From positions 4,898,001 to 4,962,000 of the forward strand of contig NZ_SRRO01000001.1 of NCBI RefSeq assembly GCF_004785795.1: a stretch of DNA of 64,000 nucleotides, given 5' to 3'. Of this stretch, positions 1 to 64,000 are shown piece by piece. How positions within the stretch are numbered: the stretch's first letter is position 1; every line of letters starts with the position of its first letter. Made by a program: the position numbers and the translations under genes. The notes beneath the pieces are model-generated. The model was not told where the DNA came from. It worked only from the letters and a program-made list of their open reading frames with translations, and ran no database searches. Origin of the DNA: Nocardioides eburneiflavus (GTDB lineage: Bacteria > Actinomycetota > Actinomycetes > Propionibacteriales > Nocardioidaceae).

Positions 1-1070
1 AGCGCCCGCCGTTCCTCCTCGGCGAGGCGATCCGCGCCGTACTCCCGGACCGTCTCGAGCATCTGGTACCAGGCGGTCGTGTGCTCGGTCGCCTGGATCC
101 GGACCAGGATCGACTTGTTGACCAGGCTCGCGATCAGGTTCAGGATCTCCTCGCGCGAGATCTGCTCCCCGCTGCAGACGTCCTCGGCCGCCTCCAGGTC
201 GAAGCCGCCGGAGAAGATCGAGAGCCGTGCCCACAGGAGCTGCTCCGCGGGCGAGCAGAGCTCGTAGCTCCACCCGATGGTCGCGGCCAGTGCCTGCTGC
301 CGGGCCGGCGCGCCACGGCGGCCGGTCGTGAGCAACCGGAACCGGTCCTCGAGACGCTCGAGGATCTGCACGGGCGACAGCGTGCGCAGCCACACCGCGG
401 CGAGCTCGATCGCCAGCGGGATGCCGTCGAGCCGCCGGCAGAGCTCCACCACGGCGTCCCTGTTGCCGTCCGCGAGCTCGAAGTCGGGTGCCACGGCGCT
501 GGCGCGCTGCAGGAAGAGCGCCACGGAGTCGTAGTGCGCGGCGTCGCCGGCCCTCACCCGGGCGTCGGGCGTGGACAGGGGCGGCACGACGAGGATCTGC
601 TCGCCCTCGACGCCGAGCACGTGCCGGCTGGTGGCGATGATGCGCAGGTCGGGCGCCGCGGCCAGCAGCTTGCCGGACAGGACCGCGCAGGCGTCGGTCA
701 GGTGCTCGCAGTTGTCGAGCACCACCAGGAGCTTCTTGCCCTCGAGGTAGGCGGCCAGGTCGCCGGCAGGATCGGCGGAGACCTGGCGCAGCTCGAGGGT
801 GTTGGCCACGGTGTTGGGGAGCAGCTGCGGGTCGTGGACGGCAGCCAGCTCGACGAACCAGACACCGTCGGGGAAGGTGCGTCGGAGCTCGGCCGCGATC
901 CGCAGGGCCAGGCGCGTCTTGCCGACCCCTCCGACGCCGGTCAGGGTCAGCATCCGACTGCTCGCCAGGAGCCTCCGGGTCTCGGCCAGCTCGCGTCGGC
1001 GGCCCACGAAGCTGGTCAGCTCTGCGGGCAGGGCGCCCCGCCCCGACGCCCCCGCCCTCGTGGTTGCCAT
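1..1070 (-). CDS. NB-ARC ATPase of the LuxR/AfsR-like regulator type, 3' end outside window
   Basis: Only the N-terminal 356 residues are visible; the gene runs off the left edge. The protein opens directly with a signalling ATPase: Walker A GVGGVGKT at residues 45-52, Walker B LLVVLDN at 114-120, and a TSRHVLG sensor segment further on. There is no N-terminal BTAD or cyclase domain. Proteins of this build usually end in a TPR region and a LuxR-type helix-turn-helix, but that part is not in the window, so a regulatory role is inferred from architecture. The start at 1070 has a purine-rich stretch just upstream; an in-frame ATG at 1109 is an alternative. Confidence 0.85.
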   Translation of the reverse strand, partial: MATTRAGASGRGALPAELTSFVGRRRELAETRRLLASSRMLTLTGVGGVGKTRLALRIAAELRRTFPDGVWFVELAAVHDPQLLPNTVANTLELRQVSADPAGDLAAYLEGKKLLVVLDNCEHLTDACAVLSGKLLAAAPDLRIIATSRHVLGVEGEQILVVPPLSTPDARVRAGDAAHYDSVALFLQRASAVAPDFELADGNRDAVVELCRRLDGIPLAIELAAVWLRTLSPVQILERLEDRFRLLTTGRRGAPARQQALAATIGWSYELCSPAEQLLWARLSIFSGGFDLEAAEDVCSGEQISREEILNLIASLVNKSILVRIQATEHTTAWYQMLETVREYGADRLAEEERRA

Positions 1071-1205
1071 ACCGATCCCCAGCCTCTGCTGCCAGCCCGG
1101 GACAGTCATCGGATCATCCGGCGCCGCCGCGCGCCCTGACTGCCCCAGTGTACGGCCGCCCTGCCGCCGTGACAGGAAGCCGCCACCTCCTAGACTGACG
1201 CCCTT

Positions 1206-1290
1206 GCCGGAGTGGTGGAACAGGCAGACACGCACGGTTTAGGTCCGTGTGCCTTCGGGCGTGCGGGTTCGACTCCCGCCTTCGGCACCA
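1206..1290 (+). tRNA. tRNA-Leu (anticodon UAG)
   Basis: The acceptor arms GCCGGAG (1206-1212) and CTTCGGC (1280-1286) pair with one G-U, followed by discriminator A and an encoded CCA (1288-1290). The anticodon stem CACGG/CCGTG encloses a seven-base loop with anticodon TAG at 1240-1242. A long variable arm precedes the T arm GCGGGTTCGACTCCCGC, as expected for a class II tRNA-Leu. Confidence 0.97.
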
Positions 1291-1341
1291 GCTTTCCGCG
1301 AGTCCGTCGCACGTGACCCCCGTCACCACTAGGGTCCGCGC

Positions 1342-2214
1342 ATGGATTCCGCGTTGACCACCGTCGGGCTGCCCCTCGCGCTGGCGATCATCATGTTCGG
1401 CCTCGGCCTGGACCTCACCGTCGGCGACTTCAAGCGGGTGGGCCGGGCACCCAGGACGGTGGCGGTCGCACTCGGGTGCCAGGTCGTCCTGCTGCCGGCG
1501 ATCTGCTTCGGCCTGGTGGTGCTGTTCGACCTGCCCGCGCTGCTCGGCATCGGCATGCTCCTGCTGGCCGCGTCACCGGGCGGCACGACGGCCAACCTGT
1601 TCAGCCACCTCTTCCGCGGCGACGTCGCACTCAACATCACCCTGACCGCGATCAACACCGTCATCGCGGTCGTGACGCTGCCGCTGATCACCGGTCTCGC
1701 CATCGCGTACTACGACCGCCAGGACGACGTGACGATGCCGCTGCTCGAGATCGTCAAGGTGTTCGCGCTGATCCTGCTGCCCGTCGGCATCGGGATGCTG
1801 GTCAACCGGCGGGCGCCCGGTTTCGCCCGCCGGATGGACAAGCCCGTACGCATCGGCTCCGCGGTGATCCTCGCGATCCTGGTCCTCGGGATCCTGCTCG
1901 ACCAGCGGGAGAACGTCGGCGACTACCTCGCCGACGTCGGCCTGATCGCTGCCCTCTTCTGCGCGATCAGCCTGGTGGTCGGCTACTACGTGCCGAAGAC
2001 CCTCGGCGTGACCGGCCCGCAGGCCATCGCCTCGTCGATGGAGGTCGGCGTGCACAACGCCACCCTCGCGATCTTCGTCGCGGTCGAGGTGCTCGACGAG
2101 GTCGAGATCTCCGTGCCGGCGGCGGTCTACTCGCTGTTCATGTTCCTCTTCGCCGCGCTCTGGGGCACCTGGGTCAGCAAGCAGGTCGAACAGCGGGAGC
2201 CCGCTGCCGCCTGA
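1342..2214 (+). CDS. Bile acid:sodium symporter (BASS) family transporter
   Basis: A 290-residue, very hydrophobic protein with eight to ten predicted membrane spans. The family signature is clear: ASPGGTTANLFSHLF near residue 77 followed by ALNITLTAINT, and the second half has SSMEVGVHNATLAIF. Members carry organic anions with sodium; the substrate here cannot be read from sequence. A TAGGGT -10-like hexamer sits a few bases before the ATG, suggesting leaderless transcription. The next gene follows after 44 bp with its own operator, so it is probably a separate unit. Confidence 0.9.
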   Translation: MDSALTTVGLPLALAIIMFGLGLDLTVGDFKRVGRAPRTVAVALGCQVVLLPAICFGLVVLFDLPALLGIGMLLLAASPGGTTANLFSHLFRGDVALNITLTAINTVIAVVTLPLITGLAIAYYDRQDDVTMPLLEIVKVFALILLPVGIGMLVNRRAPGFARRMDKPVRIGSAVILAILVLGILLDQRENVGDYLADVGLIAALFCAISLVVGYYVPKTLGVTGPQAIASSMEVGVHNATLAIFVAVEVLDEVEISVPAAVYSLFMFLFAALWGTWVSKQVEQREPAAA

Positions 2215-2227
2215 CCACTATCTTGTG

Positions 2228-2245
2228 CCGCAAGGTACCTTGCGG
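2228..2245. promoter_or_regulatory. Perfect 18-bp palindrome, probable PadR operator
   Basis: CCGCAAGGTACCTTGCGG is perfectly self-complementary. It lies 13 bp before the PadR start codon and directly abuts a TAGCCT -10-like hexamer (2247-2252). PadR repressors commonly bind palindromes over their own promoter, so autoregulation is a reasonable inference. Confidence 0.7.
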
Positions 2246-2258
2246 CTAGCCTCTCCTC

Positions 2259-2597
2259 ATGGCGACAGGGGAGGCAGCACTCACGCAGCTGCGTCGCGGC
2301 GTGCTGGAGCACTGCGTGCTCGCCCTGCTCCAGTCGGGCGAGCGCTACGGCTACGACCTCGTCACCGAGCTGTCCGACGCCGGCCTCCTCGCCAGCGAGG
2401 GCACCCTCTACCCGCTGCTCAGCCGCCTGCGCCGCGACGAGCTGGTGAGCACCGCCTGGCGCGAGTCGCCCGCCGGCCCCCCGCGTCGCTACTACGCCCT
2501 GACCAACCGCGGGCAGGCCGCGCTCGACTCGTTCCGCACCGCCTGGACCGGGTTCGCCGGCTCCGTCGACCAGCTGCTCCAGAAGGGGACCCGATGA
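2259..2597 (+). CDS. PadR-family transcriptional regulator
   Basis: A 112-residue winged-helix repressor. The N-terminal half shows the PadR pattern: LRRGVLEHCVLALLQSGERY, then GYDLVTELSDAGLLASEGTLYPLLSRLRRDELV and YYALTNRGQAAL. The C-terminal dimerisation helix is short. Its stop overlaps the next start as ATGA, so it is translationally coupled to the HAAS-domain membrane protein, a pairing common in bacteria. The ligand is unknown. Regulation is probably by the palindrome at 2228-2245. Confidence 0.93.
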   Translation: MATGEAALTQLRRGVLEHCVLALLQSGERYGYDLVTELSDAGLLASEGTLYPLLSRLRRDELVSTAWRESPAGPPRRYYALTNRGQAALDSFRTAWTGFAGSVDQLLQKGTR

Positions 2598-3244
2598 CCA
2601 CCGGCACCGACCTCCACCCGCTCGCACAGGACTACCTCGACCGCCTGCGCATGGCTGCGCGGACCCTGCCCGGCGACGACGCGGACGACCTGGTCGCCGA
2701 CATCACGGACCACCTGCGCGACGCTCTCCCGCCCACGCCGTCCGAGGCCGAGGTCCGTACCGTGCTCGACCGGCTCGGCACGCCGCAGGAGCTGGTGGCG
2801 GCCGCAGGCGGTCCCACGACGAGTCCCGCGGCACCCCGGACGCGGGAGCCGCGGTTCGGCGCCGTCGAGGTCCTGGCGCTCGTGGGCCTCGTCGGCGCAG
2901 AGCTGCTGTTCATCATCCTTCCCCTGGCCGTCCTGCTGTGGCTGGCCGGGATCGTGCTCCTCGCGGTGTCGCGGGTCTGGTCGGGGCGGCAGAAGGCCTG
3001 GGGCCTGGCGGCCCTCGCGACGGGCTTCCCCGTGGTCTTCTCGACGCTCGTCGTGCCGGCGTCGACCGGGACGACGGTCTGCGAGGGCGCGGCGCCCGCA
3101 GGAGCCCCCGATGCCACGACGGTCTCGACCTGCGTGACCGAGGGCGGCTGGCCGGACTGGGCGTTCACCGTCGTCCAGGTACTGCTCGTCGCCTACCTCT
3201 GCGTCCAGGTGTGGACCCTCTGGCGCCTCACCCGGCGTCGCTGA
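2594..3244 (+). CDS. HAAS/DUF1700-type membrane protein
   Basis: A 216-residue protein. Residues 1-75 form a helical region with LAQDYLDRLRMAARTLP, DLVADITDHLRDAL and VLDRLGTPQELVAA, the pattern of the HAAS/DUF1700 domain that accompanies PadR regulators. Four hydrophobic segments follow (roughly residues 90-130, 135-155 and 185-205), with an extracytoplasmic loop carrying two cysteines. It shares an ATGA overlap with padR, so the two form one operon. The biochemical role of these proteins is unclear. The last 17 bp overlap the convergent rdgB gene. Confidence 0.8.
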   Translation: MTTGTDLHPLAQDYLDRLRMAARTLPGDDADDLVADITDHLRDALPPTPSEAEVRTVLDRLGTPQELVAAAGGPTTSPAAPRTREPRFGAVEVLALVGLVGAELLFIILPLAVLLWLAGIVLLAVSRVWSGRQKAWGLAALATGFPVVFSTLVVPASTGTTVCEGAAPAGAPDATTVSTCVTEGGWPDWAFTVVQVLLVAYLCVQVWTLWRLTRRR

Positions 3245-3845
3245 GGTCCTCGGCGACGTACGGTGCGAGCGCGCGCAACGCCCGGCCCCGGTGCGAGATG
3301 CGGTCCTTCTCCCCCGGTCCGAGCTCGGCGGAGGTGAGGTCCTCGGCGTCGTGCTCGACGGCGACGAAGACCACGTCGTAGCCGAAGCCGCCGCTCCCCC
3401 GCTGCTCGCGGACGATACGGCCGTCCATCCGGCCCTCGACCACGCGCTCGCGTCCGTCGGGCAGCACCCACGCGACCGCGCACGCGAAGTGCGCGCCGCG
3501 GCGCGCGTCCGGCACGTCGTGGAGCTGGTCGAGCAGCAGCTCGTTGTTGCGAGCGTCGGACTTGCGGCGACCGGCCCACCTGGCCGACAGCACGCCCGGC
3601 ATGCCGTTGAGGGCATCGACGCACAGGCCGCTGTCGTCGGCGATCGAGGGCAGACCGGTGGCCGCGACGCCGGCGCGGGCCTTGAGCAGCGCGTTGCCCT
3701 CGAACGTCGGCTCGTCCTCGACGGGCTCGACGTAGCCCTCGACGTCGCCGATGCCGAGCACCTCGACGCCGGGCACGTGCTCGGCCAGGATGCGCTGCAT
3801 CTCGAGGATCTTCTTGGCGTTGGCCGAGGCGAGGAACACCTTCAT
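3228..3845 (-). CDS. rdgB: RdgB/HAM1 non-canonical purine NTP pyrophosphatase
   Basis: A 205-residue dITP/XTP pyrophosphatase that cleans the nucleotide pool of deaminated purines. The N-terminus reads [20 protein letters not shown] (family SxNxxK), followed by [35 protein letters not shown] and, near the end, [11 protein letters not shown] and [10 protein letters not shown], all family hallmarks. Its ATG overlaps the stop of rph as ATGA, so both are made from one message. The rph-rdgB pairing is conserved in actinobacteria. Confidence 0.96.
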
Positions 3846-4585
3846 CGAGCGAGGGCCTCCTGCTGGAGCCGGGTCAGGTCGGCGCAGCCCTTCTCGGCGA
3901 GCGCGAGGAGCGCGTCGAGCTCGGTGCGATCGAAGGCAGCTCCCTCGGCGGTGCCCTGCACCTCGACGAACTTCCCCTCGCCGGTCATCACGACGTTCAT
4001 GTCGGTCTCTGCGCGGACGTCCTCGACGTAGGGCAGGTCGAGGCGGGGCACGCCGTCGACGATGCCGACGCTGACGGCGGCGACCGTGCCGGTGAGGGGC
4101 TCGCCGGCCAGCGCACCGTTGCCGCGCAGGTGCGCGACCGCATCGGCAAGGGCGACGTACGCTCCGGTGATCGCGGCGGTGCGGGTGCCGCCGTCGGCCT
4201 GGAGGACGTCGCAGTCGAGGACGATCGTGTTCTCGCCGAGCGCCTCGTAGTCGATGACAGCACGCAGCGAGCGGCCGATGAGGCGGGAGATCTCGTGCGT
4301 GCGGCCGCCGATGCGGCCCTTGACGGACTCGCGGTCGGAGCGGGTGTTGGTCGCGGCGGGGAGCATGGCGTACTCCGCGGTGACCCAGCCCAGGCCGGAG
4401 CCCTTGCGCCAGCGCGGCACGCCCTCGGAGGCGGACGCGGCACACAGCACCTTGGTGCCGCCGAACTCCACGAGCACGGACCCCGCGGCGTGGTCGAGCC
4501 AGTGGCGGGTGATGGTGATCGGGCGGAGCTCGTCGTCGGCGCGGCCGTCGGCACGCGAGGAGGTTCCGGGCGCGGGAGAAGTCAT
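3842..4585 (-). CDS. rph: Ribonuclease PH
   Basis: A 247-residue phosphorolytic 3'-5' exoribonuclease that trims tRNA 3' ends. Visible motifs include [68 protein letters not shown] and [20 protein letters not shown]. The start MTSPAPG at 4585 gives the usual family length; an upstream in-frame start would add 17 unlikely residues. It lies immediately upstream of rdgB on the minus strand, with the two-component system diverging on the other side. Confidence 0.96.
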
Positions 4586-4779
4586 GGCCCCGACCCTAGA
4601 CGTGGCCCCGGACAGGGCTGAGCCGGGTCCGGTCACCCCCGTGTGTTACCGGACCCGGCTCGAAGCCCCTTCCCCAGTGGGACCGTCGTGCTGCGCAGCC
4701 CCACGCCGCGCAGCTCCCTCCGCGCGGTGGTGCCCCATCGTGCCCGTTGCGTGCCGCGGAGGGCATCGGTCCTGTGGCC

Positions 4780-5991
4780 ATGCCAACGCAGACCAAAGTA
4801 GGAGATCTGCTGGCTACGCTGACGCCCGTGGAGCCGCGAGCGACCGTCCCCGACACCCGGCCCGACCTGACCTGGGTGTCCCACGCATGGCGCTACGCGA
4901 TCTGCCTCGTCTTCTCCGCGGCGGTCTGGCAGACGGTGGCCGGGATCGAGTGGCGGGAGAACCGCCTGCTCTTCGCCGCCGAGGTCGTCCTCGGCGCCGG
5001 CGCCTTCGTGCTGGTCCACTTCCGGCGCCGCGAACCCGTCCGCATCGCGCTGGTGATCGCAGCGATGAGCGCGTTCTCGGGGATCGCGGCCGGACCCGCC
5101 ACGCTGGCGGCCGTCTCCGTCGCGACCCGGCGCCGCTTCCGCGAGGTCGTGCTGGTCGGCACCACGAACTTCCTGGCAGCACAGACCTGGACGACCCTCG
5201 CCCCGATCCCGGACAACGACTACCGCATCACCACCCTCGTCAACCTCACCGTCAACGCCGGGATGATGGGGTGGGGCCTCTACATCGGCTCGCGCCGAGA
5301 GCTCCTCTGGAGCCTGCGCAACCGCGCGGAGCGGGCCGAGCTGGAGCAGGAGCTGCGGCTCACCCAGGCGCGCTCCACCGAGCGCGCGCGCATCGCGCGC
5401 GAGATGCACGACGTCCTCGCGCACCGGATCACGCAGGTGTCCATGCACGCGGGCGCCCTCGCCTTCCGCGACGACCTCGCCGGCGACCGGTTGCGCGAGG
5501 GGCTCGGGGACATCCAGCGGCAGGCCAACGACGCGCTCCACGAGCTGCGCGACGTGCTGGGCGTCCTCCGCGCGGCCGACCCGGGACCCCCGACCGCGCG
5601 CCCGCAGCCGACGTACGACGACATCGCGGCCCTCGTCGCGGAGGAGGTGTCGTTCGGGATGGACATCGCCTACTCCGACGACCTGGACGCCTCCGTCCCC
5701 GTGCCGCCGGCCACCGGCCGCACCGTCTACCGGATCGTGCAGGAGGGCATCACCAACGTGCGCAAGCACGCCCCCGGCGCCGAGGTCGCGATCCGTTCCA
5801 GCGGTGACCCGAGCAGCGGCATCACCGTGGTCGTGTCGAACCCGGTCAGCGGGCGTACGAGCAAGACGCCGGGCGCCGGCCTCGGACTGGTCGGCCTCCG
5901 CGAGCGTGCCGAGCTGCGCGGTGGCCGGCTGCACCAGCGCACTGACGGCTCGAGGTTCGTGCTGGAGGCTTGGCTACCGTGGTCGGCGTGA
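4780..5991 (+). CDS. NarL-type sensor histidine kinase
   Basis: About 403 residues. The N-terminal 170 residues hold four to five hydrophobic segments. The dimerisation box ERARIAREMHDVLAHRITQV (phospho-acceptor His near residue 210) is the HisKA_3 type, and the ATPase domain ends with GAGLGLVGLRERAELRGG near residue 366. Its stop overlaps the response regulator start as GTGA. The signal is unknown. The ATG at 4780 is the best of several starts, but a start nearer 4829 is possible. The pair interrupts the rph-MBL-murI order seen in mycobacteria. Confidence 0.9.
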   Translation: MPTQTKVGDLLATLTPVEPRATVPDTRPDLTWVSHAWRYAICLVFSAAVWQTVAGIEWRENRLLFAAEVVLGAGAFVLVHFRRREPVRIALVIAAMSAFSGIAAGPATLAAVSVATRRRFREVVLVGTTNFLAAQTWTTLAPIPDNDYRITTLVNLTVNAGMMGWGLYIGSRRELLWSLRNRAERAELEQELRLTQARSTERARIAREMHDVLAHRITQVSMHAGALAFRDDLAGDRLREGLGDIQRQANDALHELRDVLGVLRAADPGPPTARPQPTYDDIAALVAEEVSFGMDIAYSDDLDASVPVPPATGRTVYRIVQEGITNVRKHAPGAEVAIRSSGDPSSGITVVVSNPVSGRTSKTPGAGLGLVGLRERAELRGGRLHQRTDGSRFVLEAWLPWSA

Positions 5992-6638
5992 TCCGCGTGC
6001 TGCTCGTAGACGACGACCCGCTGGTCCGCTCCGCGCTGTCGCTGATGCTCGGCGGCCAGTCCGACATCGAGGTGGTCGGCGAGGCCCCCAACGGGGAGGC
6101 AGGCCTCGCCCTGGTGTCGCAGACGGAGCCCGACGTCGTCCTGATGGACATCCGGATGCCCGTGATGGACGGCCTCGAGGCGACCCGGGTGCTCCACTCG
6201 CGACCGTCGCCGCCCGCCGTCGTCGTGCTGACCACCTTCGACGCCGACGACCACGTCCTGCGCGCAGTGGCCTCCGGGGCCGACGGCTTCCTGCTCAAGG
6301 ACACCCCGCCCGGCGACATCGTCGGTGCCATCCGGACGGTGGCGGCGGGCGACGCGATGCTGTCGCCGTCGGCGACACGCAGCCTCGTCTCGCGCCTGCG
6401 CAGCACCACCCCCGACGACCGCACGACCTCCGCGGCGGACCGGCTGACCGTGCTCACCGAGCGCGAGCTCGAGGTCGCGGTCTGCGTCGGGCGCGGGCTG
6501 AGCAACTCCGAGATCGCCTCGGAGCTCTACCTCTCCATCCCCACGGTGAAGTCGCACGTGTCGCGGCTGCTGACCAAGCTCGGCTCCACCAACCGCGTCC
6601 AGGTCGCGATGGTCGTCCACGACGCCGGGCTCGTCTGA
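5988..6638 (+). CDS. NarL/FixJ-type response regulator
   Basis: A 216-residue regulator. The receiver domain has the acidic pair in VLLVDDDP (residues 4-11), phospho-acceptor D54 in LMDIRMPVMDG, the Thr of VVLTTF and Lys of LLKDTPPGD. A LuxR helix-turn-helix follows: LTERELEVAVCVGRGLSNSE then IPTVKSHVSRLLTKLG. The GTG start at 5988 overlaps the kinase stop, so kinase and regulator are co-translated. Targets are unknown. Confidence 0.94.
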   Translation: MIRVLLVDDDPLVRSALSLMLGGQSDIEVVGEAPNGEAGLALVSQTEPDVVLMDIRMPVMDGLEATRVLHSRPSPPAVVVLTTFDADDHVLRAVASGADGFLLKDTPPGDIVGAIRTVAAGDAMLSPSATRSLVSRLRSTTPDDRTTSAADRLTVLTERELEVAVCVGRGLSNSEIASELYLSIPTVKSHVSRLLTKLGSTNRVQVAMVVHDAGLV

Positions 6639-6657
6639 CCGGCCCGGCCGGTCAGAC
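6633..6657. terminator. Bidirectional hairpin between convergent genes
   Basis: A perfect 10-bp stem (GTCTGACCGG / CCGGTCAGAC) with a five-base loop. The left arm contains the TGA stop of the response regulator and the right arm contains the stop of the MBL gene on the other strand, so one hairpin can serve both transcripts. Confidence 0.7.
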
Positions 6658-7428
6658 CGCGTACGTCGTCCCGGCGCGGGCCACGTCCACCGGCCCGGCC
6701 CACTCGGCGCGCGCCTCGGCCGCGGCGTCCGCCGGGTCGTGCCAGGGCGGGACGTGGGTGAGCACGAGGCGCTCGACGCCCGCCACCGACGCCGTGCGCC
6801 CGCAGTCCGCACCGGTCAGGTGCAGGTCGGGCGGGTTGTCGTCCCCGCTGCGGAACGACGCCTCGGCCAGGAGCAGGTGGGCGCCACCGGCGAGCTCGTC
6901 GAGCGCGGAGCACGGCCCGGTGTCGCCGGAGTAGACCAGGGCGCGGCCGCCGGCGGTGACCTTGAGCGCGTACGCCGCGACCGGGTGCACCACCTCGCGC
7001 GCCTCGATGCGGAAGGGGCCCACCTCCACCGACCGGCCGCCCGTGGGGTGCTCGAGGAACCGGAACTCCTCGTTCATCCCCGGCTCGGGGGGCAGGTCGT
7101 AGGCGCGGGCCATCCGCTCGGCCGTGCCGGCCGGACCCCACACGGGGATCTGCGGCTGCGCGCCGGTCGGGTGGTACTTGCGCATCACGTAGTAGCCGCA
7201 GAGGTCGAGGCAGTGGTCGGCGTGCAGGTGGCTGAGGAAGACCGCGTCGACCGTCAGCGGGTCGACGTAGCGGTGGAGCTGGCCGAGGGCGCCGTTGCCG
7301 AGGTCGAGCAGGATCCGCCAGGTGCGGCCGTCCTGCTCCCCCTCGAGGAGGTAGCAGCTCGCCGCGGAGTCGGGGCCGGGGTAGGAGCCCGAGCAGCCGA
7401 CGATCGTGAGCCTCATCCCGTCGCTCAC
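6652..7428 (-). CDS. MBL-fold metallo-hydrolase, Rv1339-like
   Basis: A 258-residue metallo-beta-lactamase-fold enzyme. The metal site HLHADH is at residues 67-72, with further ligands likely in [14 protein letters not shown] and LTHVPPW. It begins with [20 protein letters not shown], typical of the RNase Z-like branch. By position (between rph and murI) and type it matches M. tuberculosis Rv1339, which has been described as an atypical cAMP phosphodiesterase; that function is inferred here. The GTG start overlaps the murI stop as GTGA, favouring it over the ATG four codons later. Confidence 0.88.
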
Positions 7429-8228
7429 CGGACGCCACCGGCGAACTGGCTGGCGCTGAGCAGCTCGGCGCCGAGGAAGCGTCGCCCGACGGTCGCGAAG
7501 TCCTCGGGGCTGCCGGTCGTGGCGAACGTGTAGTCCGGCTCGCCCTCCGCGCGCATCAGCCCGGTGCTCGCGAGCATCTTGTAGACGTCCTTGGCGCACT
7601 CCTCCGCCGAGCTCACCAGCGTGACCTCGTCACCCATGACGTAGGAGATGACCCCGGTCAGGAGCGGGTAGTGCGTGCACCCGAGGATCAGAGTGTCGAC
7701 CCCGGCCGCCACCAGCGGGTCGAGGTAGTCGTGGGCGGCGGCGAGGAGCTCGTCGCCTCCGGTCACGCCCTGCTCGACGAAGTCGACGAAGCGCGGGCAC
7801 GCCTGGATGTGGAGGTCGAGGTGCGGGGCCGCGGCGAACGCGTCGTCGTACGCCATGGAGCTCGCGGTCGCCCGGGTGCAGATGACACCGACCTGACGGT
7901 TGCGCGTCGCTGCGGCGGCTCGGCGCGCGGCGGGGAGGATCACCTCGACGACGGGCACGTCGTAGCGCTCGCGGGCGTCGCGGAGCATCGCCGCGCTGGC
8001 GGAGTTGCACGCGATGACGAGCGCCTTCACGCCCTGCGCGTAGAGGTGGTCGAGGCACTCGAGGGCGTACTCGCGGACCTCGCCGATCGGCTTCTGTCCG
8101 TACGGCTGGCGGGCCGTGTCGCCGAGGTAGACCACGGACTCGTGCGGCAGCTGGTCGATCACGGAGCGCGCGACGGTCAGGCCACCGAAACCGGAGTCGA
8201 AGATGCCGACGGGGGCATCGGCGGTCAT
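7425..8228 (-). CDS. murI: Glutamate racemase
   Basis: A 267-residue enzyme that makes D-glutamate for peptidoglycan. The N-terminus has [11 protein letters not shown] (residues 9-19), and the two catalytic cysteines lie in VIACNSAS (C74) and [10 protein letters not shown] (C184). [10 protein letters not shown] is also conserved. The ATG at 8228 gives the usual family length; a GTG at 8249 would add seven residues. It is coupled to the MBL-fold gene by a GTGA overlap. Confidence 0.96.
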
Positions 8229-8340
8229 CCGCGGGGTCGGGGTCGGCACAGGCAGCAGGCTAGGCGCTCGCCCCGCCGCCGGTCACGCCATCGCGTGCGT
8301 CGTCCCGGTCACACGGCGGGTGCCGGGTTAGGGTCGTGCG

Positions 8341-9387
8341 GTGACTCCTCGCTCCGTGCTCGCCTCCGTGATCGCCTGCGCAGCCGTCGGGTTGTGCCTG
8401 ACGTCGGCGCCGGCACAGATGGCGTCGAGCAGCATCCCGCCGGACCCCCGCAGCGTGTCCGCGGACGACGCGATCGACTCGGTCCTCGCGATCTCGATCG
8501 ACGGCCTCAACCCCGAGGCGCTGCGGATCCTCGGCCCCGAGGGCACTCCGCACCTGCACGACTTCATGGCGTCGGGGGCCTCGACCCTCAACGCGCGCAC
8601 CGAGCACGAGAAGACGCTCACCCTTCCCAACCACACGGGCATGGTCACCGGCCGTCGGATCGAGGCGGAGACGGGCGGTCACGGCGTGACGTGGAACGAC
8701 GACCGCCGCCGTCCGGCGACGGTCCAGGCCGCCGCCGGACGGCGGGTCGAGTCGGTGTTCACCTCGATCAGCGCCGCCGGGGGCTCCACCGCCCTCTTCG
8801 CGAGCAAGACGAAGTTCTCCCTGTGGAAGCGCAGCTGGCCGCTGGCGATCGACAAGACCCGGATCCAGCTCGACAACGGCCTGCTGGCCCGCTCGGTGCG
8901 GCGCGACCTCCGCGACCACGACCGCGCCTTCCGCTTCGTGCACTTCTCGCTGCCCGACAACGTGGGCCATGCCAAGGGCTTCATGTCGAGGCCCTACCTG
9001 CGCTCGGTGAAGCAGGTCGACACCCTGCTGGGCGGCGTCGTGGCGGCCGTGGAGTCCGACCCGGGGCTCGACGCCGGCACGGCGATCATCGTGACCAGCG
9101 ACCACGGCGGCCTGGGCGACAGCCACTCCGACGCGAGACGCTTCGCCAACTACCGGATCGCCTTCATGGTCGCCGGCCCCGGCGTGGCGATCGGAGCCGA
9201 CCTCTACGACCTCAACGCCGACGACCGCCGCGATCCCGGCACCCGCCGCACGACCTACGCCCAGCCCGTGCAGCCCGTACGCAACGGCGACCTCGCCAAC
9301 CTCGCGCTGGACCTGCTCGACCTCGACGCGGTTCCCGGAAGTGAGCACAACTCCGGGCTCGGTCTCGACGTCTCACTCGCGAACTGA
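8341..9387 (+). CDS. Secreted alkaline phosphatase-superfamily phosphodiesterase
   Basis: A 348-residue protein starting with GTG and a signal peptide (SVLASVIACAAVGLCLTSAPA). The fold is the type I phosphodiesterase/nucleotide pyrophosphatase type: LAISIDGLNPEALRIL carries the first metal Asp, TLTLPNHTGMVTG has the nucleophile region, LPDNVGHAKG and VTSDHGGLGDSH supply the other metal ligands. The substrate cannot be assigned. It is followed after only 18 bp by the CotH-family gene, so the two secreted proteins are probably co-transcribed. Confidence 0.85.
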   Translation: MTPRSVLASVIACAAVGLCLTSAPAQMASSSIPPDPRSVSADDAIDSVLAISIDGLNPEALRILGPEGTPHLHDFMASGASTLNARTEHEKTLTLPNHTGMVTGRRIEAETGGHGVTWNDDRRRPATVQAAAGRRVESVFTSISAAGGSTALFASKTKFSLWKRSWPLAIDKTRIQLDNGLLARSVRRDLRDHDRAFRFVHFSLPDNVGHAKGFMSRPYLRSVKQVDTLLGGVVAAVESDPGLDAGTAIIVTSDHGGLGDSHSDARRFANYRIAFMVAGPGVAIGADLYDLNADDRRDPGTRRTTYAQPVQPVRNGDLANLALDLLDLDAVPGSEHNSGLGLDVSLAN

Positions 9388-9405
9388 TCCCCCGTGGAGG
9401 CTCCC

Positions 9406-10959
9406 TTGTCCGTGCTGAGACACCTGTCCGTGGCGACCGCGCTCGCCGTGGCGTCGTCGACTGTCCTGCTGGCACCCGCCTCCGGGCGCCCGTCCGCCGC
9501 GCCGCAGGCGCCCGACAACAGCGCCGCCGCCGTCGGCTGGCCGCCGGCTCCGACGACCCAGATCGTCATCGACACCGGCGGTGTCGCGGTGGGCCGCGAG
9601 GACTACGTCCCCGGCACCGTGACCATCGACGGCGTCACCCACGTCACCGAGGTCCGCGGGCGCGGCAACTCCACGTGGAGCTGGCCCAAGAAGCCCTACA
9701 AGCTCAAGCTGGAGGAGGACGCCGCGCTCATCGGCTCGCGGCCCTTCGACGAGTGGGTGCTGCTCGCCGGCTACGGCGACCGCAGCGGCCTGCGCACGGC
9801 GGCCGCTTTCGCCGTGGCTGCGCAGACGCGGCTGGCCTGGACCCCGCGCTTCCGCTTCGTCGAGGTCGTCCTGAACGGCCAGGTGCAGGGCCTCTACATG
9901 CTCACCGAGCAGGTCGAGCAGGGGAAGGGTCGCGTCGACCTGCCCGACGACGGCTACCTCCTGGAGATGAACAAGCGCTACCTCAGGGACGGCGAGCCGG
10001 GGTTCCGCACCGGCAACGGCACGGCCGTCGCCTTCAAGGACCCCGACGAGATCACCAAGCGGCAGCGCCGCGAGGTGCGGGGCGCCGTGCGGCGCTTCGA
10101 GAAGGTCCTCTACGGCAAGTCGTTCGCCCACCCCACCCGCGGCTACGCCAAGTACGTCAACGTCAAGCGCATCATCGACTGGTACGTCGTCGAGGAGCTG
10201 TTCTCCAACCAGGACTCCAACTTCCAGTCCAGCGTCAACTTCAGCTGGGTCCCCGGCAAGAAGTTCGTCTTCGGTCCGGTCTGGGACTTCGACCTGAGCG
10301 CCGGGACGCGGTGGCGCGACTACGGACCGCCGGACGTGTGGCACACCCGCGAGGGACGTCACTGGGTCGCCCGGATGCTCGAGGACCCCGCGTTCTCGGC
10401 GCGGGTCAAGAGCCGGTGGGCGCGACTGCGTCCCGCCGTGCGCGAGGTGGTCTCCCAGCTGCCCGCGGCAGCAGCGACGCTCGCCCCGGCCGCGCAGGCC
10501 GACTGGCGCCAGTGGCACGAGTCGGGCGACCTCGAGTGGACCCACCACGCGAAGACCCTCGACGGCGAGGTCGCCTACCTCGGCGAGTGGCTCACCAAGC
10601 GCATCGAGTGGCTGAGCAAGAACGAGGTGCGCCTCGGCGGCACCCGGCAGTCGACCGAGGAGCGCGAGCGCACCGTGTGGGTGCCCGTGCAGCTGCAGTC
10701 CCCCGCCACCACGTCGGTGCAGGTCTCCTGGAGCCTCCAGGCCGGCAGCGCGACGCCCGGCGTGGACTACGTCGACGAGCAGGGGCAGGTGACCTTCGCA
10801 CCGGGCCAGAAGGAGCGCGACGTGCCGGTGCGGATCCTCGACGACACCGAGACGGAGCGGCGCGAGACCCTGCGCGTGCTGCTGACCGGGTCGTCCAGGG
10901 AGCTCGTCATCGGCTCCCCGAACGTCGCCACGGTGGCGATCCGGGGCAATCGCCGCTGA
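9406..10959 (+). CDS. Secreted CotH-family protein with C-terminal Calx-beta domain
   Basis: About 517 residues. A signal peptide (LSVATALAVASSTVLLAPASG) leads into a CotH domain: VRGRGNSTWSWPKKPYKLKL, RFVEVVLNGQVQGLYMLTEQ, a LLEMNKRYL segment and FGPVWDFDLSAG with the conserved Asp residues. CotH proteins are atypical protein kinases known from spore coats and also found in non-spore-formers. After residue 410 comes a Calx-beta-like domain (TTSVQVSWSLQAGSATPGVD, then VTFAPGQKERDVPVRILDD). GGAGG at 9396-9400 supports the TTG at 9406 as start. Secretion plus Calx-beta suggests a surface or matrix role. Confidence 0.85.
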   Translation: MSVLRHLSVATALAVASSTVLLAPASGRPSAAPQAPDNSAAAVGWPPAPTTQIVIDTGGVAVGREDYVPGTVTIDGVTHVTEVRGRGNSTWSWPKKPYKLKLEEDAALIGSRPFDEWVLLAGYGDRSGLRTAAAFAVAAQTRLAWTPRFRFVEVVLNGQVQGLYMLTEQVEQGKGRVDLPDDGYLLEMNKRYLRDGEPGFRTGNGTAVAFKDPDEITKRQRREVRGAVRRFEKVLYGKSFAHPTRGYAKYVNVKRIIDWYVVEELFSNQDSNFQSSVNFSWVPGKKFVFGPVWDFDLSAGTRWRDYGPPDVWHTREGRHWVARMLEDPAFSARVKSRWARLRPAVREVVSQLPAAAATLAPAAQADWRQWHESGDLEWTHHAKTLDGEVAYLGEWLTKRIEWLSKNEVRLGGTRQSTEERERTVWVPVQLQSPATTSVQVSWSLQAGSATPGVDYVDEQGQVTFAPGQKERDVPVRILDDTETERRETLRVLLTGSSRELVIGSPNVATVAIRGNRR

Positions 10960-10989
10960 TCCCCGGCCCGGTGGTCCGTCGCCCGGTGA

Positions 10990-11619
10990 TCACCGTCGCC
11001 TGACCGCGGCGGCCTCACCGGGCAGGGGCCAGGGGTTGAACCGGCAGCCGCCGGTGCCCTTGGACTGCTGCATCATCACCGGCGCCCTGCCCCTTCCGCC
11101 GCACGACGCGTGCCCGAGGCCGAGCCAGTGCCCGGTCTCGTGGTTGACGACCAGGTGGCGGTAGTCGCGCAGCGACCGGCCGGCCGCGTTCCACGCAGGT
11201 GATGCGTGCGCCCACCGCAGCTGGTTGATCACGACGTGGCGCCCGACCCGGCACGACCACTGCACGGAGCAGCCGGCCGCGAAGGACGGCAACGTCCCGG
11301 CGGCGGCGAGCACGAGCGTGAAGTCCCCGCCCCGGCGTACGCGGCGGAACTGCACCCCACCCGCCCGCCAGCCGCGCGGGTCCTCGAAGGTCTCCTGCGC
11401 CTGGCGCCGGAACACCTTCAGCGAGGCCGTGATCCGGCCCCGGGTGGTGACCGAGTAGGTGACGCGGCGGCGCACCGGCACGGCGTACGCCTCGGCGGTC
11501 TGCTCCGTCGCGCCCGGCGTACGCCGGTCGCGCGCCTCGGCCTCGAAGGCTGCCGCGGACGGGGCGAACAGGGTGAGGGCGAGCGCGACCGCGACGAAGG
11601 CGCGGGCGGGCCGGGTCAT
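10990..11619 (-). CDS. DUF3152 secreted zinc metalloprotease-like protein
   Basis: A 209-residue protein with a signal peptide (FVAVALALTLFAPSAAA). The zinc motif HETGHWLGLGH is at residues 160-170, preceded by VINQLRWAHA and followed by PVMMQQSKG, where the Met may form a Met-turn. Cysteines around 117-123 and after the zinc site could form disulfides. This matches actinobacterial DUF3152 proteins, whose substrate is not established. It converges on the CotH gene. Confidence 0.85.
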   Translation of the reverse strand: MTRPARAFVAVALALTLFAPSAAAFEAEARDRRTPGATEQTAEAYAVPVRRRVTYSVTTRGRITASLKVFRRQAQETFEDPRGWRAGGVQFRRVRRGGDFTLVLAAAGTLPSFAAGCSVQWSCRVGRHVVINQLRWAHASPAWNAAGRSLRDYRHLVVNHETGHWLGLGHASCGGRGRAPVMMQQSKGTGGCRFNPWPLPGEAAAVRRR

Positions 11620-11659
11620 GCCGGGAGCCTACGCCCGGTGCGGCGGTAGGGTCCGGGCC

Positions 11660-11980
11660 GTGCTCGAACGACCTGAGATCGTCTGCCTCTGCGGCTCGAT
11701 GCGCTTCGCCGAGGAGATGCGCGCGGCGAACCGTGACCTGACCTTCGCCGGTGTCATCGTCGTCGCGCCGGGCGAGGCGGACGAGGGGGACGAGGGGGCG
11801 GGCGAGGTGGTGACCGCCGAGCAGAAGGCCGCACTGGACGCACTGCACCTGGCCAAGATCGACCTGGCTGACCGCGTCCTGGTGGTGAACCCCGGCGGGT
11901 ACGTCGGCGAGTCCACGAGGCGGGAGATCGCCCACGCCCGGGCAGCCGGCAAGCCGGTGTCGTTCACCGATCCCGTCTGA
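11660..11980 (+). CDS. Small deoxyribosyltransferase-like protein, function unknown
   Basis: A 106-residue protein starting at GTG 11660. It opens with VCLCGSMRF, has LHLAKIDLADRVLVVNPGGY and ends with GESTRREIAHARAAGKPV. This pattern resembles the nucleoside 2-deoxyribosyltransferase-like fold, where the Glu after the glycine-rich turn is catalytic. Similar short proteins occur in phages and actinobacteria without an assigned role. The gene starts 40 bp from the divergent DUF3152 gene. Confidence 0.65.
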   Translation: MLERPEIVCLCGSMRFAEEMRAANRDLTFAGVIVVAPGEADEGDEGAGEVVTAEQKAALDALHLAKIDLADRVLVVNPGGYVGESTRREIAHARAAGKPVSFTDPV

Positions 11981-12047
11981 CACACCGGAGTGGTCCGAGC
12001 GCGCCGGTGGCCCCGCTCGTGAGTGCTGAGCAGGGTGTGGGGCGGGG

Positions 12048-13499
12048 TCATCGTCGGCGGGGTCGTGGGATGCCAGGTGGGGCTGCCACATCCGGTGGTT
12101 CTGGTGGCTCGAGGTTGGTGGTGCCGGTGTGGTCGCGGCGGTAGCGGTGGCCGTGCGGTGAGGTCCACTCGAACACTCCGGGCGCGACCATGGCGTATCG
12201 CCAGGGTGAGTGGGTCTTGAGGCGGTGGTGGAACCGGCACAGGCAGGCCAGGTTGCTCGTGGTCGTCGGGCCGGGTTGCGGTCGGCCCTCGGCGTGGGCG
12301 TCGTCGTCCCACGGGATGATGTGGTCGCTGTCGCAGCGCCGTGCCGGGCGGGAGCAGAACGGGAACACGCAGGTGCGATCTCTCAGGATCACGTGTTCGC
12401 GGATCGTTGCCGGGACCTTCCGCGTCTGCGCGGTCAGCGTGGTGTTGAGGTCGATGACGGGCTTGATGGTGACCTCGGTGCGGGTGTCGGCGCACCAGGA
12501 CTGGACCTGCTCGAGCAGGACCAGGCGCTGGCCGTTCTCCATGCGGCCGGTGGGCCCGAACACGGTGGTGTCGCCGGAGAAGGAGGCGTCGACGTGGGCG
12601 TGGATCACGACCGCGCGGGCGGCGGGCAGGTGCGACTCGTCGGCGTCGCCGCCGCCAGCGCCGGTGTCCTCCAGGTCGGCGCCGCCGCCGGCGAGATCCA
12701 GAGCAGTCTGGGTCCGGGCGAGGTCACCGAGCGCCTTGGCCCGTCGGGCGTCGAGCGGCAGCAGCGACCCGAGGGCCTGCTGCTCCTTGGCCTTGTGGGC
12801 GAGGGCGCGGTCGAGGTCGAGGGCGTCGGCGATGTCGACCTCGGCCTCGATCCGCAGGGTGCCGGCGTAGTGCACGTCCTCGGTGTCGACGGTGACGTGG
12901 CGGGGGTCGACGTGCAGGTAGCCGTCCTCGGGGTCCTGCGCGGGGTCGGCGGTCGCGAGGTCGTAGCGCCTGATGGTCTCGGCGACGAGGCGGTCGAGCT
13001 GCGCGGACCCGACCCGCCCGGCGACGGCGGCGACCTGCGCGTCGACGAACCCGGCCGCCTCACGAGTCAACGCGGGTGAGGAGTGGATCGTGGTGTCCGC
13101 GATCGCCCGGGCCCGCCACGCGGGCACCTGCCCGGCGTGGACCTGTGCCCAGAGCCGGGGGAGGCGGTGGCGCAGCTCGAGGGCGTGGCCGATGAGCTTC
13201 TTCGCCGCGGTCGTGGTGATGCCGAGGGTGGTGCCGAGCTCGGCGCAACAGAACTCCGCCACCAGCGGAGCACCCTCCCCGGCGATGGGCTCCTCGTGCT
13301 GCGACCCCGACACCGTGAACGACGCTGCCGTGTGGATCGACTCCGGCGGGTGCAGGTCCGCCCACCGGGCGGCGAGAGCGAGCTGGCGGGCAGCCTCGGA
13401 GTTCTCGACGTCACGGGAGGCCTTGATCGTGGCGAGCAGGTCGGCGGGTGAGAGGTCGTCCGCGACCCCTCGTGCCCCGGCTGCCAGCGTCTCGATCAT
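12048..13499 (-). CDS. DUF222/HNH endonuclease-domain protein (13E12 repeat family)
   Basis: A 483-residue protein. Residues 1-330 are the helical DUF222 region (AEFCCAELGTTLGITTTAAK, LPRLWAQVHAGQVPAWRARA). The C-terminus, roughly residues 375-430, is an intact HNH nuclease: RDRTCVFPFCSRPARRCDSD, then HIIPWDD and LACLCRFHHRLKTH. The family is abundant in actinobacteria and some M. tuberculosis members are LexA-controlled. The start codon lies inside an SOS-box-like palindrome (13492-13507). An open frame continues upstream through cysM antisense but is not coding. Confidence 0.93.
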   Translation of the reverse strand: MIETLAAGARGVADDLSPADLLATIKASRDVENSEAARQLALAARWADLHPPESIHTAASFTVSGSQHEEPIAGEGAPLVAEFCCAELGTTLGITTTAAKKLIGHALELRHRLPRLWAQVHAGQVPAWRARAIADTTIHSSPALTREAAGFVDAQVAAVAGRVGSAQLDRLVAETIRRYDLATADPAQDPEDGYLHVDPRHVTVDTEDVHYAGTLRIEAEVDIADALDLDRALAHKAKEQQALGSLLPLDARRAKALGDLARTQTALDLAGGGADLEDTGAGGGDADESHLPAARAVVIHAHVDASFSGDTTVFGPTGRMENGQRLVLLEQVQSWCADTRTEVTIKPVIDLNTTLTAQTRKVPATIREHVILRDRTCVFPFCSRPARRCDSDHIIPWDDDAHAEGRPQPGPTTTSNLACLCRFHHRLKTHSPWRYAMVAPGVFEWTSPHGHRYRRDHTGTTNLEPPEPPDVAAPPGIPRPRRR

Positions 13500-13507
13500 G
13501 TGCTCGA
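13492..13507 (-). promoter_or_regulatory. SOS-box-like palindrome over the DUF222 start codon
   Basis: On the minus strand TCGAGCACATGATCGA matches 10 of 12 defined bases of the actinobacterial SOS box TCGAAC-N4-GTTCGA. The ATG of the gene lies inside it. The second DUF222 gene has a site in the same position (42693-42708). Confidence 0.6.
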
Positions 13508-13573
13508 TTGTAGTCGTCGGGTCCGACAGTTGGCCATGGCTGTGGACGGTTCGTGGCCCACGAGGTTGAACGT

Positions 13574-13655
13574 GGTTTCGAGGCTCGCGGAGTTCATCCT
13601 GAGGAGCCGAGGGACGAGGCGTCTCGAAGGGCTCGCACCTCGACCACCGACGACA
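13574..13655. repeat. Composite REP-like intergenic element
   Basis: The stretch between the DUF222 start and the cysM stop contains TGGTTTCGAGGCTCGC, then an inner segment with GCGTCTCGAAGG, then GCTCGCACCTCGACCACCG. The outer parts are roughly inverted to one another, as in interspersed palindromes common in this group. A related GGTTTCGAGACGCG motif occurs at 61544-61557. No gene is visible. Confidence 0.45.
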
Positions 13656-13681
13656 ACCGCCGAGAAGAGGGGCGTCCCTCC

Positions 13682-14641
<960 letters not shown>

Positions 14642-14914
14642 TCAGCCTCCGGCGACGGCAGGCAGGACGACGACCTGGTCGCCGTCGGAGAGCTCGGCGT
14701 CGAGGCCGCCGATGAAGCGGACGTCCTCGTCGTTGATGTAGACGTTGACGAACCGCCGCAGGTCGCCGTCGTCGATCAGGCGGTCCTTGATGCCGGGGTG
14801 GTTGCCCTCGAGGTCGTCGATCAGCTCGGACAGCTTGCCGCCCGTGCCGTCGACGGCCTTGGCGCCGTCGGTGTAGGTGCGCAGGATGGTGGGGATCCGG
14901 ACCTCGATGGCCAT
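14642..14914 (-). CDS. cysO: CysO sulfur-carrier protein
   Basis: A 90-residue ubiquitin-like MoaD/ThiS-family protein ending in the essential diglycine (LPAVAGG). IPTILRTYT and RFVNVYINDEDVRFIGGL are characteristic of CysO. In the known pathway its C-terminus is converted to a thiocarboxylate, CysM attaches the cysteine skeleton, and Mec releases cysteine. Its start overlaps the mec stop by one base (TGATG), so the two are co-translated. Confidence 0.95.
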   Translation of the reverse strand: MAIEVRIPTILRTYTDGAKAVDGTGGKLSELIDDLEGNHPGIKDRLIDDGDLRRFVNVYINDEDVRFIGGLDAELSDGDQVVVLPAVAGG

Positions 14915-15375
14915 CAGGGGGTGCTCTCTTCCTCGGTCTGCGGGGGCGTGATCGTGACCTCTTCCTCGGTCACGACTCCGTCGATGATTCTGTAGGACCT
15001 GAACTCCACCGGGCCCTCAGTATTCCCCCCGTCCTCGTCGAAGCTGTCCCGTGTGCTGACGAGCACGTAGTGGGCGTTCGGCTCGCTCGCGAGCCCGATG
15101 TCGGTCCGGCTGGGGTAGGCCTCGGTGGCGGTGTGGGAGTGGTAGACGACCACCGGCTCCTCGTCGCGGGCGTCCATGTCCTTGTAGAGCGCGAGCAGCT
15201 CGGTGGAGTCGAACTCGTAGAACGTCGGGCTGCCTGCGGCGTTGACCATCGGGATGAACCGCTCCGGGCGGTCGCTGCCCTCCGGGCCGGCGACGACGCC
15301 GCACGCCTCGTCGGGGTGGTCGCGCCGGGCGTGCGCCACGATGGCGTCGTAGATCTCCTGGTCGATGGTCAGCAC
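14914..15375 (-). CDS. mec: Mec, JAMM-type protease releasing cysteine from CysO
   Basis: A 153-residue MPN/JAMM metalloprotease. The zinc motif is complete: E23 in DEACGVV, then H79-S-H81, seven residues, S89, two residues, D92 (HSHTATEAYPSRTD). In mycobacteria this enzyme hydrolyses CysO-cysteine. The GTG at 15375 gives the family length; the longer open frame upstream runs into the divergent MFS promoter and is not credible. Confidence 0.93.
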   Translation of the reverse strand: MLTIDQEIYDAIVAHARRDHPDEACGVVAGPEGSDRPERFIPMVNAAGSPTFYEFDSTELLALYKDMDARDEEPVVVYHSHTATEAYPSRTDIGLASEPNAHYVLVSTRDSFDEDGGNTEGPVEFRSYRIIDGVVTEEEVTITPPQTEEESTP

Positions 15376-15463
15376 GCCGTCAAGGGTAGGCCGGATATCG
15401 ATGTGACCCGACCACGTCTCAACGCATAGTCTTGACGTCGAGAGACTTGGGGGGATGCAGGAC

Positions 15464-16717
15464 ATGTCGATGACGCGCGCGCACGCGCAGCTCACGCGCC
15501 GGGGCATCCCCGTCGAGCGCGACCTGCGCGTCCTGGCGCTCGGTTCGTTCGCCAACCGGTTCGGCGCCGGGGCGGTCATGACGACCAGCGCGCTCTACTT
15601 CACCCGCCAGGTCGGCTTCTCGGCCGCCGAGGTCGCCCTCGCGCTCGCGGTCGCCGCCGTGGTGGGGATCCTCGTCCAGGTCCCGGCCGGCCAGCTCGGC
15701 GACGGCCACGGCCCGCGCCGGGTGCTGACGGTCTTCATGGTCGGCGCCGCGCTCACGAGTGCGCTGCCCGCACTGGCGCGTACGCCGTGGCAGCTCGCGG
15801 CCCTGCTCGCCCTGCTCACCCTCTTCGAGCGCTCGGCGGGCTCCGTGCAGCAGGGCGTGATCGCGCAGCTCGCGACCGGCGGCCGCGGCGTGCAGTTCAA
15901 GGCGTACCTGCGCGCCGTGACCAACACCGCGATCGGCCTGGGGTCGGTCTTCGGCGGTGCGGCCCTCGTCGTGGACGAGACCTGGGCCTACGTCTCGGTC
16001 TTCGTCCTCAACGCCGTCTTCACCGGTTTCGCCGCGTGGAACACGACCCGGCTGCCCGACCTGCCCGCCTACGTACGCCTCGAGGGCGAGCCGCGGCTCG
16101 CGGTGCTGCGCGACTGGCCCTACGTCGCCGTCGTCGCGCTGACCGGGCTGTTCTCGCTGCACTTCTTCGTGATGGAGCTCGGGCTGGCCCTCTACATCTC
16201 CGAGCGCACGGCCGCCCCGCCGGTGATGGTCGCGGTCCTGCTGGTCGTCAACACCGCGTGCGTCGCGCTCTTCCAGGTACGCCTGTCCCGCCGCGCCGAC
16301 TCGGTCGAGGCCGGCGCACGGGCGCTGGTCCGGGGCGCGGTGTGGATCGCCGCCGGCTTCGCGATCGTGGCACTGGCCGACCGCGGCGACGCGACCTTCG
16401 CGATCGCGGTGCTCGTCGTCGGGTCGCTGGTCCACGTCGTCGGCGAGATGATCGGCTCCGGCGGCCAGTGGGGCCTGCAGATGGGGCTCGCCCCGCACGA
16501 GCGGCAGGGCCAGTACCAGGGCTTCGCCGGCCTCGGCTTCAGCGTCATCGCCGTCATCGGGCCCCCGATCGTGACCCTGCTGTGCGTGGGGATGGGCGAG
16601 ACCGGCTGGCTCGTGCTCGCCGTCCTGATGCTCGCCGTCGCGCTGGTCACGGTGCCGGTCTCCCGGTGGGCGCTCGCCTCTCGTGAGCGCTACGGGGTGC
16701 TCACGCACTCGGGCTGA
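15464..16717 (+). CDS. MFS transporter, probable drug or metabolite exporter
   Basis: About 417 residues with 12 predicted membrane spans. LGSFANRFGAGAVMTTSALY is typical of the first helix of drug-efflux-type MFS proteins, and QLGDGHGPRRVL is the loop 2-3 motif (GxxxDxxGRR-like). The GGGGGG run at 15449-15454 is well placed for the ATG at 15464, while an ATG at 15455 would have no spacer. The substrate is unknown. It is divergent from mec and ends 6 bp before the convergent Nudix-DUF429 gene. Confidence 0.88.
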   Translation: MSMTRAHAQLTRRGIPVERDLRVLALGSFANRFGAGAVMTTSALYFTRQVGFSAAEVALALAVAAVVGILVQVPAGQLGDGHGPRRVLTVFMVGAALTSALPALARTPWQLAALLALLTLFERSAGSVQQGVIAQLATGGRGVQFKAYLRAVTNTAIGLGSVFGGAALVVDETWAYVSVFVLNAVFTGFAAWNTTRLPDLPAYVRLEGEPRLAVLRDWPYVAVVALTGLFSLHFFVMELGLALYISERTAAPPVMVAVLLVVNTACVALFQVRLSRRADSVEAGARALVRGAVWIAAGFAIVALADRGDATFAIAVLVVGSLVHVVGEMIGSGGQWGLQMGLAPHERQGQYQGFAGLGFSVIAVIGPPIVTLLCVGMGETGWLVLAVLMLAVALVTVPVSRWALASRERYGVLTHSG

Positions 16718-16723
16718 GCGGCC

Positions 16724-17932
16724 TCACACCCAGATCGCGGCCGGGATCCCGTCGGAGAACACCTCGGGCTCGCCCGGCAGCGACTCCGACACCCCGAGCG
16801 CGTGGCGTCCGGCCGTCCAGGCCACCGCGCAGGCGTCGAGCAGGTCGTCCTCGCCGAACCCGGACCCGCGGAACCACGGCGGCGCCCCGATGCCGTGCGC
16901 GGCGAGCGCCTCGCGCCGGGCGCGGACGCCGTCGGGGTCCTTCTTGCGGGCCAGCACGGGGGCCTCGGCCATCCGGGCGAAGCTCACCTCGGGGTGCACC
17001 TCGATCACCTCCGCGCCGGGGCCGGAGCGGACCCAGGCGTCGACCTCGAGCACCTTGGCGCCCAGTGCGTACGCCTGGGCGCTGACGCTGGTGCGCCCGT
17101 CGGTCGCGGCGAGGTTGGCCTCGCGCGCCTCGGCGTAGGTCGCCGCCTCGAGCGCGGAGCGCACCGGCGTGGAGAACACCGAGGACGCCTTGCCGACCAG
17201 CACGCGGCGCGCCTCGGCGTCCGCGAGCCGGCCGCCGTCGTCCGGCAGGCCGATGGGGATGTCGACGGCGACCACGTGCACGTCGTGCTGCTCGCGGACC
17301 AGCCCGACCAGGCTCGTGATGTCGGCGGCGACGAAGACCGAGGCGCGCAGCGCGGGGTCGAGGACCACGCCGACCCAGCCTGCCGGGCAGGCGTCGACGC
17401 CGAGCACCGGAGCCGGCGGCCTGAGGACGGGCCGCGGCTCGGCGCCGTCCTGGCCGTCCGGAGTGGCGAACCGCGCCTCGCGCTCGTCGCTCAGTGCTGC
17501 GTCGATGCGGGCGAGCATCACCTCGGACATCGGCGGGAGGCCGTCGACGGGCCACCACCGGACGTCGCTCGACTCGTCGTCGGCGACGCGGGCCTCACCC
17601 TCCAGCCAGGTGCAGGCGAAGGTGAGGTCGAGGTAGGCGGCCCGGTCGCCGTTGGCGTGCACGATCTCCGGGTGGGCGCCGGCCGTGGCGAGCCGGTCGA
17701 CCCGTACGCGTACGCCGGTCTCCTCAGTCACCTCCCGCGCCGCGGCCACTGCGGGTTCCTCGCCGGGGTCGACGATGCCGGTGACCGGGGTCCACTGGCC
17801 ATTGTCGGAGCGCCTCACCAGCAGCACCTGGTCCGCGCGTCGCACGACGGCGGTGACGGCTGGCAGCCAGAGCGGGTGGTCGCTGCCGATCTTCTCCCGG
17901 ATGGCGAGGATGAACTCGGGGACGGGGCTCAC
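16724..17932 (-). CDS. Fusion of a Nudix hydrolase and a DUF429 domain
   Basis: A 402-residue two-domain protein. Residues 1-155 form a Nudix hydrolase with a perfect Nudix box at 52-74 (G-x5-E-x7-REVTEETGV). Residues 177-400 are a DUF429 domain: VLGVDACPAGWVGVVLD, VVAVDIPIGLPD, VHPEVSFARMA and FGEDDLLDACAVAWTA, an RNase H-like acidic pattern. Both halves keep GC-rich third positions, so the fusion is real. The GTG start overlaps the DUF2017 stop as GTGA. The substrate is unknown; a combined nucleotide- and nucleic-acid-related role is speculation. Confidence 0.9.
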   Translation of the reverse strand: MSPVPEFILAIREKIGSDHPLWLPAVTAVVRRADQVLLVRRSDNGQWTPVTGIVDPGEEPAVAAAREVTEETGVRVRVDRLATAGAHPEIVHANGDRAAYLDLTFACTWLEGEARVADDESSDVRWWPVDGLPPMSEVMLARIDAALSDEREARFATPDGQDGAEPRPVLRPPAPVLGVDACPAGWVGVVLDPALRASVFVAADITSLVGLVREQHDVHVVAVDIPIGLPDDGGRLADAEARRVLVGKASSVFSTPVRSALEAATYAEAREANLAATDGRTSVSAQAYALGAKVLEVDAWVRSGPGAEVIEVHPEVSFARMAEAPVLARKKDPDGVRARREALAAHGIGAPPWFRGSGFGEDDLLDACAVAWTAGRHALGVSESLPGEPEVFSDGIPAAIWV

Positions 17933-18519
17933 GCCGTCAGTGCCTCGACGATCGTCTCCTGGAGGTAGCCGACCCACTCGTAGATGTCGTGCGCCTGGGC
18001 GCGCGGGTCGTCGTCGGGCAGCGAGTGCCAGTAGTGCTCGTCGCCGGCCTCGACCCCGAGGCGGGTGGCCAGCGCGAGCCGGATGTCGGTGAAGGCACGC
18101 ATCCACGTCTCCGCCTCGCCGTGGGAGAGCTCGACGTCGATGACCAGGCCGTCCTCGGTCAGCTCGGGCGGCAGCCCGGCCTCCTCGAGGACGTCGATGA
18201 TCGAGCCGGACGCCGCCGCCTTGCCGTCGCGGAGCCCACCCTCGGTGAACCGGCGGAAGTCGGAGGCGGCCTCCTCGTCCTCGGGGTAGGCCGTGGGGAA
18301 CAGGCGTGCCAGGACCGGGTCCTCGGGGATCGTGGTGGCACCGGAGAACTCCGCCATCAGCGCCTCGAACGGATCGGCGGTCGGTGCTGCGGGCTCGGCG
18401 CGCTCGTTGCGCAGCAACTCGACCATCTGCGAGGCCAGGGAGCGCAGGAGGTCGGCCTCGAACCCGGAGAAGGTCGCGATCACGTTCCCGGTCCTGCGGT
18501 GCCGTTCGAAGCCGCTCAC
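17929..18519 (-). CDS. DUF2017 protein
   Basis: A 196-residue soluble protein: VSGFERHRRTGNVIATFSGF, FEADLLRSLASQMVELL, ARLFPTAYPEDEEAASDFRR and IRLALATRLGV are typical of DUF2017, a family found next to clpS in actinobacteria (M. tuberculosis Rv1332). A link to protein degradation is suggested only by that neighbourhood. GTG 18519 follows the clpS stop by one base, and the stop overlaps the Nudix-DUF429 start. Confidence 0.88.
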   Translation of the reverse strand: MSGFERHRRTGNVIATFSGFEADLLRSLASQMVELLRNERAEPAAPTADPFEALMAEFSGATTIPEDPVLARLFPTAYPEDEEAASDFRRFTEGGLRDGKAAASGSIIDVLEEAGLPPELTEDGLVIDVELSHGEAETWMRAFTDIRLALATRLGVEAGDEHYWHSLPDDDPRAQAHDIYEWVGYLQETIVEALTA

Positions 18520-18520
18520 C

Positions 18521-18826
18521 TCAGGATGCCTTCTCCATCGTCGCCCAGAGTCCGTACTCGTGCATCGCCTGGACGTCGCGCTCCATCTCCTCGCGGGTGC
18601 CCGTCGAGACCACCGACCTGCCCTCCTCGTGCACCTCGAGCATGAGCTTCTCGGCCTTGGCCCTGTCGTAGCCGAAGTACTTCTGGAAGACGTAGGACAC
18701 ATAGGACATGAGGTTGACCGGGTCGTCCCACACGAGGGTCACCCACGGCTTGGCCAGGAAGGTGATCTCGTCGGGGGTCTGGGTCGGCTCGACCTCTACG
18801 GGACTGGCGGCTGACACGCCTCCCAT
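18521..18826 (-). CDS. clpS: ATP-dependent Clp protease adaptor ClpS
   Basis: A 101-residue adaptor delivering N-degron substrates to ClpC/Clp[21 protein letters not shown] contains the conserved DDPVN, followed by [20 protein letters not shown]. It heads the clpS-DUF2017-Nudix/DUF429 operon. The divergent pncB begins within 20 bp of its start codon, so both transcripts must have very short leaders. Confidence 0.95.
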
Positions 18827-18844
18827 CGTGGCACAGTGTCGGTC

Positions 18845-20167
18845 GTGACGAGCTCACCCGACACGTCGACGGCGCTGCTGACCGACCACTACGAGCTGAC
18901 CATGGTCCAGGCTGCGCGGCAGTCGGGCACCGCCGACCGGAGGGCGGTCTTCGAGCTCTTCCCGCGCCGGTTGCCCGAGGGCAGGCGCTACGGCGTGGTG
19001 GCGGGCGTCGGCCGGGCGCTGGACGCGATCGAGTGCTTCCGGTTCGACGCGGCGTCGCTGGCCGCGCTGGAGGGGGTCGTCGACGCCGACCTGCTCGACT
19101 GGCTCGGCTCCTACCGCTTCTCCGGCGACGTCTGGGGGTACGCCGAGGGCGAGGCCTACTTCCCCCACTCACCGCTTCTCGTGGTCGAGGGCACCTTCGC
19201 CGAGGCGGTGCTGCTCGAGACGGTGCTGCTCTCCATCTACAACCACGACTCCGCGATCGCCTCGGCCGCCTCGCGGATGACCCTCGCCGCCGGCGACCGG
19301 CCGTGCATCGAGATGGGCTCGCGCCGCACCCACGAGGAGGCGGCCGTCGCGGCGGCGCGGGCGGCGTACGTCGCGGGCTTCGACGCGACCTCCAACCTGG
19401 CTGCGCGGGCGCGCCACGGCGTACCGTCCACCGGCACCTCCGCGCACTCCTTCACCCTGCTCCACGACGCGGAGGCCGACGCCTTCCGGGCGCAGGTCCA
19501 GACCCTCGGCGTCGGCACGACCCTGCTCGTCGACACCTACGACGTCGCCGAGGCGGTCGCGCTGGCCGTCGAGGTCGCCGGGACCGGCCTCGGCGCGGTC
19601 CGTCTCGACTCGGGCGACCTCGGCGAGATCGCCCGTGAGGTGCGGGCCCAGCTCGACGGCCTCGGCGCGACCGGCACCCGGATCGTGGTCACCAGCGACC
19701 TCGACGAGCACGCCATCGCCGCGCTGGCCGCCGCGCCCGTGGACGCGTACGGCGTCGGCACCCAGCTCGTCACCGGGTCGGGCCACCCGACGTGCGGCTT
19801 CGTCTACAAGCTCGTGGCGCGCGAGGGCGAGGACAACGAGCTGGTCTCGGTGGCGAAGAAGTCCCTGGACAAGGTGTCCGTCGGCGGACGCAAGTACGCC
19901 CTGCGCCGCCGTGGCCCGTCCGGCGTCGCGGAGGCCGAGGTGGTCGGCATCGGCGAGGCGCCCGCGGACGACGGTGACCCTTCGACGGGGCTCAGGACGA
20001 GCGACCGGCCGCTCCTGGTGCCGCTGGTGCGCGCCGGGGAGGTGGTCGGTCGGGCGACGCTCGAGGAGGCCCGCGCCCGGCACCGCGCCTCGGTCGCCGA
20101 GCTCCCGCGCGCCGTGACGATGATGTCGGCAGGCGAGCCGGTGATCCCGACGGTCTTCGCGGGCTGA
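18845..20167 (+). CDS. pncB: Nicotinate phosphoribosyltransferase
   Basis: About 440 residues, first committed enzyme of the Preiss-Handler NAD salvage route (nicotinate to NaMN). [20 protein letters not shown] is the family opening; [56 protein letters not shown] and [13 protein letters not shown] are all hallmarks. GTG 18845 is chosen over GTG 18836, with little to separate them. Near the end, 19981-20000 contains a REP-like stretch read in frame. pncA lies downstream. Confidence 0.94.
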
Positions 20168-20191
20168 GGGCCGGGGGCCGTCCCCGAGCTG

Positions 20192-20227
20192 CCAACTCAC
20201 GGGCGGGTGAGCCAACTCGGGAGTAGC
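20192..20227. repeat. Diverged copy of a 36-bp palindromic element
   Basis: It begins CCAACTCACGGG and contains a second CCAACTCG, aligning without gaps to the palindrome at 21183-21218 with about nine differences. The two copies bracket the gene at 20300-21127. A longer reading of that gene would start inside this repeat, which argues against it. Confidence 0.6.
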
Positions 20228-20299
20228 CCGGCGAGCCTGTCCACAGATCAGGCTCACGGGGTGGTCGCGGAACGTCCGCCGTCGGCAGGCTGGCGACCC

Positions 20300-21127
20300 A
20301 TGGACGCCTTCCGCACCAGCCGTACGACCCGCGCACCCGCTGGGGCGACCCGCGTGACCCGCAACGCGTACCGGCTCTCCGACTCCGAGGACGTACGCAC
20401 CGGCTCACTGCACGCGTGGCAGCTCGCCCTGCCGCCCGAGGCCGCGTTCACCCACCTCACAGGGGCCGGCGTGCACGGGATCTGGCTGCCCCCGCACGAC
20501 GACCTCCCGGTCTGGATCTCGCTTCCGTACGGAGTGCCGCGACCGGTCCGTCCCGGCCTGCGAGTCGTACGCCGACACGTCTCGCCGCCGCCTGTGATCG
20601 TCAACGGGCTGCGTTGCGACACCACCGCCCAGTGCCTCCTCGTCTCCGCGCGAGACCTCCACGAGCTCGACCTGACCTGTCTCATCGAGGGCGCGCGCCA
20701 CCGTGGCCTCCTCAGCGTGGACGACGAGGACCGGCTCCGAGAGCTGCACCGCGCCTGCGACGTGGCCGTCGTGGCGCAGCACCGGATCCTCGGCGCAGAC
20801 GGCGGGTTCATCGCGCGGAGTGACCTGTGGATCGTGGACACGCGACGACTCCCGGAGTTCGACGGCGACGGTCACCGCGACGCCAAGCAGCATCGAGAGG
20901 ATCTCCGCCGCGAGCGACGACTCTCGACCGACAAGTGGGAGCGCCGCGGCTACACCTCCCACGACGTGCTGCACCGGGCGATCACCATCCTCAAGGACGC
21001 CGACGAGGCGCTCGGGCGACCTCACGACCCGTCCCGGATCCGGGCCTGGCACGCACTCCTGAAGAAGTCGCTGTTCTCTCCGGCTGGCCGGGCGGTGCTG
21101 CGCGACCGCATCCGGACGTCGTTGTGA
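20300..21127 (+). CDS. DUF559-like protein with AbiEi-type N-terminal region, function unknown
   Basis: About 275 residues. The middle part (AFTHLTGAGVHGIW, VIVNGLRCDTTAQCLLVSAR) resembles the AbiEi-like domain often attached to DUF559 nucleases. The C-terminal part has GGFIARSDLWIV, LPEFDGDGHRDAKQHREDLR and RRGYTSHDVL, close to the VSR-like PD-(D/E)XK pattern although the first catalytic positions are imperfect. These lone genes are common in actinobacteria without a known role. The ATG at 20300 is preferred because upstream starts lie in or near the repeat at 20192-20227. Confidence 0.7.
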   Translation: MDAFRTSRTTRAPAGATRVTRNAYRLSDSEDVRTGSLHAWQLALPPEAAFTHLTGAGVHGIWLPPHDDLPVWISLPYGVPRPVRPGLRVVRRHVSPPPVIVNGLRCDTTAQCLLVSARDLHELDLTCLIEGARHRGLLSVDDEDRLRELHRACDVAVVAQHRILGADGGFIARSDLWIVDTRRLPEFDGDGHRDAKQHREDLRRERRLSTDKWERRGYTSHDVLHRAITILKDADEALGRPHDPSRIRAWHALLKKSLFSPAGRAVLRDRIRTSL

Positions 21128-21181
21128 CTCGTCGGTTGGCGACTTGGGGGGCGAATTCGCCCGGATCTGCCTGCCCAAGTT

Positions 21182-21219
21182 GCCAACTCACGGGTTGGTC
21201 GACCAACTCGTGAGTTGGC
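21182..21219. repeat. 38-bp near-perfect palindrome
   Basis: The arms start GCCAACTCACG and end CGTGAGTTGGC, the centre is TTGGTCGACCAA, and only one position pair deviates (G opposite T). A diverged copy sits at 20192-20227, so the pair flanks one gene. It may act as a terminator or belong to a REP-like family. Confidence 0.75.
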
Positions 21220-21266
21220 GCGACAGGAACGCACCCCCGCCGTCGCGCCCGGCTAGTCTCGGAGCC

Positions 21267-21842
21267 ATGGCCCGAGCCCTGATCGTCGTCGACGTGCAGA
21301 ACGACTTCTGCGAGGGCGGGTCGCTGCCCGTCGCAGGCGGGGCGCGGGTGGCGGCCGAGATCAACGACCTGCTGCACCGGTGGCACGCCCGGTCGGGCGA
21401 CGCGCCGCCGTACGACGTCGTGGTCGCGACCAAGGACCACCACGTCGACCCGGGGCACCACTGGTCGGTCAAGCCCGACTACGCCGAGTCGTGGCCGGTG
21501 CACTGCAAGGTCGGCACCGAGGGGGCGGCGTTCCACCCCAACCTCGACCCGCAGCCCTTCGACGAGGTGTTCTACAAGGGCGAGCACGCGGCCGCCTTCT
21601 CCGGCTTCGAGGGCCGGACGGCCGACGACGAGACGCTCGCCGACTGGCTGCGCTCGCGGGGCGTCGACGAGGTGGACGTGTGCGGCATCGCCACCGACCA
21701 CTGCGTCCGCGCGACGGCGCTCGACAGCGCGGCGGAGGGCTTCAGCACCCGCGTGCTCACCGCGATGTGCGCCGGTGTCGCGGAGGACTCCACGGCTTCG
21801 GCGATCACCGAGATGGCCGGCGCCGGCGTCGAGATCGCGTGA
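21267..21842 (+). CDS. pncA: Nicotinamidase/pyrazinamidase
   Basis: A 191-residue cysteine hydrolase converting nicotinamide to nicotinate, the substrate of the nearby pncB product. The catalytic triad is D9 (VVDVQNDF), K104 (FYKGEH) and C146 (IATDHCV). Metal ligands are expected in KDHHVDPGHHW (56-66). The ATG at 21267 is chosen because the longer frame begins inside the palindromic repeat. The stop lies in a hairpin shared with the convergent DUF1697 gene. Confidence 0.95.
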   Translation: MARALIVVDVQNDFCEGGSLPVAGGARVAAEINDLLHRWHARSGDAPPYDVVVATKDHHVDPGHHWSVKPDYAESWPVHCKVGTEGAAFHPNLDPQPFDEVFYKGEHAAAFSGFEGRTADDETLADWLRSRGVDEVDVCGIATDHCVRATALDSAAEGFSTRVLTAMCAGVAEDSTASAITEMAGAGVEIA

Positions 21843-21857
21843 GCGGGCGGCCGCTCA
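21840..21857. terminator. Hairpin formed by two convergent stop codons
   Basis: TGAGCGG and CCGCTCA form a perfect 7-bp stem with a GCGG loop. The first three bases are the stop of pncA and the last three are the stop of the DUF1697 gene on the other strand. The stem is short for a strong terminator. Confidence 0.45.
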
Positions 21858-22391
21858 GCACCACTTCTGGGTGACGGTCCGCAGCACCTTGATGGTGCGC
21901 GCGGTCCCCTGCCCGAGTGCGGTGAGCTCCTTCGAGGACATCAGCCGGGACGTGTGGATGTCGCCGTCGAGCATCACGTACGCCGCCCGGCCGTCGACCA
22001 CCACCCTCTCCCCCGCGTGCTCGAGCGCGTGCAGGGCCGCCACCGCTGCCGCTCCCGGGGCGGTCGGGTAGAGCGTCACGTAGTGCTGGCCCGAGGGGGC
22101 GTGCTCGGCGTGCAGCTCCTCGCCGCGCGCGGTCAGGGCCGCGAGGTCGCGCGCGGTGAAGACCACGGTCGGGACGTCGAAGCCTGCCTCGGCGGCGTAC
22201 GCCTCCTCGAGCGCCGCCCGGACCTTCTCGACTGAGCGCGCGGAGTGGGTCAGGCGGACGTTGCCGGTGTTGATGTAGGTCTCGACGTCGGTGCCGCCCG
22301 CGGCCTCCGTCGCAGCCCTGATCGCGTCCTTCGGGAACTTGCGCCGCGCGCCGAGGTTGATGGCGCGCAGGAAGGCGACGTAGGTGGGCAC
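21855..22391 (-). CDS. DUF1697 protein
   Basis: A 178-residue cytosolic protein. MPTYVAFLRAINLGARRKFP, ETYINTGNVRLTHSA and the ending KVLRTVTQKW are the DUF1697 signature. The family is widespread in actinobacteria and has no established function. It converges on pncA with a shared stop-codon hairpin. Confidence 0.9.
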   Translation of the reverse strand: MPTYVAFLRAINLGARRKFPKDAIRAATEAAGGTDVETYINTGNVRLTHSARSVEKVRAALEEAYAAEAGFDVPTVVFTARDLAALTARGEELHAEHAPSGQHYVTLYPTAPGAAAVAALHALEHAGERVVVDGRAAYVMLDGDIHTSRLMSSKELTALGQGTARTIKVLRTVTQKWC

Positions 22392-22427
22392 GGGTCGATC
22401 ATGCCTGCCGGAGCGGGATGGTGCGGG

Positions 22428-23243
22428 TCAGACCCGCTTGCACTGGCTGGGCGGCGTGACGGCTGGGTCGAAGACGTACTTCGGGGGCGCGACGCTGGTG
22501 CCGTCCGGCGACTCCTTCATCGTCATCGCCCACCAGCCCGCCTTGCGGGTCTCGATGTCGGCCAGGTCTTCCTCGGGGAGCTCGTTCCACATGTTCACCA
22601 CGTCGACCCCGACCTCGATGAGGTGCCCGTGCGGCGTGACGACGGCCTTGGCCTCGATGCCGTCGAGAGCAGCGGGGACGTCCGGGAAGAGACCGCGCGG
22701 CATGCCCATGAGCACCTTCTTGGCCGGTACGCCGACCGCGACGCCGTCGCCGGCGAGGCGGATCGCCCGGGCAGCCGACACCGGCCAGGTCGGGTCGAGA
22801 TCCGTGGGCAGGGCCCAGCTGCGGGCCTGGTCGTCGGTGATGTCGACCCAGCAGTCGGCAGCGTTGGGGCCCCAGACGTCGCTGTTGAAGTAGGTGCGCC
22901 CGGCGACCACGAGGTAGTCGACCTGCTGCTTGTTGCCGTCGATCGCCGAGTCCATCGACAGCTCGCTGTAGCCCGTGGAGGGGCTGTAGCGGCCGTCGAG
23001 GTCGAAGATCCGCTTGCCGCCGTTGTCGGGGTTCTTGGTGAGGAGCTGCCCGTGCCACTCGACGATGCCCATCTTGTCGACCTGGGTGACCATGGCCTCG
23101 AGCTGCTCGTCCTCCATCAGCACGTCCGTGGCGTCGGTGGACGCGGCCTCTCCGGAGCCGCCGCAGGCGCCGAGGGTCAGCAGCAGGGCGGAACCGAGGG
23201 CTGCGCCGAGGGCGCGTTCCCACGAGGGGTTGCGACGTGCCAC
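22428..23243 (-). CDS. Predicted lipoprotein, function unknown
   Basis: A 271-residue protein with a lipoprotein signal (ALGSALLLTLGAC; lipidated Cys near residue 27) and a Ser/Ala-rich linker. The mature part has FDLDGRYSPSTGYSELSMD and VDYLVVAGRTYFNSDVWGP, beta-rich and faintly reminiscent of LprG/LppX-type lipid-binding lipoproteins, but I would not assign it. The GTG start at 23243 fits the signal peptide length. Confidence 0.75.
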   Translation of the reverse strand: MARRNPSWERALGAALGSALLLTLGACGGSGEAASTDATDVLMEDEQLEAMVTQVDKMGIVEWHGQLLTKNPDNGGKRIFDLDGRYSPSTGYSELSMDSAIDGNKQQVDYLVVAGRTYFNSDVWGPNAADCWVDITDDQARSWALPTDLDPTWPVSAARAIRLAGDGVAVGVPAKKVLMGMPRGLFPDVPAALDGIEAKAVVTPHGHLIEVGVDVVNMWNELPEEDLADIETRKAGWWAMTMKESPDGTSVAPPKYVFDPAVTPPSQCKRV

Positions 23244-23361
23244 TGGGTCTCTCCCGTCCGGTCGGCTCGAGCGGTGTGCCCGATCACGCTCGGAGCCTAG
23301 GACCGGCGGGAGGACCTGTCAGGAGAACCGGACATCTCGCCCGCGGCCCCGTCCCGGCACC

Positions 23362-24273
23362 TCAACCCGCCATCCAGGCCCGCGCCGCGCCGACGACGGC
23401 CTCGGTGACGTCGTCGACCAGGGACGAGCCGAGGCGCCAGTGCTGCCAGAACAGCGGCACCTCGGGACGGCGACCGGGGACCAGCTCGACGAGCTCACCG
23501 CGGTCGATCTCGTCGAGGACGTCCGACTCCGGCAGCAGCCCCCAGCCCATGCCGACCCGTACGGCGCGGTCGAACTCGCGCACCGACGGCACGTAGGTCA
23601 CCGGCGGCGCGAGGTGGCGACGGGTCACCCGGCGGACGAAGTCGTGCTGGAGCGAGTCGCTGCGGTCGAAGGCCACGATCGGCGCCTCGGCGAAGGTGGC
23701 CGAGCCGACGCCGTCGGCGAAGTGGGTGGCGTGGAAGGACGGGGTGGCCACCGCGGCGTACTTGAGCCGCCCGAGCCGTACGACCCGACAGCCGGGCACC
23801 GGCTCGGGCTCCCCCGTGATCGCCGCCACCACCTCGCCGCGACGCAGCCGTTCGGCGGTGCGGGTGTGGTCCTCGCGCACCACCTCGAAGACCACGCGGT
23901 GCCGGGTCTGGACCTCGGCGAGCGCGTCGACGAACCAGCCGTAGAGCGCGTCGGCGTTGACCGCGATGGGGAGCGAGGCGTACGACGTCCCGTCGGCGTC
24001 GTCCTCCTCCACGAGCTCGGCGACCGCCTCGCGCTCGAGGAGCTCGGTCTGGGTGGCGAGGCGGACCAGGACCAGGCCCGCCTCCGTGGGCTCCAGCGGC
24101 TTGACCCGGTGGAGGAGGACGCGACCGATCCGGGTCTCGAGCGCCTTGATCCGCTGACTGACCGCCGAGGGGGTCACGTGCAGCTCGCGGGCCGCCGCCT
24201 CGAAGGTGCCGAGCCGTACGGCGACGGCCAGTGTGCGCAGGGCCACAGGGTCCAGCTGGGTGATGTCTTTCAT
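23362..24273 (-). CDS. lysG: LysR-type regulator LysG/ArgP
   Basis: A 303-residue regulator. The N-terminal helix-turn-helix reads LGTFEAAARELHVTPSAVSQ, followed by RIKALETRIGRVLLHR; the effector domain has LPIAVNADALYGWFVDAL, typical of ArgP/LysG. In Corynebacterium LysG activates lysE when lysine or arginine accumulates. Here it is divergent from lysE with 72 bp between the starts, the classical arrangement. Confidence 0.93.
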   Translation of the reverse strand: MKDITQLDPVALRTLAVAVRLGTFEAAARELHVTPSAVSQRIKALETRIGRVLLHRVKPLEPTEAGLVLVRLATQTELLEREAVAELVEEDDADGTSYASLPIAVNADALYGWFVDALAEVQTRHRVVFEVVREDHTRTAERLRRGEVVAAITGEPEPVPGCRVVRLGRLKYAAVATPSFHATHFADGVGSATFAEAPIVAFDRSDSLQHDFVRRVTRRHLAPPVTYVPSVREFDRAVRVGMGWGLLPESDVLDEIDRGELVELVPGRRPEVPLFWQHWRLGSSLVDDVTEAVVGAARAWMAG

Positions 24274-24286
24274 ACTTAGACATCCT

Positions 24287-24306
24287 AATGATTCGTCAAA
24301 ATCATT
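24287..24306. promoter_or_regulatory. Inverted repeat in the lysG-lysE intergenic region, probable LysG operator
   Basis: AATGATT and AATCATT are perfect 7-bp inverted arms separated by six bases. The stretch is far more AT-rich than its surroundings and lies between the two divergent starts, where a LysR-type regulator would bind. Confidence 0.6.
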
Positions 24307-24345
24307 CGCTGGATTGAGGATCACTGCGCGCCTACCGTTGGCGTC

Positions 24346-24945
24346 ATGTTCCAGGTTGCACTCACCGGTCTCCTCACCGGACTCGCCCTCATCGTCGCCG
24401 TCGGCGCCCAGAACGCCTTCCTCCTGCGACAGGCGATCCGCGGCGAGCACGTCCTGCCCATCGTGCTGGCGTGCCTGCTCTCCGACGTCGTCGCGATCAC
24501 CGCGGGCGTGGCCGGCCTCGGGGTCGTGCTCGAGCGCTGGCCCGCCGTGCTCCCGGTGGCGCAGGTGCTCGGTGGCGTCTACCTGCTCGGCTTCGGCCTG
24601 CACGCCGCGATGCGGGCGTGGCGGCCCACCGGCCTCGACGCCGGGGAGGGCTCCTCGCTGACCGCTGGTCGCGCGGTGCTGCTGACGCTGGCGCTGACCT
24701 GGCTCAACCCGCACTTCTACCTCGACGCCGTCCTCATGCTCGGCACCGTGGCCAACAGCTTCGGCACCGACCGCTGGTGGTTCCTGGCCGGCACCCTGGT
24801 CGCGAGCGTGCTGTGGTTCTTCGGCCTCGGCTACGGCGCCCGCCTGCTGCGCGGACTCTTCGCCCGCCCGAGTGCGTGGCGCGTCCTCGACTCGGGCATC
24901 GCGGTGCTGATGGGCGTCCTGGGCGTGGGCCTCCTCGCTCACTGA
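24346..24945 (+). CDS. lysE: LysE-type basic amino acid exporter
   Basis: A 199-residue membrane protein with five to six spans. ALIVAVGAQNAFLLRQAIRG is the LysE-branch signature, and LTLALTWLNPHFYLDAVLML contains the conserved NPhxYLD. It exports lysine or arginine and should be controlled by the divergent lysG. Confidence 0.94.
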   Translation: MFQVALTGLLTGLALIVAVGAQNAFLLRQAIRGEHVLPIVLACLLSDVVAITAGVAGLGVVLERWPAVLPVAQVLGGVYLLGFGLHAAMRAWRPTGLDAGEGSSLTAGRAVLLTLALTWLNPHFYLDAVLMLGTVANSFGTDRWWFLAGTLVASVLWFFGLGYGARLLRGLFARPSAWRVLDSGIAVLMGVLGVGLLAH

Positions 24946-25016
24946 CCGCCTACTGGGCAGGTCCGGGCCGCGCGCCGCGCCCGCGCCCGTGGGTGGGGCG
25001 TACTACCGTCCGGACC

Positions 25017-25127
25017 ATGCCGTGCGACTTCTGCGGGAAAGACTTCGACCCCATCTCCACCCGTTGGCTGTGCCCGCACTGCCACATGAAGGCCAACTGC
25101 TGCGACGGCGCCCCGCTCGGTGAGTGA
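25017..25127 (+). CDS. 36-residue zinc-ribbon-like microprotein
   Basis: The tiny frame starts MPCDFCGKDFDP, has a second CxxC in LCPHCHMK and a third cysteine pair in NCCDGAP, near the end. The order C-x2-C, about 12 residues, C-x2-C suggests one zinc ribbon. Its stop overlaps the start of the RDD gene, so it is probably translated and coupled. No function is known to me. Confidence 0.65.
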   Translation: MPCDFCGKDFDPISTRWLCPHCHMKANCCDGAPLGE

Positions 25128-25803
25128 GCAGCCGCGGCCGGCCCCTCCGGGCTGGTACGCCGACCCGCGGCCGAGCCCACCGGGCGGCCTCCGGTGGTGG
25201 GACGGCACCCGGTGGACACCGCACGGGTGGCCACCCGGTCCGCACGACGGGCGGCCCGGCTGGTGGCGACGCGCTGGGGCCTGGCTGATCGACGGCTTCA
25301 TCGTCGCGGCCGCGAGCTGGCTGGTGACGCTGCCCGTCCAGCTCGACTTCCAGCGAGACCTCCGGGTCGCCCAGGAGCGGATGGTCGGCGACCCGCCCGG
25401 CACGGCGCTGGCGACCTACTGGTCCGACGTGCTCCAGGCCTGGAGCGAGCGCTGGGTCTGGGTCGGCCTGCTCCCCGCGCTGGCCGCGCTGGCCTACCAC
25501 CTGGCGATGCTCCGCAGCCGCTCGGCGACCGTCGGCAAGCTCTCGCTGGGGATGCGGGTGGAGTCGGCGAGCGGAGGTGCACGACCGTCGTGGTCCGCGC
25601 TCGTGCGGCGGGTGCTTACCCAGTTCGGACCGGGCTGGCTGGTCATCCCCGTCGGCTTCGCCAGCGGGTCAGCCGCCACGATCGTGCTCCTGTTCGCCGT
25701 CGCGTTCGCGTGGCAGCTTCTCGACCACCTGTGGGCCGCCGGTTCCGGCCGGCGCGCCCTGCACGACCTCGCCTCGGGCACCCGGGTGGCCTGGGCCTCC
25801 TGA
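25120..25803 (+). CDS. RDD-family membrane protein with N-terminal DUF2510 domain
   Basis: A 227-residue protein. Residues 5-40 form a DUF2510 motif (APPGWYADP, LRWWDGTRWTPHGWPP). The RDD domain follows: RRAGAWLIDGFIVAAASWLV carries the conserved R...D, and KLSLGMRV precedes the later spans; three to four membrane segments in all. Both domains are common in actinobacteria without a firm role. The GTG start overlaps the upstream microprotein by 8 bp. Confidence 0.85.
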   Translation: MSEQPRPAPPGWYADPRPSPPGGLRWWDGTRWTPHGWPPGPHDGRPGWWRRAGAWLIDGFIVAAASWLVTLPVQLDFQRDLRVAQERMVGDPPGTALATYWSDVLQAWSERWVWVGLLPALAALAYHLAMLRSRSATVGKLSLGMRVESASGGARPSWSALVRRVLTQFGPGWLVIPVGFASGSAATIVLLFAVAFAWQLLDHLWAAGSGRRALHDLASGTRVAWAS

Positions 25804-25833
25804 CGGGCGGCCCGGTCAGCACGGTCAGCCCGG

Positions 25834-26628
25834 TCAGCCGGCGAAGCCCAGGTCCCGCTCCGCCATCGCCTCGCGGAGCCGGGTGATCGCCATCGGCCCG
25901 ACGCCGTGCATCGCCGCCAGCTCGGAGGCCGTACGGGTCGCGACGTGCTCGAGCGTGGTCACCCCGGCCTCGCGCAGGGCACGCGTCGCGGGCGCACCGA
26001 TGTTCCGGGGCAGCGGGGTGCCCTCCTCGCGCGCGGCCCGCTCGCGCGGTGCCGGGAGCCCGGCGTCGACGACCGCCTCACCACGCGGGGACAGCAGGTA
26101 GCCGATCGCGAGCGACTCGGTCAGCCCGAGCTCCTTGAGCTTGCGGACGTCCTTCTTGAAGTCGGCCGTCTCGCGGCCCACCCGGGCCGCGAGGTCCGGG
26201 GCGCGTACGGTCGGGTTGAGGTCGATCAGGTCGAGCGTCTCGCGGGTCCACGGTCCGGACGCGGACGCGGCGTCGAGCCGGTCGAGCCGGGCGTTGACCG
26301 CGGCGATCTCGTCGGCGTCCGGGACCGCCTCCCGCAGCGCCTCACGGGGGTCGGGACCGGCGTACGCCAGCCCGATCCGCCACGCGGGATCGTCCGATCG
26401 CGCGGCGAGAGCCCGCTTGAGAGCGGCCAGCGACGGCTCCCCGGCGCGCCTGGCGTCGTCGGCCCGCAGGCTCGCGACGGCCACCCGGTCGACCGAGGTG
26501 ACCTCGATCAGCCCGATGCCCGTACGCATCCGGGTGCCCACGACGACCCGCGGCCTCGCCCACCGACGGAAGGCGAGGTCGACGGTCCCGGCCCTGATCG
26601 CGGCGAGCTCGCCGGGTCGGATCATCAT
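25834..26628 (-). CDS. Uncharacterised protein with ASCH-like N-terminus and C-terminal helix-hairpin-helix
   Basis: A 264-residue soluble protein. Residues 1-75 (RPGELAAIRAGTVDLAFRRW, then GTRMRTGIGLIEV) look like an ASCH/PUA-type nucleotide- or RNA-binding fold. A winged-helix-like segment follows (LDLIDLNPTVRAPDLAARVG, KKDVRKLKELGLTESLAIGY). The C-terminus (GAPATRALREAGVTTLEHVA, MHGVGPMAITRL) resembles the helix-hairpin-helix of RNA polymerase alpha CTD-like proteins. Nucleic-acid binding is likely; the specific role is unknown. Confidence 0.75.
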   Translation of the reverse strand: MMIRPGELAAIRAGTVDLAFRRWARPRVVVGTRMRTGIGLIEVTSVDRVAVASLRADDARRAGEPSLAALKRALAARSDDPAWRIGLAYAGPDPREALREAVPDADEIAAVNARLDRLDAASASGPWTRETLDLIDLNPTVRAPDLAARVGRETADFKKDVRKLKELGLTESLAIGYLLSPRGEAVVDAGLPAPRERAAREEGTPLPRNIGAPATRALREAGVTTLEHVATRTASELAAMHGVGPMAITRLREAMAERDLGFAG

Positions 26629-26637
26629 GGGAGGAGA

Positions 26638-28417
<1,780 letters not shown>

Positions 28418-28437
<20 letters not shown>

Positions 28438-28948
28438 TGAGGCAGGTCGAGGTCGCGTGGGCGACCAGCCTGCCGCCGCCATCGGTCAGCTGCGCCTGTG
28501 CCAGGGCCGTACGCCGCCCGCGCTGGATCACCGTGCCCTCGCAGGTCAGCAGCCCGGAGTCGACCGTGACCGGTCGGAGGAACTTCACCGTCAGGTCGAC
28601 CGAGGTGTAGAGCTCCCCCGCCGCCAGGGTCGTGTGCACCGCGCAGGCCGCGGCGGTGTCGAGGAGCGTGGAGATCACGCCGCCGTGGACGGTGCCGAGC
28701 GGGTTGTAGTGGAACTCGGCGGCCGGCATCTCGACGACCACCCGGCCGGGCTCGGGACGCAGGTCGGTGAAGCCGAGCGTGTCCATGATCGGCGGCGGCG
28801 GCATCTCGCCGGCCCGCATCGCCAGGAGCTGCTCGAGTCCGTCGAGCTCCAGCAACCGGGTCAGGTCGGCCTGGCCGGGCGGCGTGAAGTCGAAGCTGCG
28901 CGTCTCCGTGCGGAAGGCCCGGGTCACGGGAGGCTGCGTCTGAGTCAT
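28418..28948 (-). CDS. PaaI-type hotdog-fold acyl-CoA thioesterase
   Basis: A 176-residue protein. The hotdog signature is FHYNPLGTVHGGVISTLLDT followed by AAACAVHTTL and YTSVDLTVKFLRPV. Members hydrolyse acyl- or aryl-CoA esters. The ATG at 28948 gives the usual length. It diverges from the HxlR-family gene over 55 bp, so that regulator may control it. Confidence 0.88.
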
Positions 28949-29003
28949 GGACCCAGAGTCGCACCGCCTTGCTGAGTCTGTCAACAAGACCTAGGGTGGC
29001 GAG

Positions 29004-29513
29004 ATGAGTGTCACGCCGCCCGCACCTTCCCCCCCTCCCTCGGCCCTCGCGTGGTCCACCGACAACTGCACCGTCGGCCGCGCGATGTCGGTCCTCGGCG
29101 AGCGGTGGACCTTCGTGGTGCTGCGCGAGGTGTTCAACGGCGTGCGGCGCTTCGACGACATGCGCCGCCACTCCGGGATCCCGCGCCAGGTGCTCACCGA
29201 CCGGCTCTCCCTGCTCGTCGACGCCGGCATCCTCCGCCGCGTGCCCTACCGCGAGCCCGGGCAGCGCGAGCGACACGAGTACCGCCCCACCGACAAGGGC
29301 TTCGACCTCTACCCAGTCCTCGTCGCCGTCCGCGCGTGGGGCGACCGCTACCTCGCGGACCCGGAGGGGTCGCCGGTGGAGTTCGAGCACGTCGGCTGCG
29401 GCGCCGAGGTCGGCGTGGTCCTGCGCTGCGCGGACGGGCACGAGGTGAGCGGGCGACGCGACGTGGCCACCCGCCCGGGCCCGGGCATCAAGCCGTTCGG
29501 CGAGGCGTCCTAG
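29004..29513 (+). CDS. HxlR-family transcriptional regulator
   Basis: A 169-residue winged-helix protein. NCTVGRAMSVLGERWTFVVL is the classical HxlR opening with its Cys near residue 22, followed by GVRRFDDMRRHSGIPRQVLT and YRPTDKGFDLYPVL. The C-terminal extension has CGAEVGVVLRCADGHEV, with two more cysteines. It is divergent from the thioesterase and its last 4 bp overlap the convergent IclR gene. Confidence 0.9.
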   Translation: MSVTPPAPSPPPSALAWSTDNCTVGRAMSVLGERWTFVVLREVFNGVRRFDDMRRHSGIPRQVLTDRLSLLVDAGILRRVPYREPGQRERHEYRPTDKGFDLYPVLVAVRAWGDRYLADPEGSPVEFEHVGCGAEVGVVLRCADGHEVSGRRDVATRPGPGIKPFGEAS

Positions 29514-30163
29514 GTCCCACGTGCCACCTGGCCCAGCCGCTCCCCCACCTCGCGCGCCGCGGCGATCACCTGCGGCGCCACGACGTCCTCGTCGATCGCG
29601 CCGTCGAGGGTCACGATCCCCACGCTCGCACGCAGGCCCTCCACTCCGCGTACGGGGGCCGCGAGCCCGCGGGCGCCGGACTGCAGCTCGCCGCTGGTGA
29701 CGGCGTACGCGCCCTCCCCGGCGTCGAGCAGGCCGATGGCCTTGCCGGCCGCACCCTGGGTGAGCGGGTGGCGCGCGCCGACACGGTAGGAGACGTGGAA
29801 GTCGGTCCACGTGGGCTCGACCACGGCGAGCGCCAGCGCCTCGTCACCGTCGGCGACCGTGAGGTGCGCCGTCGACCCGAGCGACTCCGCGAGCCGGCGC
29901 AGCACGGGCATGGCGAGGTCGCGCAGCAGCGGCTGCACGCCGCTCGCGAGGTGGAGCACGCCGAGGCCGACGAAGAGCCGCGCGCGGGCGTCCCGGCGGA
30001 CCAGCCCGTGCTGCTCCAGCGTGCTGACGAGCCGGTGGACCACCGTGCGGTTGACGTCCAACCGGTGCGAGAGCTCGGTGACGGTCAGGCCCTCGGCGCT
30101 CTCGGCCAGCACCCGCAGGACGCGTAGGCCGCGGTCCAGGGTCTGCGAGATCTCGGAGGGCAC
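29510..30163 (-). CDS. IclR-family transcriptional regulator
   Basis: A 217-residue regulator. RGLRVLRVLAESAEGLTVTE and LSHRLDVNRTVVHRLVSTLE form the winged helix; the effector domain contains VGARHPLTQGAAGKAIGLLD and GARGLAAPVRG. The domain is a little shorter than usual. No target is obvious: the neighbours are the helicase operon and hxlR. Start GTG 30163. Confidence 0.9.
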   Translation of the reverse strand: MPSEISQTLDRGLRVLRVLAESAEGLTVTELSHRLDVNRTVVHRLVSTLEQHGLVRRDARARLFVGLGVLHLASGVQPLLRDLAMPVLRRLAESLGSTAHLTVADGDEALALAVVEPTWTDFHVSYRVGARHPLTQGAAGKAIGLLDAGEGAYAVTSGELQSGARGLAAPVRGVEGLRASVGIVTLDGAIDEDVVAPQVIAAAREVGERLGQVARGT

Positions 30164-30184
30164 GGGCCCAATATGGCAGGAAAG

Positions 30185-31963
30185 TCAGGAGGTCTGGCGC
30201 ACTGCCCATTCGCGGATCCGGTTGATCCGCTCGTGGAGCTGCTCGGCGTTGGCCACCGCGGCCGGCGGGCCGCCGCACTCCTTGCGCAGGGCGTTGTGGG
30301 TGATGCCGTGCGCCTGGCCGGTGCGGTGGTGCCACGCGGCGACGAGGCCGTTGAGCTCGCGCCGCAGCACTCCGAGCTGCTGGTGGGTGCTCAGCTCCTG
30401 CACGGAGTCGACGACGCGGTCTCCCACGCCGTCGGCCTTCTGCTTGCGGGCGCGCTCGCTCTGCCGCGAGTGCAGCAGCTCGCGGACCTGGTCGGGCTCG
30501 AGCAGCCCGGGGATGCCGAGGAAGTCCATCTCCTCCTCGGAGCCGGACACCACCTCGCCGGAGTGGCCGAACTGCGCCCCCTCGTAGAGCACGTGGTCGA
30601 AGGACGCCGTCGAGCCCAGCGCCTCCCACGACATCTCGAGCTCGTCGGAGGCCGACTCGCCCTGCTGCGCCTCGGCGAGCAGTCCCTCCTCGGCAGCGAA
30701 GATGTCGTCCTCGTCCTGGACGCGGCGTCCCAGGACGTGGTCGCGCTGCGCCTCCATGTCGGAGGCGAACTCCAGCAGGTGCGGCACCGACGGCAGGAAC
30801 ACCGACGCGGTCTCGCCGCGCGACCGCGCGCGGACGAAGCGGCCGACGGCCTGCGCGAAGAACAGCGGGGTCGAGACGGTCGTCGCCCACACGCCGACGG
30901 CCAGGCGCGGCACGTCGACGCCCTCGGAGACCATCCGGACGGCCACCATCCAGCGGTCCTCGGACGCGGTGAACTTCTCGATCTTCTTCGAGGAGCCCTT
31001 CTCGTCGGACAGCACCACGGTCGGCGACCCGCCGGTGATCTTCTTCAGCAGCGCGGCGTAGGCGCGGGCCGTCTCCTGGTCGCCTGCGATCACCAGCCCG
31101 CCGGCGTCGGGCACGTGGCGGCGTACCTCTGACAGCCGCGTGTCCGCTGCCTCCAGCACCGCCGGGATCCACGACCCGCGCGGGTCGAGGGCCGTACGCA
31201 GCGCTTGGGCGTGCATGTCCTTGGTGAGCGGCTCACCGAGCCGGGCGACGACCTCGTCACCGGCCCGGGTGCGCCACTGCATCTCGCCTGAGTAGGCCAT
31301 GAACAGCACCGGGCGCACGACGTGGTCGGCGAGGGCGTGGGCGTAGCCGTAGGTGTAGTCGGCGGCCGAGACGGGGATGCCGTCGTCACCGGGGGCATAG
31401 CGCACGAACGGGATCGGGTTGATGTCGGAGCGGAACGGTGTGCCGGTCAGCGCGAGCCGGCGCGTGGCCGGGTCGAACGCCTCGCGCACGCCCTCGCCCC
31501 ACGACAGCGCGTCGCCGGCGTGGTGGATCTCGTCGAGGATCACCAGCGTCTTGAAGCGCTCGGTGCGGATCCGCATCGCGAGCGGGTTGACCCCGACGCC
31601 GGCATAGGTGACCGCGATGCCGACGTAGTCGTCGGACGTCCTGCCCTTGCCGGCGGAGTAGGTCGGGTCGATCGGGATGCCGGCTCGCGCGGCCGCCTCG
31701 GCCCACTGCGTCTTGAGGTGCTCGGTGGGGGCGACGACCGTGATCCGGTCGACCACGCGGCGGCTCAGCAGGTCGGCCGCGACCGTCAGGGCGAAGGTCG
31801 TCTTGCCGGCCCCGGGCGTCGCGACGGCGAGGAAGTCCTGCGGCTGGGCGGCGCGGTACTTGTCGACCGCCGCCTGCTGCCAGGCACGAAGGGACGGCGC
31901 GGTGCCCCACGCGGCCCGGTCGGGCCACGCGGGAGGCAGCGGCGCGTCAGGCCGCCCCGTCAC
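30185..31963 (-). CDS. Superfamily 2 DEAD/DEAH-type helicase
   Basis: A 592-residue SSL2/XPB-like helicase. Walker A ATPGAGKTT at 48-56, Walker B box DEIHH at 144-148, motif III LTGTPFRSD, and helicase C-terminal motifs VSEGVDVPRL and QAVGRFVRARSRGE. The last 180 residues are an uncharacterised helical region. It is coupled by ATGA overlap to the DUF3039 gene upstream, a pair kept in actinobacteria. DNA repair or RNA metabolism are possible; nothing here decides. Confidence 0.9.
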   Translation of the reverse strand: MTGRPDAPLPPAWPDRAAWGTAPSLRAWQQAAVDKYRAAQPQDFLAVATPGAGKTTFALTVAADLLSRRVVDRITVVAPTEHLKTQWAEAAARAGIPIDPTYSAGKGRTSDDYVGIAVTYAGVGVNPLAMRIRTERFKTLVILDEIHHAGDALSWGEGVREAFDPATRRLALTGTPFRSDINPIPFVRYAPGDDGIPVSAADYTYGYAHALADHVVRPVLFMAYSGEMQWRTRAGDEVVARLGEPLTKDMHAQALRTALDPRGSWIPAVLEAADTRLSEVRRHVPDAGGLVIAGDQETARAYAALLKKITGGSPTVVLSDEKGSSKKIEKFTASEDRWMVAVRMVSEGVDVPRLAVGVWATTVSTPLFFAQAVGRFVRARSRGETASVFLPSVPHLLEFASDMEAQRDHVLGRRVQDEDDIFAAEEGLLAEAQQGESASDELEMSWEALGSTASFDHVLYEGAQFGHSGEVVSGSEEEMDFLGIPGLLEPDQVRELLHSRQSERARKQKADGVGDRVVDSVQELSTHQQLGVLRRELNGLVAAWHHRTGQAHGITHNALRKECGGPPAAVANAEQLHERINRIREWAVRQTS

Positions 31964-32253
31964 GCGTCGGGACCCGAGCCGTCCGAGCCGGACCCGCCGC
32001 CGGGCTTGTCACCCGGCTTCATCGAGTCCCAGATCTCCTTGCACTCCGGGCACACGGGGAACTTCTCCGGAGCACGCGAGGGCACCCACACCTTGCCGCA
32101 CAGCGCGATCACGGGGGTGCCCATGACCATCGCCTCGGTCAGCTTGTCCTTGGGGACGTAGTGGGAGAACCGCTCGTGGTCACCCTCGTCGGTCGGGACG
32201 GTCTGACGCTCTTCGATCGTCTGGCTGCCCGGCGAGAATCCGATGGTGCTCAT
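31960..32253 (-). CDS. DUF3039 zinc-binding protein
   Basis: A 97-residue protein: RFSHYVPKDKLTEAMVMGTP, VIALCGKVWVPSRAPEKFPV and CPECKEIWD. One Cys plus a CxxC could form a metal site. The tail is Gly/Ser/Asp-rich. DUF3039 proteins regularly precede this helicase type, suggesting a partner role, which is inference. Confidence 0.9.
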   Translation of the reverse strand: MSTIGFSPGSQTIEERQTVPTDEGDHERFSHYVPKDKLTEAMVMGTPVIALCGKVWVPSRAPEKFPVCPECKEIWDSMKPGDKPGGGSGSDGSGPDA

Positions 32254-32264
32254 GATGGACAAGC

Positions 32265-34274
32265 CTAACCGGCCGTCCAGAGATAGACCTGCTCGACGTC
32301 GGTGTACGCGCCGGGGACGATGTCGTACCCGGCCTTGCCGAACACGACCGCGCTCCCGCCCGGCGCCGCCGAGACCGACGTGAGCTCGTCGCCGTCGACG
32401 AACCGGGAGGTGTCGACGTCGAAGTGGTCGGGCGCCCACCGGGGTGCACGGAGGAGTCGGCGCTCGGTCCCGTCGAGCCGCTGCATCCGGACGGTGTCGT
32501 CGTGGGCCACCCGCGCCCAGGCGCTGGCGTCGGCCGCGAGCGAGACCCGTTCGCCCCACTCCCCCAGCGGGCGCATGCCGGAGACCTCGAGGGGCCGCAT
32601 CTCGCGGTACCGGTCGCAGAAACGGTCCTCGACGACGTACCGGCCGTCGTCGGACACGCTCGAGACCTCGCTGCGGCAGTAGTCGGGCGCGCCGGGGAAC
32701 TCGCCGCTCGCAAGCACCGACCCCGCGACCGAGTCCCAGATCCGCAGGGTCGCGCCGTCGACGAGCGCCAGGAGCATGCCGTCGCGCGACGCCGCCTGGA
32801 AGCCGGCCACGCCGAGGTCCTCGACGACCCCGCTGTCGGCGTTCCAGCGGCGGGTGGTGCCGCCGTCCGCGAAGGTGACCGTTCGTCCGTCCCGTGACAG
32901 GCTGGCCGCCCGCACGACGCCCTGGGGGACGGCCACCGACGTGCCCGCGACGCGGTCACGCAACCACCTGACACCCGCGTGGGGGTCGTGGAAGAGCACG
33001 TACCTGCCCGAGCCCGACACCTGGACGTCCGAGGCGCCGACGGGACGGCCGCTCGCGTCGACGCTGACCAGCTCGGTGCGCCCGGTCGTGGCGTCCCACG
33101 CGTACGCACGCGCGCGCAGCCGTCGGCCGGCCGGCCTGTCGCCGCGCACCAGGTTGGTCGCCGTCGACACGTACGCCACCACGCGGGCGTCGTCGGAGAC
33201 CGAGGCGCCCCACGACGGGGCGTTGGCGGGCCGTGAGTCGACACCGCGACTGACCAGGACGGTGCCGCGCTCGGCGGCCTGCCGACGCGCGTCGAGGACC
33301 ACGGTCACCGTCCGGCGCACGGCCGGCGCGACGACCCGGCTCCACACGCGGAGCCTGACGGCCGTACGCCCATGGGGAGCCCGTCCGACGATGTGCCCGC
33401 CTGAGATCCGCAGGCCCCGCGGCAGTTTCCGCACCGCTGCCGCCCGAACCCCTCGCAGGCCTCGCGGACTCAGCGGCACCCGCACCTTGTGCCTGCCGAT
33501 CGCCGGCCACGTGGCCTTCTCCGCGATCGGCAGCCGGCCGGCCCGTCCGAAGAAGGAGGTCCGGTCGTAGGCGTAGTGCCCCCACATGTCGTCCTCGGTC
33601 GGCGCCCGGCCACGCACCTGTCCGCAGACGGGCTCGGTCCCGAAGCAGGAGCGCGCGAGCATGTCCGCGCGCCGGATCCAGCGCGGCACGGCAGGTCCCC
33701 GGCCGGCGAGCACGCCCTCGAGCACCCGCTGCCCCTGGTCCCGGCGTCGTTCGTGCAGGGGGTCGCCGAGCAGCCAGAGGCCGCCGAGGTGCCGGCGCGC
33801 GGCGTCGTGCCCGGGTCTCGTCAGCCGCCGTGCCGCCTCGCGCGCGACGACGGCACCCTCCGAGTGCCCACCCAGCACGAGCATCGTGCCGGGGCAGGCC
33901 TCGGCGGACCGGTCCAGGACACGGACCGCGTGCCGGGCGTGCGCCCGCCAGCCGGCGAAGTGTCGGTGCCGCAGCCCCTGCCTGCGGACGTCGTCGAGGT
34001 CCGCGAGCGAGAGCCTCGGTGCCGCTGCCACCACGGCCGTCACCGACACGCGCTGTCCGGGCACGCGCCGGAGCTCGCGTACCGCCGCTTCGCGCGAGCG
34101 ACCCCCCGCCCAGACCACTCGTACGTCGGGGCAGCCACCGGGCCTCGCCGGCGCGGCCGTGGGAGCTCCCGACGCCGGGGCGGTGGTCACCGCGGTCGTC
34201 GTCACCGCGGCCAGCCCGGTCACCAGCGCCGTGGCAGCCAGCCACGTCACGCCGTTGCGCAGTCGTCCGTGCAC
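32265..34274 (-). CDS. Secreted cutinase-like hydrolase fused to a beta-propeller
   Basis: A 669-residue protein starting at GTG. The signal peptide ends near APASGAPTA. Residues 45-240 are cutinase-like: GCPDVRVVWAGGRSRE opening, nucleophile S138 in LVLGGHSEGAVV, a CPGT cysteine before it, D171 in LLGDPL and H233 in DDMWGHYAYD. A linker with GLRISGGHIVGRAPHGRTAV (near 290) looks Ig-like. From about 345 there are repeats such as APSWGASVSDDARVVAYVST and AASLSRDGRTVTFADG, typical of a TolB/WD40-like propeller. The ester substrate is unknown. Confidence 0.82.
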   Translation of the reverse strand: MHGRLRNGVTWLAATALVTGLAAVTTTAVTTAPASGAPTAAPARPGGCPDVRVVWAGGRSREAAVRELRRVPGQRVSVTAVVAAAPRLSLADLDDVRRQGLRHRHFAGWRAHARHAVRVLDRSAEACPGTMLVLGGHSEGAVVAREAARRLTRPGHDAARRHLGGLWLLGDPLHERRRDQGQRVLEGVLAGRGPAVPRWIRRADMLARSCFGTEPVCGQVRGRAPTEDDMWGHYAYDRTSFFGRAGRLPIAEKATWPAIGRHKVRVPLSPRGLRGVRAAAVRKLPRGLRISGGHIVGRAPHGRTAVRLRVWSRVVAPAVRRTVTVVLDARRQAAERGTVLVSRGVDSRPANAPSWGASVSDDARVVAYVSTATNLVRGDRPAGRRLRARAYAWDATTGRTELVSVDASGRPVGASDVQVSGSGRYVLFHDPHAGVRWLRDRVAGTSVAVPQGVVRAASLSRDGRTVTFADGGTTRRWNADSGVVEDLGVAGFQAASRDGMLLALVDGATLRIWDSVAGSVLASGEFPGAPDYCRSEVSSVSDDGRYVVEDRFCDRYREMRPLEVSGMRPLGEWGERVSLAADASAWARVAHDDTVRMQRLDGTERRLLRAPRWAPDHFDVDTSRFVDGDELTSVSAAPGGSAVVFGKAGYDIVPGAYTDVEQVYLWTAG

Positions 34275-34362
34275 CGTGCTCCCCCTCGTCCCGATCGCCG
34301 CGCGGTCGCGCGCGCATGGGAGACGCGGACTCCACGGAGAAAGTTGTGGCCGGTGTGGGAGA

Positions 34363-34917
34363 TCAGTTCAGGTCGGGATCGACCGGCCGGTTCACGTGCC
34401 AGGCGAGCATGCCCGGCTGGCGACGCATCACGTCGCGGCGCAGGCCGCTGGTGTCGCCGCGGAACGCGTCGCCCACCTCGCCGCTCACGACGTACCAGCT
34501 GCCCTCCTCGACCTCGCCGTCGAGCTGACCGGCGCCCCAGCCGGCGTAGCCCGCGAAGACCCGCATCGCGGTCAGGGCGCCGTCGACGAGCTCGGTCGGG
34601 GTGTCGAGGTCGACCATGCCGAGCAGGCCCGCGACGGGCCGCCAGCCGACCGGTGGGTCCTGCGGGTCGCGCAGGGACGCCAGGGCGAGGGCACCGTCGG
34701 TGCCGACCGGCCCGCCGCGGAACAGCACCTCCGGCTCGGCGACCGCGTCACGCCACGGCTCGAGCACGTCGGCGACCAGCACCTGGGAGGGTCGGTTGAG
34801 CACGACGCCGAGGGCACCCTCGTCGCTGACGTCGAGCAGCAGCACCACCGTGTCGACGAAGTTGGGGTCCTGCAGGGCCGGCGTCGCCACCAGCAGCATC
34901 CCCGATGCGAGCTGCAT
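34363..34917 (-). CDS. YqgE/AlgH (DUF179) family protein
   Basis: A 184-residue protein: LASGMLLVATPALQDPNFVD, VVLLLDVSDEGALGVVLNRP, LFRGGPVGTDGALAL and AGYAGWGAGQLDGEV are the family blocks. The function is not settled. GGAGG just before the ATG at 34917 supports the start. Confidence 0.93.
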   Translation of the reverse strand: MQLASGMLLVATPALQDPNFVDTVVLLLDVSDEGALGVVLNRPSQVLVADVLEPWRDAVAEPEVLFRGGPVGTDGALALASLRDPQDPPVGWRPVAGLLGMVDLDTPTELVDGALTAMRVFAGYAGWGAGQLDGEVEEGSWYVVSGEVGDAFRGDTSGLRRDVMRRQPGMLAWHVNRPVDPDLN

Positions 34918-34966
34918 GCCCTCCACTATGTCCGATGCGGCCGCACCGCACACCACCCTGGCGGGG

Positions 34967-35491
34967 TCAGGCCGCGAGCACCGCCCGGATCCGCTGCACC
35001 AGCGACGGCGCCGGGGCCGACCGCGGCGCGGCGCCCGGGACGTACGACGCACGAGCCGCGAGCTCGATCTCGCGGCCGACCCGCTGGGCCGCCTCGCCGG
35101 GTGCGCTGGCCCGTCCGGCCATGAGGGCGAGCAGCTCGTGCTCCTTGGCGGTCGCGACGCGGGTCGCGCGGGCCATCCCGGGGCTCGTCGGGTGGGCGGT
35201 GTGGTGGTCGATGATCGCGCGGGTGCCCGGCATGTCGTCGGCGGCCGCCAGCCAGGCGATGGCCACCGCGTTGCCGAGGTCGAGGGGCTGCTCGGCCAGC
35301 TCGCGCTCGATGTGGCCGGCCAGGCGGGTGTGCCAGCGCAGCTGCAGCGCGCCGAGGAGGGTGGGCTCGTCGCCGAACGTGTCGGCCGCGCCGTCCACGT
35401 CCATGGGCAGGCGGCCGTCGAGGCGGGTGTCAGCGGTACGGATCACGTCGCGGAGCACGTCTCCGCGTCGGTGGTGGGACGTCCAGGTCAT
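34967..35491 (-). CDS. Conserved-looking actinobacterial protein, function unknown
   Basis: A 174-residue protein, mostly helical: ALQLRWHTRLAGHIERELAE, NAVAIAWLAAADDMPGTRAI and ATAKEHELLALMAG. I do not recognise the family. AAAGGAG is well placed before the ATG. The upstream region (35512-35529) contains TACCGACGGTA and GTACGTAC palindromes that could be operator sites. Confidence 0.7.
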   Translation of the reverse strand: MTWTSHHRRGDVLRDVIRTADTRLDGRLPMDVDGAADTFGDEPTLLGALQLRWHTRLAGHIERELAEQPLDLGNAVAIAWLAAADDMPGTRAIIDHHTAHPTSPGMARATRVATAKEHELLALMAGRASAPGEAAQRVGREIELAARASYVPGAAPRSAPAPSLVQRIRAVLAA

Positions 35492-35882
35492 GGCGGTCTC
35501 CTTTGGCTACATACCGACGGTACGTACTTTCAGTATGCCCACCCGAGTCGTCGTCGTTCAAACGCCGCGGCCGTGAGTCGGGTCACCTGATATGTAGGTG
35601 CCTTCTGTCAAGGGGCATGGCGAGGCGCCCGTCCCCGTTGGTTGCGGGGCGGGCGCCTCTTGCTTCGTCGTCGTCCTCGCCTTGGCGAGCGTGTCTTCGC
35701 GACGCGCGGGTCAGACTGATATTCGCGGGTTGGGTACCGCAAGACGGGGTTTCGGCTGGAGCGTTTTCGCGTGTCTAGGGGCGAGCGTCGCCCGGCGTGC
35801 GCCGGACTGCTCATAGGTGAATCGCGGGTCGCTCCACGCGCTGCCACCAGGTGTGGTTGGCGACGAAGCAGATCGTGGGGTG
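35492..35882. other. 391-bp gene-free stretch with strong hairpins beside the IS110 transposase
   Basis: No coding frame with normal codon use is visible. It contains operator-like palindromes near 35512, GGGTCAC at 35580 that recurs at 37076, a strong hairpin at 35622-35659, a CTCGCC/GGCGAG hairpin near 35680 and a CCGGCG/CGCCGG hairpin near 35795. Most of it probably belongs to the 3' non-coding end of the insertion sequence, where IS1111-type elements encode a guide RNA. Confidence 0.5.
35622..35659. terminator. Strong hairpin 3' of the transposase
   Basis: GAGGCGCCCG pairs with CGGGCGCCTC, and an inner CCCCG/CGGGG stem closes a TTGGTTG loop with a single bulged base. It could be a terminator or part of a structured guide RNA of the IS110 element. 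Confidence 0.5.
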
Positions 35883-36971
35883 TTAGTCCATGACGGCCAG
35901 GGACCAGCACCAGCCGGCCAGCTCGCGAGCGATGGCCACGTTGGCGACGTTGTGGGTCTTACGGCGGTCGATGAACTTCACCCACCGCTGGTGCAGACGA
36001 CGGTTGCCCTCATCGCCGCGGACCCGTGCCTGGGCTGGGGCCAGGTCCCAGCGGTCGCGCAGAGCTTTCCCGACCAGGTAGCGGGCGCGGTGGTGCCAGG
36101 CGGCCTCGACCAGGAGCCGGCGCGCGTGGCCGTTGCCGGTCTTGGTGATCGACCCGCGGTTCTTCGACTCCCCCGAGGAGTGCTCGGTGGGGGTGAGACC
36201 GACGAAGGTGCCGATGGAGTTGCCGGTGAACCGGTGCCAGTCACCAATCTCGACCGCGAGCCCGAACCCGGTCAGGGTGCTGACCCCACGCAGACAGCCG
36301 AGCCGGCGCACGACGGGGGTGAACTCCGAGTCGGCGGCCATCTCCTCGATCGCGGCGTCGAGCCGGTTCCGTCGGGCCTTCACTGCGAGCACGGCCTCGT
36401 AGTCGTTGTCGAAGGTCAGCCGGGTCGCGGGCGCGGTCAGCTGGGGAAGCGCCTCGTGGCGCAGCCAGATGTCGTGCTTGCCGGTCCACGCCTGGCCGCC
36501 GTAGTAGACGATGCCGTGGCGCAGCAGCAGTTTCGAGAGCCGGTGCCGGGCCCGCATCAGATCGGCGCGGCAGTCCTCCCGGGCCCGGACCAGGTTGCGA
36601 GCGGCTTCCTGGTCCGGGGTCGGGATCGACACCGTCGTGATCTCGTCGAGGCGCAGGAGCTTGGCGAGATGGATGGCGTCCTTGGCGTCGGTCTTGACCC
36701 GATCACCCGCCGGTTTCTGCAGCTTCGACGGCGCGAGGACCTCGCACCGGATACCGGCAGCGGTCAGGTGCCGGTACAGCCCGAAACCGGTCGGCCCGGC
36801 CTCGTAGGCCACCGCCACCGATCCCGGCAAGCCGACCAGCCACGACTCGACATGCTCATAGGACGGGGTCAGCTTCGTCTGGAACAGCTCGCCCGTGACG
36901 CCATCGATCGCCGCTGCTGCGACAGATCGGGCGTGCACGTCGAGCCCAACACTCGTACGCTCGGTAAACAC
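35883..36971 (-). CDS. IS110-family DEDD transposase
   Basis: A 362-residue recombinase. The N-terminal RuvC-like domain has SVGLDVHARSVAAAA (D11) and the conserved KTDAKDAIHLAKLL near residue 100. The C-terminal Tnp domain has LRGVSTLTGFGLAVEIGDW, GTFVGLTPTEHSSGESKNRG and SITKTGNGHARRLLVEAAW. GGGAGG before the GTG at 36971 fixes the start, although the frame is open to 36986. It is full length and has no frameshift, so the element may be active. Confidence 0.95.
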   Translation of the reverse strand: MFTERTSVGLDVHARSVAAAAIDGVTGELFQTKLTPSYEHVESWLVGLPGSVAVAYEAGPTGFGLYRHLTAAGIRCEVLAPSKLQKPAGDRVKTDAKDAIHLAKLLRLDEITTVSIPTPDQEAARNLVRAREDCRADLMRARHRLSKLLLRHGIVYYGGQAWTGKHDIWLRHEALPQLTAPATRLTFDNDYEAVLAVKARRNRLDAAIEEMAADSEFTPVVRRLGCLRGVSTLTGFGLAVEIGDWHRFTGNSIGTFVGLTPTEHSSGESKNRGSITKTGNGHARRLLVEAAWHHRARYLVGKALRDRWDLAPAQARVRGDEGNRRLHQRWVKFIDRRKTHNVANVAIARELAGWCWSLAVMD

Positions 36972-36998
36972 CGGGGCCTCCCACAATTGTCGGATAGG

Positions 36999-37021
36999 CC
37001 GAGCAGGCAGCCCCTGCTCGG
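36999..37021. other. Perfect hairpin upstream of the transposase
   Basis: CCGAGCAGG and CCTGCTCGG form a perfect 9-bp stem with a CAGCC loop, 28 bp before the transposase start. It may be part of the left end of the element or its promoter control. Confidence 0.5.
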
Positions 37022-37106
37022 TAACCCACGAATCTTGTGAGTGAGGCCCCGGCCCGCAACCCCATCACGCCGAAGGGGTCACGTCATACCGTCTAGGCTG
37101 CGGGCC

Positions 37107-37763
37107 ATGAGGACCCGGCGTCAGCGCTTCTCCGACTCGACCAAGCGCGCGCTCGTCGACGTCGCCGAACGGCTCTTCACCGAGCACGGCTACTCCGCCA
37201 CGTCGCTGGACGCCATCGTGGCGGGCGCCGACGTCACCAAGGGCGCGCTCTACCACCACTTCAGCGGCAAGCAGGCGATCTTCGAGGCCGCCTTCGAGCG
37301 GGTGGAGTCGCGGGCGACGGCCGGCATCGCGCAGGCGACGGAGGGCCACCAGGACCCCTGGCTCAAGGCCCAGGCCGGCCTGCGTGCCTTCCTCGACGCG
37401 GTGCAGGAGCCGGGCTACCGCCAGATCGTGATCTCCGACGGCCCCTCGGTGCTCGGCCACGAGCGCTACCGCGAGCAGGAGGAGCGCTCGACGTACGCCA
37501 TCGTCGACGAGATCGTGCGTGCGGTCCTGACCGACACCGAGTGGGACCTCGACGACGCCATGCTCGACACCTTCACCCGGATCTTCTTCGGCGCCATGTC
37601 GGCCGCGGGCGGGTCCGTCGCGGTCAGCGAGGACGCCGCCACCGCGGCCTTGCGGGTCGAGGCCGCGATCGGGTTCATCATGGCCGGCCTCCAGCGACTG
37701 CTGGAGGACGGCACCGAGCCGCCCGACCCCGTTCGTAGGTCCGGGGCTACTTCGCGAACGTGA
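37107..37763 (+). CDS. TetR-family transcriptional regulator
   Basis: A 218-residue regulator. ALVDVAERLFTEHGYSATSL and VTKGALYHHFSGKQAIFEAA form the helix-turn-helix. A TAGGCT -10-like hexamer lies just before the ATG. The IS110 element sits directly upstream and may have separated it from a former neighbour, so no target is evident. The last 17 bp overlap the convergent DUF3048 gene. Confidence 0.92.
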   Translation: MRTRRQRFSDSTKRALVDVAERLFTEHGYSATSLDAIVAGADVTKGALYHHFSGKQAIFEAAFERVESRATAGIAQATEGHQDPWLKAQAGLRAFLDAVQEPGYRQIVISDGPSVLGHERYREQEERSTYAIVDEIVRAVLTDTEWDLDDAMLDTFTRIFFGAMSAAGGSVAVSEDAATAALRVEAAIGFIMAGLQRLLEDGTEPPDPVRRSGATSRT

Positions 37764-38769
37764 CGTTGCCGTTGACCGCTGGCACGAGCTCCATCCACAC
37801 GTGCCCGGCCGGGACCGTGAGCTCGCCGTCCTTGGTCGACAGCTCGATCGCGCCCTTCAGGCCGTCCTTGCTCCACGTGCCGCGGATGACGCGACCGCCG
37901 TGGAAGAGCAGCGCCGCGCCCTTGCCCTCGAGCTTGGTCTCGGGCACCGGGTAGCCGGCGGGGTCGCGGTAGCCGGCGTCGCCGACCTTGACCCGCAGCA
38001 CGAGGATCGAGTCGGCGGGGAACTGGTCGCCCTGGGCGGCGTAGGAGTCGGTGTTGACGTAGCCGCCCTTCTGGAACTGCCAGCTGGTGGAGTGCGCTCC
38101 GAAGTCGGCCGTGAGGGTGCGGGCCTTGCCGCCCCTGGGCAGGTCGGCCGGCGTGCCCCACGGCAGGTAGGGGGGCGGCTCGTCCTCGGCCTTGAGCCGC
38201 TTGGCGATGTCGCCGAGGCGGGCGAAGAGGTTGTAAGGGGCCGAGCGCGTGGTCTCGCGGTAGACCCCGGCGTCGCCCTCGGTGATCCACGGGATGCCGG
38301 CGCCGTTGATGCGGTTGATCGTGACCGGGGCGGCACCGCTCGTCACGACGGTCGCGCCGTCGGGGACGATGCCGATGTCGCTGGCGCGCATCGAGCGCAC
38401 CGGGCCGATGCTGGCCGGGACCTTGGAGTAGTAGAAGGCCGCCAGGCGGGTGTAGCCGCCCTCGACGAGCTCCTCGACGACGAGGTCGGCAGTGCCGAGC
38501 CCGACCTGCGGGGCGCTGGAGGACGTGTTGTCGACCTTGGTGACGATCACCGGGTGCTTGGGCGCCTTGCTCGTGCGCTCGAGGCCGGTGAGGGGCCAGT
38601 AGGTCGGCTCCGGCGGCTCGGAGGTCTCCGAGGCGGTGGGCTCCGACGGCTCGTCACCGGCCGGCGTCGCCTCGTCGTCCCCGCCGCTGCAGCCGGCGAG
38701 CACCAGCGACGCCGCCACGAGGACGGCGGCGACTGCCTTGTACGACGGGAGGTGGGGGCGGTGACGCAC
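37747..38769 (-). CDS. DUF3048 (YerB-like) lipoprotein
   Basis: A 340-residue protein with a lipobox (ASLVLAGC; Cys near residue 26) and an acidic Thr/Ser/Glu-rich linker. The DUF3048 domain is clear: PLTGLERTSKAPKHPVIVTK, PVRSMRASDIGIVPDGATVV and, near the C-terminus, GHVWMELVPAVNGNVTF. The family function is unknown. GGAG lies six bases before the GTG at 38769; an upstream in-frame start would cross the palindrome at 38814-38845. Confidence 0.88.
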   Translation of the reverse strand: MRHRPHLPSYKAVAAVLVAASLVLAGCSGGDDEATPAGDEPSEPTASETSEPPEPTYWPLTGLERTSKAPKHPVIVTKVDNTSSSAPQVGLGTADLVVEELVEGGYTRLAAFYYSKVPASIGPVRSMRASDIGIVPDGATVVTSGAAPVTINRINGAGIPWITEGDAGVYRETTRSAPYNLFARLGDIAKRLKAEDEPPPYLPWGTPADLPRGGKARTLTADFGAHSTSWQFQKGGYVNTDSYAAQGDQFPADSILVLRVKVGDAGYRDPAGYPVPETKLEGKGAALLFHGGRVIRGTWSKDGLKGAIELSTKDGELTVPAGHVWMELVPAVNGNVTFAK

Positions 38770-38813
38770 GGGGGGCTCCGTTCGAGCGGGGGATCTCTGC
38801 CTTGCAGTGTGGG

Positions 38814-38845
38814 GGCGCGCCTCCTCCGATCGGAGAAGGCGCGCC
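38814..38845. terminator. 32-bp palindrome between the NlpC/P60 and DUF3048 genes
   Basis: GGCGCGCC arms flank CTCCGATCGGAG with one mismatched pair, giving a 16-bp stem. It lies about 50 bp after the NlpC/P60 stop and 45 bp before the DUF3048 start, so it may terminate the former or regulate the latter. Confidence 0.5.
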
Positions 38846-38896
38846 ACAGGGTAGATCAGCCGGGACTGCCTACCAATCCGAGCCTGTCACGGGGAT

Positions 38897-39454
38897 TCAG
38901 GCGCGACGCAGGGTGCCGCCGAACCACTGCGAGGTCCATGGCACGGCGACCCGGACCCGGTCGCCGGAGCCCGGCGCGTGCAGCATGACGGCGTGCCCGC
39001 GCGACCAGCGCAGGAAGATCGCGGCGTGGTAGACGCCGCCGCTGCCGTGGAAGAACATCAGGTCGCCGGCGCGCATGTCCTTCTTCGCGACGCGGCGGGC
39101 GTGACCGGCCTGGGCGCTCGACGTACGGGGCACGTCGAACCCGGCACGGGAGTACGCGTAGCGGATCAGCCCGGAGCAGTCGAAGCGGTGCGGCCCGGCA
39201 GCGCCGTAGCCGTACGCGTCGCCGCGCTGCCGCATCGCGACGTCGCGGGCGCCGAGGACGCGCTGTGCGACGCGGCGCTTGGCGCTGAGCCGGGTCTTCT
39301 GGGAGGTCGTGGTGGTGACCTGGTCGGTGTCGCCGGCTGCGGTGTCGGCGTCGCCGGCGGCGGTGGCGGGCAGGGCCGTCAGCGTCGAGGCGGTGACGCC
39401 GAGACCGGCGAGGGCGAGCGCGCAGGCTCGCGCCGTACGAGTGGTCGCAGGCAT
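38897..39454 (-). CDS. Secreted NlpC/P60 peptidoglycan hydrolase
   Basis: A 185-residue protein with a signal peptide (ACALALAGLGVTASTLTALP). The catalytic domain covers residues 70-185: C93 in HRFDCSGLIRYAYSRAG, H143 in GGVYHAAIFL, with DMRAGDLMFFHG between. It should cleave peptide stems in the cell wall. AAAGGAA eight bases before the ATG supports the start. A ydaO-type riboswitch lies directly upstream. Confidence 0.93.
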   Translation of the reverse strand: MPATTRTARACALALAGLGVTASTLTALPATAAGDADTAAGDTDQVTTTTSQKTRLSAKRRVAQRVLGARDVAMRQRGDAYGYGAAGPHRFDCSGLIRYAYSRAGFDVPRTSSAQAGHARRVAKKDMRAGDLMFFHGSGGVYHAAIFLRWSRGHAVMLHAPGSGDRVRVAVPWTSQWFGGTLRRA

Positions 39455-39469
39455 GGAGTGTTCCTTTCC

Positions 39470-39620
39470 CACGCCTGCGGGGTGAGCTGTCGGGTTGGGA
39501 CTGGAAGGTGTCCCGCCGCGCACTCCGAGACGGGCGCGGCTTCACCCCGAGCCGACATGTGTCGGCGTGGAACCTGTGGGTCCCCCACTCCTGCCCTCGT
39601 GACTCGGGGGTACGTCCCGG
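39470..39620 (-). promoter_or_regulatory. ydaO/yuaA (c-di-AMP) riboswitch
   Basis: Read on the minus strand the leader contains the conserved blocks GGCAGGAGTGGGGGACCCA, then CTCGGGGTGAAGCCG, and finishes with CCCGACAGCTCACCCCGCAGG shortly before the ribosome-binding site. These blocks and their order are diagnostic of the ydaO class, which in actinobacteria often precedes cell-wall hydrolase genes and shuts them off when c-di-AMP is high. The outer ends are approximate. Confidence 0.9.
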
Positions 39621-39703
39621 TCGGGCAGGACTCGGCGTAGCCCGGGACGGATCGGTCTCCCGATCGCGATCCAACGTGGCAGGGGCCTCGCCCGGATGCA
39701 AAG

Positions 39704-39737
39704 CCGGCCACGGTCCCGAGCGTGGGACCGTGGCCGG
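39704..39737 (-). terminator. Terminator after the fabG-like gene
   Basis: A perfect 14-bp stem (CCGGCCACGGTCCC / GGGACCGTGGCCGG) with a six-base loop, followed on the minus strand by CTTT. It lies 30 bp beyond the reductase stop and isolates it from the riboswitch. Confidence 0.8.
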
Positions 39738-39766
39738 GATCACGCAGATCCACGCTCGTCAGGGGC

Positions 39767-40534
39767 TCAGCCGAGCTTGCGGCCTCCGTCGACGTACAAC
39801 GTCTGCCCGGTGATGAACGACGCCTCGTCGCTGCACAGGAACGCCGCGGCCGCGGCGATGTCCTCGGGCTGGCCGACGCGGCGGACGGGGGTGGCCTCGG
39901 CGTTGAGACGCTGGAGCTCCTCGGGCTCGAGCTTGAGCCGGCGCGCGGTGGCGTCGGTCATCTCGGTGACGATGAAGCCGGGCGCGATGGCGTTGGCGGT
40001 GATGCCGAAGGGGCCGAGCTCGATGCCCAGGGTGCGGGTGAGGCCCTGGATGCCCATCTTGGCCGCGGAGTAGTTGGCCTGGCCGCGGTTGCCGAGGGCG
40101 GAGACGCTGGAGAGGTTGAGGATCTTGCCGTACTTCTGCTCCACGAAGCGCGACTGCGCGGCCTTGGTCATGTTGAAGACGCCCTTGAGGTGGACGCCCA
40201 TGACCACGTCCCAGTCCTCCTCGGTCATCTTGAAGAGCAGGTTGTCGCGGGTGACGCCGGCGTTGTTGACCAGCACGTGGATACCGCCGAGCTCGTCGAC
40301 GACGCGCTGGACGGCGGCCTCGGCGGCGGCGGAGTCCACGACGTCGCAGCCGACGCCGATGGCACGCGCCCCGTCGGTGAGCTCGAGGCGGGCGGCCGCC
40401 TCCTGCGCGGCGGCCTCGTCGAGGTCGAGGATCGCGACGGACGCGCCCTCGCTGGCCAGGCGCTGGGCGATGCCGAAGCCGATGCCTCGTGCTGCTCCGG
40501 TGATGACGGCGACGCGACGGTCGTAGCGACCCAT
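39767..40534 (-). CDS. Short-chain dehydrogenase, FabG-like 3-oxoacyl-ACP reductase
   Basis: A 255-residue SDR enzyme. The cofactor motif TGAARGIG is at 12-19, NNAG in HVLVNNAGVTRDN, the catalytic Ser in ILNLSSVSALGNRG and Tyr/Lys in ANYSAAKMG; APGFIVTEMT is typical of FabG-type reductases. NADP(H) preference and substrate are not certain. It is monocistronic and ends in a strong terminator. Confidence 0.88.
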   Translation of the reverse strand: MGRYDRRVAVITGAARGIGFGIAQRLASEGASVAILDLDEAAAQEAAARLELTDGARAIGVGCDVVDSAAAEAAVQRVVDELGGIHVLVNNAGVTRDNLLFKMTEEDWDVVMGVHLKGVFNMTKAAQSRFVEQKYGKILNLSSVSALGNRGQANYSAAKMGIQGLTRTLGIELGPFGITANAIAPGFIVTEMTDATARRLKLEPEELQRLNAEATPVRRVGQPEDIAAAAAFLCSDEASFITGQTLYVDGGRKLG

Positions 40535-40663
40535 GTGAACGGCTCCTCGGGCTGGGTGACTGGGGCTCGGGTGACGGGCTGTCCCGGGAGGATCTCATGA
40601 GAGTTGTGGAGATCCGGCACAGGGACGCGACGTACGGGCCGAGGTGTGACTAGCGTGGCGCGC

Positions 40664-41728
40664 ATGGGTCGGGGGGACTTCCGAGGCGCAGCCGCAGTGG
40701 CGGCCGCGATGGCCGTGGCGACGCTGGTGGTCGCCGCGGCGTACGACCTGCCCGTGCGGGACCCCGACGGGGTCTCGGTCCCGACGTGGGTGCGGCTGCC
40801 GCTCATCGTGCTGGCCGCCGTGCTGCTGGACGTCGTCGCGCGGTGGGTGCTGGCGCTGCGGGGTCGCGAGGGTCCGGTCACCGTGTCGGACGCGAGGTCG
40901 GTGCTGCGGTCGGTGGTGGTCGCACGCTGGGACCTGGCCCAGGTCCGTTTCACCCTGAGCGGCCTGCTGGCGTGGTACGTCGCCTACGTCGCATTCCGCA
41001 ACCTCAAGGGCTACCTGCCGTTCGTCAACGAGCGCCTGTGGGACACCGAGCTCGCGCGGCTGGACCGTGTCCTGTGGCTGGGCCACGACCCCGCCGCCGT
41101 GCTGCACGAGGTGCTGGGCACGGGCTGGGCGGCCTGGCTGATGTCGGGCGTCTACGTGCTGTGGATCGGACTCGTGCCGGCGGCCCTCGCCGTCGCGCTG
41201 GTGTGGACGCGGCGCTCGCTCGCCGGCGAGCTCTACGTCACCGCCATCTCCTTCAACTGGCTGCTCGGGGTGGCGGTCTACTACCTGGTGCCGTCGCTCG
41301 GCCCGGTCTACTCCCGTCCGCAGGGGTTCGCCGACCTCTCCCCCACCTTCAACACCCGGGTGCAGGAGTGGCTGCTGCAGGACCGCGTCGACGTCCTCGC
41401 CGGCGCGTGGGACACCAGGGCCGTCCAGACCGTGGCCGCCTTCGCCTCGCTGCACGTGGCCATCACGGTGACCACCTGCCTGGTCGCGGAGGTGCTGCGG
41501 CTGCCGTCGTGGGTGCGCGTCACGTGCTGGACCTTCGCCGTGCTCACGTCGGTGTCGACGGTCTACCTGGGTTGGCACTTCTTCGTCGACGTCCTGGGCG
41601 GAGCGGTCGTCGGGGACGTCGCGCTCGTGCTCGCCGCCACGGCGACCGGTCACCCCTTGCGGCGCGAGCGCGTACGCCCGCGTGACGTCGTCGCGGACGT
41701 GGACCGCGAGCAGGCCGGGCGGGCCTAG
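40664..41728 (+). CDS. PAP2-superfamily membrane phosphatase
   Basis: A 354-residue protein with six to seven spans. It matches the inositolphosphotransferase-like PAP2 branch: PSLGPVYSRPQGF, AAFASLHVAITVTTCL (motif with active-site His) and TVYLGWHFFVDVLGGAVVGD (second catalytic His and Asp). It probably acts on lipid phosphates. The ATG at 40664 precedes the first span. Its last 4 bp overlap the convergent HIT gene. Confidence 0.88.
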   Translation: MGRGDFRGAAAVAAAMAVATLVVAAAYDLPVRDPDGVSVPTWVRLPLIVLAAVLLDVVARWVLALRGREGPVTVSDARSVLRSVVVARWDLAQVRFTLSGLLAWYVAYVAFRNLKGYLPFVNERLWDTELARLDRVLWLGHDPAAVLHEVLGTGWAAWLMSGVYVLWIGLVPAALAVALVWTRRSLAGELYVTAISFNWLLGVAVYYLVPSLGPVYSRPQGFADLSPTFNTRVQEWLLQDRVDVLAGAWDTRAVQTVAAFASLHVAITVTTCLVAEVLRLPSWVRVTCWTFAVLTSVSTVYLGWHFFVDVLGGAVVGDVALVLAATATGHPLRRERVRPRDVVADVDREQAGRA

Positions 41729-42174
41729 CTGAGGGGCCGGCCCTCGGGCCGGCCGTCGGGCCGGCCGTCGAGTGCCGCGCGGAGACGGGCGGCGTACGTC
41801 TCGGGCTCGCCTGCGGCGTACTTCGTGCGGGGCCAGAAGAAGCCGCGCAGGCCGTCGCCCTTGGTGCGCGGCACGACGTGCAGGTGCAGGTGCGGCACGG
41901 ACTGGCTCACCGTGTTGTTGACGGCGACGAAGGAGCCCTGGGCGCCGAGCCCGTCCTTGACCGCGGTCGCGATGCGTTGGGCGGCGAAGAGGAACGGGTC
42001 GCGCAGCGCCGCGGGGAGGTCGGGCAGGGTCTCGACGTGGTCGCGCGGCACGAGCAGGACGTGGCCCTTGAAGACCGGGCGGGTGTCGAGGAAGGCGACC
42101 AGGTCGTCGGTCTCGAGGACGAGGTGGCCGGGCACGTCTCCGGCGACGATCTGGCAGAACACGCATCCGTCCAC
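41725..42174 (-). CDS. HIT-family nucleotide hydrolase or transferase
   Basis: A 149-residue protein. DGCVFCQIVAGDVPGHLVLE gives the N-terminal CxxC zinc half-site, and HLHLHVVPR is the histidine triad. The C-terminus is a short repeat, GRPDGRPEGRPLS, from a 12-bp tandem repeat. Substrate unknown; related enzymes hydrolyse AMP-linked compounds. Confidence 0.93.
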   Translation of the reverse strand: MDGCVFCQIVAGDVPGHLVLETDDLVAFLDTRPVFKGHVLLVPRDHVETLPDLPAALRDPFLFAAQRIATAVKDGLGAQGSFVAVNNTVSQSVPHLHLHVVPRTKGDGLRGFFWPRTKYAAGEPETYAARLRAALDGRPDGRPEGRPLS

Positions 42175-42199
42175 GGACGGATCGTCGCACGCGGGTCGA

Positions 42200-42571
42200 T
42201 CAGGCGTTCAGGACCGCCCAGGCGATGAGCTTGTCGAGCCGGCGGATGTCGATCTTCTTGTCGAGCTTGATCTTGATGTGCCCCGCCCGTGTCCACATCT
42301 CGAGCTCGGCGTTGAAGTCGAGCAGCTTGCCGGCGTTCTCGGACGACCACATGTCGATGCGGCTGTAGGGAAGTGAGTAGACCTCCACCTTCTTGCCCGT
42401 GAGCCCTTGGGCGTCGCGCACGACCAGGCGCTTGGTGGTGAAGATCGCTGAGTCCCGGAAGGTCTTGTAGGCCGCGACGGCCTGCTCTCCGTCGACGAGG
42501 AGGTCGTTGACGTCGGCGGGGACGGGGATCTCCTGGAGGAGGGTCCATGACGTGATCGCTGCGGTTTCCAT
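42200..42571 (-). CDS. Small bacterial PH-domain protein
   Basis: A 123-residue protein: DGEQAVAAYKTFRDSAIFTT then KRLVVRDAQGLTGKKVEVYS and the ending LDKLIAWAVLNA follow the bacterial PH-like (bPH) pattern. No membrane segment. Function unknown. The ATG at 42571 is preferred; an upstream start would add 15 residues. Confidence 0.85.
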   Translation of the reverse strand: METAAITSWTLLQEIPVPADVNDLLVDGEQAVAAYKTFRDSAIFTTKRLVVRDAQGLTGKKVEVYSLPYSRIDMWSSENAGKLLDFNAELEMWTRAGHIKIKLDKKIDIRRLDKLIAWAVLNA

Positions 42572-42692
42572 GCGCGAGAGCGTCGCAGACGACAGGGCCG
42601 GCGCGTCGCGGATCACGCAACTTCGACAAGGTGGTCCTGATGGTCCGCGCGACCCATCCGCAGCGGGTCACTGTCGGTGGCGATCCCTACCA

Positions 42693-42708
42693 TCGAACAC
42701 ATGACCGA
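42693..42708 (+). promoter_or_regulatory. SOS-box-like palindrome over the second DUF222 start codon
   Basis: TCGAACACATGACCGA matches 10 of 12 defined bases of TCGAAC-N4-GTTCGA, with a perfect left half. The ATG at 42701 lies in the spacer and right half, just as in the gene at 12048-13499. Confidence 0.6.
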
Positions 42709-44149
42709 CACCCTCCCCGGGCTCGACGCGACCGGCCTCCTGGCTGCCGCGAGCGAGGCCGTGCGCGGGCGCCGGCTGGCCGAGGTCCGCGACCTCGAAG
42801 TCCTCGCCCAGTGGGCAGTGGTCCACTCCACCGACCCCACCGAGGGGCCCGACGGCGCACAGGCCCGACGTCTCGGTGACGTGCTGGTCCAGCTCGGCGG
42901 CGAGGGCACACCGGGTGTGCAGGACTTCTGCCTCGGTGAGATCGCGATCGCCCGGGGCACGGGCGTCACCGCCACCACCAACGCGCTGGCCGACGTGCTC
43001 GACCTCCAGCACCGGCTGCCGGCGACCTGGGCGATCGTCCGATCCGGCGAGGCGGAGGTCTACATCGCCCGACGGGTCGCGCGGCTCACGCGCCACCTGC
43101 CCGCCGACCGCGTCGGCGTCGTCGATAGCGCGGTCGCGAGGATCATCGCCCACGAGGCAGGCGGGCGGGTGCTCGCCGTCGCCGAGGGCAAGGTCATCGA
43201 GGCCGACCCGGCCCTGCACGACGAGCGCGTCGAGGCGGAGAAGGCCCGTCGCTACGTCGGCTCCGGGCGCACCGACGAGTACGGCCTGCGCACCGTGATC
43301 GCGCGCATCGAGGCCGGTGACGCCGTGTGGGTCGAGGCGACCGTGCAGCGGGCGGCCGACATCCTTGCTCCCACCCACCCCGAGGTCGGCGCCGACGAGC
43401 TGCGCGCCATCGCCTTCGGCCACCTCGCCCGCCCGGCCGAGCTCCTCCAGCTGCTCCTCGAGCACACCGACGACACCCTCCCCGGCACCGAACCGGCCGA
43501 GCCCGACCAGCCCGACCAGCCCGACCAGTCCTCGAGTCGTGCGACCGCGTTCCCCGCCGACCTCCTCGACGCTCTGCGCTCCCTCGACCTCACCCCGCTC
43601 GCACCGAAGGCCGTGCTGCACGTCCACCTCCACGAGGCGGCACTCGCCGGCGCCGATGCCGTCGCCCGGGTCGAGGGGCTCGGACCGACCTCCGTGTCCG
43701 CGCTGTGCGCGTTGCTGGGCCGCGCCCGGTTGACCGTACGTCCGGTGCGAGACCTGTCGTCGCGGGTGCGCACCACCGCCTACGAGCACCCCGAGTCCCT
43801 CAAGGAGCAGGTCTACCTGACGACCGGCGGGGACTACTGGCCCTTCGCCAGCTCCACCAGCCGCCGGGTCGACTACGACCATCCCACTCCCTACGACGAC
43901 ACCGGCCCACCCGACCCGAAGCATCCGCAGACGGGGTCGCACAACTCCGGCCCACTCGGCAGGCGGCACCACCGTTGGAAGACGCACGCCGGCTACCGAT
44001 CACGCCAGTGCGGCCAGGGCCGCTATGTCTGGCTGAGCCCGCACGGGCTGGCCTTCAACGTCGACCACCGCGGAACCCGCGGCATCGATCCCCACCACGC
44101 GCGGGAGATCCTCGAGGCGCCGCCGGGCGTCGACCTCTACTTCACCTGA
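42701..44149 (+). CDS. DUF222-family protein with a variant HNH region
   Basis: A 482-residue protein. The DUF222 part has DFCLGEIAIARGTGVTATTN and LPATWAIVRSGEAEVYIARR. A linker holds a 9-bp tandem repeat (PDQPDQPDQ). The C-terminus keeps an HNH-like core (VDYDHPTPYDDTG, then GRRHHRWKTHAGY) but lacks the CxxC pairs seen in the paralogue at 12048-13499. It may therefore be a diverged or non-zinc nuclease. The start lies in an SOS-box-like site. Confidence 0.9.
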   Translation: MTDTLPGLDATGLLAAASEAVRGRRLAEVRDLEVLAQWAVVHSTDPTEGPDGAQARRLGDVLVQLGGEGTPGVQDFCLGEIAIARGTGVTATTNALADVLDLQHRLPATWAIVRSGEAEVYIARRVARLTRHLPADRVGVVDSAVARIIAHEAGGRVLAVAEGKVIEADPALHDERVEAEKARRYVGSGRTDEYGLRTVIARIEAGDAVWVEATVQRAADILAPTHPEVGADELRAIAFGHLARPAELLQLLLEHTDDTLPGTEPAEPDQPDQPDQSSSRATAFPADLLDALRSLDLTPLAPKAVLHVHLHEAALAGADAVARVEGLGPTSVSALCALLGRARLTVRPVRDLSSRVRTTAYEHPESLKEQVYLTTGGDYWPFASSTSRRVDYDHPTPYDDTGPPDPKHPQTGSHNSGPLGRRHHRWKTHAGYRSRQCGQGRYVWLSPHGLAFNVDHRGTRGIDPHHAREILEAPPGVDLYFT

Positions 44150-44177
44150 GCAGCTCGACCGTGGGTCCTGGGTGGCC

Positions 44178-44911
44178 TCAGGCCGAGCAGTCGAAGGTGG
44201 GGTCCAGCTCGCTGGGCCCGGGCGCAGCAGGCCCCGTCCCGCGAGCACGGGTCCGAACAGGTAGGCCAAGGCATCCAGGTCGCACTGGGAGAACAGCGGG
44301 TCCGGGGCGTCGCCGATCCAGCCGTACCCCATCAGGTCGGTGCTCTCGAGCAGGTTGGTGGCGTGGCCGAGGCCGAGTGCGTGGCCCAGCTCGTGGAGCG
44401 TCACGTAGTACAGGTACTCCGGCGTGTAGCTCTCCTCGGTGGCGAACTCCGAGGACACGATGATGTTGCCGCAGCCCGTGGCCCCGCAGATCGCGTACCC
44501 GGCGAAGACGACCCCGCCTGCGTGCGGCACGTAGTGCAGGACGATGTCGGCGGACCTGCGCTTGGAACCCGTCACGTCCGTCAACGTGATCTCCCCGTCG
44601 AAGCACGAGCGGAGCACCTCGTCCCACGACTCGATGGCGTCGCGCACGGCGGCGAGATGAGCGTCGGAGACGTTGGGCGCGGCCTGCACGCCGACCGTGA
44701 GGTGCGTGTCGTCCCACACGTACTTGTTGGGGTAGTAGTAGTTGAGGATCACCAGCTCCTCGGCGTCGGACTCGGGCAGGTTGCAGTCCACACCGCTGCC
44801 CGCGGTCGATCCCGGCTTGGCCGACGTCGCGGGCGCAGCCGCCAGGCCGAGGCTGCCCAGCAGGAAGGCCAGCAGGAGGGCCAGCACGAGGAGAAGTCGT
44901 CGGATGCTCAT
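44178..44911 (-). CDS. Secreted matrixin-like metalloprotease, frameshifted near the C-terminus
   Basis: About 244 residues with a signal peptide (LLLVLALLLAFLLGSLGLAA). The zinc site is LHELGHALGLGH, followed by TDLMGYGW, a Met-turn, as in metzincins. Up to the CCCGGGCCC run at 44214-44222 one frame is used; after it codon use switches to a frame ending SELDPTFDCSA at 44178, while the unshifted frame continues with poor codon use to 44000 across the DUF222 gene. One missing base explains this. Confidence 0.8.
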
Positions 44912-45106
44912 CGCGCGCTCCAGGGCGGTCGGGGGAGCTCGACCGAGAGCAGGCTCCCGGGGGGATCTCGACGCTACGCCGCCGGGACAGCATCGGGAAG
45001 AGCCGGCGCGCCCGCTCGTGCCGAGGACCACGCGACAGGGGGCGAGTTGGCGCGTTCTGCCACGCGCGCGCCCAGCCGGTGTGACCCTTGAGGAGTCAGC
45101 ACCATC

Positions 45107-45824
<718 letters not shown>

Positions 45825-45842
45825 CGCCGTAGCCTCGCCGTC

Positions 45843-46361
45843 GTGATCCTCCCGGCCGTCCGCGATCCCCGTCTGGTCACGGTCCGCCGGGGCGGCACGC
45901 TGACCGACGAGGGCCACCACGCCCTGGCCCTGTGGGCGGCCGCGTGCGCCGAGCACGTCCTCCCGCTCTTCGAGGGCTCCCGCCCCGACGACACCCGCCC
46001 CCGCGAGGCGATCGCCGCCGCGCGGGCCTGGACGCGCGGCGAGCTCTCGATGAGGCGTACCCGCGCCCTCGGCGGGCACGCGATGGGTGCCGCGCGCGAC
46101 TTGACCGGCGCGCCCCGCTTCGCCGCGTACGCCGCCGGGCAGGCCGCGGTCGTCGCTCACGTCGCCGAGCACGACCTCGGCGCGGCGGCGTACGCGATCA
46201 AGGCGGCGATGGCAGCCGCTCCGGGGCAGGAGGAGACGGTGCGCCACGCGGAGTGCCGCTGGCAGCACGACCGGCTTCCCGCGACGGTGCGCGAGCTGGT
46301 GCTGGAGGACCAGCAGCGGCGCAACCCGATCTGCTGGAACGTGTTCGACCCTCCATCGTGA
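45843..46361 (+). CDS. Putative immunity protein (Imm5-like)
   Basis: A 172-residue helical protein: RDPRLVTVRRGGTLTDEGHH then ALALWAAACAEHVLPLFEG, and a second half of ARAWTRGELSMRRTRALGG and AHVAEHDLGAAAYAIKA. This matches proteins annotated as Imm5-like immunity proteins. No toxin gene is seen nearby, so it is an orphan. It starts 18 bp after the nuclease stop, but a toxin-immunity link is not supported. Confidence 0.7.
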   Translation: MILPAVRDPRLVTVRRGGTLTDEGHHALALWAAACAEHVLPLFEGSRPDDTRPREAIAAARAWTRGELSMRRTRALGGHAMGAARDLTGAPRFAAYAAGQAAVVAHVAEHDLGAAAYAIKAAMAAAPGQEETVRHAECRWQHDRLPATVRELVLEDQQRRNPICWNVFDPPS

Positions 46362-46464
46362 ACAACGGTCGTGAGGAAAGGGCGTGGCCGACGCAACCTT
46401 CCACCGACGGCGGGAGTCTGGAGGGGTGGGACGGCACCACGGGGGTGCGGGGTGAGGGGGTGGC

Positions 46465-47064
46465 ATGTTCTCGGGGACCGACAGGCAGGCACCCACGTTC
46501 GAGGAATACGCCGCCGTCTCCTGGCCGATGGTCTACCGCAGCGCCTACCTGCTGGCCGGCAACCACGCGGATGCCGAGGACCTGGCCCAGCAGGCGCTGA
46601 TCAAGGCCCACCGTGCGTGGGCCAGGGTGAGCGCCTCTGACTCGATGAACGCCTACGTGCGACGGATCCTCACCAACACGTTCCTCTCCTCCAGGCGGCC
46701 GAAGGCGCGCCGGTTGGAGCTGCTGACCGACGAGCTCCCGGACTGGGGCGGCGCCGCCAGCGCGGCCGGGCGCCCCGCGGATACGCCGGGGGCGTCCGAC
46801 GAGCTGATGGCGGTGTGGCCGCACGTCAAGCAGCTGCCGCGCCAGCAGCGCGCGGTCACCGTGCTGCGCTACTTCGAGGACCTGAGCGAGGCGGAGATCG
46901 CCGAGGCGCTCGGCTGCTCCCGCGGCACCGTGAAGTCCACGGCCCACCGCGCCCTCAAGAGCCTGAAGGCCGCGCTCGACGACCAGGACAGCCCGGCTTC
47001 CGACAGCCCGGCTTCCGACAGCCCAGCGTCCGACAGCCCAGCGTCCGGCAGGAAGGAGGCCTGA
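46465..47064 (+). CDS. SigE-family ECF RNA polymerase sigma factor
   Basis: A 199-residue sigma factor. Region 2: FEEYAAVSWPMVYRSAYLLA and HADAEDLAQQALIKAHRAW; region 4: LPRQQRAVTVLRYFEDLSEA and GCSRGTVKSTAHRALKSLK. The C-terminal tail is four copies of DSPAS from a 15-bp tandem repeat (46987-47046), an unusual feature. The next gene follows after one base and encodes its likely membrane partner. Confidence 0.93.
   Translation: MFSGTDRQAPTFEEYAAVSWPMVYRSAYLLAGNHADAEDLAQQALIKAHRAWARVSASDSMNAYVRRILTNTFLSSRRPKARRLELLTDELPDWGGAASAAGRPADTPGASDELMAVWPHVKQLPRQQRAVTVLRYFEDLSEAEIAEALGCSRGTVKSTAHRALKSLKAALDDQDSPASDSPASDSPASDSPASGRKEA
46987..47046 (+). repeat. Four 15-bp tandem repeats in the sigma factor gene
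   Basis: GACAGCCCGGCTTCC occurs twice, followed by two copies of GACAGCCCAGCGTCC, each encoding DSPAS. Unit number could vary between strains without a frameshift. Confidence 0.9.
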
Positions 47065-47065
47065 C

Positions 47066-48211
47066 ATGCACGAGGACATCGAGAGGATGCTGCGGACCGA
47101 GCTGCGTCAGGTCGCCGACGGCGTCGAGGTCCCGCCCGCGCCGGTGCTGGCCTCCCGACCGACGTCGCGCTTCGCCTGGCCACCGGTGCTGGCGGTCGCT
47201 GCCGCCGTCGTGCTGATCGCGCTGGTCGTCCTCGTGGGTGGCCCGTCCGACCGGGGCGGCCTGCCCCAGCCGGCCCCCCAGCCGACCGACGTGGTCACCG
47301 ACGTGACCGACCCGTTGCCGGAGGCGGTGCCCACCGGGCGGCCCCGGGTGCCGTACGTGCTCGACCGGGTGGCGTACGTCGGCGACGACTCGTTCCCCGG
47401 CTTCGACGCGATCGACGGGACCGCCCAGGGCTGGCTGGCGGTGGAGCCGCCGTTCGTGTGGTCGTGGGGCAACGGCGGAGCGCCGAGGGGGCTGGACGTC
47501 GCCGTCGAGCAGCCGCCGGTCGTGTCACCCAACGGTCAGTTCATCGCCTACCTCTCCAGCGAGGGCGACCTGAACGGGTTCCAGACCGCACCCGACGGCG
47601 AGGGGATGGGCCTGCCCGTGCCGGTCCCCGTCCGGGACGACGACGGTGTCGGCACCCGCATCGGAGCCGTCACCGACGACGGCTGGGTGATCGCGAGCGG
47701 CCGGGGTGTCGGCGTCCTGTGGCGCCCCTTCGACGGCGCCGAGCCGGTCGACCTGACGCGGACGGCGCCCGGTCAGCTGGTGTGGAAGGCGACGCGTGCG
47801 GGTCTGGTGGTCGTCGACGGCAGCGGCGACGCCCGCGACCCGGGCGGCGACAACCGGGTCGCGGGCGACGGCCGGGTCTACCTGGCCGACCTGACGCCCG
47901 ACGGCGAGCTGACCCCGATCGTCGACCTGCCCCACTTCGGGATCGCCGACGTCAGCGAGGAGTGGGTGGCGTGGGTGCCCCTCGAGCCGGTCGGGGGCGA
48001 GGTGGCCACGTTCGAGGAGATCCTCGTGCGTGACCTCGACGGCGGGAGCCAGGGCGCGCTCTCGGCGCCGCGGGGATGGCGCTTCATCAACACGGACTTC
48101 ACCTTCGAGGACGCCCAGTTCCTCGTCGCCCGGGTGACCGACGGCCAGCAGCAGCGGATGACGCGCTGCAGCCCAGCGCTCCAGGAGTGCGTGCTGCTCG
48201 AGGCCCCCTGA
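47066..48211 (+). CDS. Membrane-anchored protein with extracytoplasmic beta-rich domain, sigma factor partner
   Basis: A 381-residue protein. About 35 cytoplasmic residues (MHEDIERMLRTELRQVADGV) precede one membrane span (PPVLAVAAAVVLIALVVLV), then a Pro-rich linker and a domain with propeller-like repeats such as PPVVSPNGQFIAYLSSEGD and IGAVTDDGWVIASGRGVGV. The arrangement is that of an anti-sigma or sensor protein, but no zinc-binding anti-sigma motif is visible. Coupled to the sigma factor by one base of spacing. Confidence 0.8.
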   Translation: MHEDIERMLRTELRQVADGVEVPPAPVLASRPTSRFAWPPVLAVAAAVVLIALVVLVGGPSDRGGLPQPAPQPTDVVTDVTDPLPEAVPTGRPRVPYVLDRVAYVGDDSFPGFDAIDGTAQGWLAVEPPFVWSWGNGGAPRGLDVAVEQPPVVSPNGQFIAYLSSEGDLNGFQTAPDGEGMGLPVPVPVRDDDGVGTRIGAVTDDGWVIASGRGVGVLWRPFDGAEPVDLTRTAPGQLVWKATRAGLVVVDGSGDARDPGGDNRVAGDGRVYLADLTPDGELTPIVDLPHFGIADVSEEWVAWVPLEPVGGEVATFEEILVRDLDGGSQGALSAPRGWRFINTDFTFEDAQFLVARVTDGQQQRMTRCSPALQECVLLEAP

Positions 48212-48241
48212 GGTCCGGGCCGGGACGTCTAGGCTCTCCCG

Positions 48242-49114
48242 GTGCGCATCGTCTCGCTGATCCCCTCCGCAACCGAGATCCTGTTCGCCGTCGGTGCGGG
48301 CGACGACGTCGTGGGCGTGACGTTCGAGTGCGACCACCCCGCTGAGGCCCGGGAGCGGCGCGTCGTCTCGACGTCCGCGATGTCGGAGGGACTGACGCCG
48401 AAGGAGATCGACGACTTCGTCGCGGCAGCCATGTCGGCTGGTGAGGACCTCTACCGCCTCGACGCCGGAGCCCTCGCCGACCTCGACACGGACCTCGTCG
48501 TCACCCAGGACCTCTGCGCCGTCTGCGCGATCGACGTGACCACGGTCGACGAGGCGCTGCGCCACCTGGGCTGTCGGGCCGAGGTGGCGACGGTCGACCC
48601 GCACACCCTCGACGACGTGCTGGCGTCCGTGACCGAGATCGGCCGCTTGACCGGGCGGTCGGCCCGGGCGACGGCGCTCGTCGCCTCGCTCGAGGGACGG
48701 CTCGCGGCCGTGGCCGACCGGGTGGCGGGTCGCGTGCGGCCGCGCGTGCTGGTGCTCGAGTGGACCGACCCGCCGTTCGCGCCGGGCCACTGGATCCCGG
48801 AGATGGTGACCTCCGCCGGCGGTGAGCCGACTCTCGGCGTCGCGGGCACGAAGTCGACCCGCATCTCGTGGGACGAAGCCGTCGACTCGGCTCCGGACCT
48901 CGTCGTCTGCGCCCCGTGCGGCTACGACCTGGACGGCGCGGCCACGCTCGCGGAGGACGTACGCCACCGCTTCCCCGGCGTGCCCGTGTGGGCGGTGGAC
49001 GCCGACGGACACTTCGCCCGACCGGGACCGCGGCTCGTGGACGGGGTCGAGGTGCTGGCCGGGATCCTTCACCCGGACGCCGCGGAGCCCTCGCCGTACG
49101 CCCGGCAGGTCTGA
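48242..49114 (+). CDS. BtuF-like cobalamin- or siderophore-binding protein without signal peptide
   Basis: A 290-residue periplasmic-binding-protein fold of the helical-backbone class: MRIVSLIPSATEILFAVGAG, DLVVTQDLCAVCAIDVTTVD and HWIPEMVTSAGGEPTLGVAG. Unlike true transport proteins it has no signal peptide, and no ABC permease lies nearby, so it may be a cytosolic member with another role. The GTG start at 48242 begins directly with the first strand. Confidence 0.85.
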   Translation: MRIVSLIPSATEILFAVGAGDDVVGVTFECDHPAEARERRVVSTSAMSEGLTPKEIDDFVAAAMSAGEDLYRLDAGALADLDTDLVVTQDLCAVCAIDVTTVDEALRHLGCRAEVATVDPHTLDDVLASVTEIGRLTGRSARATALVASLEGRLAAVADRVAGRVRPRVLVLEWTDPPFAPGHWIPEMVTSAGGEPTLGVAGTKSTRISWDEAVDSAPDLVVCAPCGYDLDGAATLAEDVRHRFPGVPVWAVDADGHFARPGPRLVDGVEVLAGILHPDAAEPSPYARQV

Positions 49115-49123
49115 CGACCGCCG

Positions 49124-49623
49124 TCAGCGCGTCTCGTCGCGGACGAGGACGTCGAACGGCCGCCCGTCCCGACGGGCTGCGAACGACCCGACCACCTCGA
49201 AGCCGAGGGACTCGACCGTACGACGTGCCCGCGCGTTGAACGACGCGACGGTCACGCGGAAGGCTGCCGGCGCGTAGCGGTCTCGGCCGTACGCCAGCCC
49301 GGCGGCGATCGCGGCCCGGCCCAGGCCCTGGCCGGTCAGCGACGGGCGCAGCCCTCCCCGGTGTCGAGGGCGGTGTCGTCGTAGTCCCAGCCGGGCACGC
49401 GACCGTCGGGGCCGAAGGACCGGAAGCCGATCAGCCGCTCGCCCGCCAGCACCGCGTGGAAGCCCAGCGCGGGGTCGAGCAGGTCATCGGGCGCGGCGCC
49501 TGTCATGTCGTAGACGTCGTAGGGCGGGTCGTAGCGCCAGGTCACCATGTCCTCGGCGTGGGCCCGGGTCAGCGGGACGATGCGGAGGGCGCCGGAGTCG
49601 ACGGGATCGGGCACGACCGGCAC
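49124..49623 (-). CDS. GNAT-family acetyltransferase, frameshifted
   Basis: About 166 residues. The N-terminal frame (LRIVPLTRAHAEDMVTWRYD, LDPALGFHAVLAGERLIGFR) stops after GEGCARR at 49336; the other frame continues LRPSLTGQGLGRAAIAAGLA, the acetyl-CoA loop, then FNARARRTVESLGFEVVGSF. One base is missing in a G run near 49352. With it restored the length is normal for GNAT enzymes. Substrate unknown. Confidence 0.8.
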
Positions 49624-49627
49624 CCTC

Positions 49628-50251
49628 TCACGACGCCAGTGGGCGGAGGCGGAAGACGAGGATGCCGAAGTAGGTGTCCATCCACTCCTGCTTGTGAGGG
49701 TAGCGGCGGCGCGCGTCCTCCGACAGCTGCGGCTCGGCGGCCGCCTCGACCCACAGCCCGGCTGCGCTGAAGGTGTTGAGCAGGTCGGAGACGGTGTAGG
49801 TCCGCTTGGTGAGCGTGACGTCCTCGTGCCACCGCGTGCGGTAGGTGTGGGCGGAGGAGGAGAAGTACTCCTCGGCGAGCGACGTGCCGTTCTGCTCGGC
49901 GCGCTCGGTGGCGTAGCGCAGGGGCTGCGTCCTGGTCAGCACGATGAACCCGTCGTCGGCGAGCATCGATCGCGCCGACCGCAGGGTCGCCACTGGGTCC
50001 GTGGCGTAGCCGAAGGACTGCAGGAGGAGGATCCGGTCGAAGGTGCGCCCGGCGAGCCCGGGCAGGGCGCCGAGGTCGTTGAGGTCGCCCTGCCCGAGCT
50101 CCAGCCCGCGTGGCCTCGCGTCGACGAATGCGCCGCTGCCGTCGACCCCGACAGAGCCGGCCGCTCCGTCCTCGACCAACTCGGCGAGCTTGGCGCCGTC
50201 CGCGAGCTCCGCCCACGCCCGGCCCGGATCCTCAGACTCCGGGCCGCTCAC
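49628..50251 (-). CDS. Class I SAM methyltransferase-like protein, first motif not evident
   Basis: A 207-residue protein. SVGVDGSGAFVDARPRGLEL, RTFDRILLLQSFGYATDP and SARSMLADDGFIVLTRTQPL correspond to the second half of a class I methyltransferase fold. The glycine-rich motif I that should precede GVDGS is not recognisable: only about 30 residues lie before it. Either the protein is diverged or part is lost. The GTG start overlaps the upstream GNAT stop as GTGA. Confidence 0.75.
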   Translation of the reverse strand: MSGPESEDPGRAWAELADGAKLAELVEDGAAGSVGVDGSGAFVDARPRGLELGQGDLNDLGALPGLAGRTFDRILLLQSFGYATDPVATLRSARSMLADDGFIVLTRTQPLRYATERAEQNGTSLAEEYFSSSAHTYRTRWHEDVTLTKRTYTVSDLLNTFSAAGLWVEAAAEPQLSEDARRRYPHKQEWMDTYFGILVFRLRPLAS

Positions 50252-50832
50252 GCCGGGCTCCGGCGCACCACGCGCCGCCGCAGGGTGGGCGAGGCCACCA
50301 CCTCGTAGCCCGCCTCGAGGAAGACCTGCAGCAACCCGACCGACGCCTCGTCCCAGATCACGGTCTTGCCCGGCGGCGGCTCGATGGGGTAGCCCTCGAG
50401 AACCCGGGCGCCGACCTGTCCCCCGTACGCGACGGTGGCCTGGGCGAGCTCGTAGGTCAGCCCGGCCTTGCGCCAGCCCGTCCGGACGACGAAGCACGTG
50501 ACCGACCAGACGCCTTCGAGCTCGGGGTCCATCCGCATCCACGGCTGCTTGCGGCTCCAGATGCGGGGGTAGTTCTCCCGGGGCTCGACCGCGACCCAGC
50601 CGGCCGGCTCGCCGTCGACGTACCCGATGAGTCCCGAGGTCGGCCCCGCGGTGCCGCACGCCGTCTGCTCGAGCAACGCGGCGTCCCGCTGCTCCTGCGT
50701 GGTGTCGCGCCAGATCCAGCCGGGCACCTTCAACCCCTGGCAGCGGCACTTGTGCGCGCCGCTCGTGGCGAAGACGGCGTCGACGTCCTCGACCGTCGCC
50801 TGGTTGGCCGGGAGCCAGGTGAAGTCGGGCAT
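50248..50832 (-). CDS. GNAT-family N-acetyltransferase
   Basis: A 194-residue protein. HKCRCQGLKVPGWIWRDTTQ, LIGYVDGEPAGWVAVEPREN and SVTCFVVRTGWRKAGLTYEL are typical of a GNAT branch common in actinobacteria; the acetyl-CoA binding loop is the RTGWRKAG segment. A CxC occurs near the N-terminus. Substrate unknown. It is coupled to the methyltransferase-like gene. Confidence 0.85.
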   Translation of the reverse strand: MPDFTWLPANQATVEDVDAVFATSGAHKCRCQGLKVPGWIWRDTTQEQRDAALLEQTACGTAGPTSGLIGYVDGEPAGWVAVEPRENYPRIWSRKQPWMRMDPELEGVWSVTCFVVRTGWRKAGLTYELAQATVAYGGQVGARVLEGYPIEPPPGKTVIWDEASVGLLQVFLEAGYEVVASPTLRRRVVRRSPA

Positions 50833-50876
50833 GTCGCGACCCTAGTGGTGAGCGCCGACACCGCCGGGACAGAGCA

Positions 50877-50912
50877 CGAGAGCCGCCCCGACCGGTGTCG
50901 GAGCGGCTCTCG
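50877..50912 (-). terminator. tmRNA terminator
   Basis: A 16-bp stem (CGAGAGCCGC...GCGGCTCTCG) with one U-G pair on the minus strand and a four-base loop, starting 20 bases after the tmRNA 3' end. Confidence 0.8.
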
Positions 50913-50931
50913 CCAAGAGGGCTGTGCGCAG

Positions 50932-51299
50932 TGGAGCTGCGGGGAATCGAACCCCGGTCCTCGAGCGTCGATCCAGGTCTTCTCCGGGTGCAGTTCGTGC
51001 TGTCGCTTTTCTCGGCCTCGGTGCTCCCACGAACAGGTCACCGACAGGCCCAGTCAGGAAAGAGTCCCGGTCACTCCTCCTGACAGGAAGTGACCAGCAA
51101 GTCTCCTAGATGAGGCCTGGGTCCGGGACGGAGACGGGTGCCCGGTCAGACCCTTCGATCACTGCTCAGGCAGCGAGAGCGAAGTCGTTGCGATTGGTGT
51201 TGGCAACTATGGATTTCCAGCGGTCGTTTACGAGATGACGCTGGCTTCTCGACCCGCTTCCCCTGGAACTAACGTCCCAAGTCGAAACCGATCAGCCCC
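50932..51299 (-). ncRNA. ssrA: tmRNA (ssrA)
   Basis: The ends pair as a tRNA-like domain: 5' GGGGCTG (51299 leftward) with 3' CAGCTCC, and the T arm GGGGTTCGATTCCCC is present. CCA is not encoded. The tag frame at 51204-51166 reads ANTNRNDFALAA followed by TGA, the typical degradation tag ending in ALAA. Length 368. The partner smpB lies at 61024-61502 in this same window. Confidence 0.96.
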
Positions 51300-51378
51300 T
51301 CTTGTGTTGTCAAGCGAGCCCGTGATCCAGCAGGACTCGCGGCTCCAGCCTACTGGTCCCAACCGACGCCGGCGAACG

Positions 51379-53202
51379 CTATTCCTCGTCCGGGGTCGAG
51401 CCGGGCTCCGAGCTCGGGGCGCGACGCAGCGGCTCGGCGTGCCACTCGCCGTCGTCGAGTCGCCAGACCTGGCTGTCCGCGCCGGGCTCGAGGCCGCGCG
51501 GCAGCGGCGTGCGGTCGTAGTCGAGGCCGGCCGCGGACACCGCCTTGGAGTAGCGCGTCCACGCCGAGCGGTACGCGTGCTCGATCTCGGCCTTCTGCTC
51601 GGGCGTCGCGTCGCTCGGGGTGGCCATCAGCTCGGAGGGCGGCTCCGGCTCGGCCGGCCGGACCTCGCCGTCCGGCGTGATGGCGAACACCCGCTCGTTG
51701 GTCATCCGATGACCGGCCCGGACGAGCAGGGTCCCGTCGTCGCGCCAGCGGAACCGCACCGACCACCCGTGCCCCATCAGGTGGCCGTCGCGGTGGCCGG
51801 CGACCGCGGCGTCGGGGAGGAACAGGCCCCAGGTGGCGAAGTAGTCGGCGAACGCGGCCTGCTGGGCGGTCGGGCCGGACTCGTCGGCCACCTCGTCGGC
51901 GGCACTGTCGGCCGCCGCGTCCCCGGCCGGCACGGTCGACTCGTGCAGGCGTACGCGCGTGATGCGGTGGCCGTCGAGACCGACCACCTCGAGGGGGCGG
52001 TCCTCGACCATCACCCGGTCACCGAGCTCGGCCATCCGGGCGAGACGGTGCAGGACGTAGCCGGCGACCGTCTCGTAGGGCCCGTCGTCGAGCTCGACAC
52101 CGGTCCGCTCGCCGAACTCCTCGATCGTCACGCCGGCGTCGACGGTCGTCGGGTCCGCGGAGGCGGCGACCGCGGCGTCGGTGTCGTACTCGTCGTGGAT
52201 CTCGCCGACCAGCTCCTCCATCAGGTCCTCGAGGGTGACGATGCCGTCGGTGCCGCCGTACTCGTCGACGACGAGCGCGATGTGCGCGCCGAGGCTCCGC
52301 AGCTGGTCGATCGAGGGCAGCACCCGGTTGGTGCGCGGGAGGACGGGCAGCTCGCGGGTGATGTCGGCGACCGTCGTCGACCGGTCGTCGGCCCGGCCGA
52401 GGACGTCGCGCAGGTGGAGGTAGCCGAGGATCTCGTCGAACGACGCGCCGGTCACCGGGTAGCGGGTGTAGGGCTGCTCGACGATGATGGCGACGGCCTC
52501 CGCGAGGGTGAGGTCGCCGCTGAGGAAGACGACGTCGCCGCGGGGCTTCATCACCTCGCTGAGCGACCGGTCGCCGGCCTCGAAGACGTCGTCGACGAGC
52601 CTGCGCTCGCCCTCCGGGATGTCCTCGTGGCCCGAGATCATCATGCGCAGCTCCTCCTCGTCGACCTCGTCGTTGGTGGCGTCGGGGTTGCCGCCGAGGA
52701 GGCGGACGAGGAGGTCGGTGGACAGCGACAGCAGCCAGATGACCGGCGTCATCACGCGCGCGAACTGCCCCAGCGGCGGGGCGAACAGCTTGGCGACGCC
52801 GACCGAGCGCTGGAGCGCGAGCCGCTTGGGCACGAGCTCGCCGAGGACGAGGGAGAGGTACGACACGACGAGGGTCGTCGCGACCAGCGACACGGTCTCC
52901 GGGGCCGGGGCGCCGAGGCCCTCGAAGACCGGCGCGAAGGACGGCGCCAGGGTCGAGGCGCCGAACGCGGCGGAGAAGAAGCCCGCCACCGTGACGCCGA
53001 TCTGCACCGCGGAGAGGAACCGGTTGGGGTCCCGGGCCAGCGACGCGACCGCGTGGCCACGACCGCCCTGGGTCTCGAGCCGGTCGACCTGGCCGGAGCG
53101 CAGCGAGACCAGCGCGATCTCGGTCGCCGCGAACACACCGCCCACCAGGATGAACGCGAGGACGAGCAGGACGTCGATCAGGGTGTCGGCTTCCACGGCC
53201 AC
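51379..53202 (-). CDS. CNNM/CorC-type membrane protein with long C-terminal extension
   Basis: A 607-residue protein. Residues 1-190 are the DUF21/CNNM transmembrane domain (FAATEIALVSLRSGQVDRLE, VLGELVPKRLALQRS). A CBS pair follows (EVMKPRGDVVFLSGDLTLAE, HIALVVDEYGGTDGIVTLED), then a CorC_HlyC domain (GERTGVELDDGPYETVAGYV). Such proteins are linked to magnesium transport. The last 165 or so residues (ADYFATWGLFLPDAAVAGHR, WSVRFRWRDDGTLLVRAGHR) are an extra domain I do not recognise. GTG start. Confidence 0.9.
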   Translation of the reverse strand: MAVEADTLIDVLLVLAFILVGGVFAATEIALVSLRSGQVDRLETQGGRGHAVASLARDPNRFLSAVQIGVTVAGFFSAAFGASTLAPSFAPVFEGLGAPAPETVSLVATTLVVSYLSLVLGELVPKRLALQRSVGVAKLFAPPLGQFARVMTPVIWLLSLSTDLLVRLLGGNPDATNDEVDEEELRMMISGHEDIPEGERRLVDDVFEAGDRSLSEVMKPRGDVVFLSGDLTLAEAVAIIVEQPYTRYPVTGASFDEILGYLHLRDVLGRADDRSTTVADITRELPVLPRTNRVLPSIDQLRSLGAHIALVVDEYGGTDGIVTLEDLMEELVGEIHDEYDTDAAVAASADPTTVDAGVTIEEFGERTGVELDDGPYETVAGYVLHRLARMAELGDRVMVEDRPLEVVGLDGHRITRVRLHESTVPAGDAAADSAADEVADESGPTAQQAAFADYFATWGLFLPDAAVAGHRDGHLMGHGWSVRFRWRDDGTLLVRAGHRMTNERVFAITPDGEVRPAEPEPPSELMATPSDATPEQKAEIEHAYRSAWTRYSKAVSAAGLDYDRTPLPRGLEPGADSQVWRLDDGEWHAEPLRRAPSSEPGSTPDEE

Positions 53203-53219
53203 AACCTATCGAGCCGGAC

Positions 53220-54146
53220 CTATCCGGCGGCCACCAGCGCGGCGCCGACCGCGGCGACCGGGTAGTGCTGCGGCACCATGCTGAGCCGGTCGGCGAGCCC
53301 GAGCGAGGCGAGGAAGGGCGACCCCTCCCCCATGGTCCGCAGCTGGCGCACGACCTCGACCCGCAGCGGCTCGCCGACCTCGCTCACCCCGCCGCCGAGG
53401 ACGATGCGCTCGGGGTCGACGGTGAGGCACAGCGCGCGGACCGCGCCGGCCACGCCGCGGCAGAACCGGTCGCGCACCGCGACCGCCCGCGCGTCGCCGC
53501 CGGCCGCGGCCGCGAACAGCGCCGCGGCGGGCGGGCCGTCCGGAGTCGGCCAGGCCCGGGCGAGCGCGCGGCCCGACGCGATGGTCTCGAGGCAGCCTGT
53601 CTGGCCGCAGCCGCACTCCTCGCCGGCCGGGTCCACGGGCAGGTGCCCGATCTCGCCGGCGGCGCCGTGCTCGCCGCGTCGCAACCGGCCGTCGACCACC
53701 AGGCCGGCCGCCAGCCCGGTGCCGACGCTGACGTAAACGACGTCGTCCGCCCCGACCAGCGCGCAGGCGGCGAGGGCGGCCGCGTTGACGTCGTTCTCCA
53801 GCACCACCGGCACGCCGAGCGAGTCGGCCAGCAGGTCGCGCAGCGGAAGGTCGTCGCCGTTGACGTCGAGGTTCACCGCGTGGCGCAGCAGCCCGCGCCC
53901 GACGTCGACGAGGCCCGGCACACCGACGCCGACCGGGCAGGCCAGTGGTCCGCCGACCTCCTCGCCGAGCGCCTCGAAGACCCGCCTCGCGGTGTCGACG
54001 ACGCCGTCGGCGCCGGGGCGCGTCGAGGTCCGCACCTGCGCCAGCACCGAGCCGTCGCCGGCGACCACGACGCCGAGCGTCTTGGTGCCGCCGATGTCGA
54101 GCCCGACCGTGCACGCACCTGTCAGTGCGGGGCTCACCGCGTCCAT
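53220..54146 (-). CDS. ROK-family sugar kinase
   Basis: A 308-residue kinase. CTVGLDIGGTKTLGVVVAGD is the ATP motif, VVLENDVNAAALAA has the catalytic Asp, and CGCGQTGCLE is the ROK zinc motif preceded by EIGHLPVD. There is no DNA-binding domain. Glucose, N-acetylglucosamine or anhydro-sugars are possible substrates; the cluster favours an amino sugar. Its start overlaps the GH3 hexosaminidase stop by 13 bp. Confidence 0.92.
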   Translation of the reverse strand: MDAVSPALTGACTVGLDIGGTKTLGVVVAGDGSVLAQVRTSTRPGADGVVDTARRVFEALGEEVGGPLACPVGVGVPGLVDVGRGLLRHAVNLDVNGDDLPLRDLLADSLGVPVVLENDVNAAALAACALVGADDVVYVSVGTGLAAGLVVDGRLRRGEHGAAGEIGHLPVDPAGEECGCGQTGCLETIASGRALARAWPTPDGPPAAALFAAAAGGDARAVAVRDRFCRGVAGAVRALCLTVDPERIVLGGGVSEVGEPLRVEVVRQLRTMGEGSPFLASLGLADRLSMVPQHYPVAAVGAALVAAG

Positions 54147-55591
54147 CCCGCTCCTCGCAACACCTCGACGACTGCGGCGACCCCCGGGCCGGACGAGCCG
54201 CGGGTGCAGATCCTGCCGAGCCCCACGTCGTACGCCGCCGGCCAGCCCCACTCGACGACCACCGCCCGCCTGCCGGAGCCCGCGATCGAGCGGAGAAGCG
54301 CGAGCACCTCGGGCCGCCGGCCCGCGTCACGAACCTGCACGACGAGCGCGGCGTCGGGGGGTACGCCGGCGGGCAGCCCACCTGCGTCGGGGTCGACCCT
54401 GAGGTCGGCGGGGAGCCCCCAGGCGACCTCACCGACCGCGATGTTGGCCTCGGTCTCCACGCTGAGGACCAGCGCGTCGGAGAGGTCCGGAAGGCCGGCG
54501 CCGTCGACGAGCAGGGCGCCCGCGACGGCTCGCGCCTGGCGGGCGGCGTCGGGCTGCTCCGGGGGCTGCAGGGGCTGCGTCGACGGCCGCGGGCGCAGGG
54601 TCCGTACGCGCTCCGCTGCCTCGGCCAGCCGCTCCGGTGCGAGTCGACCCGCCTCGACCGCCGCGACGACGGCGTCGCGGACGTCGGTGACGAGGGAGGC
54701 GGGCTTGTCCGGGCCGAGGCAGAGCAGGTCGCAGCCGGCCACCAGGGCACGCACGGATGCCTCCGGGATGCCGATCCCCGCCGAGGCGCCGGCCATGTCG
54801 AGGGCGTCGCTGACGACGACGCCGTCGAACTCCAGCACGTCGCGCAGCATGCCCAGCACGAGCGGGCTGAGCGTCGCAGGACGGTGCGGGTCCAGCGCCG
54901 GGACCACGATGTGCGAGGTCATCACCGCGGCCGTGCCTGCCTCCACCGCGGCGTCGAACGGCACCAGCTCGCGCGACGCGAGGGTGTCGGCGTCGACGTC
55001 GACCTGGGGCAGGGCGAGGTGGCTGTCGGTGGCGGTGTCGCCGTGGCCGGGGAAGTGCTTGGCGCACGCCGCGACACCGGTCGACTGCAGGCCACGCGTC
55101 CAGGCCGCGACGTGCGCGGCGACCCGCTCGGGGTCGGTGCCGAAGCTGCGAGTGCCGATGACGGGGTTGTCGGGGTCGCTGTTGACGTCGGCGTCGGGCG
55201 CGAGGTCGAGGGTGACCCCGACGGCGGCGAGCTCGTGGCCCACCCACCGGCCCACGGCCTCGGTGAGGCCGAGGTCGTCGACGCCGCCCAGCGCGGCGGC
55301 CCCGAGCACGGGGCTCGGCTCGCGCGTGTGGAGGCGGCTCACGTCGCCTCCCTCCTCGTCGACGGCGACCACCGCGACCGGGTTGGCGGCGGTGATCGTC
55401 GCGCTCAGCGCCGCGACGGCCTCGGGGCCGGCTGCGGTGTTGCCGCCGAAGTAGCAGACACCGCCGAGGCCCTGCTCGAGCAGCTCGCGGTAGTCGTCGG
55501 GCAGCGTCGTGCCCGCGAAGCCCGGCAGCAGCACGCGCAGGGCGAGGGTGCGCACGTCGTCGGTCATCGGGTCGGTCATCGGGTCTCTCAT
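54134..55591 (-). CDS. GH3-family beta-N-acetylhexosaminidase (NagZ-like)
   Basis: A 485-residue enzyme without signal peptide. CAKHFPGHGDTATDSH is the NagZ motif with the catalytic His/Asp pair, and VVVSDALDMAGAS holds the nucleophile Asp. SRLHTREPSPVLGAAA and DLAPDADVNSDPDNPVIGTR are also conserved. The C-terminal 130 residues form an additional domain. It should release N-acetylglucosamine from imported chitin or murein fragments. ATG 55591 overlaps the permease stop as ATGA. Confidence 0.92.
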   Translation of the reverse strand: MRDPMTDPMTDDVRTLALRVLLPGFAGTTLPDDYRELLEQGLGGVCYFGGNTAAGPEAVAALSATITAANPVAVVAVDEEGGDVSRLHTREPSPVLGAAALGGVDDLGLTEAVGRWVGHELAAVGVTLDLAPDADVNSDPDNPVIGTRSFGTDPERVAAHVAAWTRGLQSTGVAACAKHFPGHGDTATDSHLALPQVDVDADTLASRELVPFDAAVEAGTAAVMTSHIVVPALDPHRPATLSPLVLGMLRDVLEFDGVVVSDALDMAGASAGIGIPEASVRALVAGCDLLCLGPDKPASLVTDVRDAVVAAVEAGRLAPERLAEAAERVRTLRPRPSTQPLQPPEQPDAARQARAVAGALLVDGAGLPDLSDALVLSVETEANIAVGEVAWGLPADLRVDPDAGGLPAGVPPDAALVVQVRDAGRRPEVLALLRSIAGSGRRAVVVEWGWPAAYDVGLGRICTRGSSGPGVAAVVEVLRGAGWTR

Positions 55592-56427
55592 CCCTTCACG
55601 GCGCCGGCGGTGAGCCCGCTGGCCATCCGGCCCTGGACGAGCAAGAAGAAGACGATCACCGGCACCGCGATGAGGGTCGAGCCGGCCATGATGCCGCCCC
55701 AGTCGGTGCCGCGGTTGACGTCGGTGAAGGTGGAGAGCCACAGCGGCAGGGTCCGCTGGTCCTCGCGGGTCATCACGACCAGCGCGAGGGTGAACTCGTT
55801 CCACGCCTGGATGAAGCCGAAGACCCCGGTCGCGACCAGGCCGGGGGCCAGCAGCGGGAACGTGACGCGCAGGAACGCCTGGATGCGCGTGCAGCCGTCC
55901 ATCATCGCGGCCTCCTCGAGCTCGTAGGGGACACCCTCGACGAAGCCGCGCAGGGTCCAGATCGTGAAGGGCAGGACGCCGGCGACGTAGACGATCGTGA
56001 GGCCGACGACGGTGTTGAGCAGCTCCATCGTCTCCAGCATCTTGTACTGGGAGATGAACAGCCCCTCCGCCGGGATCATCTGGATCACCAGCAGCGTCAC
56101 GATGAACGACAGCCGGCCTCGGAACCGGAAGCGCGAGACCGCCACCGCGGCGACGAACGCGAAGGTCAGGGCCACCGCCAGGGTCAGGCCGGTGACCATC
56201 AGGCTGACCTTCATCGCGTCGACGAACTGCCCGGACGAGAAGACGGTGCGGAAGTTGTCGAGGTCGCCGCCGAACGGCACCCACGTCGGCACCGGGTTGC
56301 GGATCTCGTTGCGGTCGAGGAACGAGCTGTTGACCATCCAGTACACGGGGAACGCCGCGAGCACGAAGGCCACGAGGCCGGTGCCGTCGGCGAGCCACCG
56401 CACGGGACGGGTCGGCGTACGGGCCAT
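55588..56427 (-). CDS. Carbohydrate ABC transporter permease, MalG type
   Basis: A 279-residue protein with six spans. The EAA loop is ELEEAAMMDGCTRIQAFLRV followed by FPLLAPGLVATGVF. MIPAEGLFISQYKMLE and NEFTLALVVMTREDQRTLPL are typical of MalG-type permeases. It forms a pair with the MalF-type permease upstream (one-base overlap). No ATPase is encoded in the cluster, so a shared one such as MsiK is likely. Confidence 0.93.
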   Translation of the reverse strand: MARTPTRPVRWLADGTGLVAFVLAAFPVYWMVNSSFLDRNEIRNPVPTWVPFGGDLDNFRTVFSSGQFVDAMKVSLMVTGLTLAVALTFAFVAAVAVSRFRFRGRLSFIVTLLVIQMIPAEGLFISQYKMLETMELLNTVVGLTIVYVAGVLPFTIWTLRGFVEGVPYELEEAAMMDGCTRIQAFLRVTFPLLAPGLVATGVFGFIQAWNEFTLALVVMTREDQRTLPLWLSTFTDVNRGTDWGGIMAGSTLIAVPVIVFFLLVQGRMASGLTAGAVKG

Positions 56428-57338
56428 CAGGCCACCCCCCTCTCCTGCCGGAGCATCGCCCGGACGTACGGCGCGGTCAGGACGACGGTGAGCGCGAGCA
56501 TGAAGACGGCCACGGCCGCGGACGTGCCGAAGTCGCCGCCGCCGATGCCGAGGCGGTAGATGTAGGTGCCGAGCAGGTTGGTGGCGCGGGCGCTGCCGCC
56601 GGCCTCCTGGAGGATGTAGACCTGGGTGAAGACGCGCAGGTCCCAGATGACCTGGAGCAGCCCGACCACCAGCAGGACCGGCCGGATGCTCGGCAGCACG
56701 ACGTGGCGCAGCCGCTGGGCGCCGCTCGCGCCATCGATCTCGGCGGCCTCGACCATCTCCTCCGACACCTGCGTGAGCGCGGCGTACACGGTGAATGCGA
56801 CGAACGGCACGCTCATCCACACCACGACCACGGTCGCGACGAGGAAGAACGACAGCGGCCGCAGCAGCCAGCCGTGCCCCTCGAAGTCGCCGCCGAGGGA
56901 GGTCAGGACATGATTGACCACACCGTACTGGGTGTCGAAGAGCCACTGCCACACGGTCAGTGACGCGACCACCGGCATCGCCCACGCGAGCAGCAGACCG
57001 GTCTGGGTGAGGAGCCGTACGGGCTTCGACATCGCCCGCATGACCAGCGCTAGGCCGATGCCGAGGAGCATCGTCACCGCGGCGTTGACGAGGCAGAAGA
57101 CGACGGTGCGGGCGGTGACCCTCCAGAGGTACGCGTCGCTCAGCAGGTCGCGGTAGTTGGCGAGCCCGACCCACTCCGGCGGACGGCCGAACTGCTGCGC
57201 GAGCCCGAACTCCTGGAAGGACAGGAACAGCTGGCGCACGAGCGGGTAGCCCAGCGCGAGGCACAGCGCGAGCACGGCGGGCGCGACGAGGAGGTAGGGC
57301 AGCGTGGCACCCGGTGCGCGAGCGGGACGGCGGCTCAT
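56427..57338 (-). CDS. Carbohydrate ABC transporter permease, MalF type
   Basis: A 303-residue protein with six spans. The EAA loop reads SEEMVEAAEIDGASGAQRLR then HVVLPSIRPVLLVV. LPYLLVAPAVLALCLALGYP is the typical first span. It partners with the MalG-type permease; the solute-binding protein gene lies upstream. Confidence 0.93.
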   Translation of the reverse strand: MSRRPARAPGATLPYLLVAPAVLALCLALGYPLVRQLFLSFQEFGLAQQFGRPPEWVGLANYRDLLSDAYLWRVTARTVVFCLVNAAVTMLLGIGLALVMRAMSKPVRLLTQTGLLLAWAMPVVASLTVWQWLFDTQYGVVNHVLTSLGGDFEGHGWLLRPLSFFLVATVVVVWMSVPFVAFTVYAALTQVSEEMVEAAEIDGASGAQRLRHVVLPSIRPVLLVVGLLQVIWDLRVFTQVYILQEAGGSARATNLLGTYIYRLGIGGGDFGTSAAVAVFMLALTVVLTAPYVRAMLRQERGVA

Positions 57339-57432
57339 CTCGGCCTCCTCTCGGGTCTCATGATGGCGGGCAGGCAGGGGCGGGGGCAGCGACTGGCGCC
57401 GCCCCCGCCTCTGTAGGTCGTGCCGTGCTGCG

Positions 57433-58729
57433 TCAGCCGTTGAGCTGACCGCTCATCTGCTCGTCGGCCTCGCGCGCCAGCTCGGCGACGTCGCCGCCCT
57501 GGGCGATCGCGCTGAACAGGTCCTCGAGCACGCGGGAGCCCTCGACGTTGGCCCACCCGGGCGCGGCGGGGGTGAGCTTGGCGTTGGACGCGGCCTCGAT
57601 CGTCGCGGCGGCGTACTCGTCGTCGCCGAGCAGCGGGGCGAGCGACTCCTTGGCCGGCGTCAGCCCGGCCCCGGCCAGGATCGTCTGGTAGTCGTCGCTG
57701 AGCATCAGCGCGACGGCCTCGCGGGCGAGGTCTTGGTTGGCGGACTTCGCCGCGACCGCGATGTCGGAGCCGCCGAGCAGGACCGGCGCCGGGGCACCGT
57801 CGTCGCCCGGCAGGGCGAAGACGCCCATCTCCTTGGCGAAGGTGTCGGGGCAGCCGGTGTCCTCGGCCTCGATCAGGCCCTTGACCCAGCCGGGCGTCGA
57901 CATCATGCCGACCTCACCCGCGCAGAACGGCGTCCACGGGTCGGCCTCGTTGCCGTCCTTGGGGCACCGGACGCCTCCTCGAAGAGGCGCTGGGCGGTCT
58001 CGAGACCGGCGACCGACTCGGGCGAGGCCAGCGCGGGCGTCCACTCGCCGCCGTCCTCGACGGCGAGGTCGCCGCCGGCGGCCCAGATGAACGCGGCGCC
58101 GTTGCGCCAGTCCTGGCCGGGGAACCAGAACCCGGAGAAGTTGGCCGGCTTCGGGTTGTCCTGCTTGAGGGTCACCGCCACCTCGACGAACTCGTCGAGG
58201 GTGGTGGGCACCTCGAGGCCGGCCTTCTCGAAGACGTCCTTGCGGTAGAAGATGTACTTCGACCCGGCGTAGTAGGGCACGGCGTACGTCGCGCCGTCCA
58301 CCGTGGCACCGTCGACGAAGCCCGGCAGCAGGTCGTCGCCGCCGAGGTCCTCGAGGTCGCCGGTCAGGTCGGCGAAGGCGCCGGCCGAGGTGAAGGTCGG
58401 GGCCTGGGTGTTGCCGATCTCGACCACGTCGGGGGTCTCGGACTCGCTCGAGAGGGACGTGGTCAGCTTCTCGACCAGGCCGTCCCACTCCTGCTGCTCG
58501 ATGGTGAGCGTGGAGCCCGGGTTCTGGTCCTCGAAGGTCTTCTTCAGCCAGTCACGGGCCTCCTGCGGGGTGTCCGTCCCGTTGAGCCAGACGCGGATGT
58601 CGGCGGACTCGGCCCGCCGTCCTCGCTGGAGGTCCCGTCGTCCCCGCCGCACGCGGCGAGCGTCGTCAGCGCGAGCGCGGCGACGGCGACCCCTGTCAAT
58701 GACGTCTTGATGGACTTCTTGATGCGCAC
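57433..58729 (-). CDS. Sugar ABC transporter solute-binding lipoprotein, two frameshifts
   Basis: About 432 residues after correction. The first frame gives a lipoprotein signal (GVAVAALALTTLAACGGDD), the second IRVWLNGTDTPQEARDWLKK to VAGLETAQRLFEEASG, the third CPKDGNEADPWTPFCAGEVG to the C-terminus EADEQMSGQLNG. One base is missing at about 58611-58618 and one at about 57963-57970. The GTG at 58729 has AAGGAA eight bases before it. The type is that of oligosaccharide-binding proteins of chitobiose or N-acetylglucosamine systems. Confidence 0.88.
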
Positions 58730-58773
58730 AGCGGTGTTCCTTCCATCGATCTTCCAGTGGGGGTTGCCGGCGT

Positions 58774-59907
58774 TCACGAGACGCCCAGCTCCCCGGCGAG
58801 GACCAGGACGGTCGCTCCCACGACCACGACGTCCTCGCCGAGCTTGGAGGTGCGGACGGCCAGCCCGGTGGAGCTGATCGGCATCGTCCGCTCGCGGATG
58901 GTGCGGTCTGCCGCGTCGAGCAGCGGGCCGTCGAGCAGCTCCGCAGGGCCGCTCAGCACGATCTCGTGCAGGTTGAGGGCGGCGACGACCGGCGCCAGCA
59001 CCTCGCCGAGCCGCGTGCCGACCTCGGCGAGCGCGGCGGGACCGTCCACGCCGGGCGCGGCGAGCCGACGCCTGAGGTGCGGGGCCGACAGCACGGTCTC
59101 CAGGCAGCCCGTGCGCGAGCACGCACACAGCTCTCCGTCGGGGTCGACCACGACGTGGCCGATCTCGCCGGCGGCACCCAGATGGCCGTGGAGCAGCGAG
59201 CCGCCCAGCACGAGGCCCGCGCCGACACCGGTGCCGACCCGCAGGACCATCAGGCCGCCGTCACCCGACTCGCCGAAGGTGTGCTCGCCGAGCACAGCGG
59301 TGTTGGCGTCGTTGGCGACGAAGACCGGCAGGCCGGTGGCCTCGGCGAGCCGGGCGGCCAGCGGGGTGTCGGTCCACGCGAGGTTGGGAGCGTCGATGAC
59401 CGTGCCGTCGGTGCCCACGACCCCGGGGCTGCCGACGCCGATCCCGAGCACCGGGCGCTCGGTCATCGCGACGAGGTCGGCGGCGAGGCGCAGGACGAGC
59501 TCGACCGCGCCCTCCCCCACGGCCCCGTCGACGTGCACCTCGTGGCGGGCCTGGACGATGCCTGCGAGGTTGACCACGGCGCCGGACATCCGGTCGGTCT
59601 CGGACAGGTCGAGACCGATCACGTGGTGGGAGTCCGCCGCCAGCCCGACGAGCGTGGGGGGCTTGCCGACCCGGCTCTCGGCGGGGGCTCCGAGCTCGGA
59701 GACGAAGCCGTCGGCGAGCATCTCGCCGACCAGGTCCGACACGGTCACCCGGGTCAGCCCGCTCGAACGGGCGAGGTCGGCACGGCTGGCCGGGCCCTCG
59801 CGGAACAGCTGCTGGAGCAGCAGCGAGCGGTGGTGGCGGCGGGCGTCCTCCTGGAGGAGCTTGCCACTGGGACGCAGCGGGCGGCCGACGGGTGCGTGCG
59901 GGGTCAC
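58774..59907 (-). CDS. ROK-family transcriptional repressor
   Basis: A 377-residue protein. Residues 20-80 are a winged helix (HRSLLLQQLFREGPASRADL, ARSSGLTRVTVSDLVGEML). The ROK domain follows with VIGLDLSETDRMSGAVV, GEIGHVVVDPDGELCACSRT and GCLE. The kinase-type DIGGTK is replaced by DLSETD, as in NagC/XylR-type repressors. It lies upstream of the transporter operon it probably controls. An inverted-repeat-like stretch lies at its start. Confidence 0.92.
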   Translation of the reverse strand: MTPHAPVGRPLRPSGKLLQEDARRHHRSLLLQQLFREGPASRADLARSSGLTRVTVSDLVGEMLADGFVSELGAPAESRVGKPPTLVGLAADSHHVIGLDLSETDRMSGAVVNLAGIVQARHEVHVDGAVGEGAVELVLRLAADLVAMTERPVLGIGVGSPGVVGTDGTVIDAPNLAWTDTPLAARLAEATGLPVFVANDANTAVLGEHTFGESGDGGLMVLRVGTGVGAGLVLGGSLLHGHLGAAGEIGHVVVDPDGELCACSRTGCLETVLSAPHLRRRLAAPGVDGPAALAEVGTRLGEVLAPVVAALNLHEIVLSGPAELLDGPLLDAADRTIRERTMPISSTGLAVRTSKLGEDVVVVGATVLVLAGELGVS

Positions 59908-59908
59908 A

Positions 59909-59933
59909 TTAGTTAGTTCACCGCACTTACTTA
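59909..59933. promoter_or_regulatory. Operator-like AT-rich repeat before the ROK repressor
   Basis: TTAGTTAGTT and ACTTACTTA face each other across about six bases in an unusually AT-rich stretch adjoining the repressor start. They form an imperfect inverted repeat and may be its autoregulatory site. Confidence 0.45.
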
Positions 59934-60128
59934 TCCGCTGTCAAGAGATCCGTGGTCCGGATGTTCACTGGTCCAGTCCGCGGAGCGGTGTTCCAGCCAC
60001 AACTCCGGTCGACCGGATGTGGCCTGGCCACCGCTCGCCGGCGCGGCGCCGTACGACACAGGGAGCAGCGGTGGCGAACCCACCTTCGTGCGCCATGAAC
60101 TGTCTGTGGGTCACCGCCCGCCCATGGA

Positions 60129-61007
60129 TCAGCCGAGCAGGGCGGCTGTGTTGCCCCAGCAGACCGCCCGCAGCCACTCCTCCCCCAGCCCGAGCCGTTC
60201 GAGGGCCTCGAGCTGCACGGCGTAGGGGTAGGGGATGTTGGGGAAGTCGCTGCCGAGGTGGACCTTGCCGGCCAGCCCGAGGTCGCGCAGCCGTGGCAGC
60301 AGCTCGCGCGGGTAGGCCCCGCCCATCTCCTCGAAGAACGGCGTGAACGCCATGGTCGTGTCGAGCCCGACCCGGTCGTACGTCTCGGCCAGCCGGAGGA
60401 ACTCGACGTACTCCGGCGCGCCGGCGTGTGCGATGACCAGCCGCAGCCGCGGGTGCCGGGAGAGCAGCTCGGCGACGGGCCCGGGGCCGGTGTGCTCGGT
60501 CGGGACCGGGCCGCTGCCCGCGTGCAGCACGACGGGGGTTCCGGCATCCGCGACGACGCCCCACGCGTCGTCGAGCAGCGGGTCGGTCACGTCGAACGCG
60601 CCGACCTGCACGTGCACCTTCCAGACCTGCACCGTCTCGCTGCGGGAGGCGACGTACGCCGCCGCGCCGGGCTCGGGGAAGAAGGTGCCGCAGACAGCCG
60701 CCTCGGGCACCCGCGCGGCGAAGCCGGCGGCCCAGTCGTTGAGGAACTCGGCCATGTCGGGCTTGTGGGCGTAGGGCAGCGCGGTGAAGCGGCGCACGCC
60801 GAAGGAGCGCAGCGTCTCGACCAGCACCTCGTCGGAGTCGCGGTAGTGCAGCGGCCAGGGCCGGCCGATCAGCGGGCCGGCCGCGTCGAACTGGTCGCGG
60901 ACCTTGGCCATCACCCGCGGCGGCAGGAAGTGGGTGTGCACGTCGGCGAGGCCGGGGATCCCGAGGACCTCGGCGAACGCGACGGGGTCGGTCACGGGGT
61001 CGGTCAC
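60129..61007 (-). CDS. Amidohydrolase family 2 metal-dependent hydrolase
   Basis: A 292-residue TIM-barrel enzyme. [17 protein letters not shown] holds the first HxH metal motif, [11 protein letters not shown] the middle His, [15 protein letters not shown] the next and [12 protein letters not shown] the final Asp. Substrate unknown; relatives are decarboxylases or hydrolases. The start is GTG 61007 or 60995, in a 12-bp repeat coding VTDP; it follows smpB by 16 bp. Confidence 0.88.
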
Positions 61008-61023
61008 GCGGTCGGTCCCGCGC

Positions 61024-61502
61024 TCAGTCCCGGTGCCCCTTGAGCCGGCGCTGGACGGCCTCGACCTTCTCCCGGTTGGCCGTGCGCTCGGCGAGCGTGT
61101 GGCGCTTGTCGTAGGACTTCTTGCCCTTCGCCAGCGCGATCTCGACCTTGGCGCGGCCGTCCTTGAAGTAGAGCGAGAGCGGCACGATCGTGTAGCCCTT
61201 GTCGGTGATCTTGCGCTCGATCTTGTCGATCTCGGAGCGGTTGAGCAGCAGCTTGCGGCGACGGCGGGCGGAGTGGTTGGTCCAGGTGCCCTGGCTGTAC
61301 TCGGGGATGTGCACGCCGAGCAGCCACGCCTCGCCGTTGTCGATCTCGGCGAAGCCGTCGACGAGGACGCGCGGCCCTGCCGCAACGACTTCACCTCGGT
61401 GCCCATCAGGACGAGCCCGGCCTCCCAGGTGTCCTCGATGTGGTAGTCGTGGCGCGCCTTCTTGTTCTGCGCGACCATCTTCTGGCCCTGCTCCTTCGCC
61501 AT
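61024..61502 (-). CDS. smpB: SsrA-binding protein SmpB, one frameshift
   Basis: About 159 residues, the protein partner of tmRNA in ribosome rescue. The first frame reads [37 protein letters not shown]; the second [40 protein letters not shown] and [20 protein letters not shown]. One base is missing near 61368-61373. As SmpB is highly conserved and the two halves are intact, this is probably a sequencing error. Confidence 0.93.
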
Positions 61503-61535
61503 GGAGACATTCTCTCAGGCGAGGTCCAGCGAATA

Positions 61536-61587
61536 GCGACCGAGGTTTCGAGACGCGAGCCCGCGCCCCTTCGCTCCGCTCGGTCGC
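61536..61587. repeat. REP-like inverted repeat between the M23 and smpB genes
   Basis: GCGACCGAG (61536-61544) and CTCGGTCGC (61579-61587) are perfect 9-bp arms around a GTTTCGAGACGCG segment. It resembles the composite element at 13574-13655. Confidence 0.55.
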
Positions 61588-61593
61588 GGGCGA

Positions 61594-62883
61594 TCACAGC
61601 CAGTTCATCGGGTCGACGGCCTGGCCGTTGGCCATCACGGTGAAGTGCAGGTGGCAGCCGGTGGACCAGCCGGTGCTGCCCTCGAAGCCGATCACCTGGC
61701 CCTCGGCGACATGGGCACCCACGCCGACGTTGTAGCCGCTGGCGTGGTTGTAGATCGTCGCGACGCCCTTGCCGCCGAGGACGCCGTGGTCGATGACGAG
61801 GCGCTGGCCGTAGACCCCGCTGTAGTAGGAGGACACGACCCGGCCGGGCGCGGCGGCGCGCAGCGGCGTGCCGCAGCCGCCGCCGAAGTCGACGCCGTCG
61901 TGCAGGCCCCAGTACTTGTAGATCGGGTGCGTGCGGTAGCCGAACGGCGAGGTGACGTAGCCGTCGACGGGTACGCGAGCAGGCCAGGCGTCGGCGCACC
62001 GGCCTGCGCCCGTGCCTGGGCACGCTGCCTGCGCAGTGCGGCGAGGGCCCGCTTGCGGAGCATCTCCTCGATCCTCTGCTGCTCCTTCTCGAGCTTGCGG
62101 AGCTTGGCGAGGTCCTTGGCGCGCGCCTCGCTGGCGCCCACACGGGCGTCACGTCGCTCGATGACGAGGGATACGACGGAATCCTTGGCCTCCTGCTGCT
62201 CGGCCTCGAGGGCCTGCATCAGCACGAGGTGCTCGGCGGCGGCCTCGCGCTGGGCGGCGACCTCGTCGCGAGCCTCGGTGACCTGGTCCTCCCGGACCTG
62301 GAGCAGCACCTCGGAGGCCTTCAGCTCGTCGTACTCGCGCGCCTCCTGCCCGACGACCACGTCCGTACGCCGTCGCGGCGGGTCAGCTCCTCGGTGTCCT
62401 CGGCCCCGAGGAGCGAGGCGAAGGCGATCAGCTCGGGGTCGCCCTCGGAGTACATGTCGGCCACGGTGCGCGCGACCTTCTCGCGCTGGGCGTCGCGGTC
62501 GACCTGACCCTGCGCGAGGGCGGCCTCCGCCTCGGCGAGCTCCTGCTCGGCGGCGGCGAGCTCGGCCTGCATCTGGGCGTCGCGCTCCTGCGCGACCTCG
62601 ACCTTGCCGCGCGCGGTGGCGAGCCGGGTCTTGGCGACGCCGAGCTGCTGCTGGGCCGCGTCGAGGCGAGCGGTGGCCCTGCGGAGCTGGGCACTGGACT
62701 CGTCGAGGTCCCGGTGGGCGCCCTTGAGCTCGCGCTCGACCTTGTTCTTCTTGTCCTTGAGGTCGTCGGCGTGGGCCGCGGACATGCCCAGGGCCAGGAT
62801 CGCGACGAGTGCCGCGGCCACGTGGCGGTGGGCAGCACGGGGCAGAGGACTACGGGGCAGCGTGGTACGGGGAAGGGACGCAC
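61594..62883 (-). CDS. Secreted coiled-coil M23 peptidase (EnvC/RipC-like FtsEX partner), frameshifted
   Basis: About 430 residues. A signal peptide (AAALVAILALGMSAAHA) is followed by a long coiled coil (LKDKKNKVERELKGAHRDLD, EARDEVAAQREAAAEHLVLM) and an M23 peptidase domain with VDFGGGCGTPLRAA and CHLHFTVMANGQAVDPMNWL. Frame changes occur near 61970 and 62360, and probably one near 62878, each explained by one missing base. AAAGG before the GTG at 62883 supports that start. The coiled coil and position after ftsX suggest it is activated by FtsEX to cut septal peptidoglycan. Confidence 0.85.
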
Positions 62884-62973
62884 CGGGGAAGCCTTTGCGT
62901 TGGGGAAGCGGGGAAGGAGCGCCTCCCCGCCACGCTGGCCAGGAGGAGACGCGACGACGCTAACCCGCCGCGA

Positions 62974-63879
62974 TCACACTTTGAGGTATTTGCGCGTCAA
63001 CACGAGTGTCGGCAGCAGGGTCAGCACCGGGCCGAGGACCCCGATGGCCAGGGCGGCCACCCAGAACTCGTCCCACGCGATCCACGGCACGAAGCGCAGG
63101 TTCTGCGCCAGGTCGCCGATCGCGAAGTGGAGGAAGGCGCCAGCGCTCCCCCCGCCAGCGCCACGCTGACGAGGGCCGTGACGAGTGCCTCGAGGAGGAA
63201 CGGCAGCGCGATGTAGAGCGTGGAGGCGCCGACGAGCCGCATGATGCCGATCTCCTTGCGGCGTGCGAAGGCCGCGAGCCGGATCGTGTTGGCGACCAGC
63301 AGGAGGGCGGCCAGGACGAGGAGCCCGGCGGTGCCGAGGGCGTACGTGCGCATCTTGGTGATCGTGGTGAGGATCGGTCCTACCTGCTCGCGCAGGTCCC
63401 GGACGCGCGAGACTCCGTCGAGACCCTGGACAGCGCTGGTGATGCCCTCGTACTGCTCCGGGTCCTCGAGGGTGATCCAGATGGTCTGCGGCATGTCCTC
63501 GGCGGTCAGCGCGGGTTGTCGCCGGAGAACAGCTCCTCGCCGTAGAGCTCCTTGGCCTTCTCCAGGGCCACCTCGCCGGACTCGAAGCGGTGGCTCGCGA
63601 CCTCGGGGTTGTCCTCGACGACCGCCTCGATCTCGGCCTTCTGCGCCTCGGTCACCGGGTTGGGGCACACCGGGTTGGAGTCGTTGAGCCGGCAGAGGTA
63701 GACGGTGATCTGGAGCTGGTTGCCGAAGTGGTCGGCCGCCCGCGTCGCCTGCTGCTGGAACAGCAGTCCGATGCCGACGAGCGTCAGCGAGACGACGAGG
63801 GTGAGGATCACCGCCAGGTGCATCGTCAGGTTGCGTCGCAGGCCCTGGCCGAGCTCGAGTAGACGTAGCGCAGCTGCAT
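62974..63879 (-). CDS. ftsX: Cell division protein FtsX, three frameshifts
   Basis: About 301 residues after correction, an ABC-like membrane protein of the divisome. Fragments in three frames join up: LRRNLTMHLAVILTLVVSLT (first span), the extracytoplasmic domain with ITVYLCRLNDSNPVCPNPVT, then RRKEIGIMRLVGASTLYIAL and the ending LVLTRKYLKV. Single bases are missing near 63859, 63511 and 63138. The total length then fits the family. Confidence 0.9.
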
Positions 63880-63942
63880 GGAGGAGGGGTCTCGATTCGT
63901 TCGGGGGTGCGGATCGGGTCGGTTCCGGCGTCAGGTCCGGGG

Positions 63943-64000
63943 TCAGGTCTGGTGGCCGTAGACGCCTGTGCCTGGTCGCGCACGACGTGGCCGTTCTCGA
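63943..64000 (-). CDS. ftsE: 3' end of cell division ATPase FtsE
   Basis: Only the last 20 codons are in the window: ENGHVVRDQAQ followed, after one missing base near 63966, by VYGHQT and a stop. The ending and its position just upstream of ftsX fit FtsE, the ATPase of the FtsEX complex. The identification rests mainly on context. Confidence 0.65.
   Translation of the reverse strand, partial: RERPRRARPGTGVYGHQT

Follow-up and report, generated by a model that had tools for sequence, protein, structure and literature searches.

Two DUF222-family genes in one stretch of Nocardioides eburneiflavus DNA (64,000 nucleotides, here called the window) appear to begin inside palindromes that resemble the box bound by LexA, a DNA-binding repressor. 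This raises the question of how an operator that overlaps a start codon might act, and whether such a fusion of operator and gene start accompanies the family elsewhere.

Two gene starts within LexA-box-like palindromes

An earlier, sequence-only reading of the window had called both genes DUF222 genes. This holds for the gene at 12048–13499, which passes the Pfam cut-off for DUF222 (PF02720; 28.4 bits against 24.4) and whose HNH score of 16.2 bits falls under the Pfam cut-off of 21.4, with the motif residues and cysteines present. The 42701 gene, in contrast, matches neither DUF222 (PF02720) nor HNH in Pfam; yet its protein is ~30–32% identical to DUF222-positive genes of its own genome (E down to 2.7e-36), and, judged by this pairwise homology, the gene is a diverged relative of the family. 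In its HNH region the D-x-D-H, N and HH residues are kept and the cysteines are gone, a combination shared with a gene at L040:1492–2943, the two belonging to a DUF222-related subgroup that escapes Pfam. No PDB relative of DUF222 was found at E ≤ 0.01. The two window genes are presumed nucleases, one of the two proteins being without the HNH cysteines.

Table 1 Features of the two gene starts in the window.
Feature	Position	Strand	Remark
DUF222 gene, 483 aa (L016)	12048..13499	-	HNH-like C-terminal region
Diverged DUF222-family gene, 482 aa	42701..44149	+	HNH cysteines lost
LexA-box-like palindrome TCGAACACATGACCGA	42693..42708	+	overlaps +1 and start codon of the 42701 gene
LexA-box-like palindrome TCGAGCACATGATCGA	13492..13507	-	overlaps +1 and start codon of the 12048–13499 gene
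PafBC-type promoter element TGTCGG, 42701 gene	42672..42677	+	10 nt ahead of the −10
−10-like hexamer TACCAT, 42701 gene	42688..42693	+	final T also opens the box
PafBC-type promoter element TGTCGG, 12048–13499 gene	13523..13528	-	spacing as at 42672
−10-like hexamer TACAAT, 12048–13499 gene	13507..13512	-	

The palindromes are present as that reading described them, each matching 10 of the 12 defined bases of TCGAAC-N4-GTTCGA and each holding the ATG at the same place, at offset 8. A LexA operator consensus is found at the promoters of both window genes: the 42693 site is a full match to the Streptomyces venezuelae consensus tCGAAC-N4-GNNCGa, and the only one in the window, and the 13492 site departs from it at one position. 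The further claim that the upstream sequences differ outside this block fails directly upstream, where both genes carry ACTGTCGG-N10-TACNAT in the same register. These elements, TGTCGG-N10-TACCAT for the 42701 gene and TGTCGG-N10-TACAAT for the 12048–13499 gene, conform to the PafBC motif TGTCGG-10N-TA-3N-T given in the available text of PMC8151990. At both genes the −10 hexamer and the box overlap by one base, a T that ends the former and opens the latter, and the ATG lies 7 nt past the −10, as expected of a leaderless promoter.

Homology and promoter geometry together point to these ATGs as the starts of both genes, with earlier start codons in the same open frames at 42677 (42701 gene) and 14309 (12048–13499 gene); the ATG at 42701 is probably a leaderless start. 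By count alone the boxes do not stand out in the window (five two-mismatch matches against 2.25 expected, with 10 of 100 shuffles reaching five), and this non-significant window-only count was dropped as evidence. The significance of the box derives instead from its position at gene starts and its occurrence in other genes.

Occurrence of the arrangement in the genome, the genus and the class

The genome that contains the window (5.0 Mb) has 22 Pfam matches to DUF222. Adding relatives of the 42701 protein gave 34 frames, or 32 distinct genes once a contig-end copy had been removed and a split gene counted once. In 15 of these 32 a box with ≤2 mismatches lies over the start codon, five more carry a 0–1-mismatch box at another promoter position, and a convincing box is missing from 12. 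Among the five, L005–L007 have a box that adjoins the −10, TTGAC lying upstream and the gene start downstream of it, and L041 and L042 have the box ahead of the −10; within this family, its placement at the promoter takes three forms. Matches with ≤2 mismatches near L002, L003, L004 and L022, and second ones at L016 and L017, did not enter the count of promoter boxes. L040, whose identity to the 42701 protein is 70–71%, still has the PafBC-type promoter but no box.

The class A copies, a group that includes the 12048–13499 gene and L017, are 84–93% identical to L017 in this genome, for which reason paralogues were set aside as sole proof and cross-genome tests were used. Two of the 15 genes (L020, L049) have a boxed ATG out of frame with the downstream DUF222 match and L061/L067 is split, these class A copies being either decayed or affected by sequencing errors. 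Just upstream of the promoter, the 12048–13499 gene (at ~13566–13640, minus strand) and L017 have another repeat in common, perhaps an interspersed one. The region 32700–52214 of the window, and with it the 42701 gene, is found a second time, with 99.9% identity, where the same contig begins (C1:1–19504); either this is an overlap left by the assembly or the region is truly duplicated.

Genome-wide, TCGAACN4GTTCGA at ≤1 mismatch occurs at 37 places against 11 for the reversed pattern, and TCGAACN4GNNCGA occurs 71 times, strands counted apart, against 22, its places including ten distinct DUF222 genes. The single lexA gene (C1:1654786–1655445) has its own box of the same motif, TCGAACAGGTGTTTGA, upstream, and adjacent ORFs form a pafB–pafC pair (E 1.2e-56 for PafB and 1.5e-39 for PafC against solved PafBC chains; Pfam HTH_PafC). 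Several LexA-type boxes in a cluster (L036, C1:1657854–1657937), together with a PafBC-type element, also precede a LysM/YneA-like gene (YneA model 2.7e-12, under its cut-off), and one box of this cluster, TCGAACGCCTGATCGA, has the GATCGA half seen in class A.

Nineteen named Nocardioides genomes supplied 80 class A loci for assessing conservation within the genus; 78 of these loci were used (L147 and L165 fail to align from residue 1). Upstream columns −52 to −34 hold at most 0.5 bit each, and the columns of the block, namely TGTC (−29 to −26), TA...T (−13 to −8), TCGAAC and ATG-ATCGA, hold about 1.7–2.0 bits; coding sequence beyond the block is also partly conserved. TCGAACN4GNNCGA is matched in 67 of the 78 genes, TGTC at −29 in 74, TANNNT at −13 in 77, and all three in 63. 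The base following the ATG is A in 76 genes, where the classical box has T, and the right half departs from GTTCGA in 77. N-termini read MIE (50), MID (21), MSE (4) or otherwise (3), codon 3 being GAN with its third base free.

Across Actinomycetes, DUF222 was detected in 90 of 118 sampled genomes (E ≤ 1e-6). We took 142 genes from the best-scoring matches listed, a sample in which strong Pfam matches and family f5 (53 of 142) are over-represented; their upstream regions comprise 113 from 119 listed places (after per-genome limits and a contig-end rule) and 30 loci, less one without upstream sequence. In these genes from 19 families, a box without mismatches lies within 500 bp upstream of 34 (reversed control 0), one with ≤1 mismatch upstream of 76 (control 1) and one with ≤2 mismatches upstream of 87 (control 3). 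At least one gene with a ≤1-mismatch box is present in 13 of the 19 families, and 66 of the 142 genes have no such box in that range. The enrichment of the palindrome at DUF222 starts that the sequence-only reading had looked for is thus found, here as in the window's own genome.

An in-frame start falls inside a ≤2-mismatch box in 46 of the 142 genes, in register 8 (n = 29), register 6 (n = 14) or register 4 (n = 3). Register 4 was left out, as a later start looks likelier there, and the resulting set of 43 includes three GTG cases from family f19 (L287, L288, L291) and L233 (f26) in which the true start is, by eye, more likely downstream. In this set TGTC peaks exactly at −29 (24 of 43) and TANNNT exactly at −13 (26 of 43), the −10 ends 6–7 nt ahead of the start in 31, and 40 of the 43 contexts are distinct. 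Between the two registers the box slides by 2 bp and the distance from −10 to ATG is constant. N-termini are MFE (12), MFD (5), VFD (5) and similar in register 8, and MSS (7), MRS (4) and other M-x-S in register 6. With TGTC at the PafBC spacing in 24 of 43, PafBC is no universal partner of in-box starts. Twelve families have Pfam-confirmed DUF222 genes that combine a −10 with a start inside the box (f1, f5, f7, f10, f13, f15, f17, f19, f21, f28, f29 and f34).

The reverse search, with a pattern containing the −10, box and ATG and no protein information (TANNNTCGAACNNATGNTCGA), found matches in 79 of 394 genomes, with one match in the table for the reversed control. Thirty loci were fetched, and 23 were scanned after leaving out seven whose ORF at the ATG is <100 aa; 17 of the 23 ORFs are DUF222, one is HNH only, one is a UvrD helicase and four have no family. 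Of the 119 rows listed outside Nocardioidaceae, 115 have T as the free base by hand count; within Nocardioidaceae (n = 30) it is A in 24, T in 5 and C in 1. Among the 17 DUF222 genes, TGTC lies near the PafBC position in 7, TTGA/TTGC lies near −35 in 7, and 3 have both; an operator fused to the start thus also occurs without the PafBC element. A corresponding search for register 6 was uninformative, since TCGAACATGTGTTCGA is TCGAACACATGTTCGA on the opposite strand. The UvrD helicase gene (L356 in G074, minus strand, ATG at 1508) starts inside a perfect SOS box, right after a −10-like hexamer, which shows that the fusion extends beyond DUF222.

LexA as the candidate repressor and competing readings

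We consider it likely that, at each window gene, a PafBC-type promoter, a leaderless transcription start on or beside the ATG and a LexA operator lying over the −10, +1 and first codons are fused within ~37 bp. In the undamaged cell, LexA would cover the −10 and +1 and block RNA polymerase. Upon damage, RecA would trigger LexA cleavage, PafBC, which is activated by ssDNA (PMC11804915, available text), would bring polymerase to the promoter where its element exists, and transcription would begin at the ATG. Since the operator would reach into the coding sequence, it would also constrain residues 2–3, which read MFE/MFD in many families, MIE/MID in Nocardioides and M-x-S in the second register. 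Binding of LexA and PafBC, leaderless transcription and damage induction are what this arrangement predicts for the window genes.

The identification of the palindrome with a LexA site draws on lexA itself, present in 112 of 118 genomes. A ≤1-mismatch box was found ≤400 bp before the gene in 30 of 30 regions from the best-scoring 30 lexA loci (control 0 of 30). At the position where class A has A, T is found in all 70 of the boxes preceding lexA (selected at ≤1 mismatch), so the affinity of LexA for class A sites may be reduced. The ChIP consensus of S. venezuelae, tCGAAC-N4-GNNCGa, leaves the base after the ATG position free, and Table 1 of the same paper includes a damage-induced gene with TCGAACGTTTGACG, which is outside the sites marked as validated by SPR (PMC9380542, available sections). 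The sequence-only reading had named 13E12-family genes of Mycobacterium tuberculosis as members of the LexA regulon, and HNH genes of this family are indeed published as LexA targets (PMC4181829, PMC5005354, as far as their available text goes); five putative HNH endonucleases are also described as induced by mitomycin C in a RecA-dependent manner in the accessible part of PMC8151990. Binding of LexA to the class A sites is accordingly a prediction.

The class A palindrome could instead be a relic, or merely a favourable context for the −10 and start codon, in a promoter that answers to PafBC and does not bind LexA. The near-universal departure of its right half from GTTCGA and the L040 promoter, which lacks a box, fit such a history. 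However, the ChIP-derived consensus is still matched in 67 of the 78 class A genes, 0–1-mismatch boxes lie at other promoter positions in further DUF222 genes of the window's genome, and the free base is T in nearly all rows listed outside Nocardioidaceae; on balance we find this unlikely. Another repressor might also occupy the palindrome, for example an ArsR-type regulator, whose motif resembles the mycobacterial LexA motif (PMC8151990, in the text available), or the DUF222 protein as its own regulator, a thought encouraged by the way the box accompanies the family into many lineages. This is improbable when the same box precedes lexA in 30 of 30 regions, precedes the LysM/YneA-like gene and covers the UvrD start.

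Shared ancestry without selection, in which paralogues were copied together with their promoters, would account for the close identity of the class A copies to L017. It is very improbable: across 19 Nocardioides genomes the block is fixed and the upstream DNA randomised, two registers share one distance from −10 to ATG, and the box is kept while codon 2 varies (F, I, S, T, M-x-S). The sequence-only reading had placed repression at the translation start itself, as an ATG inside a palindrome might indeed suggest. Yet LexA represses by binding DNA. The distance from −10 to ATG is, moreover, fixed at 7 nt, and since this makes +1 and ATG coincide, the step blocked would be the initiation of transcription, with the box over the −10 and +1 of a probably leaderless promoter whose transcription start is the start codon; repression of translation initiation is scarcely credible.

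Relation to known damage-response systems

LexA control of the fused start, as favoured here, has its closest counterpart in the LexA regulon of M. tuberculosis, whose 13E12 HNH genes belong to the same protein family and have the same box, TCGAAC-N4-GTTCGA (PMC4181829, PMC5005354, PMC8151990, available portions). In the available text of these accounts, a box over the start codon, leaderless starts and PafBC elements are unmentioned, whereas all three are proposed here. In M. tuberculosis, transcription and translation of lexA, itself regulated by LexA, begin at the same point, a leaderless start like those suggested for the window genes; a box over the start codon is not described for this gene in the accessible sections of that paper (PMC2897130). 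PafBC, or RecA-NDp, promoters have the same spacing, TGTCGG-10N-TA-3N-T (PMC8151990, available text), to which the present genes add a LexA operator and a leaderless ATG. Dual control is likewise known from M. smegmatis, where recA has two separate promoters, P1 under PafBC and P2 under LexA (PMC11804915, in its available part); here both elements are in one promoter.

LexA control of the 13E12 family in M. tuberculosis is thus already known, and the fused architecture is what we did not find described. Our literature search did not find the fusion of operator and leaderless start (with or without PafBC), the two registers or the spread across the class, for which an earlier report in Davis 2002 or in Smollett's LexA ChIP work is possible. 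By title, DUF222 regulation is absent from the papers found on DUF222, and DUF222/13E12 from those found on the SOS box and leaderless genes.

We are evenly divided on a broader proposal, that DUF222-HNH genes hold a self-contained damage switch. Its LexA operator would also be coding, supplying the start codon and constraining the residues that follow. It would come in two registers, shifted by 2 bp with the distance from −10 to start unchanged, and would often be joined to a PafBC promoter. Whenever a gene is copied or transferred, the ~37-bp block would travel with it and place it from the outset under one or both damage responses, which may help to explain why the family is so amplified in Actinomycetes. 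If this is true, an abundant family of unknown function would be under damage control in many actinobacterial families, beyond LexA in M. tuberculosis, and both known damage pathways would frequently act on it. A repressor operator would at the same time be part of a coding sequence, tying operator evolution to the protein N-terminus. The arrangement provides a rule for placing the starts of DUF222 genes (−10, seven bases, ATG inside the box) and makes the role of the family testable, since damage should turn the genes on.

The promoter type also occurs outside this setting. TGTCGG-N10-TANNNT-N7-ATG was matched in 300 of 394 Actinomycetes genomes, whereas the reversed control gave roughly a dozen matches in all, which suggests that leaderless PafBC-type promoters may be widespread in the class. 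Among the rows listed for them the box is, by eye, rare. The special step at the genes described here is the addition of an operator to a leaderless PafBC-type promoter.
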